From Marinobacter antarcticus (GTDB taxonomy: Bacteria; Pseudomonadota; Gammaproteobacteria; Pseudomonadales; Oleiphilaceae): 64,000 nucleotides of DNA. This document shows, in pieces, positions 1 to 64,000 of the stretch (positions are counted from its first letter, which is position 1; every line of letters starts with the position of its first letter). Under the pieces are notes generated by a model. That model had not been told where the DNA came from. It searched no databases and saw nothing but the letters and a program-made list of their open reading frames with translations. The stretch lies in assembly GCF_011049865.1 (NCBI RefSeq), contig NZ_DRGY01000077.1, forward strand, positions 62,001 to 126,000. Reading direction: 5' to 3'. Both the position numbers and the translations under genes were made by a program.

Positions 1-2040
1 TTCCGTTCGCAGCAGTCGTCCAACCGCCTGAACCAGTTTGATAGAGGCATCTGGCACGGTGATCTCCATAAACGGATTGCCACCGCGCTGGCTCACCCAT
101 TCCGCGAGGCTGGCCTCGATCGGATCGTCCGGCACTGAAAACGGCAGCCGTGTAATCACCACGTGATGTAAATACTTACCGGGCAGATCAATGCCTTCTG
201 CGAAGCTGGCAACTCCGAATAATACGCTGGCCCTGCCCTCATCCACCCGGTTTCGATGCTGGCGCAACACCTCGCCCCTGGACATGTCATCCTGGGTGAT
301 GATCAGATCCGGATGATCGGGTGCCAACGCGTCGCGTACCTGGTGCATCTGCCGGCGGGAGGTGAACAGCACAAGTGTGGCGGTTTCACCGGCCCAGACG
401 CCAGGCAGGCGCTTGATCAGTTCATCCGCAAAACCGTCATCGGTGGGCATGCACGCCATGGCCGGCACTTCAACAGTGGCCATCTCTGCATACCGAAAGG
501 AACTGGGAACAACCAGCAGGCGGCTCGCTTGCGGCAGCCCGGCGCGTTCCTGAAGCCGGTCAAAACGGCCAAGCGCTGTCAATGTGGCACTGGTAAGCAC
601 CGCACCGTAAGCACGGGACCAAAGCCGCGAATACAGGAGGTTGTCTGCCAGTACCGGCGAGCTGAACAAGGTAATATCTTCCGCATGATCCCAGCGTTGG
701 CGCACACTCCAACGGGCAGGAGGTGGGCTTTTGTTGGCGCCGCTCGGTTCAACTTTCTCTGTCCAGGCTGTCCACAACCGCAACTGATCTTCGGCCCGGC
801 TGTGGAACGCACCGATAACCGGATACCAGGCTTCTGCGGTATCACGATCAATCTCATGCTGTTTGCGCTCGTCAAAGGCGCCCTGCAGTTCGTCTGCCAG
901 CGCCCCGAGATGCCGCGCCAGATTCGCGGTGGCAATGCGGCTTTCAGCGGCAAGCTCTGCCAAGCCTTCTGGCAGCTCGCCTTCGGGGTATCGCCACTGG
1001 GCGGAACGGCGCTCCTCATTGAACTCCCAGCCGGTATTGTGCTCGGCTTCTTCATAAACCCGGGCCAACACAAGATCGACATCGCGGGAGGCCGTGCTGA
1101 TGCGATCCAGGGTTTTTGCGGCCTGAGTAGCGGGTGGCAAGTAGGGCTGCATTTTGGCCAGCGCCTGGGACAACTGCTTAAGCCACTGCCGGGTCGAATT
1201 CAGCGGCACAGACGCGGCAAAATGATTCAGTGCCTTGTCTGGCAAGTGATGGGCTTCATCAAATATGAACAGGGCGTTTTCCGGTTCCGGCAAAATCGCG
1301 CCACCGCCCAAGGCAAGGTCTGCGAGAACCAGATCGTGATTCGCGACCACGATATCCACTTCGTCCAGATCCTTGCGAGCGTCAAAAAAAGCACAGCTGT
1401 CAAAATAGCTACAGTGGCGATTGGTGCACTGGCGATGATCGGTGGTTACTTGCCGCCATACGTCGTCGGGTATTTGCTCTGGCCAGTGATCCCGGTCTCC
1501 GTCCCATTTGCGGGAGCCGTAGCTTGCCAGCATCTCCTCAAAAAACGCCCGGGTGCCTGGTTCTTCGGTGCCGTGATTGTCCAGAAGGAACAGCGGCATG
1601 GTGTCGCTGTCGCCGTTGCCTTCATCATGCAGCCGTGATTCAAGGCGAGACATGCACAGGTAACGCCCACGGCCTTTGGCGAGCGTCCAGGTAAAGTTCA
1701 TTTTGCTGTGCTTTTTCAGATCTGGCAGGTCTTTCAGAACAATCTGATCTTGCAGTGCTACGGTGGCCGTTGAAATCACCAGGGTTTTACCCAGAGCCCG
1801 AGCGACCGGAATGGCGGCAATCAGGTAGGCCAGGGTTTTACCCGTGCCCGTTCCGGCTTCCACCACGCAGGCAGCCGGCGGCGAGGTGCGCTGGCCGTCG
1901 TTTTCGGTGATTTCGCCCATGTACTTCGCAATTTCGGCAATCATAAGGCGCTGGCCATAACGGGCACGCACGTCTTTACCGGCCAATACGTCGCGGTAAC
2001 CCTGCTGAATCTGCTGTTTGATGTCTTCGGTCAATGCCAT
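1..2040 (-). CDS. dinG: ATP-dependent DNA helicase DinG (3' end cut by window)
   Basis: This is an XPD-like superfamily 2 helicase that unwinds DNA and R-loops 5'-3' using ATP and an iron-sulfur cluster. The minus-strand frame is open from the ATG at 2040 to the window edge (680 codons). It shows Walker A EAGTGTGKT near residue 62, a DEAH box (FIFDEAHHLP) near residue 262, and motif VI QAVGRLLR at the cut end. The cluster cysteines are the one in GRGRYLC plus three in QCTNRHCSYFDSC. E. coli DinG is about 715 residues, so only a few dozen C-terminal residues are missing. Its ATG overlaps the gspB stop by one base (TGATG), so it is probably the last gene of that operon. Confidence 0.93.
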   Translation of the reverse strand, partial: MALTEDIKQQIQQGYRDVLAGKDVRARYGQRLMIAEIAKYMGEITENDGQRTSPPAACVVEAGTGTGKTLAYLIAAIPVARALGKTLVISTATVALQDQIVLKDLPDLKKHSKMNFTWTLAKGRGRYLCMSRLESRLHDEGNGDSDTMPLFLLDNHGTEEPGTRAFFEEMLASYGSRKWDGDRDHWPEQIPDDVWRQVTTDHRQCTNRHCSYFDSCAFFDARKDLDEVDIVVANHDLVLADLALGGGAILPEPENALFIFDEAHHLPDKALNHFAASVPLNSTRQWLKQLSQALAKMQPYLPPATQAAKTLDRISTASRDVDLVLARVYEEAEHNTGWEFNEERRSAQWRYPEGELPEGLAELAAESRIATANLARHLGALADELQGAFDERKQHEIDRDTAEAWYPVIGAFHSRAEDQLRLWTAWTEKVEPSGANKSPPPARWSVRQRWDHAEDITLFSSPVLADNLLYSRLWSRAYGAVLTSATLTALGRFDRLQERAGLPQASRLLVVPSSFRYAEMATVEVPAMACMPTDDGFADELIKRLPGVWAGETATLVLFTSRRQMHQVRDALAPDHPDLIITQDDMSRGEVLRQHRNRVDEGRASVLFGVASFAEGIDLPGKYLHHVVITRLPFSVPDDPIEASLAEWVSQRGGNPFMEITVPDASIKLVQAVGRLLRTE

Positions 2041-2735
2041 CAGCGCGGGCTCATCCAGTCCCGGACAATACCCACACGGAAGGTTCTGCCCTGTTTGCTG
2101 AGCACAACGCCGTCTTTGGTCACCTCTTCAACCGTAATGCCGGAGAAGGAATCCCCAAGGCGAAGGTAGTGACCGTTAATCATCACCCGACTGGCATACG
2201 GATCGGTGGAGTAGATATGGCTGTTAAACATCAGGTCCGGAATACTCTTCTGAAATGAAAGGGGTAACTCAACCAGGTGCGGCACTCTGGCTCTTGGCTC
2301 ATCCTGACGCAAGGCGGGTACTCGCCGCTCCTGGCGTAACGATGGCGTAATAATAGTGGGGCGTTCGCGCACGGGCTCTGCAATCTGCTCTTCCATCAGT
2401 TCTGGTTCGGGTTCGGGTTCTGGCTGCCGTTCGGCCTTGGGCTGAGAAACAACCGTCGCCTCCGTTTCGGGGGTCACTGCCGGGCCCGGGAGCGCAATTT
2501 CAGGCGCAACGCTTTGAACCGTTTGCTCAACAGGCACCATGGGCGAGCGCTGCGGCCAGAATACAACCGCCAGTACTCCGGCGTTCACTAATAACGCCAG
2601 CGCGACCCAAACCACCGGAGAAATCCGCCGTTTTTTCGCGCGATGAATCAGCTGAACCTGCTGACCGAGATCCGGAACCTTGCCCTGGCGCCGTTCTGTT
2701 TCCGACTTTCTGAGGGCATCAAGAATGTAGGACAT
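2040..2735 (-). CDS. gspB: General secretion pathway protein B (GspB-like)
   Basis: This inner-membrane protein is the usual partner of the ExeA/GspA ATPase and helps assemble the type II secretion secretin through peptidoglycan. It begins MSYILDALRKSE, the typical GspB start. It has one membrane segment at about residues 40-62, a Pro/Glu-rich periplasmic linker at about 65-150, and a C-terminal GspB domain containing IYSTDPYASRVMINGH. It has 231 residues. It starts 3 bases after the exeA stop, so the two are co-transcribed. No other type II secretion gene is in the window, and the partner machinery must be elsewhere. Confidence 0.88.
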   Translation of the reverse strand: MSYILDALRKSETERRQGKVPDLGQQVQLIHRAKKRRISPVVWVALALLVNAGVLAVVFWPQRSPMVPVEQTVQSVAPEIALPGPAVTPETEATVVSQPKAERQPEPEPEPELMEEQIAEPVRERPTIITPSLRQERRVPALRQDEPRARVPHLVELPLSFQKSIPDLMFNSHIYSTDPYASRVMINGHYLRLGDSFSGITVEEVTKDGVVLSKQGRTFRVGIVRDWMSPR

Positions 2736-2738
2736 AAT

Positions 2739-4457
2739 CTATCCCTTCTCCCCGGACTTTGCGCCTGCCAGTCTCGGAACATTTGCCTTCAGATCGTTAT
2801 TGATCTGGATGACCGTCATGGCCCCTGCAATGCCGTCCACCGTCAAGCCCCGTAACGCCTGATACCAACGCACTTGCTCTTTGGCAGACAGGCGCTTGAT
2901 TCTCGCGCTTTCGGCGGTCGACTCGCCGTGGCTGTCTGCAAGCTCCATCATGCGCGCTCCAATCCAGATCTCTTCACCGGCAGCATCGCCGGTCCCTGCC
3001 TGGCTAAGAACGTAATCAGGAAGTTGCCACAGCAGCCGATACCCACCAAACCAGAAAGGCTCCAGGCTGGAAAAAGACACCTGAACCGGCCCTTCAGGCA
3101 GAATAATCTGCGCACTATCCCCATCAAGCTCTCGCAGCACAACATAGCCCTGATTGCCCGCATCATCCTGAAGCATCAGCATGGCTGGCCTGTCCAGAAA
3201 CGTCAGGCTTCGACGGCTGCCCTCGCGTTCAAGGCAGCCGAAACCGGATGCGCGAGCAAAGTCGCAGGCAATCGGGAAAGCCTGAGGATTGTATTCCACG
3301 CCCCAGATACCAAACAGTTCGCGGAATGCATCCGATACGTTCAGCGCCTGCTTGGCGAAACTGAAAGGTGGGCTTTTGAGTGCGGTATTCGCGGGGCTTT
3401 CAATGTCACTCTCACGTTCACGCTGAATGGTGCCGCTCTGCTCCACAGGTGCGTCTCCTGCCTGTGTTTGGAGTGATGCCAGGTCTTCAGAACCGGCGCC
3501 CGTTGTCGTTCGGGCGATCGCTTCGGACCCTGACCACTGCTGATACAGCCACAATGCGCTAACCATGGCCAACAACAGCGAGGCGCCGAGCAACAGAACA
3601 CCGGGAAGATTCCGCCGGCGTCCAACCCTTGCTGTTTTTGGCCCTGAATTGCTGCTGCCGCCAACTTCCTTCGCCGCCTGGCGTATGTGGGCAGGTCTCA
3701 CTTCGTGTTCGTTTTCGGCGTAGGCACCCAGCAGCGCGCGATCGCTGATCAGGTTGATCAGCCGGGGTATGCCGTTGCTCAAGCGATAAAGCTTCCGAAT
3801 AGCGGCTGGCGAGAACACCTCTCCCCGCATACCTGCCACACCTAGCCGATAGCTCAGATAGGCCGGCAGTTCGTTACCGCCGATAGCGTGCAAATGGTAG
3901 CGGGCGGTTACTCGCTGGTTTAATTGCCGAAGTTTCGGAAGGGCTAGCATCTGCTGTAACTCTGGCTGGCCCAGCAATACAATTTGCAGCAGTTTTTTCT
4001 CAGCCGTTTCAAGATTGGTTAACAGGCGCAATTGTTCGAGTACATCGGCGGAGAGATTCTGCGCTTCGTCAATGATCAGAACCTTGTGACGCCCTGCCGC
4101 GTGCGCCTTCAGCAAGTCCCTGTTAATCAGATCAACCAGCTGTTTAATGCTGGCACCGGCCGGATGAACAATTTCCAGCTCGTCACAAATAGCGGAAAGC
4201 AGTTCCCGGGCAGACAGCCGGGGATTCAGTACCAGGGCTATGTCCACGTGGAGCGGCGCGTTTTCGATAAAACACCGACTCACCGTGGTTTTACCGGTAC
4301 CGACTTCTCCGGTAATCACGATGAAACCGCCCTGCCCCTGTACGCCGTACATGAGGTGCGCAAGCGCCTCTTTGTGGCGTTCGCTCAGATACAGATAACG
4401 GGGATCAGGCGCGATGGAGAACGGCGGTTCTGTGAAGCCGAAGAAATCGTAGTACAT
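2739..4457 (-). CDS. exeA: ExeA/GspA-type AAA ATPase of secretion-pathway assembly
   Basis: This membrane ATPase works with GspB and is thought to open or remodel peptidoglycan so the secretin can assemble. The N-terminus (MYYDFFGFTEPPFSI) is characteristic. Walker A GEVGTGKT lies at residues 50-57 and Walker B LIIDEAQNL near 127. A single membrane segment (about 285-307) follows the ATPase. The periplasmic part ends in a region resembling a peptidoglycan-binding fold (VDGIAGAMTV near 545). The length of 572 residues suits the family. The ribosome site is weak, but the start matches family N-termini. It lies 18 bases after the patatin-like gene. Confidence 0.88.
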   Translation of the reverse strand: MYYDFFGFTEPPFSIAPDPRYLYLSERHKEALAHLMYGVQGQGGFIVITGEVGTGKTTVSRCFIENAPLHVDIALVLNPRLSARELLSAICDELEIVHPAGASIKQLVDLINRDLLKAHAAGRHKVLIIDEAQNLSADVLEQLRLLTNLETAEKKLLQIVLLGQPELQQMLALPKLRQLNQRVTARYHLHAIGGNELPAYLSYRLGVAGMRGEVFSPAAIRKLYRLSNGIPRLINLISDRALLGAYAENEHEVRPAHIRQAAKEVGGSSNSGPKTARVGRRRNLPGVLLLGASLLLAMVSALWLYQQWSGSEAIARTTTGAGSEDLASLQTQAGDAPVEQSGTIQRERESDIESPANTALKSPPFSFAKQALNVSDAFRELFGIWGVEYNPQAFPIACDFARASGFGCLEREGSRRSLTFLDRPAMLMLQDDAGNQGYVVLRELDGDSAQIILPEGPVQVSFSSLEPFWFGGYRLLWQLPDYVLSQAGTGDAAGEEIWIGARMMELADSHGESTAESARIKRLSAKEQVRWYQALRGLTVDGIAGAMTVIQINNDLKANVPRLAGAKSGEKG

Positions 4458-4475
4458 GGGCGTCCAGTCAAATAC

Positions 4476-5966
4476 TCAGGGGCCGGGCGAAACGGCCGTG
4501 TTAATCATTCGAAGATCCGCTGCACTCCGGCGATTTTGCTGCTTCAGTCGGCGTACGCAGCGCTCCAGAGTCTTGGAGATGCGCGCGTGGGACCGAATCA
4601 TCGAAATTTTAGGCCAGGTTGCGCGCTCGCCAGCCAGAATCATTTCACGTACAAACTCGGGCTCCGGATTGGCGAGCATTCGCCGGTAATGTTTGAACGA
4701 GTAGGTAGGCGCAATGGTGACGTCTCCGGAATACCGCTGAGCCATGATGGTGTACATCTGCCCCGAAATTTGACGAAGCAGCTCGGGCCGAACCCGCTTG
4801 CGGAGGTAATCAAACACCCCCTGCCCGTGAAACTGCATCTCTGTTTTGAGCAGGTGCAACGGCAGATTGGCAATCGAAAGCTTTTCGTCCAGGCCGCGCT
4901 CGTTCAAAAAAGGCACCACATGAGGGTTGGTCTGGCTGACAATCGTGAAATTCACATCGTAAAGATGCCGCAACCGATCAATGGGCAAGTCGCTGACCAC
5001 CGAACCATCAACAAATTTAAGCCTCGACATATAAGGCAGTACCTGGCCGTGGATATCCTTTTTCATCAGCGTTACCGGCGGAAATATACCCGGCACGGCG
5101 GCACTTGCCAGAGCGCCGCTCCATACCAGCAGGTAAGGTGACGTGTAACCAGACAACAAACGGGCTTTCTGGTGCGTCTGAACCGGCGACACACTCATGT
5201 TAATAGAGCGGCCCGTGCGCTCGTAAGCTTCTTCAAACGTGTATTCGCCGATGTTGGTTCGCAGGCAGGCGCGAAGCTGTTCCTGGTCCATCAACCCGTC
5301 GCCTCGCATGGCGCTGAGCAGGCCACGCCACTTCCAGGCTTTGAGGTTGTGATTTTCAGGCACCAGCATGTCGGGGATTTCTGCGTCTGTGTGCACACCC
5401 AGCATCCCGGCGATGATCGCACCAATGCTTGAACCGGTAATCACCTGGGGCAGAAGCCCCTTTTCCCAAAGCGCCTTGATAACCCCGAAGTGAAACATGC
5501 CCAGGCTGGCGCCACCGCTCAAAAGCAGGGTCGGCCGCCCGTAACTGGTCAGGGTATCGCGGAAGAACTGAAGTTTGTCTGCAACCGGGAAGCCAGGCAC
5601 CGGGTGGTCGCACAAAAAGTCCAGGGCTTCGCAGGCCTGGGCAATGTATTCTTCAATCAGGTGTTTGGTGCCAACCCGGGAATGGGTGTAAAGCAACGGA
5701 TTGCCCATATTGCCAAGATCGTGATGAAGGCCCTCACGCAGAGCACGTTTCAGGCGTTCAAAATCGTTCTGCTGGCGATACTGCTTGATGTTGCTCAGGC
5801 GATCGTAGATTAGCTCATAGTGGTAGTGCTCGGAGGCAAAGTCTTCTTTCCACTCGGTATTGCCTTCAAGGAAATCCAGCTCGAGCGCGGCAGCCTTCCA
5901 CACTTCGTAGTTTGGTGCTTCAGCCAGCATCTTGCGGAACTTGTGAATCCTCGGGTCTTTCAGCAC
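4476..5966 (-). CDS. Patatin-like phospholipase with N-terminal DUF3336-type domain
   Basis: This is a predicted serine acyl hydrolase acting on membrane lipids or storage triglyceride. I take the GTG at 5966, which has GAGAGG six bases upstream; a longer TTG start at 5981 is possible. About 145 N-terminal residues resemble the DUF3336 region found before bacterial patatin domains. The patatin domain shows the oxyanion loop SGGASLG (about 151-157), the nucleophile motif GSSIG (about 178-182) and the catalytic dyad Asp in FVDGSVV (about 320). No signal peptide is visible. It sits between mlaA and exeA in a lipid and envelope run. Confidence 0.87.
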   Translation of the reverse strand: MLKDPRIHKFRKMLAEAPNYEVWKAAALELDFLEGNTEWKEDFASEHYHYELIYDRLSNIKQYRQQNDFERLKRALREGLHHDLGNMGNPLLYTHSRVGTKHLIEEYIAQACEALDFLCDHPVPGFPVADKLQFFRDTLTSYGRPTLLLSGGASLGMFHFGVIKALWEKGLLPQVITGSSIGAIIAGMLGVHTDAEIPDMLVPENHNLKAWKWRGLLSAMRGDGLMDQEQLRACLRTNIGEYTFEEAYERTGRSINMSVSPVQTHQKARLLSGYTSPYLLVWSGALASAAVPGIFPPVTLMKKDIHGQVLPYMSRLKFVDGSVVSDLPIDRLRHLYDVNFTIVSQTNPHVVPFLNERGLDEKLSIANLPLHLLKTEMQFHGQGVFDYLRKRVRPELLRQISGQMYTIMAQRYSGDVTIAPTYSFKHYRRMLANPEPEFVREMILAGERATWPKISMIRSHARISKTLERCVRRLKQQNRRSAADLRMINTAVSPGP

Positions 5967-6025
5967 CGTGCACCTCTCCAAACTGAACTCAACAGGCCTT
6001 AGCCGACTTCAATCGACAGTCAGGA

Positions 6026-6826
6026 TCAAAAATCGTCCAGCATCAGGTCTTCGTTGTCACCACTGGCGAACGGATCCCGGGTTACCTTGCCGTCGTTGAT
6101 CAGAAATTCCCGGCGCTGCAGGAAAGCGTTACGAACGAAGGTATAAGTATCACCAGAAATAAAACCCTCCGCCGGAATCAGATCTGCGCGTTTGTCGACA
6201 ACCTGAACCCCGCGAGCATAGTAATTATCAGGGCTTTCCACCTCGTTCCAGGGCGACGGGAATACAAAAACATCTGCACCCAACCCACTGAGATGACGGG
6301 GGCTTGACGGGCCCAGTAACGGGAGCATCAGATACGGGCCGGAACCGGCGCCCCAATACCCCAGAGTCTGCCCAAAATCTTCCGGCCTTTCAGGCAGACC
6401 GAGCGCCGTGGCGACGTCAATCAAGCCGCCAAGACCAAGCACCGTGTTGTAGGTGAACCGACCGACCGCCACAATGGCCGATTCACCCTTCAGCTGCAGA
6501 ACGCTGTTGGTGAAGTTTCGCACTTCGGTCAGATTGTTGAAAAAATTGGTGATGGCACGATCGATTAAATCCGGCACGAACGTACGATAGGTTTTTGCAA
6601 CCGGCCGAAGCGCCCAGCGGTCAATAGTGTCATTAAAACGGTAAACCTTGCGGTTCCAGTTCTCGTAGGGGTCCTGGGAGTTAGTCGGTGCGGCGCTCTC
6701 GGGAACTGGGGGAACTGGCTCCTGCTTGGTTTGGGCGATCGTTGGCCCGGCCGACATAGCCACAATAAACGCGGCCGCAAATGAGATGGCGAGTCGCCGC
6801 CCCCTGGGTAAATAATGTGTCATCAT
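6026..6826 (-). CDS. mlaA: MlaA/VacJ-family phospholipid transport protein
   Basis: MlaA proteins sit in the outer membrane and remove mislocalised phospholipids from its outer leaflet, passing them to MlaC. I start at the ATG at 6826, which overlaps the ketoacyl synthase stop (ATGA); the frame is open further upstream but lies inside that gene. The family core is clear: DPYENWNRKVYRFND, TYRTFVPDLI and FGQTLGYWG. It has a hydrophobic signal peptide ending near PTIAQ. The 266 residues contain no cysteine, so the usual lipobox cysteine is absent and the protein is probably secreted by signal peptidase I or kept as a signal anchor. Confidence 0.88.
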   Translation of the reverse strand: MMTHYLPRGRRLAISFAAAFIVAMSAGPTIAQTKQEPVPPVPESAAPTNSQDPYENWNRKVYRFNDTIDRWALRPVAKTYRTFVPDLIDRAITNFFNNLTEVRNFTNSVLQLKGESAIVAVGRFTYNTVLGLGGLIDVATALGLPERPEDFGQTLGYWGAGSGPYLMLPLLGPSSPRHLSGLGADVFVFPSPWNEVESPDNYYARGVQVVDKRADLIPAEGFISGDTYTFVRNAFLQRREFLINDGKVTRDPFASGDNEDLMLDDF

Positions 6827-7944
6827 CGACGGCGCACCACGACACTGCCAATGGAGTAACCGGCACCAAAGGAGCAGATCACGCCCATATCGCCGGTTTT
6901 CAGGTCGTCTTTGTGTTTGTGAAACGCAATAACAGAACCCGCAGAACTGGTGTTGGCGTACTCGTCCAGAATGACAGGTGCTTCGTCTTCGGTCGCGTCC
7001 CGGCCCAGCACTCTTCGGGCGATAAGTTGATTCATGTTCAGATTGGCCTGATGCAGCCACATTCTGCGCAGATTTTCCGGCGCAAGTGACAAGCTCTGGA
7101 GATGGTTGAGGATTGTCTCCGCAACCAGCGGTGAAACTTCCTTGAATACCTTACGACCCTGCTGGATGAACAGCTTATCCGATTTGCCAACACCGGCTTC
7201 GTCCGCTCGGTTCAGGAAGCCGAAATTATTCCGGATGTTGTTCGAAAAGGTGGTTTTCAGGCGCGTACCAAGGATCTCGAATCCCTGCCCTGCCTCAGTG
7301 TCTTCTTCGCGCTCTACAAGAATAGCGGTACAGGCATCGCCAAAAATAAAGTGACTGTCGCGATCGCGGAAATTCAGATGGCCGGAACAAATCTCGGGGC
7401 TGACAACCAACACCGCCCGCGCCGCGCCGTTCTCAACGGAGTTGACGGCAGCCTGCAGGCCAAAGGTTGCGGAGCTGCAGGCCACGTTCATATCATAGGC
7501 AAACCCCTCAATACCCAAAGCGGCCTGAACCTCAATCGAAACCGCCGGGTAGGCGCGCTGCATGTTGGAGCACGCCACAATAACCGCATCCACATCCGCC
7601 GCTTTTTTTCCGGCTTGCGCCAGTGCCTCATTGCAGGCCACAACCGCCATATCGCACTGAACGGAGGGTTCATCGTTGCCGCGCTCCGGAATATGGGGGG
7701 CCATGCGCTTCGGATCAACAATGCCTGTTTTGTCGATAACGTGCCGACGTTTGATGCCAGAGGCTTTCTCTATAAAACCGGAGGATGACGGCTGCAGTGC
7801 TTCAACGTCGCCTCGCGCAATAGCGTCTGCCTGTTCGGTATTGTGCATCTCGACAAACTGATTAAAAGCCTCAACCAGTTCATCGTTATCAATGGTTGCC
7901 GGCGGTGTGTACAGGCCGGTTCCGCTAATGACGGCTTTGATCAC
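6823..7944 (-). CDS. Beta-ketoacyl-ACP synthase III
   Basis: This thiolase-fold enzyme condenses an acyl-CoA with malonyl-ACP, or performs a related head-on condensation. The start is the GTG at 7944, with GGGG just upstream; it gives VIKAVISGTGLYTPP, the normal N-terminus. A longer ATG frame from 8028 is less likely. The catalytic triad is visible: Cys156 (NVACSSATFG), His298 (WLHQANLN) and Asn331 (EYANTSSAG). It has 373 residues, somewhat longer than E. coli FabH. It overlaps mlaA by four bases. Its position between hrpA and mlaA suggests a role in lipid supply rather than a dedicated natural-product pathway, but the substrate cannot be read from sequence. Confidence 0.88.
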   Translation of the reverse strand: MIKAVISGTGLYTPPATIDNDELVEAFNQFVEMHNTEQADAIARGDVEALQPSSSGFIEKASGIKRRHVIDKTGIVDPKRMAPHIPERGNDEPSVQCDMAVVACNEALAQAGKKAADVDAVIVACSNMQRAYPAVSIEVQAALGIEGFAYDMNVACSSATFGLQAAVNSVENGAARAVLVVSPEICSGHLNFRDRDSHFIFGDACTAILVEREEDTEAGQGFEILGTRLKTTFSNNIRNNFGFLNRADEAGVGKSDKLFIQQGRKVFKEVSPLVAETILNHLQSLSLAPENLRRMWLHQANLNMNQLIARRVLGRDATEDEAPVILDEYANTSSAGSVIAFHKHKDDLKTGDMGVICSFGAGYSIGSVVVRRR

Positions 7945-8028
7945 GCTAACCCCACGTCGTGAATATAAAAGGAATATCGTTGTTTCGGAAATACTAACAC
8001 AGTCCCGGGTCTTTGCCCGCTCCAACAA

Positions 8029-11000
8029 TCAGACCCGGGTGAGTTCCCATTGCTTATCCAGACGCTTCACGGATACCGTCATGGCGGTGCCCAGTTGCTG
8101 GGCAAAAAACGACACGCGGTATTCCTCCAACATCCACCGATAGAGCACCAGTTCCGGATCACGAACACCCTGCTTTTGCTGCTCATCCCGCTTGCTTTCG
8201 TAACGACTCCAAAGCGCTCCCACGGTGTGCAGAAACTCCCGCTCTCGCCCCATTTCCCGGGACATTTTCTCCAACCGCGCCAGGGCAGCTTCAAAGTACC
8301 GGCCAAACTCTGCGAGCCATTGGGACGGAGTTGCCACCAAAAAACCCGGATAAACAAGGTTTTGCATCTGAAACTTCAAATCCGCCATACTGTTCGCCAG
8401 GGCCAGATTGATCTTGCCCTTTAGCTTCTTCGCCACTTTCTGATAACCCATCATGGCTTGGTAAAGGCGCTCGTCAGCCTGTTCCAGAGCGGGAATGAAA
8501 TCACCCCGGTGTTTGTCGAACAGCGCATCAAACGCCTCGCGGGTATCAGGTATCCGATCGTGTAAAAAGTGCTCCATGGCAGCGGCCACCACCAGATCGT
8601 CCAGCAGAACTTTTGCCTGGCCGATAGGCGCAAACATCAGCGCAGACTGTTTGAAGCGCGGAAGCTTGCGCTCAAGATCGTCCAGCGTGCTGCCAAACCG
8701 ATTGACGATCAGGCGGGCGATGCCTTTGCGATTGGTGTCCTCGGCGGTCAGTCGGTCCAGGCAGCGAATTTCCCGTACGCGCTTGCCTAAGTCCTCAAGA
8801 GCGGGATACACCGTAATGTGCATGCCGCCCTTTTCGGTTTGCACGTTTGCGGGTAGCTCTCCAAACTCCCAATCCGTGAATTCGCCGGCGGGCTCCTGAT
8901 TTCGGCTGTCACTGGTGGCTGACGCCAGCGCTTCCTCGGCGCGCCCTTCAAGCTGATCCTGAAGTTCTCTCGTTTCCCGGCTTTCCGCGATAACCTTCCC
9001 GCCATCCCCGAGAACCCTCAGATTCATCCGCAGGTGACGAGGCAGTTCATCCCGGGGCCAGGCCTCGGGATCAATGCGCACACCGGTCATCCGGCGCAAC
9101 TGCTCACCGAGCTGAAAAGCCAATGGCTCGTTAGAGGGCTGGAGGTTGGCAACCGCGGCGTCTACGAAATCCGGCACTGGCACAAAATTACGACGCAGGG
9201 ATTTTGGCAAGCCTTTGACCAACGCAATACACTTCTCGCGCAGCAAGCCCGGCACCAACCACTCCAGGCGCCGGGACGGAATCTGCCGCAGCGCCATAAG
9301 CGGTACCTGAAGCGTCACGCCATCACGCTCGCTGGTGGGCTCAAACTCATAGCTGAGCGGGTAACGAACGCCCTCCCATTCCAGAAAATCCGGATACAGG
9401 TTTGCCGCCAAGGCATCAACCGGTCGCTGCAGAACATCTTCCTCAGTCAGCTCAAGATTGCGAAGCGCGGCGGCCGTCAGGCTTTTCCACCAGCTTTCAA
9501 AATGACGACCACTGACGATCTCGGCCGGTACGCGTTCATCGTAAAAACTGACAAGCACTTCATCGTCTACCAGAAGATCCCGGCGCCGGGTCTTGTTCTC
9601 AAGATCCTCTACGCTTGCGAGCATGTCGCGGTTGCGGCTTATAAAGGGCGCCTTCGAGCGATAGTCGCCTTCCACCAAAGCATGACGGATGAAAAGATTG
9701 CGACACTCAACCGGGTCTATTTTGCTGAACGCGATGCTTCGCCTGGCCACCACGTCGAGGCCGTAAAGGGTGATTTTTTCATACCCCATCACCTGGGCTC
9801 TCTTCTGCTCCCAGTGCGGTTCGAAATAATGATGTTTCACCACGTGCCCGGCCAAGGGCTCTATCCATTCCGGCTGAATGGCGGCCACCATTCGGGCGAA
9901 CACCCGGCTGGTTTCCACGATCTCCGTGGCGACAATCCATTTCGGCCCGGATTTCGATACTTTCGAACCGGGGAAAATCATAACCTTACGGTTGCGAGTC
10001 GCCAGGTATTCCTTTTTCTCGACCTTGGTTGCCACCTGCCCTAATAACCCGGCCAGAATCGCTTTGTGTATTGTGTCGTAGGTAGCCGCGTCGCGGTTAA
10101 AAGACATTTTCTGGTCGCGGCAGATCAGCGTGAGCTGCCGGTGAATATCGCGCCATTCACGCATGCGCATCCAGCTCAGAAAGCTTTTCTGACACACCTT
10201 TTTGAGTTGGCCCTGGGACAACTCCTGGCGCTGCTCCTCGTAAAAAGTCCATATATTGAGCAGAGTGACAAAATCGGATTCTTTATCATTGAACGGCGCG
10301 TGGGCCTGGTCGGCGGCCTGCTGTTTGTCCTGCGGCCGCTCTCGGGGGTCCTGAACGCTCAGCCCCGCAATAATGATCAGCGTTTCTGCCAGGCTACCCT
10401 GATCTGCGGCGGTAACCAGCATCCGGGCAAGGCGCGGATCGAGCGGCAATTTCGCCATGGTACGCCCGAGGTTCGTAACCCGGCGCCCATCGTCCACCGC
10501 GCTCAGCTCTTCGAGCAGCTTGTAGCCATCGTTGATCAGGCGTTTGTCTGGCGCCTCAAGGAACGGGAAATGACGAATCTCGCCAAGACCCGAAGTGGCC
10601 ATCTGCAAGATGACGGAGGCCAGATTGGTCCGCAGTATTTCCGGATCGGTGTATTCCGGGCGGCTAACAAAGTCTGTTTCATCGTACAGTCGAAAACAGA
10701 TTCCCGGCGCAACCCGGCCACACCGGCCTGCGCGCTGGTTGGCACTGGCTTGCGACACAGCTTCAACAGGCAGGCGCTGTATTTTGGAACGAACGCTGTA
10801 ACGGCTGATTCGCGCCACACCGGTATCAATCACATAGCGAATGCCCGGCACCGTAAGCGATGTCTCGGCCACGTTGGTGGACAGCACAATCCTGCGTCCC
10901 CGATGGCCTTGAAACACCCGGTTCTGTTCCTGATTGCTCAGCCGGGAGTAAAGCGGCAGTATTTCCGTGTGGCGCAGTTCCGCATGGCGCAACACATTGC

Positions 11001-11943
11001 TGAGATTGCGGATCTCGCGTTCACCCGGCAGAAAAATCAGCACGTCGCCCGGTGGCAACTTCTCGCTGCGTTCATGCTGCTCAATCTCGTCGAGCGCGGC
11101 CAGAACCCCCTCATTCCAACCCTGATCACGATCGTCTTCGTCGCCGGTCAGCGGCCTGTAACGGATGTCTACCGGGAAGGTGCGGCCACTGACTTCCAAC
11201 ACCGGCGCTTTATCAAAAAACTCACTGAAGCGACCCACTTCAATGGTGGCCGATGTGATAATAACTTTGAGGTCTGGGCGTTTGGGCAGGAGCTGTTTCA
11301 GATAACCCAGCAGAAAATCGATGTTCAGACTGCGCTCGTGGGCTTCGTCAATAATCAGTGTGTCGTACCGATCAAGAAAGCGGTCGTTCTGAACTTCCGC
11401 CAAAAGAATCCCGTCGGTCATTACCTTGACCCGGGTTTGCTCGGAGGTGTTGTCAGAAAACCGCACCTGATAGCCGATTTGCTCTCCGATCTGTTCACCC
11501 AGCTCATCGGCAATACGGGCTGCAACGCTGCGCGCCGCGATACGTCTGGGTTGGGTATGACCGATAAGGCCGCGAATGCCGCGGCCGCTGTTCATGCAGA
11601 TCTTGGGTATCTGGGTGGTTTTACCGGAGCCGGTTTCGCCCGCAATAATGACAACCTGATGGTTTTCGATCGCATCCCGGATATCATCAACGCGCTCAGA
11701 AACCGGCAGCCCCGCCGGAAAGCTCGCCGGCTTGTGCAGGGCCTGGCGTTGCTGCACCTTGCCCAGGCCACGATCAAGCCAGGTGGCCATTTTTTCCAGA
11801 TCCTTCTGGCCGGGCCTGCCTTTGGTTCTGGCCATCTGTTTAACGATGCGAGCCGCTTCCAGCTGATTACAGGCGCTGAGCTGCTCCATCATTGCTTTGA
11901 CAGCGGGCGCTACTGAGGGATTGGCATTCGATTGCAAAGTCAC
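8029..11943 (-). CDS. hrpA: ATP-dependent RNA helicase HrpA
   Basis: This is a large DEAH-box RNA helicase; in E. coli HrpA acts on mRNA and on stalled ribosomes. The 1304 residues match the E. coli length of about 1300. Walker A is GETGSGKTTQ near residue 102 and the DEAH box (DEAHERSLNID) is near 200, followed by the helicase C region with QRAGRCGRVAPG, a helicase-associated domain, and the long C-terminal extension (DUF3418-like). The start is GTG and overlaps the fadD stop (GTGA), so the two are translationally linked. I see no frameshift. Confidence 0.95.
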   Translation of the reverse strand: MTLQSNANPSVAPAVKAMMEQLSACNQLEAARIVKQMARTKGRPGQKDLEKMATWLDRGLGKVQQRQALHKPASFPAGLPVSERVDDIRDAIENHQVVIIAGETGSGKTTQIPKICMNSGRGIRGLIGHTQPRRIAARSVAARIADELGEQIGEQIGYQVRFSDNTSEQTRVKVMTDGILLAEVQNDRFLDRYDTLIIDEAHERSLNIDFLLGYLKQLLPKRPDLKVIITSATIEVGRFSEFFDKAPVLEVSGRTFPVDIRYRPLTGDEDDRDQGWNEGVLAALDEIEQHERSEKLPPGDVLIFLPGEREIRNLSNVLRHAELRHTEILPLYSRLSNQEQNRVFQGHRGRRIVLSTNVAETSLTVPGIRYVIDTGVARISRYSVRSKIQRLPVEAVSQASANQRAGRCGRVAPGICFRLYDETDFVSRPEYTDPEILRTNLASVILQMATSGLGEIRHFPFLEAPDKRLINDGYKLLEELSAVDDGRRVTNLGRTMAKLPLDPRLARMLVTAADQGSLAETLIIIAGLSVQDPRERPQDKQQAADQAHAPFNDKESDFVTLLNIWTFYEEQRQELSQGQLKKVCQKSFLSWMRMREWRDIHRQLTLICRDQKMSFNRDAATYDTIHKAILAGLLGQVATKVEKKEYLATRNRKVMIFPGSKVSKSGPKWIVATEIVETSRVFARMVAAIQPEWIEPLAGHVVKHHYFEPHWEQKRAQVMGYEKITLYGLDVVARRSIAFSKIDPVECRNLFIRHALVEGDYRSKAPFISRNRDMLASVEDLENKTRRRDLLVDDEVLVSFYDERVPAEIVSGRHFESWWKSLTAAALRNLELTEEDVLQRPVDALAANLYPDFLEWEGVRYPLSYEFEPTSERDGVTLQVPLMALRQIPSRRLEWLVPGLLREKCIALVKGLPKSLRRNFVPVPDFVDAAVANLQPSNEPLAFQLGEQLRRMTGVRIDPEAWPRDELPRHLRMNLRVLGDGGKVIAESRETRELQDQLEGRAEEALASATSDSRNQEPAGEFTDWEFGELPANVQTEKGGMHITVYPALEDLGKRVREIRCLDRLTAEDTNRKGIARLIVNRFGSTLDDLERKLPRFKQSALMFAPIGQAKVLLDDLVVAAAMEHFLHDRIPDTREAFDALFDKHRGDFIPALEQADERLYQAMMGYQKVAKKLKGKINLALANSMADLKFQMQNLVYPGFLVATPSQWLAEFGRYFEAALARLEKMSREMGREREFLHTVGALWSRYESKRDEQQKQGVRDPELVLYRWMLEEYRVSFFAQQLGTAMTVSVKRLDKQWELTRV

Positions 11944-13625
11944 CGGGATTGCTTGTTACCTGGTTCGTCGCGCAGCTCGCGGCGCAGGATCTTACCCACG
12001 TTGGTTTTCGGCAGCTCATCGCGAAATTCGAAGAAACGCGGCACCTTGTAGGCGGTCAGGCGCTCGCGGCAAAATTCTTTGAGTTCATTTTCAGTGACGC
12101 CTTCAGCCGTTGCGACCAGATAGATCTTTACGGCTTCTCCACTCTTGGCATCCTCAACACCCACAGCTGCGCACTCGACCACTTTTGGATGGCTGCTGAC
12201 CACGTCTTCAATTTCGTTTGGATAGACGTTAAATCCAGACACAATAATCATGTCTTTCTTACGGTCAACAATGCGGATATAGCCGTCCTCCTGAATCACC
12301 GCAATATCGCCGGTCCGGATGTAGCCGTCATCGGTGAAGGATTTCTGCGTATCCTCAGGGCGCTGCCAGTAGCCCCGCATAACCTGAGGGCCTTTGACAC
12401 ACAGTTCGCCCGGCGATCCCAGCGGCGGTTCATTGCCATCATCGTCAAGGGTCTTGACCTGCGTGGAGGGAACCGGCAAACCAATAGTGCCAAGCTGGAT
12501 AGCGCTCCGCGGGTTCAGCGTAACCACCGGAGAGGTTTCGGTCATGCCAAAGCCTTCCGAGATGGCACAACCGGTCACACGCTCCCACATCTTTGCGGTA
12601 TCGGTCGTCAAGGCCATGCCTCCAGAGGAGGTGAGTTTCAGATGGCTGAAATCGAGCCCCTTGAACTCCTCGTTGTTGCACAGTGCAACAAACAGCGTGT
12701 TCAGGCCCAAAAATGCGCTGAACTTGTGATTTTTCAGCTCTTTCACAAAACCTGGAATATCCCGTGGATTAGGGATCAGAACGTTGTGGGCGCCGGCTTC
12801 GAACATAATGCCGCAGTTCAGCGTAAACGAATAAATGTGATAAAGCGGCAGGGGCGCAATCACCACTTCCTGGCCTTCTACTATGGTGTCTTCCATCATC
12901 GGACGAACCTGCAGCAGATTCGCGACCAGATTGCCGTGGGTCAACATCGCACCTTTGGCAACGCCGGTTGTACCACCCGTGTACTGAAGCACCGCGATAT
13001 CATCCCGCTTGCACTCAACCGGGGTGAACTTTTCGCGGGCGCCTGCGCTGAGCACGGCAGGCAACTTGTGGGCCTGGGGAATGCTGAACGGCGGCACCAT
13101 CTTTTTCACATGCTTCACCACGGCGTTCATCACCGTGCGTTTGAGAGGCGAATGCATGTCCGCAATTTCGGTCACGATAACGTGCTCAATGCTGGTTTGG
13201 GGCAGCACTTTTTCGGCGTTCGCCGCCATGTTCGCCAGCACAACAAGGGCTTTGGCGCCCGAGTCGTTGAATTGATGCTCCATTTCCCGGGTGGTATACA
13301 GCGGGTTGGTATTCACCACAATCAGGCCCGCACGCATGGCGCCAAAGGCCACAACCGGGTACTGACACAGGTTTGGCATTTGCACGGCGATACGATCGCC
13401 AGGTTTCAGATCTGTTTTGGTTTGCAGCCAGGCCGCGAAGTTTCGGCTTTGGGTGTCCAGATCACGATAGCTCAGAGTTGCACCGACAGCGCTGAAGGCA
13501 GGGCGATCTGCGTACTTCTTAACCGCCTGATCAAACACATCCACCATGCTGGTGTATCGTTCAAGATCGATTTCACGGGGAATACTGGCGGGGTATTTGT
13601 CTTGGTAGAACGCCTCGAAATCCAT
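11940..13625 (-). CDS. fadD: Long-chain-fatty-acid--CoA ligase
   Basis: This enzyme activates fatty acids to acyl-CoA through an acyl-adenylate at the inner membrane. I choose the ATG at 13625, six bases after AGGAG, giving MDFEAFYQDKYPASIPREI and 561 residues, the same length as E. coli FadD. The AMP-binding signature YTGGTTGVAKGA is followed by GFGMTETSPVV, GYIRTGDI, SGFNVYPNEIED and the C-terminal catalytic lysine region TNVGKILRRELR. It overlaps hrpA by four bases. The divergent maoC-like gene, 187 bases away, suggests a shared fatty-acid control region, but I see no convincing operator there. Confidence 0.94.
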   Translation of the reverse strand: MDFEAFYQDKYPASIPREIDLERYTSMVDVFDQAVKKYADRPAFSAVGATLSYRDLDTQSRNFAAWLQTKTDLKPGDRIAVQMPNLCQYPVVAFGAMRAGLIVVNTNPLYTTREMEHQFNDSGAKALVVLANMAANAEKVLPQTSIEHVIVTEIADMHSPLKRTVMNAVVKHVKKMVPPFSIPQAHKLPAVLSAGAREKFTPVECKRDDIAVLQYTGGTTGVAKGAMLTHGNLVANLLQVRPMMEDTIVEGQEVVIAPLPLYHIYSFTLNCGIMFEAGAHNVLIPNPRDIPGFVKELKNHKFSAFLGLNTLFVALCNNEEFKGLDFSHLKLTSSGGMALTTDTAKMWERVTGCAISEGFGMTETSPVVTLNPRSAIQLGTIGLPVPSTQVKTLDDDGNEPPLGSPGELCVKGPQVMRGYWQRPEDTQKSFTDDGYIRTGDIAVIQEDGYIRIVDRKKDMIIVSGFNVYPNEIEDVVSSHPKVVECAAVGVEDAKSGEAVKIYLVATAEGVTENELKEFCRERLTAYKVPRFFEFRDELPKTNVGKILRRELRDEPGNKQSR

Positions 13626-13812
13626 CACCATCTCCTGTCTGACGCTTTTCTTTATAATGGTTTTCAAATGCCGTGTAGACTAAAAAATCAACTCGACATA
13701 AGTATCAGCCTCGAAAAAGTGGGCAGAGAATAGCAGTTTTGTTACCGATGAGGTAGTTTCAGCGCATAACCTGAAACAGCTGTGCCTACACGCCTCGCGC
13801 CCGGAGCCCTTG

Positions 13813-14304
13813 ATGAGCGACACCCTTGATACCCTTGAAAACATTACGTACGACGAACTTAATGAAGGCGACACCGCGACGTTTGTTCGAACTCTCTCAG
13901 AAGATGATCTGGTGCTGTTCGCCGCCGTTTCAGGCGACGTTAACCCGGTGCATCTTGATCCTGAGTTTGCCGCCAACTCCTTGTTCGGAGAGCGAGTTGC
14001 CCACGGCATGTGGAGCGGAGCGCTGATTTCAGCGGCGCTCGCAACCGTTATGCCCGGTCCTGGCACGGTTTATCTGGAACAAACTCTCTCGTTCAAACGC
14101 CCCGTGAAGCTCGACGACACGCTGACCGTAAATCTCAAGGTGCTGCGCAAGGCTGCTAAAAACCGGGTTGTCTTCCGTTGCGACGTCACGAACCAGAACA
14201 ATCAAAAAGTGGTCACCGGAGAAGCGAGAGTCATAGCGCCCACTGAAAAGGTTTCCCTGTACAAGCCAACGCTGCCCAACATCTCGATTGAAGACCGCAA
14301 CTGA
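13813..14304 (+). CDS. MaoC-like (R)-specific enoyl-CoA hydratase
   Basis: This hot-dog-fold hydratase converts trans-2-enoyl-CoA to (R)-3-hydroxyacyl-CoA, often feeding polyhydroxyalkanoate synthesis (PhaJ type). The ATG at 13813 follows GGAG by six bases and gives 163 residues. The hydratase-2 motif is visible: a catalytic Asp/His pair in SGDVNPVHLD, followed by FGERVAHGMWSGALIS. It is transcribed divergently from fadD, a logical pairing with acyl-CoA metabolism. Its stop lies one base from the end of the convergent VWA gene, with no room for a separate terminator. Confidence 0.88.
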   Translation: MSDTLDTLENITYDELNEGDTATFVRTLSEDDLVLFAAVSGDVNPVHLDPEFAANSLFGERVAHGMWSGALISAALATVMPGPGTVYLEQTLSFKRPVKLDDTLTVNLKVLRKAAKNRVVFRCDVTNQNNQKVVTGEARVIAPTEKVSLYKPTLPNISIEDRN

Positions 14305-14305
14305 T

Positions 14306-15484
14306 CTATTTGCTCAGATATTTCATGGCTGACTCCAGCCCTTCTACCGTGAGCGGGTACATGTGATTGTTCACGAGCTGCCGGGTCATTCCCAGAGAAC
14401 CGCCCGTTCCCCAATAACTTTCGGGTAGCGGGTTGATCCAGACCACCTTTCGAAAATGCTCACTGATGCGCTGGAACCAGGCCGCCCCGGATTCTTTGTT
14501 CCAGTGTTCAATAGAGCCACCGGCGTGGGAAATTTCATAGGAGGCCATGGTGGCATCGCCTACGAAAATCACTTTGTAATCTGACGAGTATTTGTGCAAG
14601 ACATCCCAAGTGTCGGTGGTCTCATTCATCCGCCGAATGTTGTTCTTCCACACACTCTCATACACGAAGTTATGAAAGTAGAAATACTCCATGTGCTTGA
14701 ACTCCAGTCGCGAGGCGGAAAACAGCTCTTCACACACCCGCACATGGGGGTCCATGGAACCGCCCACATCAAAAAAGATCAGCACTTTAACTGCGTTATG
14801 CCGTTCCGGAACCATTTTCAGGTCCAGATAACCGGCGTTGCGGGCCGTCGACCGGATAGTATCATCCAGATCCAGTTTGTCGGCCGCGCCCTGGCGAGCG
14901 AACTTCCGTAACCGGCGAAGCGCTACCTTGATGTTGCGAATACCCAGGGTAACGCTGTCGTCCAGATCCTTGAATTCACGCTTTTCCCACACTTTAACAG
15001 CGCGCCCGTGACGCCCTTTTTTCTGGCCGATACGGTAGCCTTCCGGATTGTAACCATCCGCGCCAAACGGCGACGTGCCGCCTGTTCCGATCCACTTGTT
15101 ACCGCCCGCGTGGCGCTCTTTCTGCTCCTCCATGCGTTTTTTGAAGGTTTCGATCAGCTCCTCCAGGCCGCCCAGCGAATCAATCTTGGCCTTCTCTTCC
15201 TCGGTCAGATTTTTTTCAAATTCGCCCCTGAGCCACTCATCCGGAATGAGCGCTTCGAGCAACTCATCCAAGTGCTCGATACCGTCAAAATAGACTTTGA
15301 ACGCACGATCAAACTTGTCGAAGTGGCGCTCATCCTTCACCAGGCACAACCGTGCCAGGTAATAGAACTCTTCCATATCCGCAAAGGCGAGCTGCTGTTG
15401 CAGAGCCTCCAGCAGATCGAGGAATTCACGCAAGCTGGCAGGCACTTTGGCCCGCCGCACTTCGAGAAAAAAATCAATCAACAT
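14306..15484 (-). CDS. CoxE-like VWA domain protein
   Basis: This is a cytoplasmic von Willebrand factor A protein of the kind paired with MoxR ATPases as a cofactor-insertion or remodelling module. The start at 15484 (MLIDFFLEVRRAKVPASLRE) is the family N-terminus; an upstream in-frame ATG overlaps moxR and is rejected. It has 392 residues, an acidic and lysine-rich central region, and the VWA domain in the C-terminal half. The metal site reads DVGGSMDPH, so the DxSxS pattern has Gly in place of the first Ser, which I recall as common in this subgroup. moxR ends 22 bases upstream. The client protein is unknown. Confidence 0.82.
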   Translation of the reverse strand: MLIDFFLEVRRAKVPASLREFLDLLEALQQQLAFADMEEFYYLARLCLVKDERHFDKFDRAFKVYFDGIEHLDELLEALIPDEWLRGEFEKNLTEEEKAKIDSLGGLEELIETFKKRMEEQKERHAGGNKWIGTGGTSPFGADGYNPEGYRIGQKKGRHGRAVKVWEKREFKDLDDSVTLGIRNIKVALRRLRKFARQGAADKLDLDDTIRSTARNAGYLDLKMVPERHNAVKVLIFFDVGGSMDPHVRVCEELFSASRLEFKHMEYFYFHNFVYESVWKNNIRRMNETTDTWDVLHKYSSDYKVIFVGDATMASYEISHAGGSIEHWNKESGAAWFQRISEHFRKVVWINPLPESYWGTGGSLGMTRQLVNNHMYPLTVEGLESAMKYLSK

Positions 15485-15506
15485 AAAACGGCACTCTAAA
15501 CGAATT

Positions 15507-16358
15507 TCAGCCGCGACGGCGGGCCATAAACGCCAGCTTCTGCAGCAGGTGCACATCTTGCTCGTTTTTAACCAGAGCACCGTAAAGAGGTGGCAACGCG
15601 GAACTGCTGTCTTTATCCTGCAGCATCTTGGCGGTCAGCTCGTCGGCCATCAACAGCTTAAGCCAGTCAATCAGCTCTGAGGTGGAGGGCTTTTTCTTCA
15701 GGCCTGGCACCTTGCGCACGTCAAAAAATACTTCCAGCGCGTCCTTAACAACCTGCTGCTGAAGGCCGGGGAAGTGAACATCCACAATGCTTTGCATGGT
15801 GGCATGATCCGGAAAGCTGATGTAGTGGAAAAAGCAGCGGCGCAGAAACGCATCGGGCAGCTCTTTTTCATTGTTACTGGTGATGACGATGATCGGGCGC
15901 TTGGTTGCTTTTACGAACGTCTGGGTTTCGTAAACGTAGAACTCCATGCGATCCAGTTCCAACAACAGATCGTTGGGAAATTCGATGTCGGCCTTATCAA
16001 TCTCGTCAATCAGCAACACCACCTGCTCTTGTGCTTCGAACGCTTCCCAGAGTTTGCCTTTGATAATGTAGTTGCTGATGTCGTTGACCTTCGCATCACC
16101 CAACTGGGAATCCCGCAGGCGGGACACCGCATCATACTCATACAGGCCCTGCTGAGCTTTGGTCGTTGATTTAATATGCCAGGGAATCAAACGCATACCC
16201 AAAGCGCTTGCCATCTCTTCTGCCAGCAAGGTTTTGCCGGTGCCGGGCTCGCCTTTGATCAGCAGCGGACGTTGCAGCGTGATGGCCGCATTCACGGCCA
16301 TTTGCAGGTCATCGGTGGCTACGTAGTTGTCGGTACCGGTAAACTTCATCTGTGTCAT
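15507..16358 (-). CDS. MoxR-family AAA+ ATPase
   Basis: This AAA+ chaperone-like ATPase probably acts with the adjacent VWA proteins. It has 283 residues. Walker A GEPGTGKT is at about 38-45, Walker B LLIDEIDKAD near 118, sensor I VITSNNEKELPD near 157 and the arginine finger region DAFLRRCFF near 170. Two ATGs (16358 and 16349) are possible; AGGA touches the first and is well spaced for the second. It lies between the large secreted VWA gene and the CoxE-like gene on the same strand, forming a VWA-MoxR-VWA unit. Confidence 0.87.
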   Translation of the reverse strand: MTQMKFTGTDNYVATDDLQMAVNAAITLQRPLLIKGEPGTGKTLLAEEMASALGMRLIPWHIKSTTKAQQGLYEYDAVSRLRDSQLGDAKVNDISNYIIKGKLWEAFEAQEQVVLLIDEIDKADIEFPNDLLLELDRMEFYVYETQTFVKATKRPIIVITSNNEKELPDAFLRRCFFHYISFPDHATMQSIVDVHFPGLQQQVVKDALEVFFDVRKVPGLKKKPSTSELIDWLKLLMADELTAKMLQDKDSSSALPPLYGALVKNEQDVHLLQKLAFMARRRG

Positions 16359-16407
16359 TCCTGTCAGTCGTTAGCAGTTGCTATCCATTACTATAAATTG
16401 CCTGAGG

Positions 16408-18306
16408 CTACTTTTTCGGCTTATCGTCCGGTTCGTTTTCCGGCTCATGCTCACTGGGTAAATCGTCAAATTCAGACAGTTCGAATTCGTCCAGTCCGAA
16501 TTCTTCATCATCGTCTTCGTTCACCGGCTCAACCAGTTCGGGAATCTCTTCTTCGGGTTCCACCACCGCGGTGGCCGTAGGTATATCTTCCTCTGCCGGC
16601 TCTTCTTCTGCCATCACCACCGGCACCTCCGCTTCGATGTCTGCCATTTCCTGCTGCAAATCTTCGAGGCTCTCCGGGTCTTCGCCCGCTGCATCGGCAG
16701 CATCAGGCGAGGCACGGCGATTACGCATCAGCAAAATAAGGATGAGCGCCAGAACGACAAGCGCGCCTGCTCCGGCTCCGATCATCCACAGAGGGAAAGG
16801 CAGTGCGGATTCAACGCTCGGCTCATCGACCGGTTCGGCTTCAACGGCGGGCGCAGGATCAGCAGGTTTGACCGGCGCCGGCTGGGTTTTCGGTTCAGGC
16901 TGAGGTTGCGGCTCTGGCTCCGATTGTGGCTCGGGCTGTATTTCCGGCTCTGGTTCTGGCGGCAACGCTTGCCCGGACTGCTCAGCGAGGCTGATATCAA
17001 TCGGCGCTCCAATCGCTGGTTCAATCATGCCCACGGGCAAAATGAATTCGGTTGTAGCGGTAAATTTGCGTGCAAACGTTTTGCCATCCGCCACTATATC
17101 TATCCTGTACACACCCTCGGCAGGCAGCTTGCTGATAGTATCTGAGTATTCACCCTCTTCAGGCGACGAGTCGACTGAGAGCGTTTTGCTGCCGCTGCTC
17201 CCGTCCTCGGACATCAGGCTGAGCTTTACACTCAGCACGTCGAGAAACTCCGGGCTGGTTATCCTGTCCGCTTTTTCAAAAAACCCAACGCGAACGTTGA
17301 TGGGGGATTCCGGGGTAAACGTTGGGGGAATCTGGCTGACCACCATTCTCAGGTCGCTGACCACCGTTACCTGGCTGCCCTCCCCTAATGCGCCCTTAAC
17401 GCGCCACTCACCGGACTGGGGCTCGGTAATGGTAACCAGATCATACGCCGCTTCCCGGGCCCAGCGAACGTTGTCAGGCGCAGAGGATTGCGCAAGTGCT
17501 TTGCCATCCGGCCCGATCATTTCGAGGCCGGCAGATTCAGCCGCTTCACCGGTTTTAGCCGATCCGCGGAAGATTAACGCCGTAAATTCCTTTACGCCTG
17601 CGTCCACCGTGAAGGCATTGCCTTCAATAGGAATCTGCTCCTGCGGCGCTGCGGTATTCAGGGCGCCCAGAAAGGCCAGATTGAGGGCTTCGGCTGTGTC
17701 TGCAGTCCGGAAGCTGCCCTTCGATTTATCCGCCAGTGTCTTTAAAAATCCGGCATCGGCCTGATCAGAAAGCGCCACCGTGTGAAAAGTAGCGCCTCTG
17801 GCCACCAAGGGCTCAAGCACCTTGCTCACAATTCTTTTTTCTTCAGCCCGGTTTACATCGTCGCTGTCCGAGATGTCGACCTTGCCATCGGTCAGCAGAA
17901 TAAAATGCGTATTCTCAAGCGTGCCGCCCGTTACATAGTCGTCGCTGGCCGTCTCAATAGCCTTGCCAAGATTGGTGCGCAGCGCTACAGAATTTATTTT
18001 CCCGGAGCGATTAATCGCCGTTTCACGCCAGCCCTCGTTCACCTCGCCGTGGGGCACCAGCATGTTTACGTATTGGCCAAAAGTCCAGACCCCTGCTGTG
18101 CTCCCTTCGGGTAGCACCCGGGCCAAAAGCCTTACCGCCGGTTGCCGCAAATTATTCGGATCGGTTTCTTTCATGGAACCCGAGATGTCCACAATAATCC
18201 GGATATCGGGGCTTTCCGGCAGCGTGAGCTTCGTGGTCTCCTCAGCCCAGAGTGTTGTGGGCAACAGCAGCGCAGCTAAAAAAACCAGCGTCAGGAATCT
18301 TGGCAT
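16408..18306 (-). CDS. Membrane-anchored VWA domain protein with acidic tail
   Basis: This is a predicted cell-envelope protein of 632 residues. The start at 18306 gives the signal peptide MPRFLTLVFLAALLLPTTLWA; the frame is open upstream but lacks coding character. A VWA domain follows directly, with an intact MIDAS (VDISGSMKETD). Next come beta-rich segments, a Pro/Glu/Gln-rich linker, one membrane helix (MIGAGAGALVVLALILILLM) and a very acidic cytoplasmic tail. The layout places the VWA domain in the periplasm and the acidic tail inside, where it could contact the MoxR ATPase; this is inference. I do not recognise a named family. Confidence 0.75.
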   Translation of the reverse strand: MPRFLTLVFLAALLLPTTLWAEETTKLTLPESPDIRIIVDISGSMKETDPNNLRQPAVRLLARVLPEGSTAGVWTFGQYVNMLVPHGEVNEGWRETAINRSGKINSVALRTNLGKAIETASDDYVTGGTLENTHFILLTDGKVDISDSDDVNRAEEKRIVSKVLEPLVARGATFHTVALSDQADAGFLKTLADKSKGSFRTADTAEALNLAFLGALNTAAPQEQIPIEGNAFTVDAGVKEFTALIFRGSAKTGEAAESAGLEMIGPDGKALAQSSAPDNVRWAREAAYDLVTITEPQSGEWRVKGALGEGSQVTVVSDLRMVVSQIPPTFTPESPINVRVGFFEKADRITSPEFLDVLSVKLSLMSEDGSSGSKTLSVDSSPEEGEYSDTISKLPAEGVYRIDIVADGKTFARKFTATTEFILPVGMIEPAIGAPIDISLAEQSGQALPPEPEPEIQPEPQSEPEPQPQPEPKTQPAPVKPADPAPAVEAEPVDEPSVESALPFPLWMIGAGAGALVVLALILILLMRNRRASPDAADAAGEDPESLEDLQQEMADIEAEVPVVMAEEEPAEEDIPTATAVVEPEEEIPELVEPVNEDDDEEFGLDEFELSEFDDLPSEHEPENEPDDKPKK

Positions 18307-18358
18307 TGTGACTCTCGGGAACATGTTTGGAATTTTATTATTATGGTCGGCAGCGATC

Positions 18359-18703
18359 TCAGCGCCGGGACAACCGATAGCGCACCATATCCAGAATCCA
18401 GACAAGCAGCATGACAAGACCGCCAAGGCCCAGATTGAACAACGCACGCCCGGCAGCATCTGCATCACCAAGAACCAGTTCGTAACCACCGAACAGCCAT
18501 GCGGGTATCCACCAACCAACCACTTCGGGAGACTCTACCGGCGTCAACAGCAACGCAACCAGCGCAGCCAGTAGCAGCGTGCGAAGACCGTACACCGGCA
18601 AAAACCGGAACAGCTTTTTCATCATGAAATAAAACACAACGAAAGCGATAACGTAAGCGGCCCAAAAAATGCCGTAAGCAAGATGTGCGTCAGTATTGAT
18701 CAT
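18359..18703 (-). CDS. Small integral membrane protein, unknown function
   Basis: This 114-residue hydrophobic protein has three or four predicted membrane helices (about 8-28, 36-56, 62-77 and 88-106) and a basic C-terminus (RYRLSRR). Its ATG overlaps the ycgN stop by one base (TAATG), and it precedes the secreted VWA gene, so it is likely co-transcribed with both. The overlap and the regular topology argue that it is a real gene. I do not recognise a family. Confidence 0.7.
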   Translation of the reverse strand: MINTDAHLAYGIFWAAYVIAFVVFYFMMKKLFRFLPVYGLRTLLLAALVALLLTPVESPEVVGWWIPAWLFGGYELVLGDADAAGRALFNLGLGGLVMLLVWILDMVRYRLSRR

Positions 18704-19149
18704 TACAGAACCCAGTGAATGATGTGTTCTTCCCAGTCTTCCTCCGCCACCTGATCCTCAAGGATCACTTTGTGGCGTATTGAAATACCAGCTTCGTGAA
18801 CCGAATCCGGGCTTCCGCTTCGCAGCGGGTGCCAGTCGGCAAGGGGCCTGCCTTCCGCCAGTGTGCGATAGGCACAGGTATAGGGCAGCCAATGATAATC
18901 GTTCACCGTGTCCGGTGTCAGTACCGTACAGCCGGGTACCTTTTCCAGGCGATCCGGGTATACCGTGCACCGGCAGGTGTCTTCATTCATATAGCGGCAC
19001 ACCAGATCGGTGTGATACACCTCGCCGGTGTCTTCATCTTCGAGCTTGTTCAGACAGCATTTGCCACACCCGTCGCACAGGGATTCCCATTCTTGTGGCG
19101 TCATCTCACTCAGGCGTTTGCGCTGCCAGAACGGGATTTGGGCAATCAC
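18703..19149 (-). CDS. ycgN: YcgN-family cysteine cluster protein (UPF0260)
   Basis: This 148-residue protein belongs to the YkgJ/YcgN cysteine-cluster group, which is predicted to bind an iron-sulfur cluster or zinc; its function is not established. Cysteines are concentrated in LCDGCGKCCLNK (about 24-35), VCRY, CRCTVY, GCTVL and YTCAYR. It starts with GTG overlapping the ycgL stop by four bases. In enterobacteria and pseudomonads the same neighbour, ycgL, is usual, which supports the assignment. Confidence 0.88.
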   Translation of the reverse strand: MIAQIPFWQRKRLSEMTPQEWESLCDGCGKCCLNKLEDEDTGEVYHTDLVCRYMNEDTCRCTVYPDRLEKVPGCTVLTPDTVNDYHWLPYTCAYRTLAEGRPLADWHPLRSGSPDSVHEAGISIRHKVILEDQVAEEDWEEHIIHWVL

Positions 19150-19439
19150 GAATTTCTCAGCCCCGGTTTGGTGCGAAAATCGACAACATAGCCATCGCGC
19201 TCTTCCGGCATCTGCAGAAAGAAATCCTTATCAGCGATGGTGTTCAGCACCTGTTCACCCGTTGTTCTGGCGAGCTTGCGCTCCGGGGTCAGAATCAGGT
19301 CCATCGAGTGTATCGGCTTGCCAAAAATGTCCCTCAGGCTTTCGGGCAACTCGTCCCAAACCTGGCCCCGACGCACATAAATATAGGTATCGCTTTTTTT
19401 GCTGCTTCGAAAAACAGACACAAATTCCCGATCTTTCAT
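19146..19439 (-). CDS. ycgL: YcgL domain protein
   Basis: This is a 97-residue protein of the small conserved gammaproteobacterial YcgL family, of unknown biochemical role. Diagnostic segments are VFRSSKKSDTYIYV, LPESLRDIFGKP and the closing GYVVDFRTKPGLRN. Its ATG overlaps the rnd stop by four bases and its own stop overlaps the ycgN start, so rnd-ycgL-ycgN is a tight operon, as in related genomes. Confidence 0.88.
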   Translation of the reverse strand: MKDREFVSVFRSSKKSDTYIYVRRGQVWDELPESLRDIFGKPIHSMDLILTPERKLARTTGEQVLNTIADKDFFLQMPEERDGYVVDFRTKPGLRNS

Positions 19440-20584
19440 GATGTCAGAAAACCCTCGATATCGCTCATTACCGGCTTCAGAATTTCAGCGCGCCAGCCCT
19501 GAAAAAACGGACTCTCTGCCATGCTCCGATCCTGAAATACTTTTTCAAGACGCTTTCTGGGAGCAAGCAATTCAATAGGAATATCAGACGCTTCCGAGGC
19601 CTTTCTAAAAATTTGCTTTAATTGCTTAAACCTCACCTGCTGATCCCGATTCAAAGGCGGCGCAATGGGTTCAATCCCGGAGTTATCGGCCTTGCGCCCC
19701 TCGTCAACAAGCTCAAGCAACGCGTCGCCATACCGGCGAACCACACCCGCTGGAACACCCTGAATTGTTGACATCTCGCTGAGCGATTTTGGCAAACGGT
19801 CTGCAATCGCAATAAGAAGAGGATCCGCCACCACCCTGCCCCGTGGGCGATCACGCTCTCTGCTTTCCAGCTCCCGCCACACCACCAGCTTCCTGAGCAC
19901 CACCTGCTGCTGGGCCGTTAATGCCCAACCACCACGAAGGCGGAGATAATGATTGTTCGGGTCGTCCTGATCTGCAAGTTCGTCGGCAAAACGCGTGGAT
20001 TCTTCCACCAGTGCCGCTTCCAGCCCGCGCTCCCGCAGATGCGCCGTTACCCATTGATGCATGGGCGAAAGAAAGCGAATGTCGTCGACGGCGTAACGCT
20101 GTTGGGCGTCACTCAGAGGGCGAGAGATCCAGTCAGAGCGAGTGACGGATTTATCCAGCGCCTCACTAAAAAGCTGCTCAACCAACCGCGCATACCCCAG
20201 AGAGAAACCGGCACCCGCCATCGCCGCGCCTATCTGAAGGTCCACAACGCCTTTTGGGCGTATTCCCAGCCAATCCCGAAAAAGCTCGAGATCCTCACTC
20301 ATGGCATAGAGCAGCTTGGTCACGCCAGGGTCTGCGATCGTCGCCCGAAAACGGGCAGACTGTTCTGCCACTTCCGGGTCTACCAGGCAAAATCGATCAC
20401 CAAGGCCTAACTGAACCAACCCGGGAATCGGGTAAAAGGTGTTCACCCGCTCAAATTCGGTGTCCAGAACCAGGGGCAGGCCCGGAGCACTGTCCAGCCA
20501 GGCATCCAGTTCTTCCGGCGATGGAATCCAGTCAATCGTGTCAGGTGCCGGGGGAACAGCAATAGCCGGTGCAGAAAAAGTCAT
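19436..20584 (-). CDS. rnd: Ribonuclease D
   Basis: This is a DEDD-family 3'-5' exoribonuclease that trims tRNA precursors and other stable RNAs. The first catalytic motif is LVLDTEFERVNTF near residue 40, and the third is in RYAVDDIRFL near 168. An HRDC RNA-binding domain covers about 210-295, and a second, weaker helical domain follows. It has 382 residues, close to the E. coli enzyme (375). It lies 44 bases from recR and overlaps ycgL. Confidence 0.92.
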   Translation of the reverse strand: MTFSAPAIAVPPAPDTIDWIPSPEELDAWLDSAPGLPLVLDTEFERVNTFYPIPGLVQLGLGDRFCLVDPEVAEQSARFRATIADPGVTKLLYAMSEDLELFRDWLGIRPKGVVDLQIGAAMAGAGFSLGYARLVEQLFSEALDKSVTRSDWISRPLSDAQQRYAVDDIRFLSPMHQWVTAHLRERGLEAALVEESTRFADELADQDDPNNHYLRLRGGWALTAQQQVVLRKLVVWRELESRERDRPRGRVVADPLLIAIADRLPKSLSEMSTIQGVPAGVVRRYGDALLELVDEGRKADNSGIEPIAPPLNRDQQVRFKQLKQIFRKASEASDIPIELLAPRKRLEKVFQDRSMAESPFFQGWRAEILKPVMSDIEGFLTS

Positions 20585-20627
20585 AGAAAAAGCCAGTTAA
20601 AGGCGCCGTGAAATGCCTGACGCGGAA

Positions 20628-21230
20628 TCAGTCCAGCAGAGGTTTTCTGCCGCGAAACGCATGGGTGAGCGTAAAGCCATCAACGTAGCCAAGCTCGCCA
20701 CCCACCGGTATGCCGTGGGCAAGGCGCGTGATGAGGATATTTGAGCCGTCGAGCCGGTCGGAAATATAGTGGGCCGTTGCTTCACCCTCAACCGTCGGGT
20801 TGGTTGCAAGAATAAGCTCGGTAACACCTTCGGAACGAACTCTGCGCAAAAGCCGTTCAATACCAATGTCGTCAGGCCCCACGCCATCAATGGGTGACAG
20901 GTGACCCATCAAAACAAAATAGCTGCCTTTATAATCTCCCGCCTGCTCAATCGCCAGCAAATCTGAGGGGCTCTCCACGACGCACAGCGTGCCGTTCGTG
21001 CGCACCGGGTTTTTGCAAATGCCACACATTTCAGTATCGGAAAAGTTCTGACAGCTTTCGCATCGACGCACACCCGTCATGGCTGTGCTCAAAGCCTCAG
21101 AAAGCCGGGTTCCGCCAGAGCGCGCCCGCTCAAGCAGATGGAAAGCCATGCGCTGAGCGGTTTTCTGACCAACACCCGGTAAACACCGAAGCGATTCGAC
21201 AAGTTCATCAACCAGTGGGCTGAACGCCAT
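20628..21230 (-). CDS. recR: Recombination protein RecR
   Basis: RecR acts with RecF and RecO to load RecA at single-strand gaps. It has 200 residues. An N-terminal helix-hairpin-helix ([17 protein letters not shown]) is followed by a four-cysteine zinc finger (CESCQNF...CGICKN) and the Toprim domain beginning [13 protein letters not shown]. The conserved tail ([19 protein letters not shown]) is complete. It is in the standard order dnaX-ybaB-recR. Confidence 0.96.
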
Positions 21231-21264
21231 GAAACACCCTCAAACTGCGGTTCAGTAAAATGCC

Positions 21265-21588
21265 TTAAAACGGCATCTTGAAGCCGGGTGGCAATCCCAT
21301 ACCAGACATCATGCCCGACATTTTATCTTTCTGATTGGCCTCCACCCGACGCACGGCATCGTTAATGGCGGCCGCCAGCAAATCTTCCAGGATGTCTTTC
21401 TCCTCAGACATCAAAGAGGGATCAACTTCCACCTTGCGAACATCGTGGCGGCCATTCATGGTAACTTTTACCAAGCCTGCGCCGGCTTCACCGATTATTT
21501 CGACTTTTGCAGCTTCTTCCTGGGCCTTTTGCATGTCTTCTTGCATTTTTTGGGCCTTTTTCATCAGGCCACCCATATCGTTCATCAT
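21265..21588 (-). CDS. ybaB: YbaB/EbfC nucleoid-associated protein
   Basis: This small DNA-binding protein may link dnaX expression to recombination. The start at 21588 ([16 protein letters not shown]) has GGAG eight bases upstream and gives 107 residues, against 109 in E. coli; a longer frame inside dnaX is rejected. It has a long N-terminal helix rich in Met, Lys and Gln and ends [12 protein letters not shown], as usual. It starts 4 bases after the dnaX stop. Confidence 0.93.
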
Positions 21589-21592
21589 GCCT

Positions 21593-23344
<1,752 letters not shown>

Positions 23345-23453
23345 GTTCCGCCAAATGCTGAGAAAAACGCCTGCAACTTTAGCATGGACAAGAGTGGGTA
23401 AGAAGCTGTTAGGAACTTTAAGCGGTTACTAAAAATCAGAAGGGAAAATCTGG

Positions 23454-23564
23454 GGGTGGCTCCATCAGCGACACTCCGGCACACAATTCCACCGCTGCGG
23501 CTGCTCCCTTCCGGGCCTGACCGGGTTCGCGGTTTCATGTTGCGGAGGCACCAATGGAGCCACC
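23454..23564 (-). ncRNA. ffs: 4.5S RNA (bacterial small signal recognition particle RNA)
   Basis: The minus strand reads the conserved SRP domain IV: GGTCAGGCCCGGAAGGGAGC is the Ffh-binding apical region, closely matching E. coli 4.5S RNA (GGTCAGGTCCGGAAGGAAGC). The ends GGTGGCTCCAT and ATGGAGCCACC pair to close the long hairpin. The length of about 111 bases fits. The RNA binds Ffh and targets membrane proteins to the Sec translocon. It sits about 110 bases upstream of dnaX on the same strand. End positions are set from stem pairing and may be off by a few bases. Confidence 0.95.
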
Positions 23565-23627
23565 ATAACGGCGTTTCAGGACAAACTCCCCGAAAGCGGC
23601 GCGAATGTTAACAAAAGGGTTTACGGA

Positions 23628-24263
23628 CTACAACAGGAACGGAATCTCATCCTGCCGAAACCAGCATGCCAAGCTGTAACGCGTGCGGTGAGCTTCCAGA
23701 ACCCCATGACGAATTTCCTCACTCATGAACAGCACAACCCTGCCCATTTCAGGCAATATCACCGCATCACTTGCATTGTTGTTTGTCCGGCCATAAATCT
23801 GCAACGCACCGCCATCCCCGGGCTGCCAGTCATCATTCAGATACAATACAAAGCTGACGATGCGCGAGGCCCGCCCCTGAAAGCTGTCCACGTGGGCCGT
23901 GTAGAAATCACCGCTGTGGTAAGTCGCATAGTGGGCCTCGACGCGCTTCAGACCCAGAAACAACCGCTGGTTCAAGCCCACCCGCAGGTCTTCGAGACAT
24001 TCGAACAAGGCCAGTTGAGCGGGCGTTGCGCCCTGAAGCCAGGCAATTTTGTCCCGTCGCACCGATCGATCCCGAACAGGCGCGCTACCACGCCCGATAC
24101 CGGCTGCCTTAAGCGCATCGCTCTGATCAAGAACAATGATTTCCTGCTGCAGCGACTGCAACAGTTGTGAGCCAAGCCATGGCGTCATATCGAAGCTCAT
24201 CCAGCCATGCTCGCTCAGGCCATCGGCAAGATCGTCTAACCATCGCGCTACATCCAATGACAT
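23628..24263 (-). CDS. 2OG-Fe(II) oxygenase, SM-20/prolyl-hydroxylase-like
   Basis: This is a predicted non-haem iron dioxygenase using 2-oxoglutarate. It has 211 residues. The iron-binding HxD is in YTAHVDSFQGR (about 115-125), the distal His in EEIRHGVLEA (about 185), and the 2OG-binding Arg in HRTRYSLACWF. The fold core YLNDDWQPGDGGALQIY is typical. Its start is 109 bases from the divergent mutarotase start. The substrate is not evident; relatives hydroxylate protein side chains. Confidence 0.83.
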   Translation of the reverse strand: MSLDVARWLDDLADGLSEHGWMSFDMTPWLGSQLLQSLQQEIIVLDQSDALKAAGIGRGSAPVRDRSVRRDKIAWLQGATPAQLALFECLEDLRVGLNQRLFLGLKRVEAHYATYHSGDFYTAHVDSFQGRASRIVSFVLYLNDDWQPGDGGALQIYGRTNNNASDAVILPEMGRVVLFMSEEIRHGVLEAHRTRYSLACWFRQDEIPFLL

Positions 24264-24372
24264 TCCTTTAACATAGTCTTTCGTGGAGAAACCCGCCGCG
24301 ACTGTCGCCCCTGACCCCGTTTTGATTTACCCTCTGATCAGGCAGCAACACTTAAGCGCGGAACCGCACCTT

Positions 24373-25293
24373 ATGTCCGAGAGTAGCAACACGCCACCTT
24401 TATCGCTTTCTCCCGGCCAATGGTCCTTTACCCGCTGGAACACAATCGGACAACTGGAGGCGCTGGAGGTTCATCACCCTCTCTTTGAAGCCACCGTGTT
24501 TTTGCAGGGTGCGCATCTCACCCGGTTTATCCCGGAGAACGAACCCGACTGGCTATGGCTTAGCCCTGATGCACGCTTTGAACCCGGCCGAGCTATTCGG
24601 GGAGGCATTCCGGTGTGCTGGCCCTGGTTCGGTGACCCCGAGCGCAATGCGCCCGAGGTGAGAAAGCGGATAAAAACGCCCAATCCTCACGGATTTGCCC
24701 GCACCAGCCTCTGGAAACTGGAGGACGTAAGAGAAACCGCCCACGAGGTAGAAATAAGCCTGTCTCTGAACGCCAACGACGACTTTGCCGACCTGTGGAC
24801 CGGCCACGCCCTGGCCCTGTTAACGTACAACTTTTCAGTGCGCGGCTGCCAGCTTGCCCTGACCACAACCAATCTCAGCGATGGTCCACTGGCGCTTAGC
24901 CAGGCATTGCACACCTACTTGCCAACAACCGACATCACACGGTCAAGAGTATTGGGCCTTGGCTACAGCCACTATATTGATACTCTCAAAAACTGGGAAT
25001 ACTGCACTCAAGATGGCCCCGTGTATTTTGAGGGCGAGACCGATCGAATATACGAAAGCGGCGAGCCACTGACCGTTGTAACGCCGGGCGCCAGCCGAAA
25101 ACTCAACGCGGTTGGGAGCGACTCTACCGTGGTCTGGAACCCGGGCCCTGACAAAGCCAAAACGCTCAGCGATTTCTCGAACGATGCCTGGCAGACAATG
25201 CTCTGCGTAGAAACGGCCAATGCCGCCAGCGATTATCGCGTGCTTAATGAGGGCCAAAACCACACACTTGGGCTGTTGATCAGACGCGGCTGA
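24373..25293 (+). CDS. D-hexose-6-phosphate mutarotase (YeaD-like aldose 1-epimerase family)
   Basis: This enzyme interconverts alpha and beta anomers of hexose 6-phosphates. I start at the ATG at 24373 (MSESSNTPPLS), giving 306 residues; an open frame from 24283 lacks coding character. Family segments include FLQGAHLTRFIP, GIPVCWPWFGDP and the catalytic His in NPHGFARTSLWKLE, with a second acidic region in VVWNPGPDKAKTLSDF. The ribosome site is weak. It is followed 23 bases later by the acyltransferase, so an operon is likely. Confidence 0.87.
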   Translation: MSESSNTPPLSLSPGQWSFTRWNTIGQLEALEVHHPLFEATVFLQGAHLTRFIPENEPDWLWLSPDARFEPGRAIRGGIPVCWPWFGDPERNAPEVRKRIKTPNPHGFARTSLWKLEDVRETAHEVEISLSLNANDDFADLWTGHALALLTYNFSVRGCQLALTTTNLSDGPLALSQALHTYLPTTDITRSRVLGLGYSHYIDTLKNWEYCTQDGPVYFEGETDRIYESGEPLTVVTPGASRKLNAVGSDSTVVWNPGPDKAKTLSDFSNDAWQTMLCVETANAASDYRVLNEGQNHTLGLLIRRG

Positions 25294-25316
25294 ATGTTGA
25301 TATCGAGGGAGTTCAC

Positions 25317-26132
25317 ATGGGCCTGACATCGTTTCTGAAATCCCGGCTGGTTCCGGAAGCACTGCACAAACAGATTAATCACATCGGTAAACCCATGGGA
25401 ACACTGGGATACGACCCTTGGGGCTACAATAACGAGACGTTCAAATACGGCTTTTCACTGACAAAACCGATTTACGAAAAATACTTCCGCACAGAGGCCC
25501 ACGGCGTTGATCACATGCCCGCTGAAGGGCCTGTACTGATTGTAGGAAATCACAGTGGGCAACTGCCGATTGATGGCCTGCTCGTTGGGTACGCACTGGC
25601 CTCCCGCGAAAAAAACCCACGCATTCCCAGAGCCATGATTGAACGCTTCTTTCCCACTGTGCCCTGGCTTGGCAATCTGTTGAACGAAGTAGGCGCCGCA
25701 TTGGGCGACCCGGTAAACTGCGCCAGAATGCTTGCCAATAACGAAGCCATTATTGTGTTCCCCGAAGGCATACGCGGCTCTGGAAAACTCTATCGCGACC
25801 GCTACAAACTGCAGCGCTTCGGCTGTGGGTTCATGCACCTGGCCATTAAATATAAGGCTGCCATCGTGCCCGTCGGTGTGGTGGGCTGCGAAGAAAGCAT
25901 TCCTGCCATCGCCAACATCAAGCCCTTGGCCAAAGCACTGGGCCTTCCTTATCTTCCCGTCGCCATGCCCGTCATTCTGCCCGCCAAAGTTCACTTGAAT
26001 TTCGGGGCGCCTATGTATTTTGATGGGGAAGATATTTCCGAAGAGCAGATAAAAGAGCGCGTTGAGCAGGTAAAAACGGAAATAAAACGGCTGATCGACA
26101 AAGGACTGGCAGAACGAAAAGGGGTGTTTTGA
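25317..26132 (+). CDS. Lysophospholipid acyltransferase-family protein (PlsC-like)
   Basis: This is a predicted membrane-associated glycerolipid acyltransferase of 271 residues, with a good GGGAG site. The block I motif reads NHSGQLPID, so His and Asp are separated by six residues instead of the classical four; this variant occurs in a PlsC-like side branch. The second block FPEGIRGSGK is clear. It ends one base into the start of the following SDR gene (TGATG). The pairing with an SDR suggests a lipid or surface-lipid modification, but the substrate is unknown. Confidence 0.82.
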   Translation: MGLTSFLKSRLVPEALHKQINHIGKPMGTLGYDPWGYNNETFKYGFSLTKPIYEKYFRTEAHGVDHMPAEGPVLIVGNHSGQLPIDGLLVGYALASREKNPRIPRAMIERFFPTVPWLGNLLNEVGAALGDPVNCARMLANNEAIIVFPEGIRGSGKLYRDRYKLQRFGCGFMHLAIKYKAAIVPVGVVGCEESIPAIANIKPLAKALGLPYLPVAMPVILPAKVHLNFGAPMYFDGEDISEEQIKERVEQVKTEIKRLIDKGLAERKGVF

Positions 26133-27091
26133 TGACGGATGCGACAACCAAGCAACGCAAACCTCATATCCTGGTAACCGGCGCGGCGGGCGCACTGGCA
26201 CAACAGGTCATCAAACGGCTGAGGGCAACCTGCAGCATCGTGGCCGTTGATGCCCGGGAGCAGGTATATCTCGGCGACGATATTCCCAGTTACTGTATCG
26301 ATTTCAACCAGCGCATTTTCGAAGATCTTTTTCGCCGCTACCCGTTTGACAGCGTTATTCATCTCGGGCGCATTAGCTCAAGCCAACTCACCCGGATGCG
26401 GCGCTACAACGCCAACGTACTGGGCACCCAAAAGCTGTTGGATCTGAGCCACAAATACGGCATTAGCCGCATACTGGTGCTGTCCACCTACCACGTATAC
26501 GGAGCCATGGCCTACAACCCCGGCCTCATCGACGAGGCGGCGCCCATGAAAAGCGCCGGCCTGAGTGCCGATCTGATTGATTCCGTGGAACTGGAGAACC
26601 TGGCAAACCTCTACCTTTGGCGCTTTCCGGAACTGAATATCAGCATCCTGCGCCCCTGCAACATCGTGGGCCCAGGTGTTCGCAACACGATGAGCAGCGT
26701 GCTTTCCAGTCATCGCGCCCCGGTACTGGCAGGGTTCTCACCCATGATGCAGTTCATCCATATCGACGACATGGCCGATGCCATCGTGCTGGCCTCCCAA
26801 AAGCCGGTCCGGGGCATATTCAACGTAGCGCCGGATGACTGGGTCGCTTATCAGCGAGCACTGAAAATCTGCGGCTGCAAGCGCATTCCGGTGCCCTCTA
26901 TTCCGCCGGTTTTACCAAAACTAATATCTCGCGCACTGCGCTTACGCAGCTTTCCGGCCCACCTTATGGATTTTTTCAAGTATCCCGTGGTCATTGATGG
27001 GCGAGGGTTTTCAGAGGAGTTCGGATTCAAACCGAAACGGCCGCTAAAGGAAATATTCCGGTTTTATCGGGATAATAAGACGCCTTTGTAG
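26132..27091 (+). CDS. NAD(P)-dependent epimerase/dehydratase (extended SDR)
   Basis: This Rossmann-fold enzyme acts on an NDP-sugar or related substrate. The ATG at 26132 has AAGGGG about seven bases upstream and overlaps the acyltransferase stop by one base; an in-frame TTG three bases earlier is less likely. The nucleotide-binding motif is VTGAAGALAQQV (about 14-25). The active-site Tyr lies in STYHVYGAMAYN, but the usual YxxxK lysine is not at its standard place, so activity is uncertain. It has 319 residues. The last gene of the mutarotase-acyltransferase-SDR unit. Confidence 0.8.
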   Translation: MTDATTKQRKPHILVTGAAGALAQQVIKRLRATCSIVAVDAREQVYLGDDIPSYCIDFNQRIFEDLFRRYPFDSVIHLGRISSSQLTRMRRYNANVLGTQKLLDLSHKYGISRILVLSTYHVYGAMAYNPGLIDEAAPMKSAGLSADLIDSVELENLANLYLWRFPELNISILRPCNIVGPGVRNTMSSVLSSHRAPVLAGFSPMMQFIHIDDMADAIVLASQKPVRGIFNVAPDDWVAYQRALKICGCKRIPVPSIPPVLPKLISRALRLRSFPAHLMDFFKYPVVIDGRGFSEEFGFKPKRPLKEIFRFYRDNKTPL

Positions 27092-27118
27092 CTCTTATGT
27101 AGCTCTTATGTAGCTCTT
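27087..27118. repeat. Three tandem copies of an 11-base unit after the SDR gene
   Basis: The unit TGTAGCTCTTA occurs three times head to tail, the last copy ending one base short. The first copy includes the stop codon of the SDR gene. It does not form a hairpin and is not a terminator. Confidence 0.9.
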
Positions 27119-27212
27119 CCGTTCAGAATCCGTCCATTGCGGTCCAATCCGGAAGTTGCACAGAATTGCTACCCACCTCACACTAACTTCATTCAGGTAA
27201 CAGGCCGTTTAC

Positions 27213-29348
27213 ATGCTTCCAGATCTGAGCGTGATAAGCCACGGCGCGGCAGCCGCGGTGTACGCAATACTTGCGGTACTTGTCGGCACCCGCTATCTGA
27301 GGCGCGACATAGATCGGGCGTTATTTCTGGCTGCCCTTGTCACGACACTTTGGGCATCCACGCTGGTCACTCAAAGCCTTTGGGGGCAGCCCAGCTTTTT
27401 TATTCGCTACCTGCTCGAACTGCTCCGTGATACCGCATGGATCCTGCTTCTGTTCGCCATGCTTCGAGACACCTTCAGACACGGGCGCTTGAGTGGGCCC
27501 ATCAAAAAATTTCTGGGCATCGCAACGGCCATTCTGCTCATCACCCTGATCGTGCTCGGCAGCCTGGAATTTTTGTTTGGCATGGCCTTATTAGACGGGA
27601 AAACCAAACTCATTGGGCAGATTGCCCTGTCGCTTCTCGGCCTTTCGCTGGTCGAACAGATATGGCGCAACGCACCTGCTTTTGGCCGGTCCAGCATGAA
27701 ATATCTGTGCATCGGTACCGCCACGATCTTTATTTTTGATTTTTTGATGTACGCCGACGCCCTGCTGTTTGGCAAGATCGCCGACTCCTTCTGGAACGCC
27801 CGCGGCTTTGTCAACGCCGCGCTGGTGCCGCTGTTTGCCATTAACGTCATCAACACCCGCAAGCAACCCATCGACTTTCAGCTTTCCCGGTCCGCCGTCT
27901 TTCACGCCGGCACTCTGGTATTGGCGGGTGCCTACCTGCTTCTGCTGTCTGTTAGCGGCTATTACGTGCGTATTCTCGGCGGTCATTGGGGCGAGGCCTT
28001 ACAGGTACTTTTGTCAGCCGTTGCGCTGGTATTTTTGACCACTCTGGTACTGTCCCGGCGCTTGCGAGCAAAGCTGATGGTGCTGATCAGCCAGAACTTT
28101 TTCGACTACAAATACGACTATCGTGAAGAATGGTTGAAAATGACCAAAGATCTGTCGGATCTCAGCGACGAGCCTCCCCTTCCTCTGCGCGCAATCCGCA
28201 TTCTGGCGGGGCTGGTTGAAAGTAACGCGGGTGCAATCTGGCTAAAAAGCGAACAGGGCTCATACACCCTCAAAGAGTCAGCCAATCTTGCCACGCCCAG
28301 ATACACCGTCATTGATGAAGACTCGGATCTGGTGCGTTTTTTCTCCAAAAAAGAATGGATTGTAAATCTGGATGAATACCGGGCAGATCCCGTAAGTTAT
28401 GACCTGCTTGAGATTCCGGACGCCATCTCCAGAACGCCAGACGCCTGGCTGGTCATACCGCTTTACCTTGGCAATAGACTGTACGGCATTGCCATGATAG
28501 GCAGCCCCTACGCTCGGGTAGACCTTAATTGGGAGAACTTCGATCTCATCAAAGTGGTCGCCCGCCAAACGTGTAACCTGCTGGCGCAAGCGGACTCACA
28601 GAATCGATTATCCCGGGCGATGCAGTTTGAAGCGGTCAGCAAAGCCTCGGCGTTTATGGTTCACGATCTGAAAACCGTGATCGCACAGCTGTCACTGCTG
28701 GTGAACAACGCACAAAAACACAGAAACAACCCTGCATTTATCGATGACATGATTAACACCACGGATCACGCGGTCAACAAAATGACCAACCTTGTGGACC
28801 ACATCCGTAAACCCTCTGCAAACACCGATCAGGATGATAAAGCGCTGGACCTCACCCAACTGGTAACCAGCCTTTTAGAGCACTACAAGCGACAGAACCC
28901 GTTCCCCAGCCTCGACGGAACACCGCCAAAAATCCTGATCAAAGCAGATTCCCTGCAATTGAGGAGCGTTCTGGGCCACCTGATCCAGAACGCCCAGGAT
29001 GCGACGCCGCCCGATGGAGAGGTTACACTGTCTCTCAAAATTGCGCGGGGGAACGTTGTGCTGTTTATTCAGGACAGTGGTTGCGGCATGACAGACGATT
29101 TTATCAATGACCGGCTGTTCAAACCCTTCGAAAGCACAAAAGGCCTCACCGGCATGGGCATTGGCGCCTACCAGGCGCGGGAATACATCCACAAAATCGG
29201 CGGCACACTCGACGCAACAAGCGAGCCAGGCGTGGGCTCCTGCTTCTCCATTCGTATCCCCCTGGCTGAAAGACCACTCGACGGCGCTGCAAAAGTGAAT
29301 GAACGATCAATTTCTGACGCTCCGAGTTCTCAGGAGCTTGCCGATTAA
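27213..29348 (+). CDS. prsK: PEP-CTERM system sensor histidine kinase PrsK
   Basis: This is the membrane sensor kinase of the PrsK/PrsR pair that accompanies exosortase (XrtA-type) loci. It has 711 residues: a run of eight or more N-terminal membrane helices (about 1-285), a GAF-like sensor region (about 310-455), a histidine phosphoacceptor region (FMVHDLKTVIAQLS, about 485) and a C-terminal HATPase domain with QNAQDATPPDG, DSGCGM and the G2 box GMGIGAYQAREYI. The neighbouring prsR and prsT, in the same order as in other exosortase genomes, settle the assignment. The signal it senses is unknown. Confidence 0.92.
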   Translation: MLPDLSVISHGAAAAVYAILAVLVGTRYLRRDIDRALFLAALVTTLWASTLVTQSLWGQPSFFIRYLLELLRDTAWILLLFAMLRDTFRHGRLSGPIKKFLGIATAILLITLIVLGSLEFLFGMALLDGKTKLIGQIALSLLGLSLVEQIWRNAPAFGRSSMKYLCIGTATIFIFDFLMYADALLFGKIADSFWNARGFVNAALVPLFAINVINTRKQPIDFQLSRSAVFHAGTLVLAGAYLLLLSVSGYYVRILGGHWGEALQVLLSAVALVFLTTLVLSRRLRAKLMVLISQNFFDYKYDYREEWLKMTKDLSDLSDEPPLPLRAIRILAGLVESNAGAIWLKSEQGSYTLKESANLATPRYTVIDEDSDLVRFFSKKEWIVNLDEYRADPVSYDLLEIPDAISRTPDAWLVIPLYLGNRLYGIAMIGSPYARVDLNWENFDLIKVVARQTCNLLAQADSQNRLSRAMQFEAVSKASAFMVHDLKTVIAQLSLLVNNAQKHRNNPAFIDDMINTTDHAVNKMTNLVDHIRKPSANTDQDDKALDLTQLVTSLLEHYKRQNPFPSLDGTPPKILIKADSLQLRSVLGHLIQNAQDATPPDGEVTLSLKIARGNVVLFIQDSGCGMTDDFINDRLFKPFESTKGLTGMGIGAYQAREYIHKIGGTLDATSEPGVGSCFSIRIPLAERPLDGAAKVNERSISDAPSSQELAD

Positions 29349-29451
29349 ATGGCGATTAACTTCAATTGACCAATCGGCCATTGCAAAGTGCCAATGTTCA
29401 GTTAAGAATCAAAGGCTGTGGACCACCTTAAACAAGGGAATTGTTGCTGTT

Positions 29452-30825
29452 GTGACTAGACGACTGCTTATCGTAGAGGATGACCCCGGGCTGCAAAGCC
29501 AGATGCGCTGGTGCTTTAGCGAAGATCTGGACGTGTTTGTCGCCTCGGACCGTGAAGCTGCTCTTGCAGCGCTTCGGCGTGAGGAGCCTGATGTTGTGAC
29601 ACTGGACCTGGGCCTTCCGCCAGACCCGGGCGGGGCGACAGAAGGCTTCGCGTTACTGGAGGACATTCTTCGACTTGCACCTTTGACCAAGGTGATTGTG
29701 GTCACCGGCCGCGAAGACAAGGAAAACGCCGTGAGGGCCATCGGCATGGGTGCCTCCGATTTCTATCAGAAGCCCCTGGATGCCGATATTCTCAACTTTG
29801 TGGTGAACAGAGCCTTCCGGCTTGCTGAATTAGAGCGCGAAAACCAGGATTTATCGCGGCAAAGCAACGGCACAAACATCAAAGGCATTATCGCCGCAAG
29901 CCCGCAAATGATGGCCGTATGCCGCACCCTGGAAAAGGTCGCGCCCACCGATGTAACCACCCTCATCATCGGTGAAACCGGCACGGGTAAAGAAGTGCTC
30001 GCGCGCGCGTTGCACAACCTCAGCCCCCGGGCCGGCAAGGTATTTGCCGCCATCAACTGCGCGGCCATTCCCGAAAATCTTCTGGAAAGCGAACTGTTCG
30101 GCTTCGAGAAAGGTGCCTTTACCGGCGCAACCCAAGCCAAAAAAGGCAAAATTGAAAGCGCTAACGGTGGCACCCTCTTCCTCGATGAAATTGGCGACAT
30201 GCCGATACCACTGCAAGCGAAGCTGTTGCGGTTTTTGCAGGAGCGTGTTGTCGACCGAGTGGGCTCAGTAAAGCCGATACCGGTTGACGTCCGTGTGGTG
30301 TGCGCAACCCACCGGAACGTAAACCAATTGATCGAAAGTGGTGATTTCCGAGAGGATCTTTACTACCGAATAAGCGAAATAACGCTTGATATACCGGCCG
30401 TCAGAGAACGAGACGGCGACGCGCTGGTCATCGCACGCTCCTTGCTCAAATCCCTCGGCAAGGAAATGGATCGCCAAAACCTCACCTTCTCCGAAGACGC
30501 CATCAACGCCATTAGCCATTACCCCTGGCCGGGCAACGTGCGAGAAATGATCAACAAGGTGAAGCGGGCCATTATTATGGCCGATAGCAAGCGGATCACC
30601 AGCGAGGATCTGGAGTTGACAGCGAACGAGGAGCCAGGCACAAGCCATCTGAACCTTCGCCAGGTGCGAGAGCAGGCGGAACGAAAAGCCATCCTGCAAG
30701 CACTTCAGACCAGCGGCTTCAACATGACACAGGCCTCGAAGCTTTTGGGTGTAACCCGCCCGACTCTCTACAACCTTACCGATAAATACAAAATTGACAC
30801 ATCGGCAGAAACGTCGGAAGTCTAG
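29452..30825 (+). CDS. prsR: PEP-CTERM system response regulator PrsR (sigma-54 activator)
   Basis: This NtrC-type activator has 457 residues. A receiver domain (LLIVEDDPG, phosphorylated Asp in VVTLDLGLPP) is followed by the sigma-54 AAA+ domain with GETGTGKE, the sigma-54 contact loop ELFGFEKGAFTGA and GGTLFLDEIGDMP, and by a Fis-type helix-turn-helix (MTQASKLLGVTRPTLYNL). The start is the GTG at 29452, where the receiver domain begins; AAGGGA lies 12 bases upstream. The frame is open back to 29299, inside prsK, but that stretch is not conserved domain. It must act on -24/-12 promoters; two are visible at 33623 and 38252. Confidence 0.92.
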   Translation: MTRRLLIVEDDPGLQSQMRWCFSEDLDVFVASDREAALAALRREEPDVVTLDLGLPPDPGGATEGFALLEDILRLAPLTKVIVVTGREDKENAVRAIGMGASDFYQKPLDADILNFVVNRAFRLAELERENQDLSRQSNGTNIKGIIAASPQMMAVCRTLEKVAPTDVTTLIIGETGTGKEVLARALHNLSPRAGKVFAAINCAAIPENLLESELFGFEKGAFTGATQAKKGKIESANGGTLFLDEIGDMPIPLQAKLLRFLQERVVDRVGSVKPIPVDVRVVCATHRNVNQLIESGDFREDLYYRISEITLDIPAVRERDGDALVIARSLLKSLGKEMDRQNLTFSEDAINAISHYPWPGNVREMINKVKRAIIMADSKRITSEDLELTANEEPGTSHLNLRQVREQAERKAILQALQTSGFNMTQASKLLGVTRPTLYNLTDKYKIDTSAETSEV

Positions 30826-30837
30826 GAGCAGGCTTAT

Positions 30838-33474
30838 ATGATGACAAAGAAATCGATACAAAAATCACTTCCAGGCCTGATACTTGCCGGCAGCCTGCTG
30901 GTTGCATTCCCGCTGCTCTCGGGGTGCAATAATAATACCGGTTCTTCAGAAGCGCTTTCACACATTTCCCGGGCTGAGACCTACTCCGAACAAGGCCAAT
31001 TTCGCTCCGCCCTGCTTGAAATCAAGAATGCCATCCAGAAAGACCCGAACAATGTGGAACACATTCTGCGCCTGGCAGATTTGTATCTGCAGGTGGGCGC
31101 TGCGAAAGAAGCTTCAGAACTGCTCAAACCCTGGCTGCAAGAAAATCCGGAAGCTGTTGCCCTTACCTTGGCGCGCGCCTACGTAGACCAAGGCAAGCAG
31201 CTCTCAGCAACGGAAACCCTTGCGCTGCAAACGCCGAGCTCCCCGGAAGACGAACTGGAAGCGTCACTGATCCGTGCAGAAGCCCTGCGTCGATCCGGAG
31301 AACTGGCCAAGGCGCTGGCACTTTTCGATGACCTGGCCACCAGCAACCCATCCAACACCGAAGCGATCACCGGTCTTCTTCAAACCCAAGTCAATCTGAA
31401 CAAAGACACACGAGCTATAGAAATCGCGGATGCGTGGATCGCGAAGAACGGAAAAACCTCCGATGTTTTATTCTGGAAAGGCCTGGCCCAATACCGTCTG
31501 AATCAGCTTGAACAAGCATCAGACACATTAACGGATGCCGTTGGTGTGCTGCCGACATCCGATATTTTCCTGCCGGTACGTCGCAATGTGCTGACCACGC
31601 TCTCCCGGGTACTCACCGAGCAAGGGCAGATGAGCGATGCGCAGATCTACAATCGCATTCTGGTAGAAAATCAGAACGCTGGCGCACAGGCGCAAGGCGA
31701 AGCAGCCATGGCCGCCATCAAAGAGGGCAAGCTTGAAGAAGCGAAAACGATTCTGCGCGACACCCTCAAGATGGATCCGGAAAACGAACAGGTCGCCATG
31801 CTACTGGGAGCCATTTCTGCAGGTACCGGCGAGCTGGAAGAAGGCGCTCAGTTGCTTACAGAAAACCTCGACCCCGAAACAACCCCTACCCAGTTCATCA
31901 GAGCCGCCACAATGGCCCAGATTGACGTTGGAGATCGGGAAGCCGCCCTGAAAACCCTGGATCGGGCCGTGGAAGCTCGCCCTAACGACAACGAACTGCT
32001 GGCCATGCAGGGCATTCTGGCCCTCAGCCTTCCAGACCATGAGGAAAGCGGCATTGCGAACCTTAGCAAAGCCATCAGCAATGAGCCTGAACGCGTGCGA
32101 CTCAGGCTTGCACTGGCAAGGCACTACCTGCAGAACAACGAACCCGAGCAGGCGCTCGGGCAACTGCGAATGGCGTTCACCTCCAATCCTTCGGATTGGG
32201 CTACCACCAGCACCTATCTGAACGTGCTGATTCAGCAAGGAGAGAAACAGGAAGCGGGTGAAATTCGCGACTCGCTGCTCAACGGTTACGGAAATCAGCC
32301 CCGGGCCATTTTGCTGGCAAGCCTTGCAGATGTTCAGCTCGGCAACCTGGGCGAAGCCACAACACGGCTTGAAAAACTGGTCAAAGAAAGCCCAAAACTG
32401 CAGGCGCCCATGGTTGCGCTTGCCAGCCTCTATGCCAAATCCGGCAAGCGCGAAAGCGCCGTCAACTTGCTGGTAGAAGCCGCCGCAATCACGCCGGATA
32501 CGATACGCCCTCTACAACAGGCGGGACAAATCTACGGCCAGGATCACAATGCAGCGGAAGTCAGAACCTGGCTGACAGAGGTTGCCAAAACCCATCCGGA
32601 ACTCAAGCGCAACACCGACACCCTCACTGCGCTGATAGACATCACCCAAGGCGACCTCAAACAGGCTCGATCTACCCTCGCCCAATGGGAGAATTCCGAA
32701 TCTGAAACCGTGAAGCGTGCCTACGGCCAACTGCTCGTTGCCGAAGCCAAGGCCGCGGTCAGTAATGAGGAATGGAAAGAAGCACGGGCCAAAGCTGCCG
32801 AAGCCATTGCGCTGGAACCCCAAAATCTCGGGTTCGCGATGCTGCCAGTGGGCATTGCGCAAATGGAAGGCAACATGGATGACGCCCTCGCAGCGCTTGA
32901 TGCCGTTGAGAAAACCCACGGCAAAGTGACCGCCACCGTGCTGTCACGGGCAAAACTACTCCAGCAACAAAAAGGGCCAAGTGCAGCTTACGAATACCTC
33001 GCTGAACAATGGCAATCCACAAAAAATACCCAGCTGATGCCGCTCCTCATGGGACTTGCAAAATCGCAAGCCCCAGACTCACTCGAAGGGCTAACGGAAA
33101 GCTGGCTTAACGAAGCCCCGCAAAATCCCGGCGCGCACATGGCAAGAGCCGAATGGTTAATGAGCGACAACCAGGAAGCCGAGGCAGCCAAACACTATGA
33201 GGCCATTCTTGCACGGCAACCGAATAACGTTGCGGCACTGAACAACCTGGCCTGGATGCTTCGCGAGAAGGATCCCGACCGCGCATTGAAACTGGCCAAG
33301 CGGGCAAATGAACTGGAATCCAACAACCCTGCGATTCTGGATACCTATGGCTGGATTCTTCACCTGACCGGGCGGCACGCAGAAGCCAAAGCAGCCATAG
33401 AAAAAGCGGTTGCCCTTGCATCAGGCAATGAGGAAATAGCAGCACATCTTGAAACCGTGAAAAAGGCCTTATAA
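30838..33474 (+). CDS. prsT: PEP-CTERM system TPR-repeat lipoprotein PrsT
   Basis: This is an envelope lipoprotein of 878 residues typical of exosortase loci. The N-terminal signal ends in the lipobox LLSGC with Cys30. Nearly the whole mature protein consists of tetratricopeptide-like helical repeats, for example SALLEIKNAIQKDPNN and AAKHYEAILARQPNNVAALN. An AGGAG site lies about ten bases before the ATG. It follows prsR by 12 bases and ends at a strong terminator. It probably scaffolds polysaccharide assembly or export, by analogy with TPR proteins of other exopolysaccharide systems. Confidence 0.92.
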   Translation: MMTKKSIQKSLPGLILAGSLLVAFPLLSGCNNNTGSSEALSHISRAETYSEQGQFRSALLEIKNAIQKDPNNVEHILRLADLYLQVGAAKEASELLKPWLQENPEAVALTLARAYVDQGKQLSATETLALQTPSSPEDELEASLIRAEALRRSGELAKALALFDDLATSNPSNTEAITGLLQTQVNLNKDTRAIEIADAWIAKNGKTSDVLFWKGLAQYRLNQLEQASDTLTDAVGVLPTSDIFLPVRRNVLTTLSRVLTEQGQMSDAQIYNRILVENQNAGAQAQGEAAMAAIKEGKLEEAKTILRDTLKMDPENEQVAMLLGAISAGTGELEEGAQLLTENLDPETTPTQFIRAATMAQIDVGDREAALKTLDRAVEARPNDNELLAMQGILALSLPDHEESGIANLSKAISNEPERVRLRLALARHYLQNNEPEQALGQLRMAFTSNPSDWATTSTYLNVLIQQGEKQEAGEIRDSLLNGYGNQPRAILLASLADVQLGNLGEATTRLEKLVKESPKLQAPMVALASLYAKSGKRESAVNLLVEAAAITPDTIRPLQQAGQIYGQDHNAAEVRTWLTEVAKTHPELKRNTDTLTALIDITQGDLKQARSTLAQWENSESETVKRAYGQLLVAEAKAAVSNEEWKEARAKAAEAIALEPQNLGFAMLPVGIAQMEGNMDDALAALDAVEKTHGKVTATVLSRAKLLQQQKGPSAAYEYLAEQWQSTKNTQLMPLLMGLAKSQAPDSLEGLTESWLNEAPQNPGAHMARAEWLMSDNQEAEAAKHYEAILARQPNNVAALNNLAWMLREKDPDRALKLAKRANELESNNPAILDTYGWILHLTGRHAEAKAAIEKAVALASGNEEIAAHLETVKKAL

Positions 33475-33512
33475 AGAAAATCGGCGTTGGCGGTAAAGCG
33501 TTGGAAAAATAG

Positions 33513-33547
33513 AGGCCTGAGGCGTAAAGCTTTCAGGTCTTTTTTTA
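33513..33547 (+). terminator. Rho-independent terminator after prsT
   Basis: The arms AGGCCTGA and TCAGGTCT pair with one G-T wobble and are followed by an eight-base T run. This ends the prsK-prsR-prsT unit. Confidence 0.85.
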
Positions 33548-33622
33548 TTTCAGTGCCGGAATTCTTTACGTTTTAAATGCGCAATATTAGTAAACACGCT
33601 TTAAATCATAAGCTTGAAAAGA

Positions 33623-33637
33623 TGGCACACTAATCGC
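33623..33637 (+). promoter_or_regulatory. Sigma-54 (-24/-12) promoter of the first PEP-CTERM gene
   Basis: TGGCAC, five bases, TCGC: this matches the sigma-54 consensus TGGCAC-N5-TTGC with one mismatch and exact spacing between the invariant GG and GC. It lies 85 bases upstream of the start at 33722. PrsR, a sigma-54 activator encoded 3 kb upstream, is the obvious candidate regulator. Confidence 0.75.
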
Positions 33638-33721
33638 TTTAAATTAATTCAATATCGGGCAGTCCCGGTAGCACACCGAACCATCTTATGGCAGTAGAGT
33701 TGTACAACCGGAGAAATACTC

Positions 33722-34351
33722 ATGAAAATTCAAAACACTATTTTGGCAGTTGCCGCTCTGACTTTAAGTTCGGCAGCAATGGCGGTGCCTACGTACACAG
33801 CGACCTATCTTGGCAACGATTGCGTGTCAACGATGGGCGCAACCTGCGCAGATCTTGGCAGCACTATGAGCGGAGTTTCCGGAGGCGCTGTCATCGCTCC
33901 GGCAACCAGCGTATCAGGTGTGGCTAAGCGCCCGGGTGACGATACGTCCAATGGCGCTCAAGTACTTTCTTACAACGTGACCAGCCGGAATAACAACCCG
34001 GTAGGCGCAGCAACTGACATCGTCATTACTGGATTGGACGGCGCCTTCGATTTTTACTGGGGTTCCATTGATAGCTACAACATTGTCGACTTCTACCTGG
34101 GAGCAGACAAAGTTTCCTATAACGGAAATCAGGCTTTCGCAGCCACTGGCGCAGCAGGAACCGCAGCGAACTTTAACACCGATGGTTACTTCTCTTTCTC
34201 GGGAATATTCGACAAGGTGGTACTGAGCAGCTCAGGTGGCGTAGCTTTCGAAGTGGCTCGTGCAATGTCAGTGCCTGAGCCCGGCACCTTCGCACTCTTG
34301 GGCCTTGGCCTTGCGGGCCTCGGTGCAGCGCGCCGTCGTCAGAAAGCCTGA
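33722..34351 (+). CDS. PEP-CTERM sorting-domain protein (exosortase substrate)
   Basis: This secreted protein of 209 residues has a signal peptide (MKIQNTILAVAALTLSSAAM) and a C-terminal sorting signal VPEPGTFALLGLGLAGLG followed by ARRRQKA. Exosortase would cleave at the PEP motif and anchor or release the protein. The body is Gly/Ala/Ser/Asn-rich, and the segment FDFYWGSIDSYN resembles, from memory, a recurring subfamily of short exosortase-dependent surface proteins. GGAG precedes the ATG. It stands alone between a sigma-54 promoter and a terminator, so it is a single-gene unit and probably strongly expressed. Confidence 0.92.
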   Translation: MKIQNTILAVAALTLSSAAMAVPTYTATYLGNDCVSTMGATCADLGSTMSGVSGGAVIAPATSVSGVAKRPGDDTSNGAQVLSYNVTSRNNNPVGAATDIVITGLDGAFDFYWGSIDSYNIVDFYLGADKVSYNGNQAFAATGAAGTAANFNTDGYFSFSGIFDKVVLSSSGGVAFEVARAMSVPEPGTFALLGLGLAGLGAARRRQKA

Positions 34352-34365
34352 TTACGATACGTTAG

Positions 34366-34393
34366 AAAAAAGCCAGCGCAAGCTGGCTTTTCT
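34366..34393 (+). terminator. Rho-independent terminator after the first PEP-CTERM gene
   Basis: A perfect hairpin, AAAAGCCAGC - GCAA - GCTGGCTTTT, starts 14 bases after the stop codon. The flanking A and T tracts could make it work in both directions. Confidence 0.92.
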
Positions 34394-34671
34394 CGTTTAC
34401 GTAATGTCTTTACGCCTTGACTTGATTGGAAAAGCAAACTTAACTGATTTAACATTTATTCACAAAAATACCAGTTATTAATTTTGCAAGAATTATCGCT
34501 AACTGTTTGTTTAAAAGTTATTTTTTCCCGAAAAGCGTCTTCAAAACCTTACCGATACGACATGTTTTGTCAATACTATCTCGATTATACTTTTGCGTAA
34601 TTAATGGACACCTTGACAGCACACCTCAACTAGGCAGTCGTTAAAGTCATCGATGAACCGTGGAAGCGCGA

Positions 34672-36297
34672 GTGACTAATATTTCGATCGAATCTGCAAT
34701 TGCAGAATGGACTACTATCTTGGGTGAATCGGGAGTCGTCGCGGCTAGCACGGCAGGCTTCGGCGCCTCCACAACAGGAACGAAACGTTCTATTCCTGCG
34801 GTGCTCCGCCCGGAAAACCAGGAGCAGGTTGCGGCGGTTCTGCAAATTGCCCAACGGTGGCAGGTCGCCGTCTATCCCGTGAGCACAGGCAATAATTGGG
34901 GCTACGGTAGCGCCAACCCGGTTGAAAACGACTGCGCTATCCTTGATCTTGGCCAGTTCGACCGTATTTCCGATTTTGATCCCGAAATGGGTGTAGTCAC
35001 GGTTGGGCCAGGCGTAACCCAAGGTGCCCTAAGAGAGTTTCTGGATCGGCATGATGGCAATTACCTTGTTCCGGTAACCGGTGCGGGCCCCACATGCAGT
35101 ATCCTTGGCAACGCCCTTGAGCGCGGCTACGGAATCACGCCGATTACTGACCACTTTGCGGCAGTCACAAAGATAGAAGCCATCCTGCCAGACGGCAGCC
35201 TATACCGAACGCCGCTCAGCGAACTTGGCTGCGCGGAAGTAGACGGGCTTTTCAAATGGGGCGTTGGTCCTTATCTTGACGGACTATTTAGCCAAGGGAA
35301 CTTTGGCGTGGTGGTTAATATGACCATCGCCCTTGCGCCAGTTCCCGAAACCGTAACGGCTTTTTTCTTTTCAACAAAAGACGACGCCAAGCTCGAGGCC
35401 CTGGTACCCACAATCAGGGCCGTATTGCGAGCGCTGGGCGGAACGGTTGTGGCCATAAACTTGCTCAACAGCCAGCGCGTGCTCTCGATGATGGCGCCCT
35501 TTCCGGAAGACAAAGCCGTTGACGGTGTTTTACCTGCCCACGAAGTGGCTAGCCTCGCAAATAGCCATGGTGTGCCCGCGTGGAGCGGCGTAGGCGCGAT
35601 TTATGCGTCAAAGGAAGTAGCGGGAGCAGCCAGACGCACGCTGCGGCGCCTTCTCGGCCCCGTCACCGATCGCCTCATTTTTATAAACCGACGGAAAATC
35701 ACGGTGGCACGAAAAATCGCCCGTGTAATGCCTGGCAGGCTGGGTACCCGGGTTAAGGGCATGGCCGATACGCTCGCCGGCGCCCTGGAAATCATGCACG
35801 GCTCCCCCAACGATGTTGCGCTGGCATTGGCATATTGGCGTTCAGGCGCCCTGCCCGAACCTGGGCAACCGAAAAACCCGGCACGGGACGGCTGCGGGCT
35901 TATCTGGTTCGCGCCACTGGTGCCAATCCGAGGCCAAGACGTTCGCCGCTACATCACAATGATTGAAAGAATTTGCCCACAGTACGGTCTCAACCCGCTC
36001 ATTACACTAACCACCGTAAACGACCGCTGCTTTGACTCAACCGTTCCTTTGCTCTTTGATCGCAGTAACCCGGATGCAGCAGCGCGGGCCAACGCCTGTT
36101 ATCGCGCACTGTGCGAGGCGGGACAAATAGAAGGCTTCCTGCCTTACCGTCTCAACGTCGATGCGATGGACATCCTGAATACCAGTGGCTCTGCCTTCAG
36201 CCGCCTCACCAGCAAGCTGAAAGCCGCAGTCGACCCAAATTCCATTCTGGCGCCCGGACGTTACGTGCCCAGAATCAAAAAGATTTCCGAGGTCTGA
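34672..36297 (+). CDS. FAD-binding oxidoreductase, vanillyl-alcohol-oxidase/PCMH type
   Basis: This is a flavin-dependent oxidase or dehydrogenase with 541 residues from the GTG at 34672 (GGAA six bases before); a GTG at 34660 is also possible. The N-terminal PCMH FAD domain shows STGNNWGYGSANP, VGPGVTQGALREFL and GNALERGYGITP. The C-terminal half has the substrate cap and ends in DPNSILAPGRYVP, as in p-cresol methylhydroxylase and vanillyl-alcohol oxidase relatives. It has no signal peptide. It precedes the exosortase-associated acyltransferase by 115 bases, which suggests a role in the sorting or polysaccharide system. The 280-base AT-rich stretch upstream has no promoter I can defend. Confidence 0.82.
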   Translation: MTNISIESAIAEWTTILGESGVVAASTAGFGASTTGTKRSIPAVLRPENQEQVAAVLQIAQRWQVAVYPVSTGNNWGYGSANPVENDCAILDLGQFDRISDFDPEMGVVTVGPGVTQGALREFLDRHDGNYLVPVTGAGPTCSILGNALERGYGITPITDHFAAVTKIEAILPDGSLYRTPLSELGCAEVDGLFKWGVGPYLDGLFSQGNFGVVVNMTIALAPVPETVTAFFFSTKDDAKLEALVPTIRAVLRALGGTVVAINLLNSQRVLSMMAPFPEDKAVDGVLPAHEVASLANSHGVPAWSGVGAIYASKEVAGAARRTLRRLLGPVTDRLIFINRRKITVARKIARVMPGRLGTRVKGMADTLAGALEIMHGSPNDVALALAYWRSGALPEPGQPKNPARDGCGLIWFAPLVPIRGQDVRRYITMIERICPQYGLNPLITLTTVNDRCFDSTVPLLFDRSNPDAAARANACYRALCEAGQIEGFLPYRLNVDAMDILNTSGSAFSRLTSKLKAAVDPNSILAPGRYVPRIKKISEV

Positions 36298-36412
36298 TGT
36301 GCTGTTACCTCGATACAACCGGCGCACGCCCCCAAACTTGGGTTCAGGCTGCGTTTTTTCACCACAACGATCGGCACAACAGCTCCCCGACAGGGAAGAT
36401 GAGGAACTCAAA

Positions 36413-37216
36413 ATGCACCAAAGCGCACAAACTCAAGAAGACGTCAGTAACATTTTCAATTCCGTATTCGATGTCCATTTGGCGACCTCGCCAGAGGAGA
36501 TTAACGAGGTCTTCGAACTTCGGTATCAGGTTTACTGCATTGACCGACCTTTTGAAGACCCCAATTGCTTTGTCGATAAACGCGAGCACGATGAATACGA
36601 CCAGCGATCTGCTCACGCTCTGATCAGGTACCGAACAACAGGGGACATCGTAGCCGCCGTTCGTATCGTTATGGCGGGAGATACCCCGGAAGACGCTTAT
36701 TTTCCCATGGAAGGTCACTGTATCCATCAAATGGACCAGCAAGCACGGGACGCGTTTGCGGGCACACGCCGCAGGCAGGTGGCAGAAATTTCCCGGATGG
36801 CGGTCAGCCGTGATTTTCGACGGCGCCTCAATGAGGATAAAACAGCCTCTGGCGTTACCGATTTCGCGTGCTATAGCGATTCAGAAAATGGCAAGCGCGC
36901 ACTGCCCTATATCAGTTTGGGGCTTTTCGCTGCAATTCTACAGATGTCGGTCAAACACGGCATAACCCACTGGACAGCGGCTATGGAGCCAGCACTGCTG
37001 CGCATGTTGAAGCGATTTGGTGTGGAATTTGATCACGTGGGCCCGGTGATCGAATATCACGGGCGCCGACGCCCGGCCTTCACTGAAGCTGCGTCAATGC
37101 TTGAAAGTGCAAGGAAGCTTCGCCCGGATGTCTGGTCGCTTGTGACGAACAATGGCCAACAACTTCCGGCAAAACCGATGGCCAACTACGAGGCAAACGA
37201 CAGAAGGGTTGCCTAA
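36413..37216 (+). CDS. PEP-CTERM/exosortase system-associated acyltransferase
   Basis: This GNAT-fold protein, related to autoinducer synthases and N-acyl amino acid synthases, regularly accompanies exosortase loci. The ATG at 36413 has GAGGAA six bases upstream and gives 267 residues; the frame is open further upstream but lacks homology. Family segments: EINEVFELRYQVYCIDRPFE, REHDEYDQRSAHAL, RRRQVAEISRMAVSRDFRR and LRMLKRFGVEFDHVGP. Its product is unproven; relatives are suggested to make acylated small molecules. A terminator follows 30 bases after the stop. Confidence 0.9.
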   Translation: MHQSAQTQEDVSNIFNSVFDVHLATSPEEINEVFELRYQVYCIDRPFEDPNCFVDKREHDEYDQRSAHALIRYRTTGDIVAAVRIVMAGDTPEDAYFPMEGHCIHQMDQQARDAFAGTRRRQVAEISRMAVSRDFRRRLNEDKTASGVTDFACYSDSENGKRALPYISLGLFAAILQMSVKHGITHWTAAMEPALLRMLKRFGVEFDHVGPVIEYHGRRRPAFTEAASMLESARKLRPDVWSLVTNNGQQLPAKPMANYEANDRRVA

Positions 37217-37243
37217 TTCCTGATCGTTTCAAAACCCGACTAT

Positions 37244-37282
37244 AAAAAAACCCCAGCTCAATTTAGGCTGGGGTTTTCTTTT
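37244..37282. terminator. Bidirectional terminator between acyltransferase and THxN gene
   Basis: The arms AACCCCAGC and GCTGGGGTT form a perfect nine-base stem with A and T tracts on the two sides. It lies between convergent genes, so it can end both transcripts. Confidence 0.92.
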
Positions 37283-37330
37283 AACAACTTTTTATCAACA
37301 CAGTCTACCAACGATATTAACGTTCAACCG

Positions 37331-38167
37331 TTATGACTTTGCTGCTTTTTTCCTGCGTGACAGGCCAAGACCGGCAAGGCCCAAGCCCAGCAGCGCCATG
37401 GTGCCTGGCTCAGGTACCGCGGTAGGAGCAGCCGTGATACGGAACTCGGTATCGAACGTGCTTACCTTGTTCTCTTCGGTCAGAAGACCAACACAGCCGA
37501 TGCCAGCATTCGCTGCTGTACACGCGTCTGGGTCCAGGAAAGTCAGGCCAGCCAACTTAAGGAACACGGTGTAGTCGTAGCCGTCAGCAAGGGCGAACGT
37601 CTGACTGAACTCAAGGAATTCTTTGCCGTCTTCATCTGTCATTTTTGATGAACCCAGATCGCCGGCGTTTGCAACTGTGAAAATGTCGTCACAGACGGGG
37701 CCAGTTGCCGCGGCAACACAGTTTCCGCTTTGGTTAAGCGTTTCCTTAAAAAAGCCGTCGAACGTTATAGAAGGCAGACCAAAAGTAGGACCAGACGGGG
37801 CGGTCGGTGTCAGCGTCAGCGCAGTTTCCAGATCGAAGCTGGTAAGTGTGGCATCATTGGCATCGAGAACGGCGTTGGTGTGGGTGAAACTCCCCCCCAT
37901 TACGTAGTCTCCACCGGTTACGAGATTAGTTCCGGACGCATCAGCAACTCTGATAGACGATTGGGCAGGTCTCGTTCCCCATGAAAGAAGGTGGTCGTCT
38001 TCAGAAGCTACAACAGAACCGCCTCCAGTGCTGGAAGTAAAGCTGGAGAACGAGCTGGCGACCGAATAATCCCAATTGGTAATCGGCGCCGCGCTTGCAG
38101 ATTGCACACCCAGTGCAAACGGCAGTACAAGCGATGACAGAAGCGTTCTTTTAAGTATCGTGTTCAT
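37331..38167 (-). CDS. THxN-family PEP-CTERM protein (exosortase substrate)
   Basis: This is a secreted exosortase substrate of 278 residues. I start at the ATG at 38167, six bases after AAGGAG; the frame is open to 38248 but the extra part covers the promoter. It has a signal peptide ending QSASAAPI, a THTN motif in GGSFTHTNAVLD with the following ATLTSFDL stretch that defines the THxN group, four or more cysteines in CVAAATGPVCDD and CTAANAGIGC, and the C-terminal signal VPEPGTMALLGLGLAGLG then SRRKKAAKS. It is an isolated gene with its own sigma-54 promoter. Confidence 0.92.
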   Translation of the reverse strand: MNTILKRTLLSSLVLPFALGVQSASAAPITNWDYSVASSFSSFTSSTGGGSVVASEDDHLLSWGTRPAQSSIRVADASGTNLVTGGDYVMGGSFTHTNAVLDANDATLTSFDLETALTLTPTAPSGPTFGLPSITFDGFFKETLNQSGNCVAAATGPVCDDIFTVANAGDLGSSKMTDEDGKEFLEFSQTFALADGYDYTVFLKLAGLTFLDPDACTAANAGIGCVGLLTEENKVSTFDTEFRITAAPTAVPEPGTMALLGLGLAGLGLSRRKKAAKS

Positions 38168-38237
38168 TGTGTGTCTCCTTGACGATGGGCGTTGGCGGCT
38201 AGAGTTCGTTCGGTCAGCCAACGGTATTTGTTTAGGA

Positions 38238-38252
38238 GCATCTTTCATGCCA
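38238..38252 (-). promoter_or_regulatory. Sigma-54 (-24/-12) promoter of the THxN PEP-CTERM gene
   Basis: On the minus strand TGGCAT, five bases (GAAAG), ATGC: the invariant GG and GC have the exact sigma-54 spacing, with two mismatches to TGGCAC-N5-TTGC. It lies about 70 bases upstream of the ATG at 38167. The same arrangement precedes the other PEP-CTERM gene, which makes chance less likely. Confidence 0.72.
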
Positions 38253-38611
38253 GGTATACAAAATTGTTACTATTCAACAATGTAAAAAAATGTGTAATCG
38301 AATGCCAAATGATTGGAAAGCCTTGGTGTAAGTATCTTCGACACTACGCGGGCACAAACCCATCGCCTGAAGCGGTATGTCTTTGTTAGCGGATTATTTT
38401 ATGAGGCCGGTCTGAACAAAAAAATCGAAATAGCCAAGTTTATGGTCACTTCACTATTAAAAATGAACTTAAAAAGCCGTGCCGAACCTAGTGGATGTAA
38501 ATTATGCTGACACCCTGCAGGTGAGGCCAGATTTTTTACCTCGCATTTGAGTTTTATGTAAACAACATACACAGTATCCTATCGCTCAATACTCGGTCCG
38601 GCGGACAAACA
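38253..38611. other. Non-coding region between THxN gene promoter and exosortase gene
   Basis: This AT-rich stretch of about 360 bases separates two divergent genes. It must hold the exosortase promoter and possibly upstream activator sites for the sigma-54 promoter at 38252. The minus strand contains the imperfect palindrome TTGTTGAATAGTAACAA just above that promoter (about 38265-38285), a possible regulator site. A 65-codon plus-strand frame across 38313-38510 has no coding character. Confidence 0.5.
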
Positions 38612-40033
38612 ATGTTAAGGAAGATACTAGACAACCTGCCCCTATCCCGGCCTTATCTGGTCGTTACAGCGATTTCAGTGCTGATTTTTTATCCCACCTG
38701 GATAAGGCTGGCTGAGGCATCACTTGATTTCGAACAGGCTGGGCCGCACGCGCTTGCGACTGCCTTTATCTTTTTAGGACTGTTGCTGGTTCACCCGCCT
38801 GTTCATGAGAATCGTCAAACGCCGCTCAAGCCCTATCATCTTGCGGGCGCAGCGCTGTTAATTGCCACAACGCTGATTTGGGGCCTGCTGGAACTGGTTC
38901 GAATCGACACCCTTACCTATCTGATGCTACCAACCGGGCTAATCGTCTCGGCCTGGGCGTTGCTTGGCCTGTCTCGAACACTGACATTCCTGCCCTACAC
39001 GTTGCTTTTGTCGCTTTCGCTGCCTATCTGGGCAGATATCGCGCCGGCCCTTGTCGATCTCGCAAGTGCCGTTGTAGGCACCTTGGTAGGTTGGTTCGGG
39101 ATGACCGCTTTCATTGAAGGCAACAGCATCACCCTGCCCTATGGCCGCCTTATCATCGCCGATGGGTGCTCAGGCTATCGCTATTTGGCCATGTCCATTA
39201 TGTTGGCGATGATGACATCCATCCTTAACGACTATCGCTGGCGCGGCTGGCTGATTACTTTGCTGGTGGCGGCCGTTCTTGGGCTTATTGCGAACTGGGT
39301 ACGCATAACCATTCTGGTGGCCGTCGCCTATCAAACCGATATGCAAAGCGACATGATCTCCGACCACGACATGATGGGATGGATCGTGTTCGCAGTGTTC
39401 ATTTTACCGGCACTGTACTTCTCGCCGGTTCACAAAAGAAAGCCAGGCGAAAATCGTCCTTCGAAGATGTCTGTCTTCAACAAAACCGGTGTCATCGCGG
39501 TTGTCATCGCAATTGCGCTCGGCCCGATCGCTCTCACAATGATGCAAAGGCCTGGCCTCCCAGCCGCGCCCTGGGCACTTGAATTATCCGGGGCCAAGCC
39601 AACCAACACGGGCGACCTGCCGATAGCACTCGGGCTGCCGGATACATTAAACCAACAAGCATGGCGCTCCGGCGATCTATGGGTATTGCTGGCGCAAAGC
39701 CAGAAAATCACGGCCGATGAAAAGCTGGTGCCCTACCTGCCTCTGATGTTCGACACATCACTGTGGCAATTACAGGAAACATTTCAGCCTGGCCTTCGCC
39801 GCTATCGAAATATAATGACCCGTGAAGAAATAGTCATTGGCCAACGATTCCAGACCGGAACCCAGCGCAGTTGGAGCTACAAAGAAGCAAAATTGCTTCA
39901 AATTCCAGCGCTGCTGGCGCAAGAAAAACAATTTGCGCTCATCCTGTTCCAGATGAAGTGCAATTTTAGAAGCTGCGACCTGGCCAAAGAACGGGTTCAA
40001 CAGGCGATGACATCCGCTCAGCTTGTGAGGTAA
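38612..40033 (+). CDS. xrtA: Exosortase (XrtA-type) with C-terminal EpsI-like domain
   Basis: This integral membrane cysteine transpeptidase recognises PEP-CTERM tails. It has 473 residues, about eight membrane helices in residues 15-275, and the three catalytic residues in their standard contexts: Cys186 (IADGCSGYRYL), Arg231 (IANWVRITIL) and His252 (SDHDMMGWIVF). After a seventh or eighth helix near 290 a periplasmic tail (about 310-473) resembles EpsI, which is commonly fused to XrtA. Its substrates in the window are the two PEP-CTERM proteins. I call it XrtA type from the prsK/prsR/prsT company; a related exosortase class cannot be excluded. Confidence 0.9.
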   Translation: MLRKILDNLPLSRPYLVVTAISVLIFYPTWIRLAEASLDFEQAGPHALATAFIFLGLLLVHPPVHENRQTPLKPYHLAGAALLIATTLIWGLLELVRIDTLTYLMLPTGLIVSAWALLGLSRTLTFLPYTLLLSLSLPIWADIAPALVDLASAVVGTLVGWFGMTAFIEGNSITLPYGRLIIADGCSGYRYLAMSIMLAMMTSILNDYRWRGWLITLLVAAVLGLIANWVRITILVAVAYQTDMQSDMISDHDMMGWIVFAVFILPALYFSPVHKRKPGENRPSKMSVFNKTGVIAVVIAIALGPIALTMMQRPGLPAAPWALELSGAKPTNTGDLPIALGLPDTLNQQAWRSGDLWVLLAQSQKITADEKLVPYLPLMFDTSLWQLQETFQPGLRRYRNIMTREEIVIGQRFQTGTQRSWSYKEAKLLQIPALLAQEKQFALILFQMKCNFRSCDLAKERVQQAMTSAQLVR

Positions 40034-40061
40034 TTCCATTTGCCGGGTGAATCAGTGGATT

Positions 40062-41252
40062 TCAATAGCAGCGCCCGAGCAAAATATCAGCAACTGACTC
40101 GACGTCTCCGTTGCGAACATCCTCGTGAGTTGGAAGGGTGATAAGACGATCCGCAAAATCACAGGCGCAAGGAAATGAGGAAGCAGCAACGGTTACAAAT
40201 TCGCCAGCTCCCTCTATCGCTGGGAGTGCCTGGCCGTAGAAAGCGCTGGCGCCGATACCGGCACGATTAAGCTCAAGAAGCGCTTTGTCTCGACTCTGCC
40301 GAGAAGGCGCGAGCAGCGGATAACGCAGCAATATCGGTGACGAGGCGACCAGGCCTTCACGAGCAGACTCAGCGAAACATTCCACCGCCAACGGGGCCCA
40401 ACCTTTCCCGGTGAGGTTCACCAAGGCTTCCGAATAGGCTGCGCTAATGTCCCGACGCTTGTTAAACCCTTCAATACCCGCCTCGAGCAGCCCCTCAACA
40501 GGTGACTGGCGTCCAATCGAGCCGAGCGGGTGAAACACCGTCTGCCCGATACCAAGAAGCGGCATACGCTCCATCGCCCCATAGAGAGGCGGTGTTAACA
40601 GTAAATTGAACAGCCAACGCCGGACCCGCCAGGCTGCGCTCGCGGATAGTCGAACTTCAGGAGGCGCATCCAAAACGCTCACACTCCCTAAAGCAAGCCG
40701 CTCCCCATGATCCTTACGGATTAAAAGCGCACCGCCACCCATCAGGTTTATTGGCTTGCCCCGACCAAAACTCAGTATCACATAGTCGGCCACCCCATTG
40801 CCGCAGGAAAAAGGCGGGAATACCTGGGCCGAATCCTCGATCAACGCCACATCGTTTTTATCTGCGATCCATCTAAGGGCAAACAAGCGTTCTGGTATGC
40901 CCAAAAACCCTGCTGCAATGATACCTACCGTGTTCTCAGTTACAGCGTTTTCCACGGCCTTCAAATTCATCCAGGGCCTGCCCTCTGCCAGATCAACCAA
41001 CACCGGCCGAGCCTCTTGAGCCACCACAGCGGCCACAAGATCCGGGCAACCGTAAGCGGGAAGAATCACTTCCGGAGTGTGCGGGGCTTGCTTGCGGTTA
41101 ACGGACAGTTTTACGGCCAGGGAAAGCGCAGCCGTGCCGCTGTTTACAAACACCGAATCATAATGCTCGGCCCAGGGCGCAGGCAAAACAGCGGAACCTT
41201 CCGTTGGCAAAGGCACCCGGCTGCCCACAGGCCGCAATTTGGAAAAGCTCAC
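40062..41252 (-). CDS. DegT/DnrJ/EryC1-family PLP aminotransferase
   Basis: This is a PLP-dependent sugar-type aminotransferase of 396 residues, starting at GTG 41252 with AGGGG about six bases upstream. Visible features are VNSGTAALSLAVKL (cofactor phosphate site), VILPAYGCPDLV, the Asp contacting PLP in ALIEDSAQVFPP, and the PLP lysine in LSFGRGKPINL. It follows the GT2 gene by 9 bases and is convergent with the exosortase gene. It probably makes an amino-sugar or other amino precursor for the polysaccharide. Confidence 0.85.
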   Translation of the reverse strand: MSFSKLRPVGSRVPLPTEGSAVLPAPWAEHYDSVFVNSGTAALSLAVKLSVNRKQAPHTPEVILPAYGCPDLVAAVVAQEARPVLVDLAEGRPWMNLKAVENAVTENTVGIIAAGFLGIPERLFALRWIADKNDVALIEDSAQVFPPFSCGNGVADYVILSFGRGKPINLMGGGALLIRKDHGERLALGSVSVLDAPPEVRLSASAAWRVRRWLFNLLLTPPLYGAMERMPLLGIGQTVFHPLGSIGRQSPVEGLLEAGIEGFNKRRDISAAYSEALVNLTGKGWAPLAVECFAESAREGLVASSPILLRYPLLAPSRQSRDKALLELNRAGIGASAFYGQALPAIEGAGEFVTVAASSFPCACDFADRLITLPTHEDVRNGDVESVADILLGRCY

Positions 41253-41261
41253 CCTATACCC

Positions 41262-42422
41262 CTAACGTTGGGACGGCGACCAGACAGTCATCCGGCGCCC
41301 TCCCAAAAACTGCAAGGTTGCATGGGCAATGGCGTAGTTCACCTGCACGAAAAAATACGGAATCCTGACATAGCCTTTGGCGCGTAAATCGGGCGAAAAG
41401 TGGGCCGCCAGAACAACCCCGTAAAAAACAAGCTGCAGCAACAGCGCCAGGCTGTATACCCAGCCGCTGCCAGCCAGCATGATTGAAGCCACGAACAAGA
41501 TGAGCAAAAACCAGGGAACGGCCCAGCGCATCAATTTATGGCTGAATACTTGCCAGGCAAACAAACCGAATTTAGCAGGATTGAGTACTTCCGGGTGTCT
41601 GGCCAGCGCCGTCCAGCCCCTAATAACGGTGCGCAGCTTGCGCTGGTACTCTTTGCCGGGGTCTGCGACGTCCTGGTAATGGCCCAGCACGTCTGGAGCG
41701 GAAACGGCTACATAACCTTCCATCGCGCAATTCAGCGCGGTATTGAAATCACTGGGGGCGTGAATATCCCAGCGCTCACACAACTCGTGTCGCACCGCAA
41801 AAAATGACCCGCTAAGGCCTACCAAGCCGCCCCGCAGCGACTCCAGCTTGCGCAGCCACATTTCATATTTCACGTAGGCGCCCTCGCCTACTACGCCACC
41901 ATCCCGGCTGACAAACACATCCTCACTGGAAATCGCACCCACCGTGGGGTTCTCAAAATATCTAACCAACGCAACAATCGCGTCCGCTGGAATACTGGTC
42001 GCCACATCCGAGAACACAATGATGTCTCCGGTTGCCATAGCGATGGCATCCTTCTGGGCATTCTCCTTCCCCAGCCGTTCGTCGGTTCGGGACAACAAAA
42101 TGCCCTTGTTCTGATACTCCCGCACAATATCATCGGTTGCATCAGCCGAGCAGTCAGAAGCCACGATGATTTCCAGGTTCGGATAAACCAGCTCCAAGGT
42201 GTTTTCCAGTTTTTGCCGGATGCGCCCAGCTTCATTGTGCGCTGTAATAATCAGCGAAACCGAAGGTGAACCGGCTTCGATATCCGCCGCTACCGGGCCG
42301 ACGCCGGGGGCTGGCAACGCTCTTTTGGCTGGCAGCGCCATGAGTATGAGCGGATAGATAAAATAGCTGTACAAAGACCCGAACACCGCAACCCAGAACA
42401 CCGCTTCCAACATCCGAATCAT
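41262..42422 (-). CDS. Membrane-bound family 2 glycosyltransferase
   Basis: This is a processive-type GT2 of 386 residues with one N-terminal helix (about 5-28) and three C-terminal helices (about 290-365). The catalytic domain shows SLIITAHNEAGRI, the nucleotide-binding Asp in VASDCSADATDD, the metal-binding DxD-like site in IIVFSDVATSIP and an acceptor-site region RGWTALARHPE. It heads a two-gene operon with the aminotransferase, and both ATGs (42422 and 42413) are acceptable. It starts 184 bases from the divergent truncated deacetylase. Confidence 0.86.
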   Translation of the reverse strand: MIRMLEAVFWVAVFGSLYSYFIYPLILMALPAKRALPAPGVGPVAADIEAGSPSVSLIITAHNEAGRIRQKLENTLELVYPNLEIIVASDCSADATDDIVREYQNKGILLSRTDERLGKENAQKDAIAMATGDIIVFSDVATSIPADAIVALVRYFENPTVGAISSEDVFVSRDGGVVGEGAYVKYEMWLRKLESLRGGLVGLSGSFFAVRHELCERWDIHAPSDFNTALNCAMEGYVAVSAPDVLGHYQDVADPGKEYQRKLRTVIRGWTALARHPEVLNPAKFGLFAWQVFSHKLMRWAVPWFLLILFVASIMLAGSGWVYSLALLLQLVFYGVVLAAHFSPDLRAKGYVRIPYFFVQVNYAIAHATLQFLGGRRMTVWSPSQR

Positions 42423-42605
42423 CCCTGCATCTGATCAAATTTGAGGCGAAATAATAACACACAGACATTCCATAGATTAGCCATTCGCACTTGGCCAACG
42501 TTATAACCAAGTATAATGACAGGGCATGCCTGAAATGGCACAATCTGCGAGCAACTCAGCGGCCCTTTGCCCGCCTGTGATTTGCATCAGGGAGGATTGG
42601 TAATC

Positions 42606-42941
42606 GTGCAGTTAGTTAAACAGATGTTAAAACAGGCTCGCAATAGCCTGTTCGCGTGCTTGGCTTTACTCAGAATAAAGTTCAAGAGCTCTCCATCTCT
42701 GGTAATCCTGACTTACCACCGCATACTGCCAAGCCAGTCACCGCTCCGACACACTGAACAACCCGGGATGATAGCCACCCCGGAAGCGCTGGATATGCAT
42801 ATCAGCCTTCTCAAACGGCTCGGACCCGAATTTGTTGCCCTGGATACCTCGCTGGATGCTCAACGCGAGAACAACGCATCGCCCCGATTAGCGTTAGCAA
42901 ATAATGGCAGGAGTATCAGATCCGGAACGCAACGGGCATGA
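42606..42941 (+). pseudogene. Truncated polysaccharide deacetylase (5' fragment)
   Basis: About 95 codons from the GTG at 42606 match the first part of the intact deacetylase at 44252 almost residue by residue: VKQMLKQARN, LVILTYHRILPSQS, TEQPGMIATPEALDMH. Even the leader (GGATTGGTAATCGTGCAG) is shared. Similarity stops near 42895, before the catalytic TFDDGW motif, and the frame runs into unrelated sequence and stops at 42941. It therefore lacks all metal-binding and catalytic residues and cannot be an active deacetylase. Confidence 0.85.
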
Positions 42942-43270
42942 AAAGTTATCGGCTGAACACCTTAAAATCCGCGATAATCCGAATCATGCTAAGAAAATTT
43001 TGTATTTTGTGGTCTTTACCTGAACCCGTCAGATGGCGCTTTGTGGCAAGGCCCAGACACTGTCTGGCCCAAGATATAACTGACACTCAGGGGTTCTCAT
43101 CGTCGCGCCACAATTCAAAGCGGTGAGAACAGTTAAAGGGTCAATTGCGCAAACAAACCCGAGCGCCATTGACAGCAAATCGATATATTATCCGAATAGC
43201 GCATTATTTTCGCAACGACCGGAAATTGCATCACATTCAACAGCACCTACAAGTTATTTAGAGAATTCAT
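42942..43270. other. Non-coding junction between deacetylase fragment and QueC-like gene
   Basis: About 330 bases without a convincing gene. A 41-codon frame from 42904 to 43029, ending NHAKKILYFVVFT, has coding-like composition and might be the tail of a lost gene, but it is too short to identify. The stretch marks the change from GC-rich DNA to the very AT-rich QueC-like gene. I see no inverted repeats or target duplications of an insertion sequence. Confidence 0.4.
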
Positions 43271-44074
43271 ATGGACTTAGAGCAGAAGAAACATATGGTT
43301 AACATATTGTGGACTGGCGGGTATGACTCTAGTTTCCGAATGGTTCAACTATCCCAAAAAGACGTGATCATTCAGCCATACTATCTTTCAGACAACCGAA
43401 ATAGCGAAAAAAATGAACTAAATGCTATAGAGGAGATAACATCAGATATAGAAAAAAATCCGAAAACTAAATGCAAGATACTACCGATTGTCATAAAAAA
43501 TACTTCAGAAGTAAAGCCTGATAATGAAATAACACAGTCATACTTAGAACTAAAAAAATCATTACCAATAGGTTCGCAGTATGAATGGCTATCAAGATTC
43601 GCCAAAGAACAGAATATGGAGGATCTAGAACTTAGCATTGAAAAGCCAATATCGGGTTCAGGCTTAGTAGTCAATTTGTTTGATAAATTCAATGCTAAAA
43701 TGAACTTGGAAACTGATGGCGAAATATCTTACTATAGATTAGAAAAAAAAGGTTCAGACCAAAACCTTTATAGAGTCTTCGGAAAATTTCATTATCCTAG
43801 CCCTCTTTTCGACATGTACAAAACTGATATGTTGGGCGCTTATAAGAAATTAGGATTCGAAAATACTATCGAAAAAACGTGGTTCTGCCATACCCCTATA
43901 AGAAATCAGCCATGTGGTTTATGTAACCCTTGCGAATCGGTTATCAAGGAAGGTCTTGGATTTAGGTTGCCTATTTTAAGTAGAATAAGAAACAAAATTA
44001 AAATACTATACAAATTTAAATATTATTTTAAAAAATTAATTAAAAAAACTATCAAAATTTTCTATATATATTAG
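43271..44074 (+). CDS. QueC/ExsB-like PP-loop ATPase-family protein
   Basis: This protein of 267 residues resembles 7-cyano-7-deazaguanine synthase. The pyrophosphatase loop is WTGGYDSSF (about 14-22, SGGxDS type). The zinc site reads CHTPIRNQPCGLCNPC, giving the QueC spacing C-x8-C-x2-C-x2-C, followed by the basic, Lys-rich tail. PP-loop enzymes adenylate a carboxylate or carbonyl and often form amide or nitrile products. The gene is much more AT-rich than its neighbours and lies between the truncated and intact deacetylase copies. A true queuosine role is unlikely here because no other queuosine genes are near; modification of a sugar or glycan substituent is my inference. Confidence 0.75.
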   Translation: MDLEQKKHMVNILWTGGYDSSFRMVQLSQKDVIIQPYYLSDNRNSEKNELNAIEEITSDIEKNPKTKCKILPIVIKNTSEVKPDNEITQSYLELKKSLPIGSQYEWLSRFAKEQNMEDLELSIEKPISGSGLVVNLFDKFNAKMNLETDGEISYYRLEKKGSDQNLYRVFGKFHYPSPLFDMYKTDMLGAYKKLGFENTIEKTWFCHTPIRNQPCGLCNPCESVIKEGLGFRLPILSRIRNKIKILYKFKYYFKKLIKKTIKIFYIY

Positions 44075-44251
44075 CCTTATAACTGTAACAAGAGAATCCG
44101 TTCAACTTGGTGCTCGGACCTTGAAAATGGCAAGAATTTTAGCTCAATAAATTAGCTGCTTAGATGGGGCTAATTGGACAACCGAGTCGAAAACCGCCGA
44201 CACTAATGGCCCATAAATCATTATTTTTTGCATCAAGAAGGATTGGTAATC

Positions 44252-45283
44252 GTGCAGATGGTGAAACAGGTTTTAAAACGAGCTCGAAATGGCGTTTTCG
44301 CTGTAATCGCTTTACTAAGAATAAAGCTTAAACGTTCACCTGCACTGGTAATCCTGACCTACCACCGCATCCTTCCTAGCCAATCCGTCCTCCGGCAGAC
44401 TGAACAACCCGGCATGATAGCCACTCCTGAATCTCTGGACATGCATCTTGGTCTGCTCCGACGGCTAGGAGCCGAGTTTGTCTCAATGGACACGTGGCTG
44501 GATTCCCAGCGCAAAAACAAAATGTTGCCCCGATTCGCGGTCGCCGTTACTTTTGACGATGGCTGGCAGGACAATTACGAATATGCTTTCCCGTTGCTCA
44601 AAAAGCACAGAGTGCCCGCCACAATATTCCTGGTGTCTAAGCGAATCAACACATCCTGGCAGTTCTGGCCTGAACAAGTGCTGGATTTACTGATCAACCA
44701 TGCCCATCAGCTTGATCAAGAGGCACTGCAATGGCTACGCCCTTACCTCGTCGATATGCCGGCAAACAAGGGCTCTTCATCGCCCTACACAATCCTGCAG
44801 GCCGACTCAGTTATAAACCGCCTAAAGGCACTGGACGACCACATTATCGAAGTGCATCTGGAACTAAGCCGCAACTCTATTCCAGCCCTGATCCAAGCGA
44901 ACCCGAATGCCAGACCCCTGCTGAATAAACACGAACTGGACACCATGCTTACAAGCGGGCTTGTCACTTTTGGAGCGCATACTCGGCACCACTATCGGCT
45001 AAATCACCTTGCGGACCCGATAGATCTTGAAAACGAAATTGCCGGCAGCCACAAGGATCTGGAAGAGCTCGGGCTTAAGCCTGTCAGTATCTTTTGTTAC
45101 CCGAACGGCAACATCACCAGCAACGGTGAACAGCTCGTACAGAAGCATTTCACCGCCGCATGCACCACTGAGCGGGGCTGGAACAAAGCCCTTTCAAACC
45201 CGCTTGGCCTTCGCAGGTTCAACTTTCATGATGGCAATGGCAGCACACCTCTCAACTTTTTAGCAACGCTCGGGAAACCATAA
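44252..45283 (+). CDS. Polysaccharide deacetylase (carbohydrate esterase 4 family)
   Basis: This metal-dependent N-deacetylase has 343 residues from the GTG at 44252; AAGGA lies upstream. The catalytic core is visible: LVILTYHRILPS, the two aspartates of VTFDDGWQDNYE, the metal-binding histidines in FGAHTRHHYRLN and the substrate-site segment FCYPNGN. It has no clear signal peptide, but an N-terminal hydrophobic stretch (NGVFAVIALLRIKL) could act as an anchor. Its stop is one base before the next glycosyltransferase start, so the two are co-translated. It likely removes acetyl groups from HexNAc units of the glycan. Confidence 0.88.
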   Translation: MQMVKQVLKRARNGVFAVIALLRIKLKRSPALVILTYHRILPSQSVLRQTEQPGMIATPESLDMHLGLLRRLGAEFVSMDTWLDSQRKNKMLPRFAVAVTFDDGWQDNYEYAFPLLKKHRVPATIFLVSKRINTSWQFWPEQVLDLLINHAHQLDQEALQWLRPYLVDMPANKGSSSPYTILQADSVINRLKALDDHIIEVHLELSRNSIPALIQANPNARPLLNKHELDTMLTSGLVTFGAHTRHHYRLNHLADPIDLENEIAGSHKDLEELGLKPVSIFCYPNGNITSNGEQLVQKHFTAACTTERGWNKALSNPLGLRRFNFHDGNGSTPLNFLATLGKP

Positions 45284-45284
45284 C

Positions 45285-46451
45285 GTGGCAACGAGCGATT
45301 CCGATAAAAAGCTTGTGGTGACCCATATCGTGTCCGGGGACATTTGGGCGGGTGCCGAAGCACAGGCATTTGAGCTTATTTCAGGGCTGCAAACCAATGG
45401 CGTGATCAAACCGACGGTCGTCGTCTTCAACACTGGCGTTCTTTTCGACAAGTTCACCGCGTTGGGTATCGATGTCACCCTTGCGGATGAGTCGGCTTTA
45501 TCGCCTTTGGGCCAGATTAAAACCATCTGCAAACACTTGCGGAAACATCCCACCGACATTATTCATACTCATGGCTTCAAAGAGAATATGTTGGGCACGG
45601 CATCGAAATACCTGGTCGGCGTTAAACACTCTGTTCTAACGGTACATGGAAGCCCTGAGTCGCAGTCAACCTGGCGAGCCCCGAAGAAAAAACTAATTAA
45701 CGTCCTGGATCGTGCATTGTCACGGTTTTGTCACGACGCCGTAGTTGCTGTGTCACAACACTTAAAAACTCTGTTGGAACCCCGATACCCGGACAAAACG
45801 GTCGTCATCCGGAACTTCATAGACACCGATAGAATCCCCACCACTCCCCTCCAACAACCTGATGAGCGAAACGAACCTGACGCCCTTTACAGGATCGCTC
45901 TAGTCGGCCGTTGCGTTCCGGTAAAGCGTGTCGACTTGTTTGTTGATACTATAGTTAGCCTCAGAACCGACCACAATCTCGACGTTGAAGGTAGCGTCTG
46001 CGGGGATGGACCGCTTCTTAACACCATGAAGCAATATGCTAAAAGCAAAGGCGTGGCACAATTCATTCACTTCAAGGGTTTTGTTCACAATATGGAACCC
46101 GAATGGACATCAATGGACACTTTGATAATGCCTTCTGATCACGAAGGCTTACCCATGACCTTGCTGGAAGCGTTACTGCGAAAGGTGCCCGTGGTTGCCC
46201 ACAACGCAGGCGGTATACCGGAAGCGCTGGACTTTGGAAACTGCGGATTATTAGTGGATAACCACGATTCAAAGGGCTACACCGACAAGCTCACACAACT
46301 CATAAGTCAGCCAGAAATGGCAAAAAGGCTCGCTACCAACGGACATAATCATGTGATAAAAGCGTTCGGTAAACGTGAAAATGTACAAACATATGAAGAA
46401 CTTTACCAAACTATCTCGCAGAAAAAGAAACACCTAACCCAAAATATATAA
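45285..46451 (+). CDS. Family 4 (GT-B) glycosyltransferase
   Basis: This 388-residue GT-B enzyme starts with GTG one base after the deacetylase stop. The acceptor domain begins VVTHIVSGDIWAGAEAQAFE. The donor-binding domain includes VGRCVPVKRVDLF and the GT4 C-terminal motif MPSDHEGLPMTLLEALL followed by VAHNAGGIPEAL, where the E-x7-E pair contacts the nucleotide sugar. It transfers a sugar with retention of configuration; which one cannot be told. Confidence 0.88.
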   Translation: MATSDSDKKLVVTHIVSGDIWAGAEAQAFELISGLQTNGVIKPTVVVFNTGVLFDKFTALGIDVTLADESALSPLGQIKTICKHLRKHPTDIIHTHGFKENMLGTASKYLVGVKHSVLTVHGSPESQSTWRAPKKKLINVLDRALSRFCHDAVVAVSQHLKTLLEPRYPDKTVVIRNFIDTDRIPTTPLQQPDERNEPDALYRIALVGRCVPVKRVDLFVDTIVSLRTDHNLDVEGSVCGDGPLLNTMKQYAKSKGVAQFIHFKGFVHNMEPEWTSMDTLIMPSDHEGLPMTLLEALLRKVPVVAHNAGGIPEALDFGNCGLLVDNHDSKGYTDKLTQLISQPEMAKRLATNGHNHVIKAFGKRENVQTYEELYQTISQKKKHLTQNI

Positions 46452-46455
46452 GCAC

Positions 46456-46487
46456 CATCTCGACTCCTTGATCATTTTGTCGAGATG
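46456..46487. repeat. Nine-base inverted repeat before the ABC transporter
   Basis: CATCTCGAC and GTCGAGATG are perfect inverted copies around a 14-base loop, just after the glycosyltransferase stop. There is no T run, so it is more likely an mRNA stem for attenuation or stability, or an operator, than a terminator. Confidence 0.6.
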
Positions 46488-46515
46488 CCGAAAACAGGTT
46501 TATCAGAGTTTATTC

Positions 46516-48333
46516 ATGTATATATTCGACGTTATAAAAACCATTCTTTCTGTTCTAGATTCCGCTGCTCGGAAGAAATACATTGCTCTACAATTTACAT
46601 TTCTCTTCTCTGCGTTTTTTCAGGTTATCGGCATAGCGAGCATCGGGCCATTTATATCTATTCTATCCAATCCAGACATAATTCATACCAATACAGCGCT
46701 GTCATGGGTATATCTGAAATTTGGATTCGGCACCGATCTCCAATTTGTTATTGCAGCGGCACTGGGCTCACTGGTATTAATTTTTTTGTCAAATGCAGTA
46801 GCAGCCATGACTTTGTGGTTGACCTTTCGCTTTTCTGTGTCACTTGGCAGCAGTCTTCAACAACGAGTATACAGAAATTCTCTTTTTAAAGACTACTTAT
46901 TACACAAAACCGAGAATTACAATAAGAAAATTGCACTAGTTGCCACGCAAGTTCCTCGTTTTGTTTATATGCTTGTTCAGCCATTTCTACTTCTAACAAG
47001 TCAGTTATTTATTGTAGCTATTATTCTTATTGGATTACTTGTTCTCGATCCACTACTGGCTCTTATTGCCGGTGGGATTATTGGAGGATCATATCTAATC
47101 ACCTATATTGTATTACGAAAGAAGCTAGCACACCACGGTGCGATCATCTCGGAGAGAAACAATAAAGTACAGGGGATTTTGTCAGAATCCTTTATTGGTA
47201 TTAAAGACGTAAAGTTGGACTCTCTCGAGAACCGATATATTGATCGGTTTAATACTATAAATGTCAGAGGCCTGAAGTCCCAAGCGTTTATTGCGCTTTC
47301 TGGCGATCTACCCAAATTTGTTATTGAATCACTTTCTTTCGGGGCAATCCTGGTTCTTGCTTTAGTTCTACTCATGACACAAAATGATTTTCGCTCAGTT
47401 GTTCCCATCCTGAGTATTTACGCACTCGCAGGCTATAAACTATTACCCACGATGCAACAAATCTACAAATCCCTTTCAAGCCTGAGCGGGCATGGTTCTG
47501 TTGCTAGTCTAATCAAAAACAGATTGGGACCTAGAACTACTGAACCCTCCGATGTCCTCACTCCAACTAAGCCAATGGTTATCAACCAAGTTCAACTATA
47601 TGAGGCCAATTTCTTTTATGCCAAAGACAGCGCCCCCGCAGTTCATAACGCCAACCTAATCTTAAACAAAGGCCAAATCTATTCACTTGTCGGCCATTCA
47701 GGATCGGGGAAATCCACGTTGGCAGATGTCATACTGGGATTGCTTGAATTGCATTCCGGACAGCTGATTGTCAACGGTAAAGTTATCACCAACGCGGATC
47801 TCGCGTCTTTCCGTAAGAAGGTAGGATACGTAGCGCAGACAATTTTTATTCTGGATGACAACGTATTGAATAACGTCGCCTTCGGCGTGCCAGCGGATGA
47901 AATTGATTTGGATCGAGTCAAGCACGCTCTTGCATTAGCCAACGCTAATGAGTTTGTCAACAGTCTCCAAAACGGCATCTATTCAAATCTCGGGCAAGAC
48001 GGAAAACTCTTAAGCGGCGGACAGCGGCAACGAATTGGCATCGCGAGGGCGCTATATAAACAAACAGATCTGCTTGTCCTAGACGAACCTACCAGCGCCC
48101 TCGATATAGAATCTGAATTCAAATTAATGAAAACCCTGAACTCCCTGAAAAACGATCTAATTATATTGATAATATCTCACCGACCTGCGGCTATCAAAAT
48201 GTCCGATAAAATAATTTTGATGGAGAGCGGAGAAATTAAAGACCTTGATACATACACTAACTTGCTAGCCAAAAACGAAAAATTTCTATCTATGATGACT
48301 AGCACATTAGATAAAAAATCGAGCACAACATGA
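46516..48333 (+). CDS. ABC exporter, fused membrane and ATPase domains (MsbA-like)
   Basis: This half-transporter of 605 residues probably exports or flips a lipid-linked glycan. I start at the ATG at 46516 (MYIFDVIKTILSVLD). Six membrane helices fall in about 20-320. The nucleotide-binding domain has Walker A VGHSGSGKST, signature LLSGGQRQR, Walker B LLVLDEPTSALD and the switch His in IISHRP. It is the only export candidate in the window; no Wzx-type flippase is present. It is separated from the upstream glycosyltransferase by a hairpin. Confidence 0.9.
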   Translation: MYIFDVIKTILSVLDSAARKKYIALQFTFLFSAFFQVIGIASIGPFISILSNPDIIHTNTALSWVYLKFGFGTDLQFVIAAALGSLVLIFLSNAVAAMTLWLTFRFSVSLGSSLQQRVYRNSLFKDYLLHKTENYNKKIALVATQVPRFVYMLVQPFLLLTSQLFIVAIILIGLLVLDPLLALIAGGIIGGSYLITYIVLRKKLAHHGAIISERNNKVQGILSESFIGIKDVKLDSLENRYIDRFNTINVRGLKSQAFIALSGDLPKFVIESLSFGAILVLALVLLMTQNDFRSVVPILSIYALAGYKLLPTMQQIYKSLSSLSGHGSVASLIKNRLGPRTTEPSDVLTPTKPMVINQVQLYEANFFYAKDSAPAVHNANLILNKGQIYSLVGHSGSGKSTLADVILGLLELHSGQLIVNGKVITNADLASFRKKVGYVAQTIFILDDNVLNNVAFGVPADEIDLDRVKHALALANANEFVNSLQNGIYSNLGQDGKLLSGGQRQRIGIARALYKQTDLLVLDEPTSALDIESEFKLMKTLNSLKNDLIILIISHRPAAIKMSDKIILMESGEIKDLDTYTNLLAKNEKFLSMMTSTLDKKSSTT

Positions 48334-48567
48334 CGGTAAGCACAATATAACTGTGTGCAGCAATATTTTATTTGTGTATTCGCGAACCGCCATCAAATAG
48401 GCTAATCAATGAAGTGTATAGCAGGGCTAGCTCTGACAAAAACGGCAATGAAAATTTATCTGATATTTTAGGCTAAGAGAAAGAAATGATAACAAACTTG
48501 TACGATTATTAAATCTACCTTCTTGACTCTTAAATTTAGCGCTTAACAACATACTTGCAATTCATCA

Positions 48568-49488
48568 TTAAATAAAGCCAGCTCGACCGAGAATAGTCAA
48601 AAAAAACTGTTTAAAAACCAAATCACCAGGTTTTTTTAAACTAGTCAAATTCAAGTGCTCACCAAAAATATAGTCAAAACGTTCTGGCTGAAAGGGAGAA
48701 AAACCTCCACCTGGATAGAATGTCGCTTCACCAAAATAAAAATTATCGGCTGTCGCAAGAAAGTCTACACGGCAAAAAATAAAGTTCGCGGATATATCAC
48801 GGGCAATCTTCTCCATTTTCTCTAAATGAGCTGAACGTTTTACTGACGTTGCGCTGACCTTTTGATTGCCCTTCCCCATATCGAGCCTGTTCCACTCCAT
48901 GTCATAGACATCCAATGTGTGGTGTCCGAAACGTTCAGAATCAACCTGGACAAACTGCGGAGCGCCATTAAAACAAAAAATCTTAAAATCTCGCAGCTCA
49001 CCGGCCAAATGACGCTCTATTATAATCTTCGGCTTTATGTCTCTATATGCCCACTCTCGAAACGTTAAGTAATGATTATAGCGTAGCCAATTTCCGAGTT
49101 TATTCTTAGCGCTATGCTGATCAAGCGCTAACTTATCCTCACAAATAATATTTGTATTCCATGAATGGTTACACTTAATTACAAATTTTTCCGGCAATGC
49201 ATCGAAATCAATATCCTCGGGGCTTTCACATTCTTGGAATAGTTCATTCAATATATCGCCATAACCGATACATTCTATGTACTCTCTCACACGAAACTTA
49301 TCAACTAGCTCAGTCATCAGAGGGTTTTTGTCATAGAGCTTCAGAACCTGAATCTTCTCGTTAAACGTTTGAGGTCTAAGAAGATTGATCGGTCTTCCAA
49401 AAGTTTTTTTGAAATGCTTAGCAATAAATATTTCGTTGCCCAAATAATTTTTAATGAAACGTTTGGCTTGCTGTAACAACCAATACAT
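48568..49488 (-). CDS. TupA-like ATP-grasp amidoligase-family protein
   Basis: This 306-residue protein has the ATP-grasp fold named after TupA of teichuronopeptide synthesis. It starts with MYWLLQQAKRFIKNYLG after a clear GGAG. The family pattern is visible: NLLRPQTFNEKIQ, KFVIKCNHSWNTN (ATP-binding lysine), KIIIERHLAGELRDFKIFCF and the catalytic acidic residues in CRVDFLATADNFYFGEATF with YPGGGF. Such enzymes are proposed to join an amino acid to a carboxyl sugar in surface polymers. It is the first gene on the minus strand of the AT-rich cluster. About 230 non-coding bases separate it from the ABC gene. Confidence 0.85.
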   Translation of the reverse strand: MYWLLQQAKRFIKNYLGNEIFIAKHFKKTFGRPINLLRPQTFNEKIQVLKLYDKNPLMTELVDKFRVREYIECIGYGDILNELFQECESPEDIDFDALPEKFVIKCNHSWNTNIICEDKLALDQHSAKNKLGNWLRYNHYLTFREWAYRDIKPKIIIERHLAGELRDFKIFCFNGAPQFVQVDSERFGHHTLDVYDMEWNRLDMGKGNQKVSATSVKRSAHLEKMEKIARDISANFIFCRVDFLATADNFYFGEATFYPGGGFSPFQPERFDYIFGEHLNLTSLKKPGDLVFKQFFLTILGRAGFI

Positions 49489-50202
49489 TCAGAAATCTCC
49501 TAAAATAAAGCGACTAACAATCCTTTAATATATAGATGTAAGGAGTCGATACGCAATGATGATAATCGATAAAATGAAAATTCACTTTCTTCGCACAAAC
49601 CCCTAAATTTATGGATTACTCTGAGTTTTGTAAGATATTTCGCATAACAAGTCAATATATTTTTTCACTTCATTAGGAAAACTCTAACCTGTATAATTCA
49701 TCTCTTACACGTTTTGATAAAAATAAAAACTCACGAGTTTCAATTAAATTCGGATTCGGAAGCTCGCAGTGGTCTTCAATTACCCTTGGGTCCCCAAGTT
49801 ATAAATAATATCCCAGTCGGCATAATTGAAGTCACCAAAATAATTCGCCAGGTCGAGTTCAAACTTTTTACCTTCCTCCCAAAATGGAACGTATTTACCC
49901 GCGAATACTATATTAGTCAGTAGAAGATAACCGCCGAGTATGTGCTATCTGCGAGCTAAAGTGTAGGTGCTGATTTATAGGCGTTTACGATTTTTTCGAC
50001 CTACCTCGCAGTCTCTATATATCGCAGCATGAAAACCTCGATCATTAATACCTAATTTATAGAATTCAAATCAATTAAAAATCGATTTTCAGAATTATAA
50101 CTATATATAATCAAACGTAAATTTAATTACTCTAAAATCTGAAATAAATTACTCAACAGTCATTTTTATTTATGTCACTTTGTAAATTTTTATCATATAA
50201 TT
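49489..50202. other. AT-rich intergenic region with a coding-like remnant
   Basis: About 715 bases without a complete gene. On the minus strand the frame 49944 to 49780 (54 codons, no start) is protein-like: a hydrophobic stretch GGYLLLTNIVFAGKYV is followed by FWEEGKKFELDLANYFGD and ends NLGTQG. I read it as the possible tail of a decayed gene but cannot assign a family. The remaining sequence is very AT-rich with many stops. The plus-strand ORF across 49714-49923 is the shadow of this frame. Confidence 0.4.
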
Positions 50203-51006
50203 TTACTTAAGCTGATAGATTTTCCTCTGCTCACCATTTTTAACGATCAGATTATTAGAGTGGCGCTTTTCAGCTCTAGCCTGACGTTTAATAATCGATA
50301 TTTGAAAAAAGGGAAAAATTCTGTACTTATGAATAAACTTCGAGAATCCGGAAATCGAAAGTATATTTGAAAATTTAGAAAATTTTGCAATGTCGCTGTT
50401 CAGCTCTTCATGACGGACAGGAAACGGAAAACATAGCGTGATATTATCAATTATGCCTTCATTAATATAATGCTCCCAGTCATCTGCACGGCATCGAGTG
50501 CTAAACATTTCGACAGACATTCGTTCCGCATCCATCCTTTTAATCGCGTATGCCATCGTCCCCCATACGTTTTCAATTTGATCTACCAAGTAATGGTAGC
50601 TTCCCTCATATATATAATCACTCTTTGTTATTTTAGTTGGTCTGAAAAAGAGGGCACACAAAAGTAAGGGACCATTTTCTAAATTGCTCGCAGATATAGA
50701 TTTTACTATTTTACAAAATTTACTATCAAAAACAACATCATCTTCAATAATTATACCAACTTCTTCTTCGTCGTCTAACATCTTTCTTAACGCTTTTGAA
50801 TGACTACGGGCACAAGCAACTTCGCCAGGCTTTAAAGCCCCCCCCCGCGGATCAGAATTATTAATTTTTTCTACAATTCCCGGCTCTATATCGGCCGCAG
50901 AGATCGCCTGAATTACCTCGTATTTAAGATCAAAGGAACTCAAGCGCTGTTTCATTTTCCGGAGACGCCTGCTTGAACAAGGGAGATTGATCACATAGAT
51001 CTTCAT
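50203..51006 (-). CDS. Family 25 glycosyltransferase (LPS biosynthesis type)
   Basis: GT25 enzymes add galactose or glucose to lipooligosaccharide or other glycans. This one has 267 residues from the ATG at 51006. Family motifs: IYVINLPCSSRRLRKM at the N-terminus, GEVACARSHSKALRKML near 65-80, the metal-binding IIIEDDVVF near 88, and a late DDWEHYI corresponding to the conserved acidic region. The C-terminus is basic (KRQARAEKRHSN), suiting membrane attachment. It is strongly AT-rich like its neighbours. Confidence 0.85.
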   Translation of the reverse strand: MKIYVINLPCSSRRLRKMKQRLSSFDLKYEVIQAISAADIEPGIVEKINNSDPRGGALKPGEVACARSHSKALRKMLDDEEEVGIIIEDDVVFDSKFCKIVKSISASNLENGPLLLCALFFRPTKITKSDYIYEGSYHYLVDQIENVWGTMAYAIKRMDAERMSVEMFSTRCRADDWEHYINEGIIDNITLCFPFPVRHEELNSDIAKFSKFSNILSISGFSKFIHKYRIFPFFQISIIKRQARAEKRHSNNLIVKNGEQRKIYQLK

Positions 51007-51136
51007 AGCCAAACAACCTATAGATTAAATTTATCCGTGGTAGAAATTTTACGTTTGTAAAATTTTAATTTATTGACTTAGTGGCAAAAATATATTGATC
51101 ACAAAGTCTAAAAAACATAAATTTCAAGGCTCCCGC

Positions 51137-52129
51137 TTACTTAAATTTCAAAGCCAACTCACGCGCTTCAGAAAACGATTGGGCCGCAATACAAAAACCA
51201 TCACTACCCGTACTCCAAGCAGCTCGAAAGTTTCCGATCTTTCCATATGTGTTATCTAGTACCACGTGGGGAATTCCCATAATGGTACAAAGCACATGGG
51301 CATGGAGCCTGTCAGTAATCACAACCTGACCAGACGACAACAATAAGCAACCACGCCGTAATCTAAGATTAGCCGCCCAACTGTATATAAGCTTTCTAAA
51401 CCTACTGCTAGTACCACCTAAGAGCCTTCGATCGAATCTAGACGCCCAATTAACTACCCGAAAAATATTACGATTTTCTTGTACCCAGTCACAAAAAAAC
51501 GAATCCTGATCTGCCTCATCATGTTCATATTTCTGCTCACAATCCGTACGGAGCAAGCCCAATATATGAAAATCTTGTTGACTCATGCGAGGCGTTTTCT
51601 TTAAATAAAACGCCATATCTGGACAAAGATAGGAATGACCACTATGAATTCGCTTCGCTATATTAAAACTAGCTTCATCCCTAACAATTAAATGAAAATC
51701 AGAATGTAATTTTAGTGAGTCAGCACAACGCAATTCTTCTGATTCACGTTGAAAGTGAATTGACTGGGGAAGTTGAATTATTCTATGGTTTGGATATTGG
51801 CTTATCAACAACTCTCTTAGTTTCTGATGACGCGGGTAGATATCACCAAAATTCCCGCCTCCATTGATTAAAACTGCCACATCTGACGGTAACTTCGGAT
51901 ACCCGCGAGCCCCATGATAGCAATCATCAACATGTAGGATAAAAATGTCATGCTCAGCGAGGAAGGATTCTTGGCCTAACCAAATCGCACTATCACCGAC
52001 ATTCGCATAGTTTGGAAAATCAAATATAGCGACCCGATCATAACCTTTTAATATCGGAAGCAAGATTTCATCGATATTACTTTTAAGTTCACCAATCCTT
52101 AGATTCGTCAACTGATTATCCTTGTACAT
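51137..52129 (-). CDS. Polysaccharide pyruvyl transferase family protein
   Basis: This family adds ketal-linked pyruvate to sugars in exopolysaccharides (CsaB/ExoV/WcaK group). It has 330 residues. Typical segments are FDFPNYANVGDSAIWLG near 40-56, VLINGGGNFGDIYP near 90, QLPQSIHFQ near 120, and the donor-site region VITDRLHAHVLCTIMGIPHV near 270-290. Pyruvylation would add negative charge to the polymer. The gaps to its neighbours are 130 and 160 bases. Confidence 0.88.
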   Translation of the reverse strand: MYKDNQLTNLRIGELKSNIDEILLPILKGYDRVAIFDFPNYANVGDSAIWLGQESFLAEHDIFILHVDDCYHGARGYPKLPSDVAVLINGGGNFGDIYPRHQKLRELLISQYPNHRIIQLPQSIHFQRESEELRCADSLKLHSDFHLIVRDEASFNIAKRIHSGHSYLCPDMAFYLKKTPRMSQQDFHILGLLRTDCEQKYEHDEADQDSFFCDWVQENRNIFRVVNWASRFDRRLLGGTSSRFRKLIYSWAANLRLRRGCLLLSSGQVVITDRLHAHVLCTIMGIPHVVLDNTYGKIGNFRAAWSTGSDGFCIAAQSFSEARELALKFK

Positions 52130-52292
52130 TATTTTTTCCCACGTTGAGAATTTATGTACTGCCCCTAAATAAACTATCTCTTTTTTAGAATTCGCGACTA
52201 AGTAGGGAGCAACAGACGACCAGAAATTTACAATAAAATAGATAATATTCTAAAGAACACCACTTACACCACTAATCTTCATTTTTGCATCG

Positions 52293-53351
52293 TTATTTTT
52301 TAGCCAAATAATTACTCAGATCCAAAACATAATTTTCCAATGAAAAATCACTCTCAATTTTTTTTGTCGCATTTTTTGATAACATTATTGAAAATTTATT
52401 ATTCTCAATCAAAAGGTCAATTTTATCAGATAAATCTTTCGCCGAACCGGCTTCGACAAACAAGATATCTTCTCCATGCGAAAAATATTCCTCAAGGACA
52501 GGAGTGCGAGTTGCGATTACTGGGACGCCTTGCAGCATAGCTTCCATTACCGCTCTGATGCCCGATGGATAGGTCATAAAATCCTTAAGGGAAACAACAG
52601 ATATTGACGATTGTGAATAAATTTCAAATAGTTCGTCATACGATAATCTTTCCTTAATTGAAACATTTTTTGGGACCACATCTATTTTAGATAAAAGGTA
52701 GGGTAACGTCACTATAATTAAAGGAATGTCTTTTTCATTTACCGCGGAAATTAGGGTATAAAAATCACGACCTATATCACGGCCTATTGCGATAATTTGG
52801 TCTTTTCTAATATTTTTAGTCGATCGGTTGTTCATATAAAATTCTACATCGACACAATAATGCGATACTAAAAACTTGGAACGAGCAACATCAAATTCCC
52901 TAGCCCATAAATTTGCTTGTGTTTCGGAGAAACAAATAATTTTATTCGAAAAAATTAGATTGATTTTTAGCAAGAACCTCCGAATTTTACTTTTCGGAAG
53001 AGCAAACATCGAATCCAGATATACTATTTCCTTCCTGAGAATTCTTGCTGATAGAGTTAAAAATAGAGAGAAGTCATCCTTAATCACAATCACGTCGGCG
53101 GGCCACCAATCTTTAAACATCCTTACGCTGGGTATTGTGAAATAGCGCTTAAATCGGCGCCGCATAGGAGATAATTTTCCCTCCCAGCGAGAGTCCGAAA
53201 TATCAACATCCCAACCTTGCTCCTTCAATTGATAAAGGCCGGCTAGTCGCTCTCTAGGCACACGACCTTTTGAAATCTCTTCAATTGTAGGTCTGGCTAT
53301 ATCCGGATACATGAATATGTATTTTCGTTTCTTCACAGTGTTTTGATCCAT
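52293..53351 (-). CDS. Glycosyltransferase, GT-B fold (family 4-like)
   Basis: This is a GT-B type transferase of 352 residues. The first half begins KKRKYIFMYPDIARPTIEE; the donor domain has IIAIGRDIGRDFYTLI, LSYDELFEIYSQSSISVV and the GT4-like YPSGIRAVMEAMLQGVPVIA with TRTPVLEEYF. Similarity to standard GT4 is weaker in the N-terminal half, so the subfamily is uncertain. The gene is AT-rich and lies in a run of minus-strand glycan genes. Confidence 0.78.
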   Translation of the reverse strand: MDQNTVKKRKYIFMYPDIARPTIEEISKGRVPRERLAGLYQLKEQGWDVDISDSRWEGKLSPMRRRFKRYFTIPSVRMFKDWWPADVIVIKDDFSLFLTLSARILRKEIVYLDSMFALPKSKIRRFLLKINLIFSNKIICFSETQANLWAREFDVARSKFLVSHYCVDVEFYMNNRSTKNIRKDQIIAIGRDIGRDFYTLISAVNEKDIPLIIVTLPYLLSKIDVVPKNVSIKERLSYDELFEIYSQSSISVVSLKDFMTYPSGIRAVMEAMLQGVPVIATRTPVLEEYFSHGEDILFVEAGSAKDLSDKIDLLIENNKFSIMLSKNATKKIESDFSLENYVLDLSNYLAKK

Positions 53352-53473
53352 TTATCCATCCAAAATTCTTGATTCAAGTTAATGGCCAAAGTTTAGTATA
53401 AGACACCAACAGTTTCAGCTAAATTTTTCGAAAGAGGAGCTTTATCGGCGCTTGCTTACCCATCTCCCACTCT

Positions 53474-54592
53474 TTAACCAACTGCATCTAATAGTGCGTG
53501 CCTATACTGAGATAGCATAGCTTCCGTAGAAAACTCTTTTTGTACTCTTCTCTGACCACATTCGCCAAGCTCGTTTCGGCGCACTGAGGAATTGATCAGC
53601 CCGAACAATGCATTTACCGCGCTTTCCACATCACCTTCCTGATAGATGAAAGAGTCATGACTATGCTTCAGCGTTGAGCAAACTGAAGGATTATTCGACG
53701 CAACAACCGGCAGGCCCGCCCGCATATATTCTAGTATCGCCAAAGACATTGCCTCCCCCTTGGAGGGATGGAATGCGATATCGCATGCTGCCAGCCTTTC
53801 GGCCACGTTATTCACCGCACCACAAAACTCTACGTAAGGCTCAATTTCAAGTTCTGCTGCCAGCTTTTTAAAGGTATCCAGATCTGGCCCATCTCCAAAC
53901 AACTCATACCGAATATTGCGACACCCTCGCTCAAAAACCAAGAATCGGATAACCCGAAGCGCGAAATCAATGCCTTTATAGTAAGAGGCCCTGGCAACCG
54001 TCACAATCCTGACAACATCGCCCTCTTCCCTTGCGCTCCGCTTTAGACCGGAAACGTCTATTCCGTTGGTTACGCAATATACCTTGGACGAAGGCACTCC
54101 ATTAACTTCGATTAGACGTTGCTTAACGTAAGGGCTTACCGCGAAGCAAGCAGTGCACGAGAAAAAAGGCAGCCTATTGGCCATCATCTTAAGCACCCTC
54201 TTGATCGCACCCGGGCGAGTCCGCACGCCGGGAGTATGGTCGTGGACAATGATTTCCCGAACGCCACACAGCCTGTAAATTAAAAATCGAAAAGATTTTG
54301 TTTCCTGATCGGTCAGGTAGACTGCCTTAATCGAGTTTCTTCTGATGTAGCTCGCCTGGTGCATTACCGAGCGGAAAGATCTGGACGTAAAATCCTCCTG
54401 TTCCACGATGCAGCTATGCTCAATCAAGCACTCCGGAATTTCAGAAACGGATGGGAAAACCACGTAGGTTTGATAATTTCTGTGTTCGTAAAAATCCGAC
54501 AATTCACACCAAAGTCGCTCCATCAACCTCCAGGCATAGCCAGTATTAGAATCAAAGTTGCCTACAGCCAATACACCTGATTTACTCAACAC
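53474..54592 (-). CDS. Family 4 glycosyltransferase
   Basis: This GT-B enzyme has 372 residues from the GTG at 54592, which has GGAGG nine bases upstream; the frame is open to 54625 but that part lies in the upstream gene. It begins VLSKSGVLAVGNFDSNTGYAW; the donor domain shows RIVTVARASYYKGIDFALRV, ELFGDGPDLDTFKKLAAE and FHPSKGEAMSLAILEYM with VVASNNPSV. It overlaps the upstream GT2 gene by 11 bases, so the two are translationally coupled. Confidence 0.87.
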   Translation of the reverse strand: MLSKSGVLAVGNFDSNTGYAWRLMERLWCELSDFYEHRNYQTYVVFPSVSEIPECLIEHSCIVEQEDFTSRSFRSVMHQASYIRRNSIKAVYLTDQETKSFRFLIYRLCGVREIIVHDHTPGVRTRPGAIKRVLKMMANRLPFFSCTACFAVSPYVKQRLIEVNGVPSSKVYCVTNGIDVSGLKRSAREEGDVVRIVTVARASYYKGIDFALRVIRFLVFERGCRNIRYELFGDGPDLDTFKKLAAELEIEPYVEFCGAVNNVAERLAACDIAFHPSKGEAMSLAILEYMRAGLPVVASNNPSVCSTLKHSHDSFIYQEGDVESAVNALFGLINSSVRRNELGECGQRRVQKEFSTEAMLSQYRHALLDAVG

Positions 54593-55517
54593 GCTGTTGT
54601 TCCTCCGAAGGCTTTGCAAACACACGTTTTATCAAACGCTTCCAGTTTTCTCGGTAAAGCAAAGACTGGAAGATGTGTGAAACGCCAAGTTTTAAGAGGC
54701 CATGTTGTAAGTAACTTTTCCCCATCCCAAACTGCTTTTGTGAAATATAAAAATTGCACAGCGAACGGACATCTTTCTTCACATACAAATCCCTGTACAA
54801 CTTCATGCTAAACAAATTGACGTGGTTTTTTGTCAGAAAATCGGCCGACTTATTTGAATCGTGAACACGCACTGTCGTCAAACTCTGACTGAGATAAGCG
54901 AAGTCATATTTTCTTGAAACTTTGAGCACGAAGTTAAAATCTTCGGATTTCAAGATGCCCGGGTCCCATCTGAAGTGATCATGTACGTCGCGACGTATCG
55001 CAAAGGTCGAGGGGTAAAGCGGATAGCCATTAAATAGAAGCCTCAGCAGATCCTCTCCTTCGATGGTAAAGAGTTTACCTTCCTGATTTCTCGCCAAATT
55101 ATAGATATAGGGAAACATATCGGAGTTTGACAGGGTGTAGGGCTCTGGAAGCGTAATGTCATGCTTGTGGAAATCAGAGAAAAGGAACGCGATTTCGGGA
55201 CTCGTATCTAGCGCATCTTTGTACATTGCAAGCTTCTCAGTGTGCCAGATGTCATCGCTATCCAGGTAACAGATGTAACGACCCGTTGACAACGCAACGC
55301 CTTGATTACGAGCAAAGGCTACGCCGGAATTGACTTGTTTGTGATACGTAATCAGGTCGCCAAACTCACTCAACACCGTTGAGGTATTGTCCGTTGAACC
55401 ATCATCAACGACAATAATTTCAAAATCTTGCAAGGTTTGAGCAAGAACCGAATTTACGGCGTCAACTGTCATGTCAGACCGGTTATAGGAAGGTATTACA
55501 ACTGAAAATAAAACCAT
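54582..55517 (-). CDS. Family 2 glycosyltransferase
   Basis: This GT-A enzyme has 311 residues from the ATG at 55517 (MVLFSVVIPSYNRSDMTVDA), preceded by GTGGAA. Catalytic features are IIVVDDGSTDNT, the DxD in CYLDSDDIWH and the later WDPGILKSEDFNFVLKV region. It has a basic C-terminal tail without membrane helices, so it is a soluble or peripheral transferase. The ATG upstream at 55562 would add an unlikely N-terminus. Confidence 0.88.
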   Translation of the reverse strand: MVLFSVVIPSYNRSDMTVDAVNSVLAQTLQDFEIIVVDDGSTDNTSTVLSEFGDLITYHKQVNSGVAFARNQGVALSTGRYICYLDSDDIWHTEKLAMYKDALDTSPEIAFLFSDFHKHDITLPEPYTLSNSDMFPYIYNLARNQEGKLFTIEGEDLLRLLFNGYPLYPSTFAIRRDVHDHFRWDPGILKSEDFNFVLKVSRKYDFAYLSQSLTTVRVHDSNKSADFLTKNHVNLFSMKLYRDLYVKKDVRSLCNFYISQKQFGMGKSYLQHGLLKLGVSHIFQSLLYRENWKRLIKRVFAKPSEEQQRVE

Positions 55518-56235
55518 ATTAATTCCACGTAAATTTAAACAAGATGTCCATTGCAAGATCAACTCCTAGCCCCAAACCCGTCTCTTTAGAATGGGAAAAG
55601 GTTGAAGAGCAGAGTATTTCGCAGTTTCTGAATTGCCTGTGATCCTCACTATTTTTCTTAGCCATTTAATCTCACGAAGAACAAGCGAAGTAATCGAAGA
55701 CTTCAAACCTTTACGGCCTACGTCTACGTCGCCTAGCCGCCTACACCCTGTTTCAGCTTCAGTTTAAGCTGAGCAAAGGCTAAATCTATTTTTACCATAA
55801 ATAGCCAAGCAATTTTTTATAGCAGAGACCATACGATCAAGGAACTTTCGCTTCGGCGAACCGTAGTTATTTATTTTTATGCCTGGCTTGTACAGACCCG
55901 CGACTAATTAGGCTATATCTACTTCGCAAACTATGCCTCTCTGGTAGCTAACCCACAATCCATTCATGCTTTCCGCCATCCGGCCCAGTATTCGGTATTC
56001 AGCATTGTACGGATTTTTTCATAGCTGGGGCCTAAGTTTCACAACCCGATGATTAACCTCACTGCGAATCGCTTCCGGTTAACATACTGTACGGCAGCTT
56101 CCCGAAGAGGTCTATCGTCTCCAGATTCAACACTACCAGTGTTGGAGGGCATCAGCTTGTACAATCTTGGGCAGTTGTCCAAGCCGAGGCCAGAAATTAA
56201 TGGACCGGTTGAATGCACCACTACAACTAGACGTG
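55518..56235. other. Intergenic region with an unidentified gene remnant
   Basis: About 720 bases without an intact gene. The minus-strand frame 55763 to 55566 (65 codons, no start) is strongly coding-like: it includes SSITSLVLREIKWLRKIV and TGNSETAKYSALQPFPILK and ends RRVWG before a TAG. It looks like the C-terminal end of a decayed protein that I cannot identify. Farther on (56039-56221, minus) a 60-codon ORF has no recognisable homology. No terminal inverted repeats or transposase motif are seen. Confidence 0.45.
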
Positions 56236-57237
56236 TTAACGCCTTCTAACTTTAGCGTTAGATCTAAAACTAAGGCGATTTTTTATGCCGGACAAGACCC
56301 CCAGTGTCCTGCCAATTAAATACAGCCAGTCTACGAGATATATCGAGACGTAGTCGAAAAGTCGCTTATCATTGACCCCGGATCTCCTGATACGTTTGAC
56401 ACTTAATACACCCGGGCAGGCAAATACAAGAAAAGCGGAAATAATAAGAGTCGATTTAGCTGCAGGTAAAAATATTAATGATCCCAGCAAACCGGTCATC
56501 CCGGCCATGAACGCCAGGGTTAACAGGAACGTCTTGTCTCGTAACGAATGTGGTAACCCATTGATGTAGTCAGATGAGTGCCACAACTGCCTTCCTATAA
56601 AAGGCATTACATTTGAGGGATTACCAAGATGAACGACGCTGAGAGATGGGTCAATTTCAACATTAATGTGTTCTTTTTTTAGCCGTACGGCTAGGTCGCT
56701 GTCCTCACCTGCGTTCAAGTATTCATCGAATCCTCCAATATTCTGGAAAATCTCTTTGGGTGTAAAGATACATCCTCCCACCAGCGAAATTTCCGTTATT
56801 GTCCGGCCTCGGGATGTCAATATCCAATATTTTTCCAGCCAAGAAGGGTTGTCACGCAATAGATATTGCCCCCCTATTACGCTGTCTGGATTTGCAGTTA
56901 ACTTCCCCACGCCGTCGGTCAGCCAGTCCTGGCAGACCACACAGTCAGAATCCAAAAACACAACGACGCTGCCTTTTGCTTTCTGAACTCCGTAATTGCG
57001 AACAGCACCTACTTTCACATCCTCTTTAACATGGATAGAGACTTCACTGAACCTCCGTGCTATTTCAAGAGTTCGATCCGTAGAGCCATTATCAATCAGT
57101 AGAATTTCGTGACGGTCTTTCGGATAACTCAACAACATCAGTGACGTGAGGCAGGAAAGCAAGTAGCGTTCTTCATTGAACACGGGAATAACAATTGAAA
57201 CATATGGCAATAATTCGTCTGACATAGACTCGCTCAT
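56236..57237 (-). CDS. Family 2 glycosyltransferase with C-terminal membrane segments
   Basis: This GT-A enzyme has 333 residues. The catalytic domain shows VSIVIPVFNEERYLLSCL, LLIDNGSTDRTLEI, the DxD region VVFLDSDCVVC and the acceptor-site motif NAGEDSDLAVRLKKE. Two or three membrane helices follow (about 232-275 and near 305). It resembles glycosyltransferases of exopolysaccharide clusters with membrane-anchored C-termini. A second ATG (57225) four codons later is also possible. The 5' end faces a CapK pseudogene on the same strand. Confidence 0.86.
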   Translation of the reverse strand: MSESMSDELLPYVSIVIPVFNEERYLLSCLTSLMLLSYPKDRHEILLIDNGSTDRTLEIARRFSEVSIHVKEDVKVGAVRNYGVQKAKGSVVVFLDSDCVVCQDWLTDGVGKLTANPDSVIGGQYLLRDNPSWLEKYWILTSRGRTITEISLVGGCIFTPKEIFQNIGGFDEYLNAGEDSDLAVRLKKEHINVEIDPSLSVVHLGNPSNVMPFIGRQLWHSSDYINGLPHSLRDKTFLLTLAFMAGMTGLLGSLIFLPAAKSTLIISAFLVFACPGVLSVKRIRRSGVNDKRLFDYVSIYLVDWLYLIGRTLGVLSGIKNRLSFRSNAKVRRR

Positions 57238-57247
57238 AGCTTTGTTT

Positions 57248-58162
57248 TCAAAATTTGAATTTGCCGGTCTTTTTCCGAGATTTACGATTCAAATACTCAA
57301 ACCTTATCTGCATTGCTCCTCCGACGTGATCTTTAAGAAAATTGAGTATTTTAATTTCGGTCGCTTCCGTATATTCGTTCGAAGCGATCAAGTTAACCTG
57401 CTGCAATGTCCCTGTTTTTTGAACAATGTAAGTTTCCGAAATCCCAACCATGTCTTTGAAAACCCTGCCACTCACTCTCAAGCGCTTTTTAATAGAACTG
57501 TTAGCTGCGACGCTCAAGTAGTAAAAAGAACACAATAGCATGTTCATCGCATAATTCTTGCGCAAGTATCGAGGAGTCGTGCTTGTCTTAGGCACAATGA
57601 GACCGCCCGCAAAGGAAGCACCGCTCTGGCACTCATCAACTCGGATTGACCGAAAGACCAATTAAGAAACGCGTAATTCTGCCTCATGGATTGTTTGGTT
57701 GTGAGTAGCGTCCGTGGATTACCAGCTGTACCAATCATGCTCAACGTCGTGGTGCTATTTTTGCTGAAGCTTTCACTATGAAAAGCGGAAATGCTTTTTT
57801 TACCATTGCTTTTTTGAGAACAGTGAAAAATCTCGTAAAGTTATTCAAGCCTATTTCCAACGCGGTTAAAGGGCTGGCCATCAAGCAACTGTTTGCAGTG
57901 CTCCGTATCCCGCAGTGCGGCTGTCACGATATCCTCAAGCGCCTACTTTGATCCAGTAAAAGATCGATTTTGCCACTTCCAAGCTAGCGAGCGTTTGATT
58001 AAAAGCTGTTCCATATCGAAACTGACGCAATACCAAACCGTATGTACTTAACGTTCCATCTTGAAATATCGATGGTAGGGTGTGGTAGCTTGACATGAGT
58101 ACGGCCATTCCTAAAACTTCCATTGAGAGGAGTTTAGTGTTCAGTTGCGGCTGCCCTTTCAA
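57248..58162 (-). pseudogene. Decayed CapK/phenylacetate-CoA-ligase-like gene
   Basis: Pieces of one adenylate-forming CapK-type gene remain in order on the minus strand. The N-terminus (58162 down) has YHTLPSIFQDGTLSTYGLVL and RQFRYGTAFN. The substrate-binding part near 57720-57610 has NPRTLLTTKQSMRQNYAFLNW. After a frameshift, GGLIVPKTSTTPRYLRKNYA and MNMLLCSFYYLS follow (about 57600-57510). A jump then removes most of the central domain, and the last piece carries the family C-terminus ETYIVQKTGTLQQVNLI and ends KTGKFKF. An intact gene needs about 1300 bases; only about 915 are left, in at least two frames. Confidence 0.75.
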
Positions 58163-58474
58163 AAAATCAAAAAAAGAACTGGAAGCTCAGCGCTCAAGTT
58201 GGCAGAATTCTACTGGGTAAGCGAACACGCCTAGAAACAGTATATCTTTTTATAGACAAGTTGTGACCCACTTCCCCTTCGCAGCCATGATTCGACCACT
58301 TTCTAAAGTCGGGACTTACAATTCGACAGTGCTGCGGCCGTATCTCCTAAGCGATCATCACAAAATCCAGCCCCTTATTAACGGTTGGTAACTAAAAAAC
58401 ACCCATATTCAGGATACAAATGTGCGCTTCCAAGCTAGGCTTCGAGGAATGATGTCCCCATGCTGAGGAATTAT
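58163..58474. other. Intergenic region before the secreted jelly-roll-like gene
   Basis: About 310 bases between the 5' end of the CapK pseudogene and the next plus-strand gene. It should contain the promoter of that gene; I find no sigma-54 element and no clear -35/-10 pair. No ORF of substance is present. Confidence 0.4.
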
Positions 58475-59347
58475 ATGAATAAATTTAAAGTTGCTCTTAC
58501 TGCTGCGGGGCTGTTCACACTCTGCACCTTCGCCAACGGCGACATGATTGTATCTGACTCTTTCGAATCCGGAGATTTGTACACAACAAGTGCATATGGA
58601 TTCAAGTGGTTGGACACAATGACAACTTCTATAGTTACTGCAGATACCGAAGTTTTTGTTACTTCTCCGGTCACCCGACCAGCCCCTAAAACAAGTCGAT
58701 GGGAAGCAAAAACTGGCGATCATGCCATGATGTTGCGTTATAATGCAGGGAGAAGTTGGACAGAACAGCGGTTCGTCTTCGATGAACCTCAACCGGAAAT
58801 CTGGATGAGCTTTTGGCTAAGGGTCCCAACAAATTATACACACCCGAAAGTTAAAGGGGCTAGCGACAATCAAAAGCTTTTCCGGCTCTGGATGGACGGT
58901 TACGGCAACAAAGGAGATGGGACAACACTAGGTATGTCATTCAGGGGTAATGGAAATGGGGGATCCTATTTCTTTGCTAAGATTGCAGGTGGTGGTGATA
59001 AAGGTAAGGTTCCATTTATAAGCGTCCCCGGAGACCGCGGAAAATGGATGCATTTAATAATTCATGCGGACAGTGAAAGTACGCCTGGCGCAAGCGATGG
59101 AGTAATGGAGGTGTGGCGGAAGTGGGAAGGAGATATTGCTTACACTAAAACCCACGACTTTAAGGACCAGCCGATCAAGCTTAGTTCGAGCGTTAAAGGC
59201 TTTACCTCAGGGTACTTAATGGGCTGGGCTAACGCCGTATATCCCGTAGATACAGAATTTCTGATTGACGATTTCAAACTCTCGACTTCCTCGTTACTCT
59301 CAACCTATCTGGCCCCAAATTCGCCTTCAGAGTTATCAATAAAATAA
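58475..59347 (+). CDS. Secreted protein, concanavalin A/polysaccharide-lyase-like fold
   Basis: This 290-residue protein starts at the ATG at 58475, five bases after GAGGAA. It has a signal peptide (MNKFKVALTAAGLFTLCTFANG). The mature part is rich in aromatic and glycine residues, with VSDSFESGDLYT at the start, WMSFWLRVPTNYTHP, QKLFRLWMDGYGN and GKWMHLIIHADSE, ending with TEFLIDDFKL. This pattern suggests a jelly-roll lectin or lyase of the heparin-lyase/alginate-lyase type, but I cannot name the family or its catalytic residues. It is the only plus-strand gene in this part of the glycan cluster. A polymer-trimming or binding role is inferred from position. Confidence 0.68.
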   Translation: MNKFKVALTAAGLFTLCTFANGDMIVSDSFESGDLYTTSAYGFKWLDTMTTSIVTADTEVFVTSPVTRPAPKTSRWEAKTGDHAMMLRYNAGRSWTEQRFVFDEPQPEIWMSFWLRVPTNYTHPKVKGASDNQKLFRLWMDGYGNKGDGTTLGMSFRGNGNGGSYFFAKIAGGGDKGKVPFISVPGDRGKWMHLIIHADSESTPGASDGVMEVWRKWEGDIAYTKTHDFKDQPIKLSSSVKGFTSGYLMGWANAVYPVDTEFLIDDFKLSTSSLLSTYLAPNSPSELSIK

Positions 59348-59460
59348 TATTATATTAGTGGTGCTATTAAAATTTTAAATCTGGCCGAATGATTACCCCC
59401 CGACAAAGAGCAGTGGTTTTCGGGGGAATTGCCGAGTGCCGTACCAAAAAGAAAAATTAC

Positions 59461-60747
59461 TCACAAATTTGATTCAAAATATTGACTTTTCTTTTGTGTA
59501 ATCTCGAACTTTTTAACGAAAACTAAATCACACTCGACATCTAATCCAAAGTATTGATCAAGCTGTTCCTGAACTCTATCGATGGTGATTGAAGAAAGTT
59601 CGCCCTCAATTGAAATAATAACCTTGCCAATCTCCTTTTGAACCACTTTGTAGTTCACCAAAATCTCATGTTCAAGAGCTATATTCTTAAACACATAATA
59701 AAACGTAAGAGCAGGATATTTTTTATTTAATCCATGGACGTTATTACCCTTTCTTCCCTGAATCTCGCTTACCAAAGGGTGGGCTCTCCCGCACGAACAA
59801 AATTTTTCACTTAACGATACTATATCTCCAAGATTATATCTGATTATAGGAAAAGACTGGGACTCGAGATTAGTTATAAGAATTTCACCCTCAGAATTTT
59901 GTTCCACTATAACATTCTCGACATTGATATGGAGTCCACCATATGGGCATTCAAAAGCGATTAAACCAGCTTCTGCAGCACCGTACTCGCTAGTAACTCG
60001 ACACCCAAAAGCCTTGATGCTCTCGACATGATGAATATCCATAATCATTTCTGACGTTCCTTTAACCAACTTCAAAGCCGGAACATCGATTCCTTTTTCG
60101 TTGATTAATCTAGCAACCTCATAAACCATCGAAGAATAACCATTTAGAAAGCTCGCGCCACAAAGCTTCCGCGCAAAAGCGTCTATCTCGTCCGAGGAGT
60201 AGCCAAAAAGTCGAAAGCGATTTTGGAGCATATCAAGAAGTTTAACTTTCCGATTTTGCTTCCGCGATATGTTATAGCCCCATAGATACCCATTCCTATC
60301 CCAAGGCTTTACGCCATACCAGTCATATGAGCGCATCATTGCAGCTCGATTCAGCGAATCCCACCTCTCAGACCGGTTGAAACTTAATGACTGCCCCGAA
60401 GTGCCAGACGTTTCCGCCAACCTAACCTTTTCAAAAATATTGTCAGAATGGATCGAAGCATTATTTTCAATGAGGGATAGCTTATCTAATTCTGGAATAC
60501 AAAACAGGTCACTAACACCGCTATACTCATTGGGCTTAAACCCCACCTCGCCAAACAACTTTCTATAAAAAGGTGAGCTTTCACCCGCGAAACAGAGGAA
60601 CTTTCGAGCCTTTTCAGTCTGTAAGTCTTGTAACTGCTGCCGATTCAGCCATTCAGTGTCTTTAAGCTCGTCATAAAGTTGGAATAGTGATGGATTCCGA
60701 ACTTTCGCACCTAACTCAAATAATCGTTTCGCGAGACCATCGTTCAT
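59461..60747 (-). CDS. CapK/phenylacetate-CoA-ligase-like adenylate-forming protein
   Basis: This is an ANL-superfamily relative common in capsule clusters, with 428 residues from the ATG at 60747 (GAAGG six bases before). The phosphate-binding loop is AETSGTSGQSLSFNRS near 112, the adenosine-site segment is VTSEYGAAEAGLIAFECP near 260, and a four-residue motif RYNLGDIV precedes the metal- or zinc-like FCSCGRAHP near 325. The C-terminal lobe is short. It probably activates a carboxylic acid for attachment to the glycan. The same family is found decayed 1.3 kb away at 57248. Confidence 0.85.
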   Translation of the reverse strand: MNDGLAKRLFELGAKVRNPSLFQLYDELKDTEWLNRQQLQDLQTEKARKFLCFAGESSPFYRKLFGEVGFKPNEYSGVSDLFCIPELDKLSLIENNASIHSDNIFEKVRLAETSGTSGQSLSFNRSERWDSLNRAAMMRSYDWYGVKPWDRNGYLWGYNISRKQNRKVKLLDMLQNRFRLFGYSSDEIDAFARKLCGASFLNGYSSMVYEVARLINEKGIDVPALKLVKGTSEMIMDIHHVESIKAFGCRVTSEYGAAEAGLIAFECPYGGLHINVENVIVEQNSEGEILITNLESQSFPIIRYNLGDIVSLSEKFCSCGRAHPLVSEIQGRKGNNVHGLNKKYPALTFYYVFKNIALEHEILVNYKVVQKEIGKVIISIEGELSSITIDRVQEQLDQYFGLDVECDLVFVKKFEITQKKSQYFESNL

Positions 60748-60874
60748 TTTATACCTTCGCAAGATCTGAATGGAAAATTACTATCTATTGAACAATAAAT
60801 TTTCTGCGCCCCCAGCACGCCAAAACGATCGCCTTTATAAAAGACGTTTTCATTATACTAATTCGTATCAAAAA

Positions 60875-61885
60875 TTAACGTTTTATCATTACCGATAAAT
60901 TATTTATTGCCTTATGAAGTATAAATTTAGCTTTTAATTTAACCTGACCTCTAAAAAAATTTCTTATAAAGTAATTTATTTTACGGATAGCCTGTTTTTC
61001 CATACTGGGACCCAAATCATAGAGCTTCAAAGAATCATCAACGTTCTGAACAACTCCCACCGACCTTGGAACAGCACCATCCTGAGTAATCTCGACCGGC
61101 CAAACTTTCGCTTGCAAGCCATTTCCATCAATTACAATATCTAAAATTCCAGTTTTTAAGAGACGGTGATCCCAGCAAAGATCAAATACGAAATTCCCGA
61201 GAGAAGGTGCAACTATAGAATTCCCTTGTTTCCAAACCTCATAAAAAAGATGGGGATGACTTCCAATAATACCAGTAACTCCAGCTTCCACTAATTCGTC
61301 TATCAAGGCTAATTGGTAGTCCATCGGGACCGTAGATTCTTCTAACCCCCAATGAAACATAACGAATAGATAATCTACTTTGGCAACCGACTTTTTTATT
61401 CTCTCTATTAAATGACTGTCAAGCTTTTGGTAGCTCAATTGCTTTTTGTTTGTATTGTCTGGCACGTCAGAAGCTGCGTAAAAGCCAACAGTTTCCCCCC
61501 CAACGTTGATAACCTCCATCTCTTGGCCTGCCAATCCAACCGGAAGTATCTTTGATTGCCTCAAAGCTTCTACTGTCTCGTCGAACCCTTCCCTACCGTG
61601 TTGGACAGTATGGTTATTAGCGACTTGAAGCACATTAAATCCACTACTTCGGAGGTATTCTGCTTTTTTTGGATCCCCTCTTAATACCACTCGTTCAGGG
61701 TTGTTGATGTCTAATTTGTTATTTGTTAGTGACGCTTCAAGATTTCCAGCAATAACGTCGGCTCCTTTGAAAATATCTCGTAAATCCTCAAAGATATCCA
61801 CTGTCTCCAGAGTGGTTCGGGGACCATGTCCAAATGTTAAATAGTACTCACCCAAATTTATATCACCTACAAACAGCAGCCTCAC
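60875..61885 (-). CDS. CapA-family metallophosphatase-like protein
   Basis: CapA/PgsA-type proteins are needed for poly-gamma-glutamate or related capsule synthesis and have a calcineurin-like fold. I start at the GTG at 61885 (VRLLFVGDINLGEYYL), six bases after GAGG; a TTG start at 61936 would add a non-conserved leader. It has 336 residues. The family pattern is visible: FVGDINLG, VIAGNLEASLTN, LQVANNHTVQHGREGFDETV, LFVMFHWGLEES and IIGSHPHLFYEV. It has no signal peptide, unlike membrane-anchored CapA, so it is probably cytoplasmic. Confidence 0.87.
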   Translation of the reverse strand: MRLLFVGDINLGEYYLTFGHGPRTTLETVDIFEDLRDIFKGADVIAGNLEASLTNNKLDINNPERVVLRGDPKKAEYLRSSGFNVLQVANNHTVQHGREGFDETVEALRQSKILPVGLAGQEMEVINVGGETVGFYAASDVPDNTNKKQLSYQKLDSHLIERIKKSVAKVDYLFVMFHWGLEESTVPMDYQLALIDELVEAGVTGIIGSHPHLFYEVWKQGNSIVAPSLGNFVFDLCWDHRLLKTGILDIVIDGNGLQAKVWPVEITQDGAVPRSVGVVQNVDDSLKLYDLGPSMEKQAIRKINYFIRNFFRGQVKLKAKFILHKAINNLSVMIKR

Positions 61886-62001
61886 GCAGCACCTCGATTT
61901 TTTTAAATTTAATGAACTTCTTAAATCTATGACCAAAATAAAAGATACGTTTGGTAGCTAACTGATAGAAAATCTCTCGCAATTTCACGAAGTAGTTCGT
62001 C

Positions 62002-63285
62002 TTAAATATATGGTTTAGGTATCAAATTTACGTTTTCTACGCTATTTTCGCGTTCTTTTTCCCTGAAAATCCTAACTCTTGCTATCGCTAAACCCAACAA
62101 GAAATAAATGTAAGGATAGAACGTGACTGACATGAAAAACGCACCCACAAAATAAGTCAGAACTGCCCCGTTTAGAGAGATCCTGAAGCTATCCAGGAAC
62201 ACTAAATCCTGTCCTGGGTCTTTGTGCTTTTTCAACAGCGACCTGCTGGAAAATATCGAAAAATGGAACCATAGATATAGAACGAGAGCAGGTACTCCAA
62301 GCGTGGAAACCACCTCGATTAGGGAATTGTGGGCGACCTCTTTTCTGTTCGATAGATAGCCGCCACCTTTAACCTTGTAGAACCTGTCATAATGTTCCGG
62401 AAACGTTTTGAGCCCCACACCCAACATTGGATACTCTTTGGCAATATCAATCCCAGCCGACCAATACTCGAGTCGCGTTTCGGAAGTCTGGTCAGAGCCT
62501 GCTGTTTCAAAGCGAGCTTTTTGCGCGTCCGGGACGATAGCCCAAACGAACGATGCGAAAACAGCGACATACACCAAATTTTTGAAGCGAATCTTCTTGT
62601 ACGCCAGTAGTAAATAAATTAAGCCTACGAGCAGAGCGAGTTGCCCTCCCCTGGAGCTTGCGGCCATAACGGTCATAATCGCCGTTATTGGGAATAACCA
62701 GTACAATTTCGTTTTTGACTTCATGTACAGGATCAGTGGAATCGACAAAACCGCACACATTGCCATCAGCAAGCTGAACTCACCGCTATTCTGAAAAAAG
62801 CCAGCGGGGCCCTGTATACCCCAAGCCGCAAAACCAAAACCACGGCTGATCCAGGTACGTGCGCCAAATAAAGACATTTTGAAAATGCACAAGAAGAAAA
62901 CGACCAACAACAGTTGTAGTTGCTTTACGTTTTTCACACAGTTCGACAGGAATAAAACTTCAAGAGCAAATATAAAAGGTGTGGTCAGATACTTGGAGGA
63001 AATGCTTGGGTAAAGCGAGTTCAAACCCGATAACACGGCCAGCGTTGCAAACAGGAAAACCAGAAAATGAGTGCCTGTAACTTTAAGCCGGCCATTACTG
63101 ATCATGGCCAAAAAACCCAATAGAATAGTAATCTCCATCCAGGGTATAACTTCAAGTCCAGGAATTATGACTTGGGGGCGCAAGTAATACAAAACTATAA
63201 AGGCCAACCCAAGATAAAAGATTGAGTCCTGCCCTTTCAAATCCTGTCGAAATGTTTTTAGATCTTTTTTGAGTACAGAAAGCAC
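62002..63285 (-). CDS. O-antigen ligase/polymerase (Wzy-type) membrane protein
   Basis: This integral membrane protein of 427 residues has about eleven helices and belongs to the O-antigen ligase/Wzy_C group, which polymerises or transfers glycans in the periplasm. The large periplasmic loop and signature region are near 270-330: TSETRLEYWSAGIDIAKEYP, MLGVGLKTFPEHYDRF and KEVAHNSLIEVVSTLG with the conserved His. It starts with GTG at 63285 after AGAGG and follows the phosphatase gene by three bases, so the two are one operon. Confidence 0.87.
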   Translation of the reverse strand: MLSVLKKDLKTFRQDLKGQDSIFYLGLAFIVLYYLRPQVIIPGLEVIPWMEITILLGFLAMISNGRLKVTGTHFLVFLFATLAVLSGLNSLYPSISSKYLTTPFIFALEVLFLSNCVKNVKQLQLLLVVFFLCIFKMSLFGARTWISRGFGFAAWGIQGPAGFFQNSGEFSLLMAMCAVLSIPLILYMKSKTKLYWLFPITAIMTVMAASSRGGQLALLVGLIYLLLAYKKIRFKNLVYVAVFASFVWAIVPDAQKARFETAGSDQTSETRLEYWSAGIDIAKEYPMLGVGLKTFPEHYDRFYKVKGGGYLSNRKEVAHNSLIEVVSTLGVPALVLYLWFHFSIFSSRSLLKKHKDPGQDLVFLDSFRISLNGAVLTYFVGAFFMSVTFYPYIYFLLGLAIARVRIFREKERENSVENVNLIPKPYI

Positions 63286-63288
63286 CGG

Positions 63289-63840
63289 TTACCTCTTTAG
63301 GCTTTTTGCCAGTTCAACAGTATGGTAAACGATGTCATCAATGGTTTTACCCATGAATGTGTCGTTGGCAGAATAGGGATCGTGAATGCGGTACGTTTTC
63401 TTTTTGCCGAAGGATCCCAGAAGCAGGAAAGGCCCGCTATACCCGAGGCTTTCAATGGCTTTTATATGACTGGCTTCCATACACACGAAAACATCGCCGG
63501 CCCCGGGCACGTAGTCTTTTACGCTCATCGTTTTGTGGGATGACAGGTCTATGTTTTTTCTTTCGTACGCAATTTTTAACAGCCGGGGGTTTGCACCTTT
63601 TCCGGTGTTTGTGTTCAGGCCCAGTGATATAGCTTCTATATTTGAATGGCTTTTGAAAACCCATTCCGCAAGCGCGCTTCGGCAGATGTTTCCCTGGCAT
63701 ACGAATACGAGCCGTTCGGGTGGCGTTTCCCATTGAGTATAACGCCGAAAAAGGCCAATCCGACAAGAGATCCCGTCTCGTAAATACCGCAACAGGCCCT
63801 TTTTACTGCCGAATTTGTTCATGATGTATTCACGGAACAT
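63289..63840 (-). CDS. Low-molecular-weight protein-tyrosine-phosphatase
   Basis: This Wzb-like phosphatase usually controls the chain-length kinase of exopolysaccharide systems. It has 183 residues; the catalytic P-loop is VCQGNICRSALAEWV (Cys-x5-Arg, near 50) and the general acid Asp lies in YRIHDPYSAND near 153. About 40 residues precede the catalytic domain, longer than classical members of about 150 residues; an internal ATG at 63822 would shorten this. Its ATG overlaps the stop of the upstream glycosyltransferase (TAATG). No tyrosine kinase gene is in the window. Confidence 0.87.
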   Translation of the reverse strand: MFREYIMNKFGSKKGLLRYLRDGISCRIGLFRRYTQWETPPERLVFVCQGNICRSALAEWVFKSHSNIEAISLGLNTNTGKGANPRLLKIAYERKNIDLSSHKTMSVKDYVPGAGDVFVCMEASHIKAIESLGYSGPFLLLGSFGKKKTYRIHDPYSANDTFMGKTIDDIVYHTVELAKSLKR

Positions 63841-64000
63841 TATGCCGCCCCAAGTTCATAGAGATTGCTGTACCGCTGGCGCATTACATCCTCGCTGTAA
63901 TTATCCTTTACGAACTTTCGACCTTCAACAAGGCGATCTGAACCCTCTGCGCTCTTCGCGCTCAGTAGAAGTATCTCCACCGCTGTAAACAGCGATTCGG
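63840..64000 (-). CDS. Glycosyltransferase (family 4), C-terminal fragment at window edge
   Basis: The minus-strand frame is open from the window edge to the stop at 63840-63842. The 52 visible codons have the composition of a GT4 C-terminal helix: SLFTAVEILLLSAKSAEGSD and KFVKDNYSEDVMRQRYSNLY, ending ELGAA. Only the tail is seen, so the family is provisional. Its stop overlaps the phosphatase start by one base. Confidence 0.65.
   Translation of the reverse strand, partial: ESLFTAVEILLLSAKSAEGSDRLVEGRKFVKDNYSEDVMRQRYSNLYELGAA

Follow-up and report, generated by a model that had tools for sequence, protein, structure and literature searches.

The window, a 64,000-nucleotide stretch of DNA from a Marinobacter genome, includes an exosortase exopolysaccharide locus with PEP-CTERM proteins recognized by eye, and the gene under study lies within this locus (Table 1). 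The gene is positioned between a deacetylase stub and an intact deacetylase gene, which share a direct repeat (42581-42880 and 44227-44526, 76% identical over 300 bp). This diverged repeat resembles recombination between alleles, perhaps between polysaccharide loci. The GC content of the gene is 32.2%, compared with 50.6% for the window and 54.2% and 50.7% for the flanks of the gene, and the ATP-grasp and glycosyltransferase part of the locus (48568-53351) is likewise AT-rich, with 36.9% GC. The start of the reading frame is uncertain, given that an in-frame ATG at 43295 (Met9) suits the family equally well, and no hairpin before a T-run was found downstream of the gene.

An earlier note on this DNA had described an intact WTGGYDSS loop and a full C-x8-C-x2-C-x2-C site in a gene with no other queuosine gene nearby. 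We confirm the two motifs at residues 14-21 and 206-221, and the 13 window neighbors scanned with Pfam included no queuosine gene (queD and queE among those sought) and no CD-NTase gene. Elsewhere in the window genome, contig C34 carries a canonical queC (209.7 bits, cut-off 150.3). Because this gene adjoins one encoding a radical-SAM protein, which was taken by eye to be QueE-like, the window genome probably makes 7-carboxy-7-deazaguanine (CDG). The TupA-like gene of the locus is the only TupA match of this genome at E 1e-5.

Table 1. Features of the exopolysaccharide locus, in window coordinates.
Feature	Position	Strand	Basis or remark
FAD-binding protein (PF01565)	34660..36297	+	Pfam; exosortase locus
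GNAT acyltransferase (PF13444)	36299..37216	+	Pfam; exosortase locus
Exosortase (PF09721)	38612..40033	+	Pfam
DegT/DnrJ-type aminotransferase	40062..41252	-	Pfam
GT2 glycosyltransferase	41262..42422	-	Pfam
Stub of second polysaccharide deacetylase gene	42567..42941	+	Repeat part 42581-42880; alone without Pfam match
AT-rich stretch containing the subject gene	43200..44220	no strand	Composition; gene 32.2% GC
PP-loop protein of predicted QueC fold (subject ORF)	43271..44074	+	267 aa; ORF list, Pfam, AlphaFold model, best solved match Cap9
PP-loop WTGGYDSS, ATP pyrophosphatase loop	43310..43333	+	Residues 14-21
Zinc-type site C206-x8-C215-x2-C218-x2-C221	43886..43933	+	Four Cys invariant in 82-row alignment
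Basic C-terminal tail, net +11	43973..44071	+	Predicted helix 235-266 (AlphaFold model)
Polysaccharide deacetylase (PF01522), next gene downstream	44228..45283	+	Pfam
GT4 glycosyltransferase	45285..46451	+	Pfam
ABC transporter (ABC_tran)	46468..48333	+	Pfam; possible glycolipid flippase
TupA-like ATP-grasp (PF14305), candidate partner	48568..49488	-	Pfam E 3.3e-52
GT25 glycosyltransferase	50203..51012	-	Pfam
Polysaccharide pyruvyl transferase	51137..52129	-	Pfam
GT4 glycosyltransferase	53474..54625	-	Pfam

Separation of the family from canonical QueC

The window protein matches Pfam QueC (PF06508) at E 2.4e-6 with 27.6 bits, above the gathering score of 22, and the match runs through the zinc end of the domain. 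It also matches a QueC-like family of PHROGs (E 1.5e-13) and, weakly, the QueC model of PADLOC (22.2 bits), and its score of 18.8 bits against the NCBIfam QueC equivalog TIGR00364 is below the curated cut-off of 150.3. As the sole query against genome contigs, plasmids, and phages it gave no matches; the same result was obtained with two other members against phage records and with one against plasmid records. A three-sequence profile search of 84,980 species genomes yielded 93 relatives, and 80 of these were kept by means of patterns holding the PP-loop or the GSQY motif. Because the scan needs exact short patterns, the resulting family size is a lower bound. Relatives are found in Gamma- and Alphaproteobacteria, Bacteroidota, Bacilli, Clostridia, Nitrospira, Planctomycetota, and other groups, and in one Bathyarchaeon.

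In an alignment of 82 rows, amino acids W14, G16, G17, D19, S20, P36, Y38, R43, E49, Q103, and P220 and the four cysteines are invariant; at the PP-loop and GSQY this is partly by construction, because the selection patterns contained these motifs. Conservation of the PP-loop and the four cysteines across the alignment indicates that the motifs of the window protein are no chance occurrence, bearing in mind that the search patterns favored the loop. The loop has TGG where canonical QueC has SGG. Exceptions among the profile matches are WTSGWDS in L089 and GRQY in a phage fusion protein. In the L089 relative (L089:1438-2541, minus strand), WTSGWDS replaces WTGGWDS, a change inside the PP-loop. 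PF06508 matches 76 of the 82 rows at E 0.01, and the QatC model NF041925 matched six rows, with a best E of 0.027.

According to the available text of a 2026 survey (PMC13329287), canonical QueC is defined by the motifs YxQxHxxE, VPxRN, and YPDC, each of which contains essential residues. All three, including Y.DC as the relaxed form of the last, are absent from the window protein. Each is present in all 28 canonical QueC sequences of our comparison set, which was drawn from carrier genomes, whereas YxQxHxxE and VPxRN occur in none and Y.DC in only one of 87 family members. Conversely, PxY..R.[STG]..E is present in 87 of 87 members versus 0 of 28 canonical QueC sequences, and [GA]xQ[YHS] in 87 of 87 versus 2 of 28. 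The spacing after the first cysteine is x8 in 53 members, x9 in 27, x7 in six, and x12 in one. A quick tree, which took in 10 of the 28 QueC sequences and left out Cap9, QatC, and WbpG, contains one branch (SH-aLRT 100) that parts the 87 family members from the 10 canonical QueC proteins. Judged by its sequence, the window protein is not a canonical QueC, since it misses the equivalog cut-off, lacks the three signature motifs, and falls on a separate branch, as the earlier note had implied. The totals of 87 members and 89 loci include the window and near copies. L064, which has no readable full ORF, is outside the alignment of members and the tree and yet counted among the 89 loci; the near copy L033 was left out of the tree, and L089 and L112 were left out of all counts.

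At L070, L080, and L082 we observed tandem pairs of diverged QueC-like copies, 71-75 bp apart, which may work as a pair. Other QueC-like proteins with scores of 67-122 bits, below the canonical cut-off, are encoded by Marinobacter iranensis and by three Thioalkalivibrio (G382:C329, G371:C11, G408:C11, and G405:C27).

Predicted fold and known relatives

The AlphaFold model of the window protein (pLDDT 94.9) predicts a QueC-like Rossmann fold. In structure comparisons, Cap9 was the best match (Z 12.5, rmsd 3.2 over 164 residues), followed by QueC (Z 9.9), with which the PP-loop-like protein YcfA ties at 9.9, and QatC (Z 9.1-9.6). Foldseek TM-scores are modest, for example 0.44 by query for Cap9.

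Canonical QueC and the family have in common the fold, the position of the PP-loop, the zinc-type cysteines, and a conserved K ahead of the cysteines, and a profile-profile comparison of the two gave E 1.4e-8. Unlike canonical QueC, the family usually has WFC, CGxCxPC, and a basic tail, with no queD or queE seen beside it. Linkage of canonical queC to queD and queE is frequent, but not universal. Cap9 of type IV CBASS, the best structural match, is an amide-forming QueC-fold ligase that recognizes CDG via Y115 and D117, as described in the available part of PMC13279940. The available text of PMC13329287 further describes that Cap9 retains the YxDC motif and is accompanied by a CD-NTase, neither of which was seen for the window protein; by a sequence test only, the CDG-binding Y-x-D pair of Cap9 is missing. 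QatC of qatABCD resembles the window protein in having a QueC core without the CDG Tyr/Asp pair, but in the same text it is a protein of about 400 aa with N- and C-extensions, a C-x19-C variant, and qat partners, unlike the window protein with its 267 aa and C-x8-C. N-acetyl sugar amidotransferases (NASAT) such as WbpG, which form PF06508 cluster 5, likewise combine a PP-loop with a zinc tetracysteine and act on a sugar amide in surface-glycan synthesis. They differ, according to the parts of PMC10607449 and PMC13329287 available, in a length of 300-400 aa, an SGGKDS loop in the solved member, and a CXXC...CXXC arrangement. The NASAT motif CXXCXn[GN]XCXXC is absent from the window protein, which has C-x8-C-x2-C-x2-C instead. 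TupA-like ATP-grasp ligases (PF14305) have an unrelated fold and are a candidate partner and frequent neighbor rather than a relative; such ligases form amide bonds on surface polymers.

Distribution in Marinobacter and in phages

The gene is present in 12 of 120 Marinobacter genomes. On the tree, these 12 carriers account for five label changes, at least four of them forced, and the gene therefore probably entered Marinobacter several times. Exosortase, FAD-binding, GNAT, and PEP-CTERM-like genes are common to the window, L101, L104, and L108, and L110 shares the same genes except the exosortase within its stretch; together these five loci occupy three places in the tree. The fact that unlike copies have entered one glycan locus more than once favors function over chance landing, although a hot-spot bias is possible. 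Following the QueC-like gene, L104:13219-18124 encodes a PcRGLX-like protein, a hexapeptide acyltransferase, and a 574-aa protein without a Pfam match, and L108:4037-8958 resembles this region by eye.

Several copies are phage-borne. An Oceanobacillus prophage (L051) carries the family gene together with tape measure, tail, holin, endolysin, and recombinase genes, and a viral contig (L149) carries it with genes for an M14-carboxypeptidase tail protein and a phage amidase. In both, the gene has lysis genes on one side and, on the other, the gene of a large tail protein that includes an M14-type part; these tail proteins share 37% identity over 121 residues. In these two distinct phages, the genes of the M14 zinc carboxypeptidase-like tail proteins (L051:7509-9890 and L149:5109-7952) immediately precede the QueC-like gene. 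In a metagenomic phage contig (L086, identical to L148), the family gene lies among head and portal genes. We considered phage copies as separate transcription units and dropped this idea: promoter-like counts were not clearly above those of shuffled sequences, and downstream of the gene a hairpin with a T-run behind it is present in L149 (z -4.6) and L086 (z -3.4), but not in L051 (z -0.3).

In one phage lineage (L150-L152), the family domain (E 3.1e-34) forms the C-terminal part of a 601-aa protein, the N-terminal parts of which are 100% identical among the three loci. This N-terminal part matches Pfam RimK at E 0.0024 with 17.9 bits, below the cut-off of 21, and there are two weak RimK matches at E 0.1. 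Profile comparison gave ATPgrasp_ST at E 0.16 and TupA at 0.52, with four unrelated controls at 0.29-0.71, and the predicted structure of the N-terminal half has a pLDDT of 42. The N-terminal part is probably an ATP-grasp domain. The fusion gene adjoins a UDP-glucose dehydrogenase gene, with a borderline GT4 match and methyltransferases nearby. As a single lineage with a sub-threshold domain, the fusion offers a hint, the most direct one, of a QueC-fold step and an ATP-grasp ligation in one pathway involving an acidic sugar.

Glycan genes and ATP-grasp ligases near family loci

At least one glycan gene was detected within 8 kb of 43 of 89 family loci, compared with 0 of 28 canonical queC loci from carrier genomes, using glycan HMMs that were built from neighbors of the family's own loci (Fisher 2.5e-7, a statistic that ignores relatedness). 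Without counting the window the figure is 42 of 88, and restriction to the 61 loci whose 8-kb flanks are complete on both sides leaves 31. The flank was incomplete on one or both sides for 28 of the 89 loci and 5 of the 28 controls, and the number of loci in which no glycan neighbor was detected, 46 of 89, is therefore an upper figure. Seven of 35 queC regions were dropped because the motif search missed the ORF; an earlier count with a narrower control motif had given 44 of 89 with only seven controls. Family genes are found close to glycan genes and on the same strand in distant taxa.

Pfam tallies of neighbors were drawn from 39 of 44 glycan-type loci (L110 assigned to these by hand) and from 38 of 45 solitary ones; they cover closed ORFs of 110-900 aa and list the 25 commonest families of each type. 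Among 137 near neighbors of the glycan-type loci, there were GT4 families with up to 14 matches, GT2 (9), TupA ATP-grasp (8), hexapeptide transferase (7), PGA_cap (6), Polysacc_synt_3 (6), ATPgrasp_ST (4), and Mur ligase (4). By contrast, no Pfam family exceeded three among 133 neighbors of the 38 solitary loci. In L107:6127-8001, a 625-aa protein joins the middle and C-terminal domains of a Mur ligase to a peptidyl-tRNA hydrolase domain (E 4.4e-41); its gene adjoins the QueC-like gene in Marinobacter glycan loci, and similar genes are present in 6 of 89 loci including L107. An association of the family with tRNA genes was considered and dropped, with 6 of 89 loci and 1 of 28 controls within 600 bp of a tRNA gene and about four expected by our own estimate of tRNA density.

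On the tree, the glycan label changes 19 times, at least eight of these changes being forced by well-supported branches, compared with a mean of about 32 upon shuffling and no value as low in 500 shuffles. The glycan association has thus undergone several gains or losses, with clustering, and is not confined to one clade, the arrangement that the earlier note had put forward for testing. The association with glycan genes does recur in other genomes, at 43 of 89 loci versus none of 28 for queC, but leaves out about half of the loci. Of the companions that the note had named, ATP-grasp genes (TupA or ATPgrasp_ST) are indeed found within 8 kb at 20 of 89 loci, whereas deacetylases are near only 9 of 89.

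ATP-grasp genes are near 19 of 87 tree rows, with 13 label changes, at least eight forced. The carrier genomes tested, 53 in all, comprise three with G-handles and those of 50 of 81 loci, isolates being preferred; 27 of the 53 have a solitary copy, and 24 of these 27 were examined for ATP-grasp partners. TupA was detected in 14 of these 24 versus 3 of 143 genomes of the class used as a baseline, one of the three being the window's own; 5 of the 24 lie outside this class, and 6 of the 14 positives are Kushneria or Larsenimonas. In Halomonadaceae, TupA is present in 8 of 9 carriers versus 22 of 142 non-carriers, and non-carriers in carrier genera are also positive; in Marinobacter it is present in 2 of 12 carriers versus 4 of 108 non-carriers (p 0.11). 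Co-occurrence with TupA is weaker than it appears because it is confounded by lineage. TupA is a frequent companion, but no fixed or universal partner. The ATP-grasp family PF14397 was set aside as a partner: it is present in 15 of 24 solitary-type carriers, and in 12 of these 15 the best match is near-full-length (290-337 bits) and looks like a common housekeeping ligase, a count that has no baseline.

Substrate clues and the C-terminal tail

Canonical QueC was detected above the cut-off in 35 of 53 carrier genomes tested, leaving 18 without it, and nine of the 18 (9 of 53) had neither a canonical QueC nor a PTPS/QueD match. These nine are Compostibacillus humi, Loktanella sp. Alg231-35, Tetragenococcus halophilus, Shimia ponticola, and five Bacillota metagenome bins, which may be incomplete; the search covered QueC and PTPS/QueD. 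By the known route these carriers would be unable to make CDG, although uptake is possible. Given that the CDG motif is missing and nine carriers lack QueC and QueD, CDG is an unlikely substrate.

A C-terminal tail with a net charge of +4 or more is present in 75 of 87 members, with a median of +8 over 32 residues; tails of canonical QueC are short (median 9 residues, net -1), and 0 of 28 reach +4. Six flavobacterial members have no basic tail, although the protein as a whole is basic. Amphipathicity exceeds that of shuffled sequences in only 27 of 87 tails, and not in that of the window protein (p 0.115). Membrane binding is therefore a guess, and RNA or another polyanion is possible.

Discussion

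The data presented here separate from canonical QueC a distinct and horizontally mobile family of predicted QueC fold, of the WTGG/GxQY type and with a remodeled active site, some copies of which are carried by phages. It is a branch of a known superfamily and apparently undescribed as far as literature searches reach. Our literature search, which took in few subscription journals, found no paper on such a glycan-associated QueC-like family. The available text of the survey PMC13329287 contains no word beginning polysaccharide, glycosyltransferase, or capsul, and the glycan member it names is WbpG; within this literature, the earlier note was right that no function is established for a glycan-associated member. 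By contrast, the nitrile-type product it had envisaged is not borne out, with the motifs needed for the chemistry from CDG to preQ0 being absent.

The different active site, frequent sugar-polymer neighbors, and phage carriage suggest that the family may build a nitrogen-containing glycan decoration. The reading we favor, possible if not quite probable, is that the protein is a mobile zinc PP-loop ligase which activates a carboxylate or amide of a surface glycan, or of a substituent on it, and couples this group with ammonia or an amine. The substrate, product, metal, chemistry, membrane location, and phage role that we infer for the family would be as follows. The enzyme would bind ATP and transfer AMP to a carboxylate or an amide oxygen, setting PPi free, and ammonia or an amine would then attack the activated group and displace AMP, as expected from established PP-loop chemistry. 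A precursor of the surface glycan would thereby gain an amide or amidine, either at a uronic acid or at an amino-acid or acyl-amino group provided by a ligase from the same locus (ATP-grasp, Mur-type, or AMP-forming). The basic C-terminal tail could tether the enzyme to the membrane or to some other anionic surface. The target of a solitary copy would be a glycan whose synthesis is encoded elsewhere in the genome, and a phage-borne copy would alter the surface of the host. Glycan context, neighboring ATP-grasp, PGA_cap, Mur-ligase, and AMP-binding genes, and the fusion adjacent to UDP-glucose dehydrogenase all point to a glycan amide or amidine. More tentatively, we propose an undescribed phage-spread family of QueC fold that forms amide or amidine bonds on membrane-bound glycan precursors, with ATP-grasp, Mur-type, or acyl-AMP ligases. 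Against the glycan reading, glycan loci attract foreign genes, so that hitchhiking could give part of the signal, and 46 of 89 loci have no detected glycan neighbor, with no neighbor family shared by the solitary loci.

These last observations would also be expected if the substrate were a soluble metabolite or RNA unrelated to glycans, with glycan islands and prophages as mere landing sites of mobile genes. The patchy occurrence in 12 of 120 Marinobacter genomes and a basic tail that is equally compatible with RNA are in line with this explanation. We nevertheless consider it rather doubtful in view of the close same-strand placement beside glycan genes in distant taxa, for which none of the 28 queC controls offers a parallel, the linkage to ATP-grasp genes in several tree lineages together with the ATP-grasp fusion, the repeated entry into one Marinobacter locus, and the lack of enrichment at tRNA genes. 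A single-gene anti-phage or superinfection-exclusion factor akin to Cap9 and QatC, perhaps modifying a protein N-terminus, would account for Cap9 as the closest solved fold, the rare and patchy distribution, and the occurrence in prophages and viruses, where two copies lie between tail and lysis genes. It is unlikely, given that no CD-NTase or QatA/QatD is among the 25 commonest neighbor families in each tally, the PADLOC QueC match is weak (22.2 bits), and many copies lie among biosynthetic genes; since a surface change can itself give exclusion, it overlaps with the glycan explanation.

Alternatively, the protein could be a counterpart of WbpG/NASAT that converts N-acetyl to N-acetimidoyl on a glycan, and thus an acetamidino-sugar synthase. 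According to the available text of PMC10607449, NASAT, a PP-loop protein that has a zinc tetracysteine, is believed to join ammonia to the N-acetyl group of a sugar. The second step of QueC, from amide to nitrile, also speaks for such chemistry, but the NASAT signature and its cysteine pattern CXXCXn[GN]XCXXC differ from those of the family, and we regard this as quite improbable. The coupling of CDG to an amine of a glycan or protein has a precedent in the nearest fold, Cap9, which does so to a protein (available part of PMC13279940), and the window genome probably makes CDG. However, Y.DC is absent in 86 of 87 members including the window protein, and 18 of 53 carriers are without canonical QueC, nine of them also without PTPS/QueD (four isolates and five metagenome bins), which makes deazaguanylation very improbable. 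We give almost no credence to a redundant true QueC, which the Pfam name, the PP-loop, and the zinc-type site would suggest, considering that the protein falls short of the equivalog cut-off and lacks all three signature motifs and that a canonical queC is present elsewhere in the genome. The names of carriers also brought to mind a possible role connected with halophily or compatible solutes.

In conclusion, the family, which we tentatively regard as forming amides or amidines on surface glycans, is spread over many phyla and matches chiefly models of queuosine enzymes. It was only recently that a QueC-fold protein outside queuosine synthesis, Cap9, was shown to conjugate CDG to a protein (PMC13279940, available part). 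If the family decorates glycans, the chemistry of capsules and exopolysaccharides would gain a step that forms amides or amidines, queuosine annotations would be corrected, and surface change by phages could be approached through a single gene. Should this novel reading be true, the QueC fold would once more have been recruited for a task outside nucleobases, and one mobile gene could change the cell coat.
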